From NCBI GenBank assembly GCA_021737425.1, contig JAIPDZ010000011.1:1-33020 (forward strand): 33,020 nt of DNA, given 5' to 3'. Source of the DNA: Deltaproteobacteria bacterium (lineage in GTDB: Bacteria > Desulfobacterota > DSM-4660 > Desulfatiglandales > Desulfatiglandaceae). Below are positions 1-33,020 of this stretch, in pieces. Position numbers and translations under genes: made by a program. The notes beneath the pieces are model-generated. The model was not told the origin of the DNA. It worked only from the letters and a program-made list of their open reading frames with translations, and searched no databases. Position 1 is the stretch's first letter; every line of letters begins with the position of its first letter.

Positions 1-309
1 TGGAGAGGTATTTACAATGCCCATGCATTAAAGTGGGACATTCACTACAATGCCCAGGCAGGATGTGAAATCGCACATCTCTACCTTAAACGATATGCCT
101 GGGCCAAATTCGAAGACTCCCTCGAAACCGATACCCTGGCCCGGCTCGTCTATGCCCTTTATAACGGCGGACCCAGTCAGTTGTCCCGGTTCATGAAAAG
201 ACACCAAGCAAATGACTATTTCCGCAGTGACAAGCTCTTCTATGAAAAATACCTATGGGTGGTAAAGGGCGCGTGGAAAAACCTCAGGCGCTGCCTGGTC
301 GGGGGTTGA
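1..309 (+). CDS. Lytic transglycosylase (SLT-type) C-terminal fragment, truncated by window start
   Basis: Frame 1 is open from base 1 to TGA at 307-309: WRGIYNAHALKWDIHYNAQAGCEIAHLYLKRYAW...LARLVYALYNGGPSQLSRF; the A-x-YNGGP motif is typical of SLT domains. Confidence 0.75.
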   Translation, partial: WRGIYNAHALKWDIHYNAQAGCEIAHLYLKRYAWAKFEDSLETDTLARLVYALYNGGPSQLSRFMKRHQANDYFRSDKLFYEKYLWVVKGAWKNLRRCLVGG

Positions 310-1117
310 AGTGCCTTATGACATTTTTTAGTCTGTGATCAGACTCCAGTCCGGTTTGCCGCACCGGTTGAAGGCCTTCGGCTTTCACCCATCCCCGTTT
401 TTCATCAGTCAGACGGATCAGACGCCACCGGTTTTCATGACGTTCCACCATCACCAGAGCACCCTCATGGAGCTTAAAAAGCAGGGTATCCGATGGGTGC
501 GGTCCGGCCAGGACATCGACTGCTTTGTCCACTATAACGGCCCGTGGATCGCTATCAAGCCGGTACCATTTCACCCCAAACGATGCTGTAGCGACACCCC
601 ATAGGGGAATGAGCAGAATCAGCATATAATAGAGCCATTCGCTCCTTTTGAACAGGCGAATCAAAAACACGGACCACAAAAGCCCGTTTAAGAGGGCGAA
701 TCCCCAAAAGATCTCCGTCAAGGTCACATGGTCCAGCCAGAAGAAAGCGCTGTCCACCAAACTGCGGGTCTCAGGAATGGCATCCCGGGTCTGGTCCCGA
801 GCATAGCCCAGATTGTAGTTGAGATCCGCATCCCGGGGAATGAGCATCCGAGCCCGTTCATAGGCCCAGATGGCCATCCCCAGTTCATCTGCTTTAAGAT
901 ATGCATTCCCCAGGTTGTAATAGATCTGTCCATAGCCGTGACCGGTCCGAATCAATTCTCGGTAGCCCTCTATCGCCCGCCTGAAATCCCCTTCACTGTA
1001 GGCCTGGTTGGATTCAAAAAAACGCGCCTCCCAATCCACCCGGGTCCCAGCAGCATTCGCTGTGAAAACCAACGGGAGCCAAATCAGTGCCAACGTGAAC
1101 AGCAGCTTGTTTATCAC
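284..1117 (-). CDS. batE: BatE-like TPR protein with C-terminal SH3-like region
   Basis: Signal peptide, TPR-like repeats (YYNLGNAYLKADELGMAIWAYERARMLIPRDADLNYNLGYA), two TM segments, SH3-like tail (VDVLAGPHPSDTLLFKLHEGALVMVERHENRWRLIRL); last gene of the Bat operon, 4-nt overlap with batD. Confidence 0.8.
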   Translation of the reverse strand: MINKLLFTLALIWLPLVFTANAAGTRVDWEARFFESNQAYSEGDFRRAIEGYRELIRTGHGYGQIYYNLGNAYLKADELGMAIWAYERARMLIPRDADLNYNLGYARDQTRDAIPETRSLVDSAFFWLDHVTLTEIFWGFALLNGLLWSVFLIRLFKRSEWLYYMLILLIPLWGVATASFGVKWYRLDSDPRAVIVDKAVDVLAGPHPSDTLLFKLHEGALVMVERHENRWRLIRLTDEKRGWVKAEGLQPVRQTGLESDHRLKNVIRHFNPRPGSA

Positions 1118-2913
1118 GACAACTCCTTTTCAATCCTTCGGATCAGATCCGGAATCGGGTCTTTCCGCAGAATGGCCTCAGTCCCCTGTCCACTGTATAT
1201 GGCATCCTCGATCTTCTGAAATGCCGCCTTCAAAGCCAAGGCCTGTTCAGGCCGCACGCCCTTTTCAGCCAGGATGCAAGCCGCCTCTTCCGGGGTAATG
1301 GCGGCAAGGGAGAGCCCGAACCGGTCGTTAATATAGTCGCGAAAGGCAGCCATTCGTGCTTGAGGGTCGTGTTGGGCCTTTGCATAGGTCTTAAGAAAAT
1401 GGTGAGCGGCCTTCTTCGCCTTTACTGCGGGCAAGGACCGAACAGACCGCTTCCGTAATCGCAGCCCGGTAAGGACCGTTACATAGGCGGCAAGGGGAAT
1501 GAGGAGAACCGCCCACAACAGCAGACTCACCGAACGCTCGGCCATATACGTTTTGCCCATGTTTCTCATGGAAGTGTGTATGGGAAGGATGTCTTGCCCC
1601 AGTTCCTTTATTTCCTGTTTCCCCGGTCCGCGTGCTTCTTTGTCCTGCCCCTTTGGCATAGGCCCATTTTTCGCTTGCACCCCCTTCCCTTTTCCTGTTT
1701 TTCCCCCTTTAGGAGACAGCACTTCCAGCGTGTACCGGGGCGTTTGCACTGTCTGGTATTGTGCTTTTGCCACATCAAAAAAACCAACCCTCAAGGCCGG
1801 AATCTGATAATTGCCTTTCCTTTCAGGGACCAGGGCCCACTTCATCTCTTTGACACCCCTCAGGCCTGTCTTTTGGGGTTTCATGGTGAAGGACGGTTCA
1901 TCTGCATAGACTTTTATGTCCGCTATCTCCGGAAGACGGAGGTCCGGCATTCGGTTTACGTTCCCGGTACCTGTCAGTTTTACGGTGAGTGTGGCGGATT
2001 CTCCCAGCCGAATGTGGGCCGGTGTAAGCGATGCTTCCATATGAAGCATCCCCACCAATCCACTAAAACCCGGCGGCCGCCCCTTTTGAGGCAACTCCCG
2101 CACCTTCAATCTGAGCGCCTCACTTCGCAATACCCGGGGTCGTCCGCGTCTAAAAAACGGATCATCAAAAAAAGGGTCATTAAAAAGGCCCCTGGGCCGC
2201 TGCTGGGTGGCATCGTATACGGTCAGATCAATTCTGGCCGGTGCGATATCAAAGGTACCTTTGGTCGCAGGGGTTAAGGCATAGCGGATCTCCACCACAC
2301 CATACTGACGTCCTTCATAGGTGCGCCGATACTCAGTGGGCTTGCCCAGCTCTCTGAATGTGAGGTGGTCTGTCTCAGGCAGGGTCAAGGAGAGATCCGA
2401 TACCCGCTCCCTGAGATACAGCTTAAGGGTATAAAGAACCGGTTGTTCCACAAACGCCTGGGGTGTGGACAACTCGGCGGTGAGGAAAACAGCCTTGGCA
2501 GGGGCTTTGGGGGATTCAGCGGCCTTGTTTACCTGGAGGGTCTGCGTGTTGCTCTCATATACCTTGCCGTCCACCTTGACTTCTGCCGGGCCGATGACAA
2601 AACGCCCTGTCTCGGTAGGCTGTACAAAATAGCTGTACTGGATGGTTGCACTGTATTGCCCGTTGACGATCTCCACTCGGCTGGAGCTCCCACCGCCCGA
2701 GACCTGGAACGGCTCGAGACCTTTTATTTGGGGGGCATCATCACACGACTTGGTTCCGGAAACGATCACCACGAGCTTTACCGCTTCACTGACCCCTTTG
2801 CCGTAATAGGCCTGGTCCCGGTCCAGATCCAGCCGAACAGATACCTGGGCCTGTGCCACTCCCCACACCATAAAGACACAAAAAAGTGTTATTTGCCACA
2901 GGGCGCGTTTCAT
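1114..2913 (-). CDS. batD: BatD family protein
   Basis: Start MKRALWQITLFCVFMVWGVAQAQVSVRLDLDRDQAYYGKGVSEAVKL at 2913 (ORF track extends further upstream to 3105 inside batB); signal peptide, large beta-rich periplasmic region, TM and C-terminal cytoplasmic domain; Bat operon context. Confidence 0.85.
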   Translation of the reverse strand: MKRALWQITLFCVFMVWGVAQAQVSVRLDLDRDQAYYGKGVSEAVKLVVIVSGTKSCDDAPQIKGLEPFQVSGGGSSSRVEIVNGQYSATIQYSYFVQPTETGRFVIGPAEVKVDGKVYESNTQTLQVNKAAESPKAPAKAVFLTAELSTPQAFVEQPVLYTLKLYLRERVSDLSLTLPETDHLTFRELGKPTEYRRTYEGRQYGVVEIRYALTPATKGTFDIAPARIDLTVYDATQQRPRGLFNDPFFDDPFFRRGRPRVLRSEALRLKVRELPQKGRPPGFSGLVGMLHMEASLTPAHIRLGESATLTVKLTGTGNVNRMPDLRLPEIADIKVYADEPSFTMKPQKTGLRGVKEMKWALVPERKGNYQIPALRVGFFDVAKAQYQTVQTPRYTLEVLSPKGGKTGKGKGVQAKNGPMPKGQDKEARGPGKQEIKELGQDILPIHTSMRNMGKTYMAERSVSLLLWAVLLIPLAAYVTVLTGLRLRKRSVRSLPAVKAKKAAHHFLKTYAKAQHDPQARMAAFRDYINDRFGLSLAAITPEEAACILAEKGVRPEQALALKAAFQKIEDAIYSGQGTEAILRKDPIPDLIRRIEKELS

Positions 2914-2914
2914 G

Positions 2915-4822
2915 CTACCAGTCCTTGCCTGACGGGACCCCCTCTTTTCTGGATGGGGAAAGGCGAAACTTGAGGAACTTGGCCTGGTTTTCATTGACAT
3001 TATCCAAAAGGGCCTCGGCCTTTTTTTCGGCCATGGAAGCAACCTGAGAAGATCCCTCCGCTTTTTCCGTCTGATCAGGGAGCGGTTCTGACGATTGGAG
3101 ATCACCTGACAGGTCCCGGGGTTGCTGAGGTTTCTCCTGTTCAGACCGCTGAGACGTTTGTTGCGGGGATTCGGCTTCTTGTGTATCCTTGGAACTGTCC
3201 GACTTTTTCCCTTTCTGTTCCTGTTCGTCTTTGCGATCCTGAGACGGTTTTGGGGACGGTTCGGACCTTTCTTTACTGTCGTTGCTTTGAGCCTTCTGTT
3301 GATTTCCCCCCGGTTTTTGATCGGGCGTTTTCTGTCCTTCTTGAGATTGTTTTTGCTGCGCCAGTTTTCTCAAGGTCAATTCCAGATTATGCTTGGCCCT
3401 TGGGTTTTCAGGGTTCAGCACAATGGCCTGGGTATAGTAGTTTTTGGCGGACCGGAAGTCCCCCTGTTTAAACGCAGCATTCCCCGCATTGAACGCGGCC
3501 TTGAAACGGGTCTCCTGGTCTTGTGCCCTTTTTAGCACACTGGCGAATGCAGCCATGGACCCTTTGTACGCCTCCTGCTGATAACCGGCGCAACCCCGGT
3601 TGTAGCGATACCGGATATCCTTGGGGTTGTCCATGTCCTTCTTGGCGTACAGTGCTTCCGCCTCTTGATAACGGCCTGCCTTGTAAAGCTTGTCCGGATC
3701 TGAGCCGGCCAGAACCGTAAAAGGATACCATAATGTCGAGGCGCCCATAAAGACGGTCAGCATTCCCAGCACCGGAAGGGAATCTTTGGTTGTTTTGGCG
3801 GCTTGTGTCCTTGTGTGGAAAAAACCCGGTCCCCGTAAACGGCCCAAGAGGGCCTCAAACAATAACAGGATAAAGGCGGTAATGAGAAACAATGAAAAGC
3901 GCTCCTCGTAGACCTTGATCTTGCCGCTTTTAAGGGTACGGTCTGCGGTCTTGGATTTGATGCCATCAAAGTAGAGCAGATCCAGGTCCAGATCGCCTGC
4001 CACAGAACGCACATAGTCTCCGCCGGTAATGGCGGCAATTTGGCGAAGTTCTTCCTCGTTGAGTTTGGAGAGAATCAGGTTTCCTTTTTCATCCTTTTTG
4101 AATCCGCCTTCATCTCCGGGAAGGGGAATGGGTCCGCCCGCCGGGTCCCCCATACCGAAAACAAAGATCTTGATCCCCTTCTTGGCTGCCTCCCGGGCCG
4201 CCTTGGTCCCCTGTTTTTCATTGTCCTCGCCGTCGGTGATCAGGAGCATCACCTCGTCGGTTTCCACCTCCGGGTTAAAGGCCGATATACCGGTGTGTAT
4301 GGCGGCCCCCAGGTCGGTCCCAGGTACAGGCACCAAACCGGGTTCCACGGCATTTAGAAACATGCGCAATGCCCCATAATCCAAGGTCAAGGGGCACTGG
4401 GTAAAGGCGGCCCCTGAAAAGACCACCAGCCCTACCCGGTCTCCCCTCACGTTTTTGAGCAAATCCCGGATCTCGCGTTTGGCCCGTTTCAGCCGGTTGG
4501 GTTTCACATCCTCCACCCCCATGCTGGGCGAGACATCCAAAAGGACCATGATGTCCACCCCCTTTTGGTGCACTTCCTGATAATGGCTCCCCCAGCGGGG
4601 GCCGGCGAGCGCCAGGATCATGAGCCCAAATGCCGCAACACATAAAACGGCCCTTAAAAAGGGATCGCCCCTTTTGACATGGGCGCTGAGCCGTTGTAAA
4701 AGTTCCGGTTCTGCAAACCGCTCCATGGCCTTGCGCCTTTCCCTTTCATAGGCAATGAAGGCAAAGGCCATAGGGGGCAGCAGCCATAAAAAATACAACA
4801 CCCACGGATGCGAAAAATTCAT
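2915..4822 (-). CDS. BatB-BatC fusion: vWA domain plus TPR domain, with Q/K/S-rich tail
   Basis: N-terminal TM and vWA with MIDAS DVSPS (VLLDVSPSMGVEDV), TM segments, then TPR-like region (YKAGRYQEAEALYAKK...FNAGNAAFKQGDFRSAKNYYTQAIVLNPENPRAKHNLE), then low-complexity Q/K/E/S tail. Confidence 0.85.
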   Translation of the reverse strand: MNFSHPWVLYFLWLLPPMAFAFIAYERERRKAMERFAEPELLQRLSAHVKRGDPFLRAVLCVAAFGLMILALAGPRWGSHYQEVHQKGVDIMVLLDVSPSMGVEDVKPNRLKRAKREIRDLLKNVRGDRVGLVVFSGAAFTQCPLTLDYGALRMFLNAVEPGLVPVPGTDLGAAIHTGISAFNPEVETDEVMLLITDGEDNEKQGTKAAREAAKKGIKIFVFGMGDPAGGPIPLPGDEGGFKKDEKGNLILSKLNEEELRQIAAITGGDYVRSVAGDLDLDLLYFDGIKSKTADRTLKSGKIKVYEERFSLFLITAFILLLFEALLGRLRGPGFFHTRTQAAKTTKDSLPVLGMLTVFMGASTLWYPFTVLAGSDPDKLYKAGRYQEAEALYAKKDMDNPKDIRYRYNRGCAGYQQEAYKGSMAAFASVLKRAQDQETRFKAAFNAGNAAFKQGDFRSAKNYYTQAIVLNPENPRAKHNLELTLRKLAQQKQSQEGQKTPDQKPGGNQQKAQSNDSKERSEPSPKPSQDRKDEQEQKGKKSDSSKDTQEAESPQQTSQRSEQEKPQQPRDLSGDLQSSEPLPDQTEKAEGSSQVASMAEKKAEALLDNVNENQAKFLKFRLSPSRKEGVPSGKDW

Positions 4823-5814
4823 GGGATCACCCTCAACACCCAGGTCTTAAGTACGATTTCCGTGCCGAAAACGATAAGGGCGGCCATCAGAAAATAATAA
4901 TACAGTTCTTGAAAATGAAAAAAGGTCTTGACCTTGGCCTCGGTCTTTTCTTCCCGATCAATGACGTCATATATCTCGGAGAGTTGTACACTGTCCGCAG
5001 CCCGAAAATACCGGCCTTCTCCGATGCGGGCGATGTCCTTGAGGGTTTTTTCATCCAGATCCACATTTTGATGGACAATCCGGGTCCCCAAAAAGGTCTT
5101 GACCCGAAAAGGTGCGGGCCCGAGGCCGCCAACGCCGATGGTGTATATCTTGATGCCCAGGGCTCGGGCCGCCTCAGCCGCGGCCCTGGGCGTGATTTGG
5201 CCGGCATTGCTCCGGCCGTCGGTTAGAAGAATCAGGATCTTGGATTTGGCCTTTACCTCCTTAAGCCGTTTCCCGGCAATGGCAATGGCCGAGCCCAGTG
5301 CCGTACGGTCCCCGGCCATGCCCACCTTCATGCGGTTGACCAACTCCAGTAGGAGCCCCTTGTCCAGCGTCAGCGGGGCCTGAGTAAAGGCCTCTTCCCC
5401 AAAAACCACCAGGCCCAGCCGGTCGTTCTTCCGCTTTTGGATAAACTCGGTCACCACCTTTCGGACGGCCGTCAGCCGGGTCACCGGTTCCTGGTCCAGC
5501 TTGAAATCCAGGGCCTGCATGGACCCGGAGGTATCCAAAGCCAGCAGGATGTCCACCCCTGAGGAGCGGATGTCTTGGGAGACATTATAGAACTGGGGCC
5601 GGGCCGCAGCCATGATCAGAAGGAGTAGGCAGAGGCATCTGAGCAATATATCGTATTTTGCCCATACCCCATTCCTGATCCCGCTCAGGGCCATCATCTG
5701 GTTGGTCCTGGAATAGGTAATGCCGGGTGATTTGCGCCTCAGGGCAAAGACCGTCCACGCCGCCACCACACCCAGGAGCAAGAGCACTGCCGGATAGGCA
5801 AACCGAAACATCAT
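4819..5814 (-). CDS. batA: BatA-like vWA domain membrane protein
   Basis: MMFRFAYPAVLLLLGVVAAW...LLALDTSGSMQALDF (DxSxS MIDAS), C-terminal TM; AGGAGAG Shine-Dalgarno upstream of ATG at 5814; 4-nt overlaps with both neighbours. Confidence 0.87.
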   Translation of the reverse strand: MMFRFAYPAVLLLLGVVAAWTVFALRRKSPGITYSRTNQMMALSGIRNGVWAKYDILLRCLCLLLLIMAAARPQFYNVSQDIRSSGVDILLALDTSGSMQALDFKLDQEPVTRLTAVRKVVTEFIQKRKNDRLGLVVFGEEAFTQAPLTLDKGLLLELVNRMKVGMAGDRTALGSAIAIAGKRLKEVKAKSKILILLTDGRSNAGQITPRAAAEAARALGIKIYTIGVGGLGPAPFRVKTFLGTRIVHQNVDLDEKTLKDIARIGEGRYFRAADSVQLSEIYDVIDREEKTEAKVKTFFHFQELYYYFLMAALIVFGTEIVLKTWVLRVIP

Positions 5815-6827
5815 GATCCGCTCTCCTGGGGGCGCGCCCGGTTCCGGCCCCATATGCGGGGGCCCCCCTCGCGGGCCGGGGGCGGCTCAAACACGGATCC
5901 GGTATCCCGAACATAAAAAAGGGCCTTTTCCAGGCTCTCTTCCTGCGTGGCCCGGGTGGGCGCCCAGTCTGCGAATTTGACCCGATCCGCCTCCCGCAGC
6001 AGGTTTAACAGGGCTCTATCTTCCGGGTGACGGATGGCGTGCGCGATCTCTTCTGTGGTATATTCGGCCGCAGGGAACCCCCTCAACGCCTCGAGATAAT
6101 GCTTGAGGATCTCGGAGAAGCGAAAATAAAAGACCTTGCCCCCCCCTTTTTCAAAAAACCTTTCCTGTTTAAGGGCCTGGAGTTGTTGTTGGGCCGTCTG
6201 GTGGGGAGGTATTGCGGGCCTGGTGGGTTCGGTCCCATGCCCACGCCTTTTATGCCACCAGATGAACAACACAGCCACGAGGCCGGCCGCCAGCGTCCCC
6301 AGGGCCCAGGGAACATATGCACGCCACCAGAGCCGGGTGGGGATTATCCCGTAAATGGGCTTTAATTGAGCTTCCCCAGACCTTTCCCTTAGATGGGATA
6401 ACACCCTCACCTGGATAGGATCTGATTTGAGCACCCGGCGTTCCCCCTCAGGGTCCTCATAGGTGAGGGTGAGGGGACCGATCTCAAAGTCCTTGAGTCG
6501 GTCCACCAGGAGCGTCAGGCGGATCTCTCCCTGTGTTAGGCCCTGAGCGGGCGGTCCGGCGGCTGAACTGGGGCCCTCCTTTCGATCCATCACCGTCATT
6601 CCCTCAAGTCCGCCAATGACCGGATGAGAGTCTGTCTTCCCCCCCTTGGGGATTCGGTAGGTCAGGCTGAGGGTCACCTGATTCCCCACTCCGACCCGGT
6701 CCGGACTCACTCGGGCCTCAAAACCGGGTGAAGCAGGGAGTGATGCGGCGGCCCTCCCTGCCATCATGATCCCCAGGACAAGGCCCAGCAAGAGGAGGCA
6801 AAATGGAGGTGTCCATGCCCGGATCAT
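5811..6827 (-). CDS. Bat-operon membrane protein with signal peptide, BatD-like beta domain, one TM and cytoplasmic helical domain (DUF4381-like)
   Basis: Signal peptide (CLLLLGLVLGIMMAGRAAA), FEARVSPDRVGVGNQVTLSLTYRIP..., TM WRAYVPWALGTLAAGLVAVLFIWW, C-terminal FYFRFSEILKHYLEALRGFPAAEYTTEEIAHAI; family assignment from architecture only. Confidence 0.6.
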   Translation of the reverse strand: MIRAWTPPFCLLLLGLVLGIMMAGRAAASLPASPGFEARVSPDRVGVGNQVTLSLTYRIPKGGKTDSHPVIGGLEGMTVMDRKEGPSSAAGPPAQGLTQGEIRLTLLVDRLKDFEIGPLTLTYEDPEGERRVLKSDPIQVRVLSHLRERSGEAQLKPIYGIIPTRLWWRAYVPWALGTLAAGLVAVLFIWWHKRRGHGTEPTRPAIPPHQTAQQQLQALKQERFFEKGGGKVFYFRFSEILKHYLEALRGFPAAEYTTEEIAHAIRHPEDRALLNLLREADRVKFADWAPTRATQEESLEKALFYVRDTGSVFEPPPAREGGPRIWGRNRARPQESGS

Positions 6828-7699
6828 AACCGTCTCATCCGTTTTTCAAACAACCTGATCAGGGGCTCCACCACCCGGCCGTTGGTGTAAAGATCCACGT
6901 AATCCACGCCCGCCCGTCGAAACAGGCCATCGAGGGAGGCGTTCTGGGCCTTTCGGTGCGCCTGCCACTGATCACGGAGCCGCTTTTGCCCGGTGTTGAG
7001 GAGCGCCGTCTCTCCAGTCTCGGGGTCGGTGAGCATAATGCGCCCCACCCGGGGCAGTTCGGTTTCCGCCGGATCGGAGATCCGAATGACCGTAAGGTCG
7101 TGTTTTCGGGCGGTCAGCTTGAGGGGTTTTTCAAACCCCTGGTCCATGCAGTCGGATATGAAGAATACGATACAGTGACGTTTGGCCACCCGGTTGAGGT
7201 AGGCGAGCGCGGACGCTACATCGGTGTTCAGGTCTTGGGGCTCATAGGTGAAAATCTCTTTGATCAGCCGCCACACATGGGAGGCCCCCTTTTTGGGGGG
7301 GATATATTTTTCCACCCTGGAGCTGAACAGGATGGCTCCCACCTTGTCATTGGTGCGGATGGCCAGAAAGGCCAGCATCCCGGCCACCTCGGCCAACAAC
7401 TCCCGCTTGAATTTCCGGCGGGTCCCAAACAGTTGAGATCCTGACAGATCCAGGATGAGCATAACGGTCAGTTCCCTTTCCTCTTGAAAGACCTTGACAT
7501 AGGGCTGGCCGAAACGGGCGGAGACATTCCAGTCAATGGTCCTGATGTCATCCCCGATCTGGTACTCCCGGACCTCGGAAAACTCCATGCCCCGTCCCTT
7601 GAACGCACTCACGTATTGTCCGGCAAACAGGTCATTGGCCATGCGTCGGGTGGTGAAATGAAATTTCTGAATCTTCTTCAATACCGATTCAGACAGCAT
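6824..7699 (-). CDS. DUF58 domain protein (vWA-like, MoxR-associated)
   Basis: GRGMEFSEVREYQIGDDIRTIDWNVSARFGQPYVKVFQEERELTVMLILDLSGSQLFG is characteristic of DUF58; directly downstream of moxR. Confidence 0.92.
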   Translation of the reverse strand: MLSESVLKKIQKFHFTTRRMANDLFAGQYVSAFKGRGMEFSEVREYQIGDDIRTIDWNVSARFGQPYVKVFQEERELTVMLILDLSGSQLFGTRRKFKRELLAEVAGMLAFLAIRTNDKVGAILFSSRVEKYIPPKKGASHVWRLIKEIFTYEPQDLNTDVASALAYLNRVAKRHCIVFFISDCMDQGFEKPLKLTARKHDLTVIRISDPAETELPRVGRIMLTDPETGETALLNTGQKRLRDQWQAHRKAQNASLDGLFRRAGVDYVDLYTNGRVVEPLIRLFEKRMRRL

Positions 7700-7700
7700 G

Positions 7701-8681
7701 TCAGGGAACCTCGATCCGCTCCAACACCATAGCGATCAGGTCATCCGGGGTCTTTTCCTCGGCCTCGGCCTCATAGCTAAGGATAATCCGGTGTCGCAGC
7801 ACGTCCGGGGCCATGGACTTGATGTCCTGGGGGGTGACATAGCCCCGGCCGCTCAGAAAGGCGTGGGCCCGCGCGGTCAATCCCAGCCAGATGGAGGCCC
7901 GGGGCGAGGCCCCGTAGCTGATCATGGGGCCGATTTCCAGACCGAATTCCTCGGGGGTGCGGGTGGCGCGGGTCAGCTTGAGGATATAGTCCACGAGGCG
8001 GTCTTCCATATGAATGGCCCGCATGGTTCTGCCGGCCGCCTCGATCTGGGAGAAATCCACCACAGTCGCCGGGATTTCACTCACCCCTCTATGGACCCGG
8101 GCCATGATCTCCTTTTCCTCTTCCAGGGCGGGATAATCCACCTTGATCTTGAACATAAACCGATCGATCTGGGCCTCGGGAAGGGGATAGGTCCCTTCCT
8201 GTTCAATGGGGTTCTGGGTGGCCAGCACCAGGAAGGGTTTCTCCAGGGGAAAGGTGGTCTCACCGATAGTAATCTGAAGCTCCTGCATGGCCTCCAGAAG
8301 GGCGCTCTGGACCTTGGCCGGGGCCCGGTTGATCTCATCGGCCAAAATAATGTTGTGAAAGATGGGGCCCTTCTTGATGTCAAAGGTGGCCGTGTCCGGC
8401 CGGTAAAACTGGGTGCCCAGGATATCGGCCGGAAGCAGGTCAGGGGTAAACTGGAGTCGTTGAAACGAGGTGTTGATGGTGGCGGCAAGGGCCTTTACGG
8501 CCGTGGTCTTGGCCAATCCCGGGAGCCCTTCCAACAATATATGCCCCTCACACAGAAGCCCGATGAGCATCCGTTCCATGAGATGGCGCTGGCCCACCAC
8601 AACCGTTTCCATGCCTGCAATAATCTGTCTCAAAACCAGGCTCTTTTGTTCCACTTCCTGAGTGATCTCCTGTATATCCAT
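7701..8681 (-). CDS. MoxR family AAA+ ATPase
   Basis: LLEGLPGLAKTTAVKALAATINTSFQRLQFTPDLLPADILGTQFYRP (Walker A), IILADEINRAPAKVQSALLEAMQE (Walker B); AGGAGAGG Shine-Dalgarno upstream of ATG. Confidence 0.95.
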   Translation of the reverse strand: MDIQEITQEVEQKSLVLRQIIAGMETVVVGQRHLMERMLIGLLCEGHILLEGLPGLAKTTAVKALAATINTSFQRLQFTPDLLPADILGTQFYRPDTATFDIKKGPIFHNIILADEINRAPAKVQSALLEAMQELQITIGETTFPLEKPFLVLATQNPIEQEGTYPLPEAQIDRFMFKIKVDYPALEEEKEIMARVHRGVSEIPATVVDFSQIEAAGRTMRAIHMEDRLVDYILKLTRATRTPEEFGLEIGPMISYGASPRASIWLGLTARAHAFLSGRGYVTPQDIKSMAPDVLRHRIILSYEAEAEEKTPDDLIAMVLERIEVP

Positions 8682-8720
8682 TGATCAAAATCCTCTCCTT
8701 TCCCTGTAATCAAGCAGCGC

Positions 8721-8738
8721 CCGAGGCCTGTGCCTCGG
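8721..8738. repeat. Perfect 7-bp hairpin CCGAGGC-ctgt-GCCTCGG in the moxR 5' leader
   Basis: Inverted repeat read directly; no adjacent T-run on either strand. Confidence 0.6.
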
Positions 8739-8750
8739 TGCCCAAAAAGT

Positions 8751-8766
8751 AGGGGTAATTGCCCCT
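8751..8766. promoter_or_regulatory. Operator-like near-palindrome AGGGGTAATTGCCCCT
   Basis: 14 of 16 positions are dyad-symmetric; sits within the spacer of the candidate moxR promoter. Confidence 0.4.
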
Positions 8767-8768
8767 AT

Positions 8769-8774
8769 TGTCAA
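8769..8774 (-). promoter_or_regulatory. Candidate -35 box (TTGACA) for the moxR/bat operon, with 17-bp spacer to a weak -10 (TACTTT, about 8746-8751)
   Basis: Minus strand reads TTGACA-ATAGGGGCAATTACCCC-TACTTT; -35 is perfect consensus, -10 is only 3/6. Confidence 0.4.
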
Positions 8775-8985
8775 TGACCCTCTTTCGGATAGAGGCGCTG
8801 AACACCAAAGATGGAATCGATTGGGCCGGGGACAGGAAGGGGGATCCCAGGAAATTATTCAATAAATCCAAAGCATTAGGCAATAAATTCCCCTATGTGG
8901 TGGACTTGGCCGGCACCTGCCCCTACATATGGGGTCGTTCTCATCACAAAAAAATCCCAAATAGCTCATTTTTCTAATTTTTTTC

Positions 8986-9014
8986 TTGACAAGGGCTATT
9001 TTTTTGCAGATAGT
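8986..9014 (+). promoter_or_regulatory. Candidate sigma70-type promoter for the dcw cluster (TTGACA-N17-GATAGT)
   Basis: Perfect -35 TTGACA at 8986-8991, 17-bp spacer, 4/6 -10 at 9009-9014, preceded by A/T tracts (8945-8985). Confidence 0.55.
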
Positions 9015-9045
9015 GTCATAAAGTGGAGCAAATTCCCATAAAGTG
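9007..9045 (+). promoter_or_regulatory. Putative MraZ-binding direct repeats (CATAAAGTG type, 10-bp phased)
   Basis: CATAAAGTG at 9017-9025 and 9037-9045, exactly 20 bp apart; degenerate CAGATAGTG (7/9) at 9007-9015. Confidence 0.55.
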
Positions 9046-9060
9046 ACTCGAAGGGGCACC

Positions 9061-9498
9061 ATGTTCAGAGGCCGTTCAAGACATACCTTAGACGAGAAAG
9101 GGCGCTTGGCCATTCCAGCCCGGTTCCGGGAGGTGCTGGATCGTAAGGGTGAAGAGTGGGTGGTGGTGACCCACAAGGACGATTCGCTCTGGACATTTTC
9201 AAGGGATGACTGGCGGCTCTTGGAGGAGAAGGCGGCGAGCCTCCCCCTGTTTGATAACGACGGTATCGCTTTTCTGAGATATTTTATCTCCGGCGCCGAG
9301 GAATGTAAAGTCAGAAACGGCCGCATCACCATCCCTCAAAACTTGAGAAATGATGCGGGCCTGCAAAAAGAGGTGGTGTTGGCGGGACAACTCAAGAGAT
9401 TCGAAATCTGGGACAGCCAAAAGTGGGAGGCAGAATTTAGACGGGTCAAAGAGGCTTTTCCAGAGGCAAGCCAGTCACTTTCAGAACTTCGGATATAA
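9061..9498 (+). CDS. mraZ: Transcriptional regulator MraZ
   Basis: MFRGRSRHTLDEKGRLAIPARFREVL...; AAGGGG Shine-Dalgarno before ATG 9061 (the ORF-track GTG at 9043 lies in the repeat and is less likely). Confidence 0.95.
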   Translation: MFRGRSRHTLDEKGRLAIPARFREVLDRKGEEWVVVTHKDDSLWTFSRDDWRLLEEKAASLPLFDNDGIAFLRYFISGAEECKVRNGRITIPQNLRNDAGLQKEVVLAGQLKRFEIWDSQKWEAEFRRVKEAFPEASQSLSELRI

Positions 9499-10451
9499 TG
9501 GGGGAAACCCGGGTGTATCCCCATCAGCCGGTCCTTGTGCATGAGGCAGTGGACTCCCTAATCCATAACCCGGCGGGCGTCTATGTAGACGGTACCGCAG
9601 GATCCGGGGGTCACAGTCTGCCCATCTCAAAACGGCTGGCAGAGCCGGGACACCTTATCTGCCTGGACAGGGATCCACAAGCGGTCAGGCTGGTCCAAAG
9701 GCGGCTGGACTCCGAAGAAACCCGGGTCACTGTGGTCCAGGCCAATTTCGCTGACATGGATCGGGTCTTAAAGGATCTGGGAATCGATCAAGTAGACGGG
9801 GTGCTGCTGGATCTGGGAATGTCCACTTTCCAGCTTGAGGAATCGGGGAAAGGGTTCAGTTTCAGCAGGACAGAGCCCTTGGACATGAGGATGGACCCTG
9901 CTTCGGAACAAACGGCAGCGGACCTGATCAATCATCTGCCCCAAGAAAAACTGGAACGCCTGCTCAAAGACTATGGTGAAGAAAGAAAAGCGAGATCCAT
10001 TGCCAGGGCCATTGTTCGTGCGCGTGCCCAAGCACCCATAGAGACATCTTCTCGTTTAGCGGCTCTCATTCAAGCGGTATCTCCCAGGTCGCATCGGAAA
10101 CGGGCCATACACCCCGCTACTCGCACATTTCAGGCCCTCAGAATAGCCGTAAACAGAGAGTTGGAAAACCTCGATATTTTTCTGGAAAAGATCCCGGAAG
10201 TGTTGGCCCGGGAAGGCCGTTTGGTGGTCTTGTCCTATCACTCACTGGAGGACAGACGGGTCAAACAGGCCATGGTTCAGTGGGAAAAGGGGTGTACCTG
10301 CCCCCCGGATTTTCCCGTGTGTGTATGTGGTAAGACGCCCCTGTTTCGGCGTCCCTTTAAAAAGGGCTTGAAACCGGATCAGAGAGAGATCCAGATGAAC
10401 CCCAGAGCGCGCAGCGCCATTATGCGAGTTGCAGAAAGGATTTTGTCATGA
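9498..10451 (+). CDS. rsmH: 16S rRNA m4C1402 methyltransferase RsmH
   Basis: HQPVLVHEAVDSL...YVDGTAGSGGHS...GVLLDLGMSTFQLE...SYHSLEDRRVKQ; TAATG overlap with mraZ. Confidence 0.96.
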   Translation: MGETRVYPHQPVLVHEAVDSLIHNPAGVYVDGTAGSGGHSLPISKRLAEPGHLICLDRDPQAVRLVQRRLDSEETRVTVVQANFADMDRVLKDLGIDQVDGVLLDLGMSTFQLEESGKGFSFSRTEPLDMRMDPASEQTAADLINHLPQEKLERLLKDYGEERKARSIARAIVRARAQAPIETSSRLAALIQAVSPRSHRKRAIHPATRTFQALRIAVNRELENLDIFLEKIPEVLAREGRLVVLSYHSLEDRRVKQAMVQWEKGCTCPPDFPVCVCGKTPLFRRPFKKGLKPDQREIQMNPRARSAIMRVAERILS

Positions 10452-10816
10452 CCCGGCCGGAAAAAGTAAACAGGATGAAAGGTTCCCGCAATGCCCACAC
10501 CGGGATTCGGATCACCAACACCCGTTCAAAAAGGCGAAAACTGCCGCTAACCCCGAGACAGGTGGTCCTGATCCTCTTGATGCTGTTCAGCTTCATGGGA
10601 AGCGGCATCGGGTATGTCTGGTCCAACTTTGAGACCACCCAGATCGGGTATGACCTCAGTCAGTTAAAACAGGAAGAAATGCGGCTCAAAGAGATAAACC
10701 GGAAACTGAGGCTGGAACTGGCCACCTTAAAATCGCCGAAACGATTGGAACCCTTGGCCGTTCAGCGATTTGATCTGGTGCAGCCCAAGGCCGAACAGAT
10801 TATTGTTCTACCATGA
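10448..10816 (+). CDS. ftsL: FtsL-like cell division protein
   Basis: Small single-TM protein with coiled coil (YDLSQLKQEEMRLKEINRKLRLELATLKSPKRLEPLAVQRFDLVQPK) between rsmH and ftsI. Confidence 0.8.
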   Translation: MTRPEKVNRMKGSRNAHTGIRITNTRSKRRKLPLTPRQVVLILLMLFSFMGSGIGYVWSNFETTQIGYDLSQLKQEEMRLKEINRKLRLELATLKSPKRLEPLAVQRFDLVQPKAEQIIVLP

Positions 10817-12804
10817 AGGTAGAGGAAAAAAAGTGGATTCGCATTCGCGTCTATGTTGTGGCCCTTTTCTTTATGTTGGGTCTGGGGACCATACTGGCCC
10901 GGGCCTATCAGCTGCAGGTGGTGGAGGACGATTATCTCAAAGGGATTGCCGACAAGGGGATTTTTGCCACCATCACCCTGCCTCCGGATCGCGGTTTTGT
11001 CTATGACCGAGAGGGGAACGAACTGGCGGTCAGTATTCAGGTGGGATCTGTCTTTGCCCATCCCAGCCAGATCCAGGAAAAGCCCAAGACCGCGGTAAAA
11101 CTCTCAAAAATCCTTCAGGAACCAACGGATAGCATTCTCCAAAAGTTGCGGAGGAAACGGTCATTTGTATGGATAAAGCGGCGAATCTCCCCGGCCGTGA
11201 CCGCAGAGGTCAGCCGGCTCAACCTGATCGGCGTCGGGATCACCACCGAATCGAGACGGTACTACCCGGAACGGGAGATCGCAGCCCATTTGATGGGCTT
11301 TTCCGGTACGGATAACCAGGGCCTGGAAGGCTTGGAACGAAAATATGACCGGTATTTGACCGGAGCCCAGCATAAGCTGGTATGCATGGAAGATGCCTTT
11401 GGGCGGCCTTTCGCCATCAACAAGCCCACGCCTCCGGAAAAGGCGGGCGTCCATCACCTCACCCTCACCATCGACAAGGAGATTCAATACAAGGCCCAGC
11501 AGGCCTTGCATTCAGCCGTCACCCAGACCAAAGCCAAGGGCGGGCATTGCGTGGTAGTGGATCCCAAAACCGGCGAGATACTGGCCATGGCCGTGGTTCC
11601 CCAGTTTAATCCCAACATTTTCTCCAAATTCAGGCCCGACACATGGCGCAACCGTGCGGTCACCGACTGTTTTGAGCCGGGTTCCACCATGAAGGCCTTT
11701 TTGTTGAGTGCGGCCCTGGAGGAAGGGGTGGTCAGTCCCCTGACCGAATTCTTCTGTGAGGAGGGGAAATTCAAGGTGGGCGGACGGGTGGTCCACGACA
11801 CCCATGAATATGAGACCCTGACCGTGGCGGATATTGTGGTGCGCTCCAGTAATATCGGCGCCATTAAAATCGGTCAGAAACTGGGATACGAAAGGTTCTG
11901 CCGCTATTTAAAGAAATTCGGCTTCAGTGAAAAGACAGGCGTGGATCTGTTGGGAGAAAGGGCGGGATTTATCCGGACCACAAAACATGCCAGGACCATT
12001 GACCAGGCCAATCTCTATTTCGGTCAGGGAATGAGCACCACATCCCTGCAACTGGTCATGGCCATGGCGGCCATTGCAAACGGGGGTCAACTTATGCGTC
12101 CATACGTGGTCAAAGAAATCGTGGATGATGCAGGGCATCAGGTGGAGGAGACCACACCCCAAGTGGTGAGAAGGGTGATCTCCTTCAAGACGGCAAAAAC
12201 AGTGGCCTCCATCCTGACCGGCGTGGTGGGAGAGGAGGGCACCGCCCCCAAGGCGGCCATAAAGGGGTTCGGCGTGGCGGGAAAGACCGGTACCGCCCAG
12301 AAAATAGATCCCCGGACCAAGGCCTATTCAAAACGGAAATATGTGGCCACCTTTGTGGGGTTTACCCCGGTGGAGGATCCAAAACTGGTCATTCTGGTAG
12401 TCATTGACGAACCCGAGGGGATCGCCTACGGGGGACTGGTGGCGGCCCCGGTCTTCCAGAAGGTGGGGTCATGGGCCCTCAATCACCTGAGGGCGGCGCC
12501 GAGACCGGGGCTGCTGGCGGGTGGGGATGCCGGGCAGGTGGATCAGGCCTCCGTATCTCCCAAAAGCGCCCAACCCATAGCGGTTGCGCCCCAGGTCAAG
12601 CGCATTGCCCAGGAACTGAGGCAAGGGGTGCTGCCCGACTTCACCCGGATGGGCATGCGACAAGTGCTCAAAAAAGGAAGAGATTTGGGTCTCAAAGTGT
12701 GTCTCAAAGGCTCCGGGCTGGCAGTGGCCCAGCAACCCGAACCGGGTTGTTCGCTTTCCCAGGTGGATTCGGTGGAAATCCATTTCAAACCGCCCGGCCG
12801 CTGA
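10813..12804 (+). CDS. ftsI: Division-specific transpeptidase (PBP2/FtsI type) with C-terminal PASTA domain
   Basis: Motifs STMK (EPGSTMKAF), SSN, KTGTAQK; C-terminal PASTA-like LPDFTRMGMRQVLKKGRDLGLKVCLKGSGLAVAQQPEPGCSLSQVDSVEIHF. Confidence 0.93.
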   Translation: MKVEEKKWIRIRVYVVALFFMLGLGTILARAYQLQVVEDDYLKGIADKGIFATITLPPDRGFVYDREGNELAVSIQVGSVFAHPSQIQEKPKTAVKLSKILQEPTDSILQKLRRKRSFVWIKRRISPAVTAEVSRLNLIGVGITTESRRYYPEREIAAHLMGFSGTDNQGLEGLERKYDRYLTGAQHKLVCMEDAFGRPFAINKPTPPEKAGVHHLTLTIDKEIQYKAQQALHSAVTQTKAKGGHCVVVDPKTGEILAMAVVPQFNPNIFSKFRPDTWRNRAVTDCFEPGSTMKAFLLSAALEEGVVSPLTEFFCEEGKFKVGGRVVHDTHEYETLTVADIVVRSSNIGAIKIGQKLGYERFCRYLKKFGFSEKTGVDLLGERAGFIRTTKHARTIDQANLYFGQGMSTTSLQLVMAMAAIANGGQLMRPYVVKEIVDDAGHQVEETTPQVVRRVISFKTAKTVASILTGVVGEEGTAPKAAIKGFGVAGKTGTAQKIDPRTKAYSKRKYVATFVGFTPVEDPKLVILVVIDEPEGIAYGGLVAAPVFQKVGSWALNHLRAAPRPGLLAGGDAGQVDQASVSPKSAQPIAVAPQVKRIAQELRQGVLPDFTRMGMRQVLKKGRDLGLKVCLKGSGLAVAQQPEPGCSLSQVDSVEIHFKPPGR

Positions 12805-12863
12805 GAAAGGCCGGTGAGAGGCCAGATGGTGAAGAACCCCAAAGACAGGCTACATAACCGCCC

Positions 12864-14432
12864 ATGGAATTGAAAGCACTCATAGCGGGACTGGCCACAT
12901 GGGAGGTAAAGGGGGATCCCGGGGTGGATATAGGGGGGATCGCCTATGACTCCCGGAAGGTGGTCCCCGGGGGTGCGTTCGTCGCCCTTACGGGACACTC
13001 ACTGGACGGCCACCGGTTCATCAAAGAGGCGCTCCAGAAGGGGGCTGCAGCCGTGGTCATGGAGACCTCAGCCCAAAGATCCTATGATCCCCTTCAGGAG
13101 CAAGGGGTCCAAAACACGCCGGTAATGGTTCAGGTGCCCGATACCCGTGAGGCCCTGGCTCACATGGCGAGACGGTTCTATGACTATCCCTATGCGGGTA
13201 TGCACCTGATCGGTATCACCGGCACCAACGGCAAAACCACCACGAGCTATCTTTTGGAGTCGATCCTGTCCGAAGCCGGAAGGCGAGTTGGGGTTATCGG
13301 GACCATCAGTCGCCGGATGCCGGGGAAGACCTGGAAGGCCGCCGTGACCACCCCGGAATCTCTGGATCTGATGCATACCCTGCGCAAGATGGCCGACGGC
13401 CGGGTTACCGACGTCATTATGGAGGTCTCCTCCCATGCCCTGGACCAGGGGAGGGCCCGGGGGTGTCCCTTCCGGGTGGCCGTGTTCACCAATATTTCCA
13501 GGGACCATCTGGATTATCATCCGTCCATGGCGGCCTATTTTGAGTCCAAGTCCCGCCTTTTCAGGGACCTGGCAGGGAAAGGCGGGGCCGCTTCCGCCAC
13601 GGCCGTGATTAACATGGACGACCCTATGGGACAGGCCCTCAAGTCATCAACGGAGGCTCCGGTCACCACCTTCGGGTGTCAACAGGATACAGATGTGCGG
13701 GCGGAAAAGGTCAGGCTTTTACAAGACGGCCTGGCGGCCAGGGTGCACACTCCGGTGGGAGATGCGGACATTCATTCAGCCCTCATGGGCGATTTTGATA
13801 TCTATAACATCCTGGCCGCTGCCGCAGCCGCATTCTCCCTGGGGGTGTCGGTGGAGGAGATCGCAGCCGGCATCGGCCGGCTCACCGGGGTGCCGGGTCG
13901 GCTGGAACGGGTGGTCAACCCGGCTTCACTACGTATCTTTGTGGACTATGCCCATACCCCCGACGCCCTTTTCAAGGCGTTGGGGGCCATGAAAAAGCGC
14001 ACCCAGGGCCGGGTCATCACCGTGTTCGGGTGTGGCGGAGACCGAGACCGGGGAAAGCGCCCCGAGATGGGGCAGGTGGCCGGCCGACTCAGTGACGTGG
14101 TGGTGATTACCTCGGACAATCCCCGCACCGAAGACCCGGAGACCATCGCCCGGGAGATTACAGCCGGTGTCAAAGATTCCGGGCTGAAGGATTACGCGCT
14201 GGAATTGGACCGGGAGAAGGCCATCTTCATGGCCGTACACATGGCAGGTAAGGAGGACGGGATCCTGATTGCCGGAAAAGGTCATGAGGATTATCAGATC
14301 ATTGGACAACAGAGGCGACCCTTTGATGACAGAGCGGTAGCGGCCAAGGCCGTGTCTGTGCGCCTGTGGGGTCAGCCGGCCCCTGGGCCTTTGGGTTCAC
14401 CCCCGAATGCCCGCAACGCCTCGGAGGGATAG
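12864..14432 (+). CDS. murE: UDP-MurNAc-tripeptide synthetase (probably meso-DAP adding)
   Basis: GITGTNGKTTTSYLLESIL; DNPR motif (TSDNPRTEDPE) associated with meso-diaminopimelate specificity. Confidence 0.95.
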   Translation: MELKALIAGLATWEVKGDPGVDIGGIAYDSRKVVPGGAFVALTGHSLDGHRFIKEALQKGAAAVVMETSAQRSYDPLQEQGVQNTPVMVQVPDTREALAHMARRFYDYPYAGMHLIGITGTNGKTTTSYLLESILSEAGRRVGVIGTISRRMPGKTWKAAVTTPESLDLMHTLRKMADGRVTDVIMEVSSHALDQGRARGCPFRVAVFTNISRDHLDYHPSMAAYFESKSRLFRDLAGKGGAASATAVINMDDPMGQALKSSTEAPVTTFGCQQDTDVRAEKVRLLQDGLAARVHTPVGDADIHSALMGDFDIYNILAAAAAAFSLGVSVEEIAAGIGRLTGVPGRLERVVNPASLRIFVDYAHTPDALFKALGAMKKRTQGRVITVFGCGGDRDRGKRPEMGQVAGRLSDVVVITSDNPRTEDPETIAREITAGVKDSGLKDYALELDREKAIFMAVHMAGKEDGILIAGKGHEDYQIIGQQRRPFDDRAVAAKAVSVRLWGQPAPGPLGSPPNARNASEG

Positions 14433-15881
14433 ATGCCGGCTCGCTGGGGTAAATGGACGGCCGCAGAAATCCTGGATGCAGTGGCCGGCACCTGGGTCTC
14501 AGGGTCTCTAAGCACTGTTTTCACCGGGATCAGTACGGACTCCCGGCATATCCAATCCGGGGAGATGTTCTGGGCCTTGAAAGGCCCCCGCTACGACGGG
14601 CATGACTTTGTCCTGACCGCCCTTGAAAGGGGGGCGCCGGGGGTGGTGGTGGACCGGGCGTGGTGGGCATCCACCGGGTGCACCTGCCTCGGTTCTACCC
14701 CCGGGGAGCGCGCCGTAATCACAGTAGACGACACCCTTGAGGCCTTGGGCGATTTTGCATGGTGGTGGCGTCATCAGCATACGGCAAAGGTGGTGGCCAT
14801 TACCGGAAGTTCAGGAAAAACCACCACCAAAGAGATGGCGGCCGCCATTTGCGCACAGCGGCATCATACCCTCAAAAACGAGGGGAACTTCAATAACCTG
14901 ATCGGCCTTCCCCTGACCCTGCTTCGTCTCAGGGACGATCATGAGATAGCGGTTCTGGAGATGGGCATGAACCAGCCGGGCGAGATCGGACGGCTCACCC
15001 GGATAGCGGGCCCGGATACGGGGGTGATCCTCAACATCGGAATAGCCCACTTGGAAGGGGTGCTGGATATAGAAGGGGTGGCCCGGGCCAAATGCGAGAT
15101 GGTGGAAAACATGGAGGCCAGCGGCCTTATGATCCTGAACGGGGATGATGATCGCCTCATGACCCATGCAGGGCCCTATCCCGTCCGGAAGATGACCTTC
15201 GGGATGGGGCCGGAAAACCAGGTGCGGGCAGAGGATGTCCGGGACCTGGGGCTGAAGGGGATTCAGTTCATCCTCGCCCATGGCCATGGATCCTGGCCGG
15301 CCCGCATCCGGATCCCGGGTCTTTATAACCTGTACAACGCTCTGGCTGCCGCTGCCATAGGGTTCAACCTGGGAGAGGCCGCAGAGACCATCCTGCAAGG
15401 GCTGGAAAGCTACCCGGGCATGAATGGGCGGTTTCGGGTGTACTCCCTTTGGGGCGGCATCACCGTGATCGATGATACCTATAATGCCAATCCGTCTTCC
15501 TTGAAGGCCGTCCTGGGGTCCGTCAAATCCTTGGCCCAGGGCCAAGGATGCAGGCTTATAGTGGGTCTGGGAGAAATGAGGGAACTGGGGGATGCCGCGG
15601 TTTCATCCCACCAGGAGGCAGGGGGGCAGGTGGCCGCAGCAGGGGCTGATCGCTTTTTTGCCTTGGGCCCCCATGGCCGTGAAATGATCCAGGGGGCCAT
15701 CCAGGGCGGGATGCCCCGCAACAAGGCAAAACGGGTGGCCGGCCATGATGAAATGGTGGATGAAATTTCGCATGCCGTGACAGGCGGGGGTCTGGTGCTT
15801 CTCAAGGGGTCCAGAAAGATGGCCCTTGAAAAGGTGGTAAACGGGCTGGAGCGTATTTTTGGGCCGGGGAAAATGGATTAA
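14433..15881 (+). CDS. murF: UDP-MurNAc-pentapeptide synthetase
   Basis: AITGSSGKTTTKEMAAAI, NNLIGLPLTLL, DDTYNANPSSLKAVL. Confidence 0.95.
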   Translation: MPARWGKWTAAEILDAVAGTWVSGSLSTVFTGISTDSRHIQSGEMFWALKGPRYDGHDFVLTALERGAPGVVVDRAWWASTGCTCLGSTPGERAVITVDDTLEALGDFAWWWRHQHTAKVVAITGSSGKTTTKEMAAAICAQRHHTLKNEGNFNNLIGLPLTLLRLRDDHEIAVLEMGMNQPGEIGRLTRIAGPDTGVILNIGIAHLEGVLDIEGVARAKCEMVENMEASGLMILNGDDDRLMTHAGPYPVRKMTFGMGPENQVRAEDVRDLGLKGIQFILAHGHGSWPARIRIPGLYNLYNALAAAAIGFNLGEAAETILQGLESYPGMNGRFRVYSLWGGITVIDDTYNANPSSLKAVLGSVKSLAQGQGCRLIVGLGEMRELGDAAVSSHQEAGGQVAAAGADRFFALGPHGREMIQGAIQGGMPRNKAKRVAGHDEMVDEISHAVTGGGLVLLKGSRKMALEKVVNGLERIFGPGKMD

Positions 15882-15895
15882 CCGGAGGTATCTTC

Positions 15896-16261
15896 ATGAA
15901 GAACGGGAAGAAAATACTGGTGGTGGACGACGAGAGAGGCATCCGATTGCTCTTATCCGAAGTCCTGTTGAGTGAGGGCTTTGAGGTCCGCTCGGCCAAG
16001 GATGGACAGGAATCCCTGGAAGTGTTGCAGGAGGAGCACTTTGATCTGGTGATTACCGATATCAATATGCCCAGGCTGGACGGGATGGGCATGTTGGAGC
16101 GGATGCAAAAGGGAGGACGAAAGGAAAAGGTCATTGTCATGACCGGCAATCCTTCTGCCCCCAACCTGTCCAATGACCACCTCCCCAATGTGGTGATGAG
16201 CATTATCAAGCCCTTTGAAATGGCGCAATTGGTGGACATGGTCACAGAAGCGACCGCCTAA
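15896..16261 (+). CDS. Single-domain (CheY-like) response regulator
   Basis: KKILVVDDERGIRLLLSEVL; D11/D12, phosphoacceptor D55 (DLVITDINMPRLDG), T83 (VIVMTGN), K105 (IIKPF); ends after the receiver; GGAGGT Shine-Dalgarno. Confidence 0.93.
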   Translation: MKNGKKILVVDDERGIRLLLSEVLLSEGFEVRSAKDGQESLEVLQEEHFDLVITDINMPRLDGMGMLERMQKGGRKEKVIVMTGNPSAPNLSNDHLPNVVMSIIKPFEMAQLVDMVTEATA

Positions 16262-16317
16262 GGGCAGGTCTTGGGCCGGTATCCGGGGAGGGATAAACCC
16301 AAGTCGGTGGGGAAGCT

Positions 16318-17397
16318 ATGTTGTTCAAACTGATCTACCTGTTTCATACGGATTTTTCGTGGCTGAATGTATTTCGGTACATTACCTTCAGGACCATCCT
16401 GTCCAGCCTGACCGCCCTCATGATCTGCCTCATCTGTGGGGGGTGGGTGATCAGACGGCTGCGGGCCATGCAGGTGGGACAACAGATCCGGGAGGACGGT
16501 CCCTCCAATCACCGAACCAAGGCCGGGACTCCCACCATGGGCGGTTGCCTGATTGTGCCGGCCGCCCTCTTTTCCACCCTCCTGTGGGTGGATCCAAGCA
16601 ACTTCTATGTATGGATCGTGGTGTTCGTGGCCCTGTGCTTCGGCCTGATCGGTTTCGCAGACGATTATCTCAAGGTATCCCAAAAAAACAGCCGGGGGCT
16701 CAGTGCATCGGCCAAGTTTTCCCTCCAAATCATCTGCGCCACGGGCGTGTCTTTGGCCATCTATCTTTATCCAGGATTTGACACCCATCTCAACCTCCCC
16801 TTCTTCAAACGGGTGGTCCCTGATCTGGGGCTCTGGTACATCCCCTTTTCGGTTTTCATCATCGTAGGCACCTCCAACGCCGTGAACCTGACCGACGGGC
16901 TGGATGGTTTGGCCATCAGCCCCCTGATTGTGGCCTTTGCCAGTTACCTGGGGTTTTCCTACATCGCCGGAAATGTCAAAATCGCCTCTTATCTGCAGGT
17001 TCCCTATATCTCCGGTGCAGGCGAGATTGCAGTCATTTGCGGAACCTTGGTGGGCGCAGGCCTGGGGTTTCTCTGGTATAACGCCTATCCGGCGGAGATT
17101 TTCATGGGGGACGTGGGATCCATCCCCTTAGGGGCCATTCTGGGCACCGTGGCGGTGGCCACCAAACAGGAGGTGGTCCTGGTCCTGGTGGGCGGTCTAT
17201 TCGTCTTTGAGGCCTTATCCGTCATCTTTCAGGTGGCCTACTTCAAACTGACCGGCGGGCAGAGAATTTTCCGGATGGCGCCCATCCATCATCACTTTGA
17301 ACTGAAGGGATGGCCCGAACCCAAGGTCATTGTCCGATTCTGGATCATCTCCATTGTCCTGGCCCTCCTTTCCTTAAGCACACTCAAGTTGAGGTAG
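16318..17397 (+). CDS. mraY: Phospho-MurNAc-pentapeptide transferase
   Basis: [63 protein letters not shown]. Confidence 0.97.
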
Positions 17398-17400
17398 CCC

Positions 17401-18843
17401 ATGGCCGTGACCCCATTTGATCCCTCTCATACCCCCATCCCGGGCCCGGGCACCAGCGTGCTGGTGGTGGGCTTAGGCACTTCCGGGTACTGGAGTGCGC
17501 GCCACACGGCCCGATTGGGCGCAAGGGTAACCGTAACCGAGGCCAGGCCCGACGCGGAACTGGACCGGGATCAATTGGCCGAACTCCGGGGGATGGGGGT
17601 AAGGCTGGAAACGGGCGGCCACCGGGAAGAGACATTTCTCCATACGGATGTGATCGTGGTAAGTCCGGGTGTCCCCTTAGATACGCCCCTGTTGGCCATG
17701 GCCCGCAACCGACGCATCCCGGTGATGGGCGAACTGGAACTGGCCAGCCGTTTTATCCATGAACCCATGATCGCCGTCACCGGCACCAACGGCAAGTCCA
17801 CGGTAACCGCCCTCATGGGACACATCCTTGAAACCGCAGGGCACACGGTGTTTGTGGGCGGGAATATCGGCACCCCTCTCATGGCCTATGCGGCCCGGGG
17901 AGGGGCCGATTATCTCGTGGTGGAGGTGAGCAGCTTTCAATTGGACACCATTGAGCGATTTCATCCCATGGTCTCCATCATCCTCAATATCTCTCCGGAT
18001 CACCTGGATCGGTATCCGGACTATGGGGCCTATATCGCTTCCAAACTGAAGATATTTCAAAACCAGGGGGCCGGGGATTATCTCATCATAAACGACCAGG
18101 ATCCGGTGCTCAAAGCCCTTCGGCCCTCATCCGGTCTTCACACCCTCAGGTACGGTTTGAGGCCGAAAAAAGGACGGGACGCCTTTGTTCGGGGCAGGAC
18201 CATTGCCTCAGGCCTGAAAGAGAAACCCCTTGAGCGATTTTCCATCCAAGGCTTTGTCCTGCCCGGGAGCCATAACCTGGAAAACCTTCTCGGTGCCATC
18301 CTGGCGGCCCAGGCCCTGGGCGTGGAACATGATACCATTCAAAAATCCTTTGCCACCTTCACCGGGCTTCCCCACCGCCTGGAATATGCGGGGACCCTCA
18401 ACGGCGTATCGTTTTACAATGACTCCAAGGCCACCAATGTGGACGCTGCGGCAAAAGCCATCCAGAGTTTTGAAGGGTCGCTGATCCTCATTGCGGGCGG
18501 GCGGCACAAAGGGGCGGACTATGCCCCGCTCATCACGGCGGCCTCGGGAAGGGTAAAAGGAGTGGTCTTGCTGGGGGAGGCTACAGAACGCCTGGCCCGA
18601 TCCCTGGGTCAACAGATCCCTTTTCAGGTGGCCCGGGGGATGAAAGAGGCCGTATTCAAGGCCTTCTCTCTCGCCACCAGGGGAGACGTGGTCCTGCTGG
18701 CGCCGGCGTGCGCCAGCTTTGACATGTTCTCGGATTACACCCATAGGGGGAGGGTGTTCAAGGAGAGTGTAGATCGATTAATGGCATCTTCCCGCACTTC
18801 AGGAGGAGATGGAGACTCCCAATTTGGGGTGATCAATGGCTGA
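17401..18843 (+). CDS. murD: UDP-MurNAc-L-alanine--D-glutamate ligase
   Basis: AVTGTNGKSTVTALMGHIL, GGNIGTPL, NISPDHLDRY, FYNDSKATNVDAA. Confidence 0.95.
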   Translation: MAVTPFDPSHTPIPGPGTSVLVVGLGTSGYWSARHTARLGARVTVTEARPDAELDRDQLAELRGMGVRLETGGHREETFLHTDVIVVSPGVPLDTPLLAMARNRRIPVMGELELASRFIHEPMIAVTGTNGKSTVTALMGHILETAGHTVFVGGNIGTPLMAYAARGGADYLVVEVSSFQLDTIERFHPMVSIILNISPDHLDRYPDYGAYIASKLKIFQNQGAGDYLIINDQDPVLKALRPSSGLHTLRYGLRPKKGRDAFVRGRTIASGLKEKPLERFSIQGFVLPGSHNLENLLGAILAAQALGVEHDTIQKSFATFTGLPHRLEYAGTLNGVSFYNDSKATNVDAAAKAIQSFEGSLILIAGGRHKGADYAPLITAASGRVKGVVLLGEATERLARSLGQQIPFQVARGMKEAVFKAFSLATRGDVVLLAPACASFDMFSDYTHRGRVFKESVDRLMASSRTSGGDGDSQFGVING

Positions 18844-19939
18844 CAAAAAGCGCAGGGATGCGGGTTACGATTTGATGATTCTCATCCCGGTCATTTTGTT
18901 GATCGGCCTGGGCCTGGTGGTGGTGTACAGTGCCAGTTCCAACCTGGCCGAACACCGCATGGGAGACAGCTATTTTTATCTCAAAAAGCAGGCCGTGTTC
19001 TGTGCCATCGGTATCGGCCTGATGATCCTGGCCCGTTATATCCCTTGCACCCTGTACGCAAAACTGAGTTATCCCCTCTTGTTGATCAGCGGCGGGCTAC
19101 TGGTGCTGCTGCTGGTTCCGGGGTTCGGGCGCAGGGTGGGCGGGGCCTGCAGGTGGCTGAGCATGGGCGGCATCTCCTTTCAGCCTTCGGAACTGGCAAA
19201 GTTTTCTCTCGCCGTGTATGTGGCCTATTCCATGGCCAAGAAAGGGGCCAAGATGGCCTCATTCTCGAGAGGGATGCTTCCCCATCTAATGGTGGCCTGC
19301 GCATTCGTGTTCCTGATCCTGCTGCAGCCGGATTTGGGAACTGCCGTGATCATCGGGGCCTGGCTGATGATACTCCTGTTCCTGGGGGGGGTGAGGATAT
19401 TTCAGCTTGCATCTTTGTCTTTGCTGTTTCTGCCCCTCCTGGCCTGGCTGATACTCAAGGCGGATTACAGACTCAACCGGTGGATGGCCTTTCTGGATCC
19501 CTGGGAAGATCCCCAGGGGATCGGTTTTCACATCATCCATTCGTTTCTGGCCTTTGGGTCCGGGGGGATATTCGGCGTGGGCCTGGGCAACAGCAAGCAG
19601 AAGCTGTTTTATCTGCCCGAACCCCACACGGATTTTGCCCTCTCCATTGTGGGGGAGGAGTTGGGCCTGCTGGGCGTGGGGGTGATCATTGTCCTGTTCG
19701 GGATGTTGATTATGCGGGGAATCAAGGTGGCCCTGAGCGCCAGGGATCTGTACAGCAGCTATCTGGCGTTAGGACTGACCTGTTTGATCGGGCTTCAGGT
19801 GATTATCAATATGGGGGTAGTGGTGGGCCTGTTGCCCACCAAGGGGCTGCCTCTCCCCCTGATCAGCTACGGGGGATCCTCCCTGGTAGTCACCCTGATC
19901 AGCATCGGGGTACTCCTCAATATTTCATCGAGGCGGTAA
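18836..19939 (+). CDS. ftsW: SEDS peptidoglycan polymerase FtsW
   Basis: VVYSASSNLAEHRMGDSYFYLKKQ, QPDLGTAVII, LPEPHTDFALSIVGEELGLLG, LPLISYGGSSLV. Confidence 0.95.
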   Translation: MADKKRRDAGYDLMILIPVILLIGLGLVVVYSASSNLAEHRMGDSYFYLKKQAVFCAIGIGLMILARYIPCTLYAKLSYPLLLISGGLLVLLLVPGFGRRVGGACRWLSMGGISFQPSELAKFSLAVYVAYSMAKKGAKMASFSRGMLPHLMVACAFVFLILLQPDLGTAVIIGAWLMILLFLGGVRIFQLASLSLLFLPLLAWLILKADYRLNRWMAFLDPWEDPQGIGFHIIHSFLAFGSGGIFGVGLGNSKQKLFYLPEPHTDFALSIVGEELGLLGVGVIIVLFGMLIMRGIKVALSARDLYSSYLALGLTCLIGLQVIINMGVVVGLLPTKGLPLPLISYGGSSLVVTLISIGVLLNISSRR

Positions 19940-21063
19940 TGAAACCAGGACGAGCAAGTTCAGATGTGGATGCGTTTCGCTGTGTCATCGCCGGGGGCGG
20001 TACCGGAGGGCACCTGTTCCCGGGTATCGCCGTTGCCGAGGAACTAAGAAGCCGGCTGGACCGGGTGGAGCTCCTGTTTATCGTGGGCCGAAAACCCATG
20101 GAGGCCCGGATTCTCTCCAGCCACGGCTATGGGACCCGGTCCCTTGATGTGGAAGGTCTGACCGGCCGGGGCATCAGAAAGGGTTTGACCGTCTGTGCAA
20201 AGCTGCCCAAGAGCATCTTGCAGTCCATTTCCGTGATCCATACTTTTTCCCCAGACGTGGTGCTGGGGGTGGGGGGGTATTCGTCAGGCCCCTTTTGTCT
20301 CAGTGCGCGAATCATGGGAATCCCCACCGCCGTTCATGAACAAAACGCCTACCCCGGGCTGACCAATCGGCTGTTGGCCCGGATTGCGGATCGTATCTTT
20401 ATCTCCATGGATGAAAGCCGACCCTACTTTGATGCCGCCAAAGCCGTCCTGACCGGCAATCCGGTCCGGCACGCATTTTTTGCCAAAAGGGAAAAACCCG
20501 GGACCACCCCGGAAGGCTTCTGCGTGCTGGTGGTGGGGGGGAGTCAGGGCGCCAGCGTCATCAGCCAAGTGCTCGTGAGCGCACTTAAAATCCTGAAGCA
20601 AGAAGGTCGATCTTTAAGGGTACTGCATCAGACCGGCCCGCACGATTATGAACGGGTCAAAGCGGATTACACGCAACAGGGTCTCAGCGGACAGGTCTTC
20701 CCCTTTATCGATGATATGGCGACCGCATATGCCCAGGCCGACCTGGTCATCAGCCGGGCCGGGGCCACCACCCTGTTTGAACTGGCGGCCATGGGAAAGC
20801 CCGCCATCCTGATTCCCTACCCCTTTGCCACCCACAATCACCAGAAGACCAATGCCATGAGTCTGGTGCGGGCCGGGGGCGCGGAGATGGTGCTTCAGGA
20901 AGATCTGACAGGGGAAAAGATGGCCTATCTGGTGATGAAATATATGGATGATCCGGGCACACTGCATGAAATGGGCCAACGGGCCCATAAGATGAGCCGC
21001 AGGGATGCGGCGTCAAAAATCGTGGATCACTTGTTGGAAATGGCAAAGTATACAAGACCATGA
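19939..21063 (+). CDS. murG: UDP-GlcNAc transferase MurG
   Basis: Start MKPGRASSDVDAFRCVIAGGGTGGHLFPGIAVAEEL at 19939 (TAATG overlap with ftsW); VLGVGGYSSGP, HEQNAYPGLTNR, ISRAGATTLFEL. Confidence 0.95.
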   Translation: MKPGRASSDVDAFRCVIAGGGTGGHLFPGIAVAEELRSRLDRVELLFIVGRKPMEARILSSHGYGTRSLDVEGLTGRGIRKGLTVCAKLPKSILQSISVIHTFSPDVVLGVGGYSSGPFCLSARIMGIPTAVHEQNAYPGLTNRLLARIADRIFISMDESRPYFDAAKAVLTGNPVRHAFFAKREKPGTTPEGFCVLVVGGSQGASVISQVLVSALKILKQEGRSLRVLHQTGPHDYERVKADYTQQGLSGQVFPFIDDMATAYAQADLVISRAGATTLFELAAMGKPAILIPYPFATHNHQKTNAMSLVRAGGAEMVLQEDLTGEKMAYLVMKYMDDPGTLHEMGQRAHKMSRRDAASKIVDHLLEMAKYTRP

Positions 21064-22517
21064 CCCAGTTCGGTAAAACCAAGCATATCCACTTTGTGGG
21101 CATCGGGGGGATCGGCATGAGCGGACTGGCCGAACTGCTCGTGAACTTGGAGTACCAGGTGAGCGGTTCAGACCTGAAAGACACCTCGGTCACTCGACGG
21201 CTGTCCAGCCTGGGGTGCCGGGTGTTTAAAGGGCATGATGCTGACCATATGAAGGGTGCCGATGTGGTGGTGTACTCCTCTGCCGTATCCCAGGAAAACC
21301 CGGAAATCCTCAAGGCCGTGGACCTCAAGATTCCGGTCATTCCCAGGGCGGAGATGCTGGCGGAACTGATGCGGCTCAAACACGGGATTGCCATTGCCGG
21401 GGCCCATGGAAAGACCACCACCACCTCCATGGTGGCGTCCATACTGACCGCCGGGCTACTGGACCCCACCGTGGTCATCGGCGGGCGCCTGGATATCTGG
21501 GAAGGGGCCAATGCCAAGCTGGGACAGGGAGAGATCCTGGTGGCGGAAGCCGATGAGAGTGACGGCTCTTTCCTGGTATTATCGCCCACCATCGCCGTGG
21601 TCACCAACATCGACCAAGAGCACATGGACCACTACGGCAGCATGAGGGCCATTCGCCGCACCTTCATCGATTTTGTGAACAAGCTCCCCTTTTACGGAAT
21701 TGCCATTTTGTGTCTTGACAACGAAGCCATTCAGGGGATCCTGCCCCGGCTGAGAAAAAGATGCCTGACCTATGGCATGAATTCACAGGCCGATCTGCGG
21801 GCCCTGGACCTGGAAAAGAAAGCAGGGGGCACCCGCTTTGAGGTCGTGTATCAGGACCGTTCTTTGGGCAGAATCGCCGTGGGCATGCCTGGGGAGCATA
21901 ACGTGCTGAACGCCTTGGCCGCGGTGGGGGTGGGACTGGAACTGGATCTGAAAATGGAGGTCATAAAAAAGGGGCTGAAGGCCCTGGGAGGCCTGTCCAG
22001 AAGACTCCAAATCAAGAGCGAGGTCAATGGAATCCTCTTTGTGGACGATTACGGCCACCACCCCACTGAAATCTCGGCCACCCTCAAGACCGTTAAGGAA
22101 TGCTGGCCGGAAAGACGCCTGATGGTAGTATTTCAACCCCACAGGTACACCCGGACCCGGGATCTGTTTGAGCGATTCGTTGTCTGTTTTAACGATGCGG
22201 ACATCCTCATGGTCAGCCCCATATATCCGGCAGGAGAGGCGCCCATCAAAGGCGTCAGTTCCAAGCGACTGTGCCAGGGGATAAAGGAGCACGGGCACAA
22301 GGAGGTATTCTGTTATGAAAATACGGATGACCTCCTACGGTTCCTCTGGCCCCTTATGGAAACAGGCGATCTGATACTGACACTGGGTGCCGGTGATATT
22401 CACAAAACCGGCGACACAATCCAAAACAGGATGCGTAAACAGAAGGCGACCCACAGGGGAAAACCAGACCCGGATGCGGAATCATGGACGTCGCACAGAA
22501 AAGGGACCTCCAAATGA
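21060..22517 (+). CDS. murC: UDP-MurNAc--L-alanine ligase
   Basis: HFVGIGGIGMSGLAELL, AGAHGKTTTTSMVASIL, EADESDGSF, VVFQPHRYTRT. Confidence 0.96.
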   Translation: MTQFGKTKHIHFVGIGGIGMSGLAELLVNLEYQVSGSDLKDTSVTRRLSSLGCRVFKGHDADHMKGADVVVYSSAVSQENPEILKAVDLKIPVIPRAEMLAELMRLKHGIAIAGAHGKTTTTSMVASILTAGLLDPTVVIGGRLDIWEGANAKLGQGEILVAEADESDGSFLVLSPTIAVVTNIDQEHMDHYGSMRAIRRTFIDFVNKLPFYGIAILCLDNEAIQGILPRLRKRCLTYGMNSQADLRALDLEKKAGGTRFEVVYQDRSLGRIAVGMPGEHNVLNALAAVGVGLELDLKMEVIKKGLKALGGLSRRLQIKSEVNGILFVDDYGHHPTEISATLKTVKECWPERRLMVVFQPHRYTRTRDLFERFVVCFNDADILMVSPIYPAGEAPIKGVSSKRLCQGIKEHGHKEVFCYENTDDLLRFLWPLMETGDLILTLGAGDIHKTGDTIQNRMRKQKATHRGKPDPDAESWTSHRKGTSK

Positions 22518-23398
22518 GGGCGGGTGAGGGATTGGCCCTGGATCACCCCATGAAGACTCACACCACCTTTCAGGTGGGGGGAGCAGCAGAGGCCTTTTAC
22601 GAGGCCACTGACCTGCAAGGTCTCGCAGAGGTAGTGGCATATCTGGTACACGAGCAGATTCCTTACTGGGTGATCGGAAAAGGAAGCAACATCCTGGTAA
22701 AAGATGAAGGGGTCAGGGGAGTGGTCATCCGCCTCAGTGGATCGTTGGCCGGGATCCAATATGGGTCCGAGCGGAACACCTTGGTGGTGGGTGCCGGGGT
22801 GTCCATTCAAGAATTGCTCCGTACGTGTCGTGACCGGGGTCTGGGAGGGCTTGAGTTTCTATCCGGGATACCGGGTACCCTTGGGGGGGCCGTGGCCATG
22901 AACGCAGGGGCCTTTGGAAAGGAAGTGGGGGAGCGGGTGGAGGCCATCCGGGTGATTACCCCCGCAGGGGGTCTTCTTGAGAGGGAAAAAGAGGACTTGC
23001 GATTTTCATATCGCAGTCTCCAATTGGACAGAGGGGCCATCATTACCCTCGTCCGAGTAAAATTGGAATCCGTGGGCCGGGAGGCCGTTTTTGAGCGTAT
23101 GGCCGGTTACCTCAGACAAAAAAAGGCCCTTCAACCGCTTGGTTATCCCAGTGCGGGGTCTGTATTCAAAAACCCTGTGGGCGACTATGCCGGCAGGCTC
23201 ATAGAAGCGGCCGGGCTGAAGGGCAAAAGGGTGGCCGGGGCCATGATCTCCAAGCGGCATGCCAACTTCATCGTCAACACAGGGGGGGCGACCGCGTCCG
23301 ACATCCTGGCTCTCATGAATCTTATTCAGCAGGAAGTCAAACGTATATCCGGTATCCAACTGGAGCCGGAGATCAGAATCCTGGGAGAATCCGCATGA
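22514..23398 (+). CDS. murB: UDP-N-acetylenolpyruvoylglucosamine reductase
   Basis: HTTFQVGGAAEAF, VIGKGSNILVKDEGVRGVVIRL, GIPGTLGGAVAMNAGAFG, PSAGSVFKNP. Start ambiguous: ATG 22514 (ATGA overlap) or ATG 22484. Confidence 0.93.
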   Translation: MRAGEGLALDHPMKTHTTFQVGGAAEAFYEATDLQGLAEVVAYLVHEQIPYWVIGKGSNILVKDEGVRGVVIRLSGSLAGIQYGSERNTLVVGAGVSIQELLRTCRDRGLGGLEFLSGIPGTLGGAVAMNAGAFGKEVGERVEAIRVITPAGGLLEREKEDLRFSYRSLQLDRGAIITLVRVKLESVGREAVFERMAGYLRQKKALQPLGYPSAGSVFKNPVGDYAGRLIEAAGLKGKRVAGAMISKRHANFIVNTGGATASDILALMNLIQQEVKRISGIQLEPEIRILGESA

Positions 23399-24213
23399 CA
23401 CGGCGGTCCCGGACAAAAAAAAGACCGGTCAGGGAAAGACCGGAGGCCCAGCCATCCGCCGGGCATGGCCTGCGTCGGCTGGGATCCCGTCTTTTAAAGA
23501 TCACCCTGGCGTTTTCCATCATCACGGTGGTAAGTGTCTCGTTTCTGTCTGCCTACCATTACCTCTTGAGATCCCCGCATGTGAAGGTGGAACGGGTGGA
23601 GATCAGGGGGGTGGACAAACGGTTCCAAAAGGAATTGGTGGCCCTTTGCGGAATCAATGCCGAGCCCAATCTGTTGGCCATAAACCTGGGGGAGTTGAAA
23701 CAGAAAATTGAGGCACATCCGTGGATCCGCACGGCCAGGCTGGAGAGGCGGTTCCCGCATACCCTCATTATGGAGATCCAGAGACAGGTCCCTGTGGCCA
23801 TCTTGTTGTCAGACCCACTGTATTATGTCAACCCCTGGGGGGAGCCATTTAAACCGGTCTCCAGAGAAGAAAGCGTGGATTTCCCGGTGATTACCGGAAT
23901 TTCATCTGACGGGGCATCCCCAGGAGAACCGCTGAGGGCGGTGGCTCAGATTATGGGCATTTTGAAATCGGAACAGGGGATCTGGTCCATGGAAAGACTA
24001 TCAGAGGTGAATGTGAAGGAAGACGGTCGTGTGTCATTATACTACTCTCACCTGAAAGCGGAGATTCGGTGCAATGTAAACGAATTATCAGAGAAACTGC
24101 CCGGATTGCGGCAGGTGGCCGAGCATCTAAAGGCATCGGGAAACCTGGACAGGGTCAGTCGCATAGACCTCGATTATGCACATGGCGCCGTGGTCTCCTT
24201 TGAAACGGGTTGA
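23395..24213 (+). CDS. ftsQ: Cell division protein FtsQ (POTRA domain)
   Basis: Basic N-terminus, one TM, POTRA-like VKVERVEIRGVDKRFQKELVALCGINAEPNLLAINLGELKQKIEAHPWIRTARLERRFPHTLIMEI. Confidence 0.9.
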   Translation: MTRRSRTKKRPVRERPEAQPSAGHGLRRLGSRLLKITLAFSIITVVSVSFLSAYHYLLRSPHVKVERVEIRGVDKRFQKELVALCGINAEPNLLAINLGELKQKIEAHPWIRTARLERRFPHTLIMEIQRQVPVAILLSDPLYYVNPWGEPFKPVSREESVDFPVITGISSDGASPGEPLRAVAQIMGILKSEQGIWSMERLSEVNVKEDGRVSLYYSHLKAEIRCNVNELSEKLPGLRQVAEHLKASGNLDRVSRIDLDYAHGAVVSFETG

Positions 24214-24256
24214 CCGGCATTTGTCCGGACTAAATTACAAAAGAGGTAAAACAAAA

Positions 24257-25480
24257 ATGGCCGGTGAAATCATTGTGGGGCTTGATATCGGTACCACCAA
24301 GATCTGTGCGGTGGTCGGTGAAATTCAGCCGGATGGTGTCGAAATCATCGGTATCGGCAGCCACCCGTCCGAAGGCCTTCGAAAAGGAGTGGTCATCAAC
24401 ATAGAAGACACCGTCAACTCCATAAAAGAGGCCGTGGAAGAGGCTGAAACCATGGCCGGCTGCGAAATCAGCTCCGTGTATGCAGGTATTGCCGGTGGAC
24501 ACATCAAGGGATTTAATACCCCCGGGGTCATCCCCCTCAAGGAAAAGGAGGTGACCAAAAAGGACATCCAGCATGTGATTGAGGCGGCCAGTGCGGTGGC
24601 CATTCCCATGGATCGAGAGGTCATCCACACCCTGGTCCAGGAGTTTATCGTGGATGACCAGGACGGGATCTTGGACCCTCTCGGCATGTCCGGGGTCCGG
24701 TTGGAGGCCAAGGTGCACATCGTAACCGGTGCAGTCACCTCTGCACAGAATATTATCAAATGTGCAAACCGGGCCGGACTCGATGTCTACGATATCGTGC
24801 TGGAATCCCTGGCCTCCAGCGAATCGGTACTGACCAAGGAAGAACGCAACCTGGGATCGGCCCTCATCGACTTCGGGGGCGGCACCACTGACCTGGCGCT
24901 CTTTTCCAGAGGCGCCATCAAACACACTTCCGTGCTGGCCTTGGGCGGAGACAATCTGACCTATGACATTGCCGTGGGGCTCAGGACCCCCAAGCTGGAA
25001 GCGGAAAAGATCAAGATAAGATACGGGTGTGCCCTCTCCTCCCTCATCGGCAAGGAGGAAACCATTGAAGTACCCGGAGTGGGGGGTCGTAAACCCAGGA
25101 CCTTGTCCCGTCAGATCCTGGGAGAGATATTGGAGCCCAGGGTGGAAGAGATATTCTCTCTGATTTATGGCGAGTTGTTGCGTTCAGAGTGTGAAGAGTT
25201 GGCCAGTTCCGGGGTGGTGATCACCGGCGGATCTGCTGAACTGGCGGGCGTGAGTGAGATGGCGGAACAGATATTCGGGGCCCCGGCACGGGTGGGGTAC
25301 CCGGAGGGGATCACCGGTCTTACAGACTTGGTGAACAAGCCCATGTATGCCACTGCAGTGGGTCTTATCCTATATGGGGCCAAGGCGAGCAAGCAGAAGA
25401 AGAAATTCAGAATACGGGACAGCAACATCTTTCACCTGGTGATGGCCAGGATGAAAAGATGGTTCAAGGATATTGTTTAA
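24257..25480 (+). CDS. ftsA: Cell division protein FtsA
   Basis: Start MAGEIIVGLDIGTTKICAVVGE at 24257 (ORF track extends upstream); actin-fold motifs IDFGGGTTDLALF, VITGGSAELAG; C-terminal amphipathic helix IFHLVMARMKRWFKDIV. Confidence 0.96.
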   Translation: MAGEIIVGLDIGTTKICAVVGEIQPDGVEIIGIGSHPSEGLRKGVVINIEDTVNSIKEAVEEAETMAGCEISSVYAGIAGGHIKGFNTPGVIPLKEKEVTKKDIQHVIEAASAVAIPMDREVIHTLVQEFIVDDQDGILDPLGMSGVRLEAKVHIVTGAVTSAQNIIKCANRAGLDVYDIVLESLASSESVLTKEERNLGSALIDFGGGTTDLALFSRGAIKHTSVLALGGDNLTYDIAVGLRTPKLEAEKIKIRYGCALSSLIGKEETIEVPGVGGRKPRTLSRQILGEILEPRVEEIFSLIYGELLRSECEELASSGVVITGGSAELAGVSEMAEQIFGAPARVGYPEGITGLTDLVNKPMYATAVGLILYGAKASKQKKKFRIRDSNIFHLVMARMKRWFKDIV

Positions 25481-25506
25481 CCCCCAAACACAAAAGGAGG
25501 GACATC

Positions 25507-26787
25507 ATGAAATTTGAATTTGTGGAAGAGGTGGAAAGGCGGTTTTATAACGCCAGAATAAAAGTTGTGGGGATAGGTGGGGCAGGCGGAAACGCCGTGA
25601 ACAACATGATCAATGCCAACTTGCGGGGCGTTGATTTCGTGGTGGCCAATACCGACTGCCAGGACCTGGACCGGTCTCTTTGTTCCCGCAAAATTCAGCT
25701 GGGCCCCGCCGTCACCATGGGGCTGGGGGCAGGTGCGGATCCTGAAATCGGAAGGACCTCGGCAGAAGAAAGCCTCAGTGAAGTGCGGGAATCCCTGGAA
25801 AATGCCGACATGGTCTTCATTGCTGCAGGCATGGGCGGCGGCACCGGTACGGGCGCTTCGCCGGTGGCGGCCCGCGAAAGCAAGGACCGAGGGGCCCTTA
25901 CCGTGGCCGTGGTCACCAAGCCCTTTGAATTTGAGGGAAAAAGGCGCATGAAACGGGCCATGGAGGGGATTGAGGCCCTTAAAAGGGAGGTGGACAGCCT
26001 CATTGTAATTCCCAATGAACGGCTGAAGACCCTGGGGGAAAAGGCCACCCCGTTTAAGGAGCTCTTCACCAAGGCGGACGAGGTGCTTTTGCAGGCAGTG
26101 AAAGGGATATCGGACCTCATCATGAGTAACGGGTTCATCAACCTGGACTTCGCCGATGTGAAAAAGGTGATGGAAGAGATGGGGAGCGCGCTCATGGGTA
26201 TGGGCCGGGCCAGCGGCGAGAACCGGGCGGTGGAGGCGGCCCAGCGGGCCATAAACAGCCCCCTGTTGGAGGATATATCCATTGACGGGGCCAAGGGACT
26301 GCTCATGAATGTAACCGGGCCGTCGGATATGACCATGGAAGAGGTGGACGAGGCCTCCAACTACATCAAAAATGAAGTCAACGAACATGCAGAGGTGTTC
26401 TGGGGGATGGTCTTTGATGACAATCTGGATGATGAGGTTCAGATTACCGTCATCGCCACCGGCATAGACGGCCCGGTCGCACAGGCGGAAAAGGAGAGGG
26501 GCTATCTCAAATCCATGGTCAAGGAGACCCCTGCCAGGCCGGCTCCAGACTACGATAATGTGGTCAGGCTCAGAGAGGTGACCCCCGAGGATGCCCATGA
26601 AGAATGGACGGTAAAAGTGAACGGGGTGAATCTGGATACGCCTACCTTTCAGAGAAAAAGAGATGACCAGGAGTCGGGTTCGGAAGCCAATAAGCATCTG
26701 AAACGGGAGAAAAAGGGTTTTCTGGACCGATTTCGCTTCAAGGACAATCTGGATTATCCTACCTTTTTGAGGGCCAAAGCGGATTGA
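25507..26787 (+). CDS. ftsZ: Cell division protein FtsZ
   Basis: Start MKFEFVEEVERRF at 25507 after GGAGG; GGGTGTGASPV tubulin signature; C-terminal peptide NLDYPTFLRAKAD plus an upstream copy NLDTPTFQRKR. Confidence 0.97.
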   Translation: MKFEFVEEVERRFYNARIKVVGIGGAGGNAVNNMINANLRGVDFVVANTDCQDLDRSLCSRKIQLGPAVTMGLGAGADPEIGRTSAEESLSEVRESLENADMVFIAAGMGGGTGTGASPVAARESKDRGALTVAVVTKPFEFEGKRRMKRAMEGIEALKREVDSLIVIPNERLKTLGEKATPFKELFTKADEVLLQAVKGISDLIMSNGFINLDFADVKKVMEEMGSALMGMGRASGENRAVEAAQRAINSPLLEDISIDGAKGLLMNVTGPSDMTMEEVDEASNYIKNEVNEHAEVFWGMVFDDNLDDEVQITVIATGIDGPVAQAEKERGYLKSMVKETPARPAPDYDNVVRLREVTPEDAHEEWTVKVNGVNLDTPTFQRKRDDQESGSEANKHLKREKKGFLDRFRFKDNLDYPTFLRAKAD

Positions 26788-26790
26788 CAA

Positions 26791-26806
26791 GATCCCGGGA
26801 TCCCGG
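26791..26806. repeat. Tandem GATCCCGG x2 containing the perfect palindrome GATCCCGGGATC, immediately 3' of ftsZ
   Basis: Read directly: gatcccgggatcccgg beginning 4 nt after the ftsZ stop. Confidence 0.6.
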
Positions 26807-26835
26807 TAGTCATAAGGTGGGAGGTCGTCTAATCC

Positions 26836-28629
26836 ATGTCCGGCGATATTATTTCCCTTTACCGGGCCAGGCTGGCAGCGGAAAAAGGGAAGATCATCAA
26901 AGATTGGGGCGGTAAACTGCGTGTGGCCCTGGCCTATCCCAATGCCTATCGCCTGGGCATGAGCAACCTGGGCTTCCAGATCGTCTACCGGCTTTTGAAC
27001 GACCGGCCCGATGTGGTGGCCGAGCGCTTTTTTCTGCCCGAAGGTCCAGAAATGTCCCTCTACCTTCGGTCACAAAAGCCTCTGCTATCGCTGGAATCCC
27101 AGAAGCCCCTCTACCAATTTGATCTGCTGGCCTTTTCCCTTTCATTTGAAAACGACTATCCCCATATCCTCACCATTTTGGAGATGGGGAAGATCCCGCT
27201 TCTGCAGGAGGATCGACCGGATGCCTGGCCCTTGGTCATGGCGGGCGGCATTACCACCTTCCTGAATCCGGAACCGCTGGCCCCGTTCATGGATTTTTTT
27301 CTCCTGGGAGAGGCGGAAGAAAACCTGGTCCCGCTCCTGGCCCTGCTGGTTGACACCAGGCCCCGAGAAGAGGACAAAACCGCGCTCATGAGGGGAGTGA
27401 TGGGGCAGGTGAAGGGGCTCTATATCCCTTCTTTTTACACCCCGGCGTACGCCGAGGACGGCACGCTGGCCGCGTTCACGCCCCAAGTGGCGGGTGCGGC
27501 CGAAACCATCTCCGTGCCCAAGGTCAATGAGGCGGTCTTTGCAGGGACCACGGTTTCCACATCCATGGTCACCACCCCTCATGTGGAGTTCGGCGAGCGG
27601 ACCCTCATCGAACTGGGAAGAGGATGCGGTCGCTCGTGCCGGTTTTGTGCGGCCGGTTATGTATACCGCCCGCCCCGTTCCCACAGTGAAAGCCATCTCC
27701 GTGCTTGCATGGAAATTCAGATGCAACGCTGCTCCCGTCTGGGCCTGTTGAGTGCCGCGGTATCGGACACCCCGGGCATTGAAGACTTGACCTCCGGCAT
27801 CCTGGCGCGTGGCCACACCTTTTCAGTGTCGTCGCTGAGGGCGGACACCCTGACCCGTAGACTGCTTATGAATCTCAAGGCGAGCGGCCAGCGCACCGTG
27901 GCCGTCGCACCTGAGGCCGGATCCGAACGCCTCCGCAGAGTCATCAACAAACACCTTACCCAGGAACAGATCCTTACCACGGTGCGCACCATAGCAGAGT
28001 GCGGGGACTTCACCCTGAGGCTCTATTTACTCATGGGCCTTCCCACGGAAACAGAGGCCGATATCCAGGAGATGGTGGATCTAATCAAAATCATCAAGCA
28101 TCACATGATAAAGGCATCCTCCCCCCGGGGAACCATGGGACGGATCACCTTGAGTGTAAACTGCTTTGTGCCCAAGCCGTTTACCCCGTTTCAGTGGTTT
28201 CCCTTGGAGGCGATGGAGTCCCTTAAACAAAAACAGAAGCGGTTGAGGACATCGTTGCGCAAGACCGGGGGCATCCGGATTAACACGGATATCCCCAAGT
28301 GGGCCTATGTTCAGACCCTTTTGTCCATGGGCGATCGACGGGTCAGCCGGATCCTGGTAAAACTGCATGAGTGGGGCGGGGACTGGCGCAGGGCGCTCAG
28401 GTATTCGGATGTGAATCCCGACTTTTTCGTGTATCGGCCCAAAGGGCTGGAGGAGAGGCTCCCCTGGGATTTTATGGACCACGGGGTCTCAAAGGGCCAC
28501 CTCCTGCATGAGCGGGACAGGGCCCTGAGGGCAGAGGAATCCGAACCGTGTCACGTGGGGTCGTGTTTCCGGTGCGGGGCGTGCAAACCGGACATGCCCC
28601 ACAAGGGAGGATATCAAGGTGCTGCGTAA
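26836..28629 (+). CDS. Radical SAM protein, B12-binding-type N-terminus (TIGR03960-like)
   Basis: LRVALAYPNAYRLGMSNLGFQIVYRLLNDRPDVVAERFFLP; CX3CX2C in ELGRGCGRSCRFCAAGYVYRPPR; C-terminal CFRCGACKPDMPH. Confidence 0.85.
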   Translation: MSGDIISLYRARLAAEKGKIIKDWGGKLRVALAYPNAYRLGMSNLGFQIVYRLLNDRPDVVAERFFLPEGPEMSLYLRSQKPLLSLESQKPLYQFDLLAFSLSFENDYPHILTILEMGKIPLLQEDRPDAWPLVMAGGITTFLNPEPLAPFMDFFLLGEAEENLVPLLALLVDTRPREEDKTALMRGVMGQVKGLYIPSFYTPAYAEDGTLAAFTPQVAGAAETISVPKVNEAVFAGTTVSTSMVTTPHVEFGERTLIELGRGCGRSCRFCAAGYVYRPPRSHSESHLRACMEIQMQRCSRLGLLSAAVSDTPGIEDLTSGILARGHTFSVSSLRADTLTRRLLMNLKASGQRTVAVAPEAGSERLRRVINKHLTQEQILTTVRTIAECGDFTLRLYLLMGLPTETEADIQEMVDLIKIIKHHMIKASSPRGTMGRITLSVNCFVPKPFTPFQWFPLEAMESLKQKQKRLRTSLRKTGGIRINTDIPKWAYVQTLLSMGDRRVSRILVKLHEWGGDWRRALRYSDVNPDFFVYRPKGLEERLPWDFMDHGVSKGHLLHERDRALRAEESEPCHVGSCFRCGACKPDMPHKGGYQGAA

Positions 28630-29185
28630 ACTCATGGTAGGCCCCTATCAGGCCAACTGTTATATCCTGGGCGCCAAGTCTATGGAAGGGGCGGTGATCG
28701 ATCCGGGAGACGAGACCTTTCGGATTGTCAAGGAGGTCTCCAAACTGGGGCTGACCATCCGTTATATTCTCCTCACCCACGGGCATATGGATCACACCGG
28801 GGGCGTGGCAGAACTGAAACGAATTACCCAGGCGCGGGTGGGCATACACCCTTTGGATGCCGGGGGCTTAGGCATTCAACCCGACATGCGGCTTGAGGAC
28901 GGTCAGAAGATCCCTTTGGGCGCATTTCATCTGACAGTGCTTCATACCCCCGGACATTCGCCGGGCGGGGTGTGCTTTCATGCCCCGGGCGTGGTCTTCA
29001 CCGGGGATACGCTGTTCGCCGGTTCCATCGGCAGGACCGATTTTCCGGGAGGCGATCACAGCCTGTTGATAAAGGCCGTCAGAGAAAAGATCTTCCCCTT
29101 AGGCGATGGCTTGAGAATATATCCGGGTCACGGGCCTGCCAGCACCGTCGGGCAAGAGCGCAAGTCCAACCCCTTTTTCAGATAA
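28619..29185 (+). CDS. MBL-fold metallo-hydrolase (GloB-like)
   Basis: GTG start after GGGAGG; THGHMDHTGG (HxHxDH), HTPGHSPGG, FTGDTLFAGSIGRTDFPGGD, YPGHGPASTVGQERKSNPFFR. Confidence 0.93.
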   Translation: MLRKLMVGPYQANCYILGAKSMEGAVIDPGDETFRIVKEVSKLGLTIRYILLTHGHMDHTGGVAELKRITQARVGIHPLDAGGLGIQPDMRLEDGQKIPLGAFHLTVLHTPGHSPGGVCFHAPGVVFTGDTLFAGSIGRTDFPGGDHSLLIKAVREKIFPLGDGLRIYPGHGPASTVGQERKSNPFFR

Positions 29186-29313
29186 GATATCCCCACCCCC
29201 ATCTCATCATACCCGCCCGGTTCGGCATAAGGGGAACCCCGCGCGCTCTAACGGTGAAGCGGCATCCGGTTGCACCGGTTACGGGACGGGTCATTCACCC
29301 AAGGCCTGAATTC

Positions 29314-30033
29314 TCAGACAGCCGGAAAACGGTAGGATGGATGGGAGAATTCGAGCAGGGTGGTCACGGTTTTGGCGCCGCAGGACCGTTCCAGCATTCG
29401 GGCCACCCGGTCCCGCGTCTCTATGGCCTGTTCTTGGCTGTCCTCGCCCAGGGCGTCAATATTCATCACCATGCGGGTGGTTGCTTCGTCGATCAAGGTG
29501 GTATGCCCGTTTCGCCAATTCCATCGGCGACACATGACCTCTCCCGATTCCGCCGCCACATAGATGATCTCCCCGGGCTCGGGATGCTCTGTAACCTCCG
29601 GCTGTCCGAGGGGGGTGAAGGTCTCACTGCCGTCCGCATACCGCAACTCCAGGCATTCTCCCGCCTTGTCCATGTCATCCCCGCCAACAGGCATCTTGCT
29701 CATGATGGAGTTCCAGTTCATGACCGCCACCACCTTGTTGATAAAGGGGATTCGCGCCCCGGGTTTCTGGACCCGCTTGAGGAGGGCGCAGTGGGCGGGC
29801 GGAAACTTGTTGGGGTTGGAATTGAACCTGCGGTGCGCCTCGGTCCATACCACCGTCCTGGGATCTCCCTTCAGATCGATAGGGTGGTCCGCCGCCCCGG
29901 CGACCGCCTCTTGCAGCATGGACTCAAGCTCATCAGAATGTCCCTGGTTATCCATGCCGGTTGCCATGACAATCCCCCTGCGAAAATCGGGATAGGTATC
30001 AAATACGCGCTGATGAATCCGAACTTCAACCAT
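29314..30033 (-). CDS. Stand-alone B3/B4 tRNA-binding-domain protein (PheT-related)
   Basis: RVFDTYPDFRRGIVMATGMDN...RFNSNPNKFPPAHCALLKRV...FINKVVAVMNWNSI...; start ATG 30033 chosen because AAGGAGGG lies 7 nt upstream (ORF track begins at 30057). Confidence 0.7.
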   Translation of the reverse strand: MVEVRIHQRVFDTYPDFRRGIVMATGMDNQGHSDELESMLQEAVAGAADHPIDLKGDPRTVVWTEAHRRFNSNPNKFPPAHCALLKRVQKPGARIPFINKVVAVMNWNSIMSKMPVGGDDMDKAGECLELRYADGSETFTPLGQPEVTEHPEPGEIIYVAAESGEVMCRRWNWRNGHTTLIDEATTRMVMNIDALGEDSQEQAIETRDRVARMLERSCGAKTVTTLLEFSHPSYRFPAV

Positions 30034-30073
30034 GGAGCGTCCCTCCTTCATGGCCATGGCCTGTATTGATCAG

Positions 30074-30102
30074 AGTATACGCCGAATCAGAATAGAATGC
30101 AA
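30074..30102 (-). promoter_or_regulatory. Candidate promoter for the B3/B4 gene (TTGCAT-N17-TATACT)
   Basis: Minus strand TTGCAT (30102-30097), 17-bp spacer, TATACT (30079-30074; 5/6). Confidence 0.45.
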
Positions 30103-30202
30103 TTTTGTCCATGCTCCAGGCCCCTACACAAAAAGATGAGCATCTACCATGATGATCCCCTACCAAAACTTAACGCATGAACTGCCTCAATCATTTCTGG
30201 TT

Positions 30203-31129
30203 TCACAGGGCGATGCGCAGATCATCCTGCGCCACGGTCACCTTGTAGGGGAGGTTGTAATCCCCAAGGATTTGATCCACAGTATGCTGCCAGGAGTTCT
30301 GATCCAGCGGGATGGGATAGGGGGCCTTGTCACTCCCAGGCCTTAACGGATCTTTGGGCGGATACTTTTTGAGCACCTGGTTGGCTGGATCATTGGCCAC
30401 CATGTCGGCATCTCCCATGTGCACCAGAAAGGTCTCGCGTTTGGGCCGAAGTCGTTGGATGTATTCCATGGCCCGCTGAAAACTCATGTGGTGGGGCCGG
30501 TTATGCACCGGCTCATTGAGCCAGAAAGACTGAATAATGAGATAATCAGGCTCCAAAAGCGCGGGGGGGATCTCGGGAAGACTGGAGAAATCCGACGTAT
30601 AGGCTACTCGCACCCGCTCGCCTGAACCCGATATCAATCGGATCACGTATCCCACCGACCCGCTGGCAAACTCCCCGTGATAGGTCTTGAAGGGAAACAC
30701 CTCAAATTCACCCCGGGTAAACCAACGACCCGGTTCCACCTCCACCGCGCTGATCACCTCCATGTGCTCCAGATAGTCGAATCGCTTGCGGATGACCTGG
30801 TGGCTGGCTTGGGTCAGGTAGACCGGGATGGGGGTAAATGCGCCCCTGTGACGGTTTCGTTTGTAGGCAAACAGTTCATCCAGGCCAATGTAGTGGTCCG
30901 TGTGTTCATGGGTGATCAACACCCCGTCGATCCGCTCTACGCCGTTTCTCAGAAGCTGGGACCGGGCATCCGGCCCGCAGTCCACCAACAGGGTGGTTTC
31001 TCCGGTCAAGAGGAGAGAGGTGCGATCCCGTTTTTGCCCTCGCTTTTTCATCTCGGTACAGATGCGGCAGTCGCAATTGATCTCCGGAAGGCCCCAGGCC
31101 CCGCCGGTCCCCAGAAAAATCAACTCCAT
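30203..31129 (-). CDS. MBL-fold metallo-hydrolase (PhnP / phosphodiesterase-like)
   Basis: MELIFLGTGGAWGLPEINCDCRICTEM...RTSLLLTGETTLLVDCGPDARSQLLRNGVERIDGVLITHEHTDHYIGLDEL. Confidence 0.85.
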   Translation of the reverse strand: MELIFLGTGGAWGLPEINCDCRICTEMKKRGQKRDRTSLLLTGETTLLVDCGPDARSQLLRNGVERIDGVLITHEHTDHYIGLDELFAYKRNRHRGAFTPIPVYLTQASHQVIRKRFDYLEHMEVISAVEVEPGRWFTRGEFEVFPFKTYHGEFASGSVGYVIRLISGSGERVRVAYTSDFSSLPEIPPALLEPDYLIIQSFWLNEPVHNRPHHMSFQRAMEYIQRLRPKRETFLVHMGDADMVANDPANQVLKKYPPKDPLRPGSDKAPYPIPLDQNSWQHTVDQILGDYNLPYKVTVAQDDLRIAL

Positions 31130-31340
31130 TGATAAATCCTTTCCTTTGGGACTCCCCCCACTGTTTCCGGGTGGATGGAAGGTCTTTTAATATTTTCTGA
31201 GGGTGGCGTCAACCTTTCGGTGGGTATTCATTTGAAGGGCAAGGTGCTTTCCAATCCCCCCGGCAGTATGGTAAAATTCAAACAAGAGATGGATAAATGG
31301 TTTTCTTGATTTATATTTATTGGATAAGGATGCATATGAC

Positions 31341-32546
31341 ATGAGAATCATATTTTTTGCCGGCAAAGGGGGCGTGGGAAAGACCAGCGTGGCTGCGGCC
31401 ACCGGCGTCAAGGCGGCTGAGGCCGGAAACCGGACCGTTATCATGTCCCTGGACGTGGCCCACAGCCTGGCGGACATCTTTGACATCAACAGGGATCTGA
31501 TCGGCAAACAAAAGGGGAAGCTGGTCAAGGTAAAGGAGAATCTCTGGATCCAGGAACTGGATATCCAGGAGGAGATCCAAAAGAACTGGGGGGACATCCA
31601 CAAATATCTTTCCACCCTCCTCAGTACCACCGGTCTGGACGAAATCCTGGCAGAGGAGCTGGCCATCCTGCCGGGCATGGAGGAGGTGAGCCTCCTTTTA
31701 TATATCAACCGCTATGTGCAGACCCGGAAATTTGATGTCCTGTTGCTGGATTGTGCCCCCACAGGGGAGTCGCTTAGATTTATCAGTATTCCCACCACCC
31801 TGGAGTGGTACATAAACAAAATATTCAAAATGGAACGGACCATCGCCAAGTATGCCCGGCCGGTGGCCATGAAATTGTATAATGTCCCCCTCCCCGGAGA
31901 GGACTATTTTGACGCCATAGAACATCTGTTCGAGCGGTTGAGAGGGGTGGATGACATCCTGGCGGATCCTGAAATCACCACGGTGCGGCTCATCACCAAT
32001 CCTGAAAAAATCGTCTTAAAAGAGACCCAACGGGCGTTCATGTATTTTTCCCTTTACAAGATGAGCATCGACGCGGTGATTATGAACCGGGTCCTGCCGG
32101 AAGACGTAAACGACGCCTATTTTACGGAATGGCGAAAATCGCAGCACCAGTACATGGAGCTGGCACACCAGTATTTCAGCCCGGTCCCTATCTTTCCGGC
32201 AAACCTGTTCAAGGGTGAGGTGTTGGGCGTGGAATCCCTTAAGATCCTGGCCAAACAGATTTATGGACGGAAAAATCCCTTGAAACGGTTTTATGAGGGT
32301 GAGGCCTATCAAATATCCAAGTCTAACCAAGAGTACGAACTCAGGCTGATGCTCCCCTTTGCCGGGAAGGAGGATGTGGAGCTGAACAAGATCGGTGATG
32401 AACTCATTGTGCGCATCGCCAATTTCAAGCGGCATATCTTGCTGCCCAGGCCGGTGGCCGTGCTGGATTCGGTCAAGGCCAGGCTGGAAGGAAATCAACT
32501 CTGTATTCAGTTTGAAGGAGGGAATCATGACCAAGACAAAGAGTGA
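31341..32546 (+). CDS. ArsA/Get3 family ATPase with C-terminal ArsA_HSP20-like (alpha-crystallin-type) domain
   Basis: MRIIFFAGKGGVGKTSVAAATGVKAAEAGNRTVIMSLDVAHSLADIF (deviant Walker A), LLLDCAPTGESLRF; C-terminus SNQEYELRLMLPFAGKEDVELNKIGDELIVRIANFKRHILLPRPV. Confidence 0.9.
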   Translation: MRIIFFAGKGGVGKTSVAAATGVKAAEAGNRTVIMSLDVAHSLADIFDINRDLIGKQKGKLVKVKENLWIQELDIQEEIQKNWGDIHKYLSTLLSTTGLDEILAEELAILPGMEEVSLLLYINRYVQTRKFDVLLLDCAPTGESLRFISIPTTLEWYINKIFKMERTIAKYARPVAMKLYNVPLPGEDYFDAIEHLFERLRGVDDILADPEITTVRLITNPEKIVLKETQRAFMYFSLYKMSIDAVIMNRVLPEDVNDAYFTEWRKSQHQYMELAHQYFSPVPIFPANLFKGEVLGVESLKILAKQIYGRKNPLKRFYEGEAYQISKSNQEYELRLMLPFAGKEDVELNKIGDELIVRIANFKRHILLPRPVAVLDSVKARLEGNQLCIQFEGGNHDQDKE

Positions 32547-32763
32547 GGAAAAGGCACACACGGTCCTCTGCCCGGTCGGCAGGTTTTTTGCCGATCTTGA
32601 AAAGGCCTCTGGCAAAGATTCGGCGTTTTTTGAGCACATGAAAAAATCGCGGGTGGAATTCCTCAAAGGGATTCGGTCCCTGGTGGATGAGCGGATCGAG
32701 GCCATCGAAAAGAAGGGGGCTCCCGGGGATAAAAGGAAGGCTACTCGGGTCCAGGTGGAATAG
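32527..32763 (+). CDS. Small conserved-looking hypothetical protein (78 aa) coupled to the ArsA-like ATPase
   Basis: ATG 32527 after GGAGGG, overlaps the arsA-like 3' end by 20 nt; MTKTKSEEKAHTVLCPVGRFFADLEKASGKDSAFFEHMKKSRVEFLKGIRSLVDERIEAIEKKG. Confidence 0.65.
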   Translation: MTKTKSEEKAHTVLCPVGRFFADLEKASGKDSAFFEHMKKSRVEFLKGIRSLVDERIEAIEKKGAPGDKRKATRVQVE

Positions 32764-32822
32764 AGGCTGACGGGGAAATAGGGGGCGATTTCCGCCATAA
32801 AGCGGTCGGACGCTGATCTTGC

Positions 32823-32848
32823 GCCCAAATTCGGTTGACGAATTGGGC
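32823..32848. repeat. Imperfect hairpin GCCCAAATTCG-gttga-CGAATTGGGC upstream of hisS
   Basis: 10-bp stem with one bulged A; no following T-run. Confidence 0.55.
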
Positions 32849-32898
32849 TCTCCTCTGATAGAAGACCCTGAAACCAAGACCTGGGAGATGGAACAAAA

Positions 32899-33020
32899 TT
32901 GGAGTTTAGCAGCCTAAAGGGGTTTAAGGATATTCTGCCTGAAGAGGTGGGGGAATGGCAGCAGCTTGAAGCGGCGGCCAGGAGGCGATTCGAGGTCTTC
33001 GGATTTCAGGAGATCAAGAC
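32899..33020 (+). CDS. hisS: Histidyl-tRNA synthetase N-terminus (truncated by window end), TTG start
   Basis: TTG 32899: (M)EFSSLKGFKDILPEEVGEWQQLEAAARRRFEVFGFQEIK matches the class II HisRS N-terminal pattern (KGxKDILPEE); no in-frame ATG after the upstream stop at 32869-32871. Confidence 0.85.
   Translation, partial: MEFSSLKGFKDILPEEVGEWQQLEAAARRRFEVFGFQEIK

Follow-up and report, generated by a model that had tools for sequence, protein, structure and literature searches.

Single-domain receivers are common, and few bacterial gene clusters are as well conserved as the dcw cluster. To our knowledge, the known post-translational controls of dcw functions include no histidine-kinase receiver. 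One enzyme of the cluster, MraY, transfers a sugar phosphate onto undecaprenyl phosphate, and a reaction of the same type is controlled by a receiver elsewhere. In Myxococcus xanthus, a phosphoglycosyl transferase that works on undecaprenyl phosphate is activated directly by the phosphorylated form of EpsW, a single-domain receiver (PMC12802240). A second relevant group, the phosphate-shuttling receivers (the CckA receiver, MrrA, Sma0114, and SdrG), keeps the active site and the kinase face, with a variable beta5 aromatic residue and a missing helix alpha4 (PMC9981736; PMC5964349). Receivers without the beta5 aromatic residue and alpha4 act in phosphotransfer (PMC9981736; MrrA, PMC5964349), and how a signal is passed on without alpha4 and the Thr-aromatic switch is treated as unresolved in PMC9981736. 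NtrYX and CenKR are among the two-component systems that regulate envelope genes, and their control is reported to touch wall and division genes (PMC7240162; PMC9275681).

The receiver described here, encoded between murF and mraY, resembles each of these systems in part. Like MrrA, SdrG, Sma0114, and the CckA receiver domain, it combines an intact phosphorylation site and a conserved kinase-facing helix with no reliable beta5 aromatic residue and a missing or disordered alpha4 (PMC9981736; PMC5964349). Unlike the FATGUY receivers among them (MrrA, SdrG, and Sma0114), its family lacks the sequence PFxFATG[G/Y], lies in the dcw cluster rather than near stress-response genes, and has invariant M70, R75, and E77 in the alpha3-beta4 region; because the motif is absent, we did not file it as a FATGUY member. 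EpsW is also a single-domain receiver, controlling an enzyme with the reaction type of MraY, whose gene adjoins that of the dcw receiver. The EpsW target, however, is a monotopic exopolysaccharide transferase, and EpsW is modelled as an ordinary five-helix receiver, whereas the dcw family lacks alpha4. CheY, Spo0F, and RR468 are free-standing receivers with the same catalytic residues, but CheY-type output through alpha4-beta5-alpha5 cannot work alike in the dcw receiver, which is accompanied by no chemotaxis or sporulation gene set. NtrYX, CenKR, and similar envelope regulators act on transcription, whereas the dcw receiver has no output domain. A text search of the openly licensed literature found no paper describing a murF-receiver-mraY arrangement, and a receiver family that is fixed in the dcw cluster and lacks alpha4 appears to be undescribed.

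The window, a stretch of 33,020 nucleotides, contains a complete dcw cluster on the forward strand (mraZ-rsmH-ftsL-ftsI-murE-murF-receiver-mraY-murD-ftsW-murG-murC-murB-ftsQ-ftsA-ftsZ; positions 9043 to 26787). The receiver gene (15896 to 16261, forward strand) runs intact from ATG to TAA and encodes 121 amino acids that Pfam Response_reg covers over their full length (86.1 bits, against a cut-off of 30.2). The product is thus one domain, with no second, and has the acidic pair (D11/D12), the phospho-acceptor Asp (D55), the Thr/Ser (T83), and the Lys-Pro (K105) of a response regulator. The gene lies 14 nt after murF (14433 to 15881, forward strand; TIGR01143, 380 bits) and 56 nt before mraY (16318 to 17397, forward strand; TIGR00445, 418 bits), and a ribosome-binding sequence, GGAGG (15884 to 15888, forward strand), stands 7 nt before its ATG. 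These results confirm an earlier note on this DNA, which had described a complete, co-directional receiver with those residues, those two gaps, and its own Shine-Dalgarno sequence. Promoter-like and terminator-like matches were sought in both flanking gaps, and none was found. The source genome (4.14 Mb in 309 contigs) holds 150 receiver matches, so it is the place of this receiver, not its presence, that needs explaining. Against the NCBIfam model DVU0259_DivK (NF045717), the receiver scores 66 bits, below the curated cut-off of 160. Its closest relative among the receivers of its own genome, at 39% identity, is L168 (G000:C199), the N-terminal domain of a 521-amino-acid receiver-sensor-kinase protein whose gene adjoins that of a proton-translocating oxidoreductase-like membrane subunit. 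The presence of dsrA in the genome agrees with its assignment to the sulfate reducers.

Elsewhere in the window, a Bat/MoxR-type gene run (284 to 8681, reverse strand) is divergent from the dcw cluster and comprises a MoxR AAA ATPase, a DUF58 protein, two VWA proteins, a BatD-like protein, and a TPR-SH3 protein. Directly after ftsZ lies a gene for a radical SAM protein with an N-terminal Radical_SAM_N2 domain (26836 to 28629, forward strand), and farther on lies one for an ArsA-type ATPase with an HSP20-like domain (31320 to 32546, forward strand).

The position of the receiver is conserved. A family-profile search of 85 genomes of the window's order gave 37 matches of at least 165 bits over a background of at most 106 bits; together with two in-place members that scored below 165 bits, one diverged (G084) and one frameshifted (G079), we counted 39 orthologs. 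All belong to two families (31 of 46 genomes in f1 and 8 of 17 in f2, compared to 0 of 22 in f3 to f6). mraY lies directly 3' of 38 of the 39. For 36 of these 38, murF is found on the 5' side within one contig, whereas the G077 and G024 contigs stop before murF could appear. In the remaining genome, G070, neither murF nor mraY is seen on the receiver contig, and the contig with mraY breaks off about 190 nt before that gene; most of the genomes compared look like draft or metagenome assemblies, and single exceptions (G070, G079, and G267) should be given no weight. The frameshift of G079 falls about halfway through its in-place receiver (L113:1635-1850) and could be a sequencing error or mark a pseudogene heading for loss. 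A first survey of 60 relatives had given a bimodal distribution of best matches (at least 95 bits, or at most 71 bits for the background), and in all 29 genomes with a strong match (at least 95 bits; 45 to 65% identity) the receiver was directly upstream of mraY.

The gaps around the orthologs are mostly shorter than 200 nt, and several genomes have overlaps (-4 nt to murF in L026 and L027; -1 to murF and -11 to mraY in L029 and L030). Other than in genus g4, described below, no extra genes were seen where the gap to murF or to mraY is long. Most orthologs are also preceded by purine-rich ribosome-binding sequences. Relatives that lack the receiver have murF joined directly to mraY, with no receiver between them. 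The earlier note had proposed that a neighborhood survey showing the insertion in this genome only would argue for chance; with 38 in-place orthologs, chance insertion is ruled out, and the observation of a receiver in this slot is confirmed as real and no one-off. A wider family was likewise rejected, as 297 genomes sampled phylum-wide contained no ortholog outside the order. A scan of the genome collection for named relatives returned only background receivers (27 to 45% identity). Although receivers are common, the place of this one is unusual because the slot has been kept across genera and over a long span of evolution.

We then compared the residues of 38 ortholog sequences with those of other receivers. 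D12, D55, K105, and P106 are invariant, position 11 is Asp in 35 sequences and Glu in 3, and position 83 is Thr in 30 and Ser in 8. Helix alpha1, through which the kinase is mainly recognized in known two-component pairs, hardly varies (E13, G15, I16, R17, L19, L20, S21, and E/D22), with R17, L19, and L20 invariant and E13 present in 37 of 38 sequences. M70, R75, and E77 do not vary among the orthologs and are variable in other receivers. The G98, A99, and Y/F102 motif of ordinary receivers, by contrast, is gone. An aromatic residue occupies position 102 (codon at 16199 to 16201, forward strand; Ser in the window receiver, Tyr/Phe on beta5 of ordinary receivers) in 1 of 37 orthologs versus 84 of 90 other receivers (Fisher P 3e-24, a guide only, as P values of this kind treat related sequences as independent), and a proline falls within positions 86 to 98 in 37 of 37 orthologs versus 8 of 92 others, in a background set that is rich in NtrC-type receivers. 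All 18 receivers of the window's own genome with a residue at position 102 have an aromatic there. Beta4 and the loop that follows it read KV/I-I-I/V-M-T/S-G/A-N/D-P in the orthologs, so that M-[TS]-[GA]-[ND]-P stands where a FATGUY receiver would have its motif.

Structure prediction pointed in the same direction. For the window receiver, AlphaFold2 predicted a receiver fold with confidence (pLDDT 89, pTM 0.85). The linker that joins beta4 to beta5 (codons 84 to 98; 16145 to 16189, forward strand) forms no helix in this model, and pLDDT drops to about 70 there. The control, a canonical single-domain receiver from the same genome with a similarly small alignment, showed a clear alpha4 at 84 to 95. 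RR468 and Spo0F were the top solved matches in Foldseek. CheY-type receivers are marked by alpha4 and by Tyr/Phe on beta5 for T-Y coupling; the model of the window receiver lacks the helix, and all but one of 37 orthologs lack the aromatic. The earlier description of the protein as CheY-like therefore holds for its chemistry and fails for its output side, which, by the alignments and the model, has been lost. We read these proteins as a new, lineage-specific family of single-domain receivers without alpha4.

The earlier note had also stated that the window holds no kinase, and we saw none among its annotated genes, but the statement does not extend to the whole family. In genus g4, the gene order is murF-histidine kinase-receiver-mraY (G003, L173, with the kinase at 3759 to 4550; the G024 contig, L174, breaks off upstream of the kinase gene). 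The g4 kinase, 263 to 265 amino acids in the two species and 79% identical between them, is soluble, has no recognized sensor domain, and combines HATPase_c with a HisKA match just below the curated cut-off. This arrangement is the best available evidence for the receiver as a working phospho-acceptor. An adjacent kinase occurs in g4 only; in other genera, the best matches to it are at most 51% identical and mostly long, apparently multidomain or hybrid kinases, and no clear ortholog was found there. Each g4 genome carries a second kinase copy elsewhere (L206:3185-4036 and L207:3150-4325), 56% identical to the receiver-adjacent one, with no receiver gene adjoining it and, in G024, with a PAS-like N terminus.

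Given these observations, our tentative preference, held at somewhat below even odds, is for a receiver that is charged by a kinase, is read at its active-site side, and serves wall-precursor synthesis. On this view, an ancestor of the two families would have gained the gene between murF and mraY, a single gain being the simplest case, and the gene would probably be co-transcribed with the wall-precursor genes. A HisKA-type histidine kinase would bind the conserved alpha1 face and phosphorylate D55. With helix alpha4 and the Thr-aromatic switch gone, the usual alpha4-beta5-alpha5 face would not serve as the readout. The signal would instead be read at the active-site and alpha1 side, by phosphotransfer or by binding that depends on the state of the receiver, a mode that has been proposed for receivers of the MrrA and CpdR types. 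Its partner would most likely be a peptidoglycan-precursor component from the same gene run (MurF or MraY) or a protein that controls them, since the strict slot suggests a functional link to MurF and MraY, or at least to their expression. As an outcome, the state of the kinase would be matched to wall-precursor capacity. By an unusual route, the receiver thus probably connects a sensor kinase with wall construction, with phosphorylation of D55 in the cell, a partner in wall-precursor synthesis, and the direction of the effect being what we infer from these patterns; the coupling to lipid I/II synthesis that the earlier note had suggested may be part of it. Counting against this reading are the G070 receiver on a contig that shows neither murF nor mraY, roughly 11 losses after which murF and mraY are rejoined, the lack of any MurF or MraY residue that tracks the receiver, and a kinase neighbor in g4 only.

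A realistic possibility, although not the one we favor, is that the receiver is purely a phosphorelay intermediate or phosphate sink, and that sitting in the dcw cluster does no more than couple its abundance to growth and wall synthesis. The absence of alpha4 and of the beta5 aromatic, with the active site and alpha1 kept, matches intermediary receivers, which pass phosphate between histidine-containing partners (PMC9981736; MrrA, PMC5964349). Kinases are numerous in the source genome, which also contains five Hpt matches. By itself, however, a relay or sink does not explain why one slot is occupied in 38 of 39 genomes, and the family has its own beta4-loop sequence in place of the FATGUY motif. 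This receiver offers a natural test case for signal transfer without alpha4 and the Thr-aromatic switch.

The history of the gene bears on the remaining explanations. In FastTree phylogenies, the orthologs are monophyletic (support 0.994) with respect to 94 other receivers, which argues against several separate insertions of unrelated receivers. A single gain in the ancestor of the two families followed by losses is, most simply, what the trees suggest; transfer of the receiver within the order would also fit better than separate insertions. In a tree of MraY plus MurF, the carriers fall within one clade of 51 tips, 37 of them carriers, implying 11 losses if there was a single gain, a count that is approximate given the weak support of several deep nodes. 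Some of the apparent losses fall within single genera (g6, g11, and g13). Between close relatives, dN/dS was 0.07 to 0.23 for the receiver, which in well-aligned pairs places it between mraY (0.04 to 0.12) and murF (about 0.16 to 0.25). By these ratios, the receiver gene is under purifying selection, and together with the invariant chemistry they rule out a degenerate receiver, the state in relatives that the earlier note had named as an argument for chance. The repeated losses and low dN/dS suggest a receiver that is dispensable over long times yet maintained where it is present.

This record weighs on the idea of direct allosteric control of MraY or MurF, in which the phosphorylated receiver would bind the enzyme at the membrane and raise or lower lipid I synthesis, much as EpsW acts on EpsZ (PMC12802240). 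The conserved adjacency to mraY and the family-specific, invariant M70, R75, and E77 as candidate surface residues would suit such a role, and EpsW provides a precedent, albeit one of reaction type rather than protein family, since EpsZ is monotopic and MraY polytopic. Nonetheless, we found no convincing MurF or MraY residue that separates genomes with the receiver from those without it, and hence nothing to suggest that a binding site has co-adapted; conservation does not extend to the usual output face, and the receiver has been lost repeatedly without visible compensation. We therefore judge direct allosteric regulation to be distinctly unlikely. A neighboring proposal, that a two-component signal directly gates lipid I synthesis through a HisKA-charged, alpha4-less receiver whose binding to MraY or MurF depends on its phosphorylation state, strikes us as doubtful, if a little less so; if it is true, a histidine kinase would control the first membrane step of peptidoglycan synthesis at the post-translational level. 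Finally, an orphan receiver that serves an unrelated pathway and is kept as a passenger for its expression in a highly expressed operon would fit the frequent loss and the lack of co-adapted residues, but is improbable given purifying selection at least as strong as that on murF, an active site invariant in 38 sequences, and the fact that two thirds of f1 keep the receiver even though its clean absence from about 20 relatives in the same two families indicates that leaving is easy. A slot-fixed receiver under selection, which in a single genus has a kinase gene as its neighbor, provides a handle on how two-component signaling could meet wall-precursor synthesis.

Related receivers were also seen elsewhere. 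In family f44, a related single-domain receiver without the beta5 aromatic (L121, L122, L124, and L125, from G189, G157, G267, and G243, respectively) has, as judged by eye from translations, nrdD and a small glutaredoxin/thioredoxin-like gene on one side and an nrdG-like radical SAM gene on the other, and is thus another case of a receiver embedded in a housekeeping operon. In G267, which belongs to another family than the dcw receiver carriers, a receiver (L091; G267:C169) lies directly 3' of murF near a contig end, with mraY elsewhere; the only receiver next to murF that was seen outside the order, it was rejected as a member of the dcw family, as it groups with the receivers of the nrdD-nrdG-like operons instead, and it may represent an independent recruitment.
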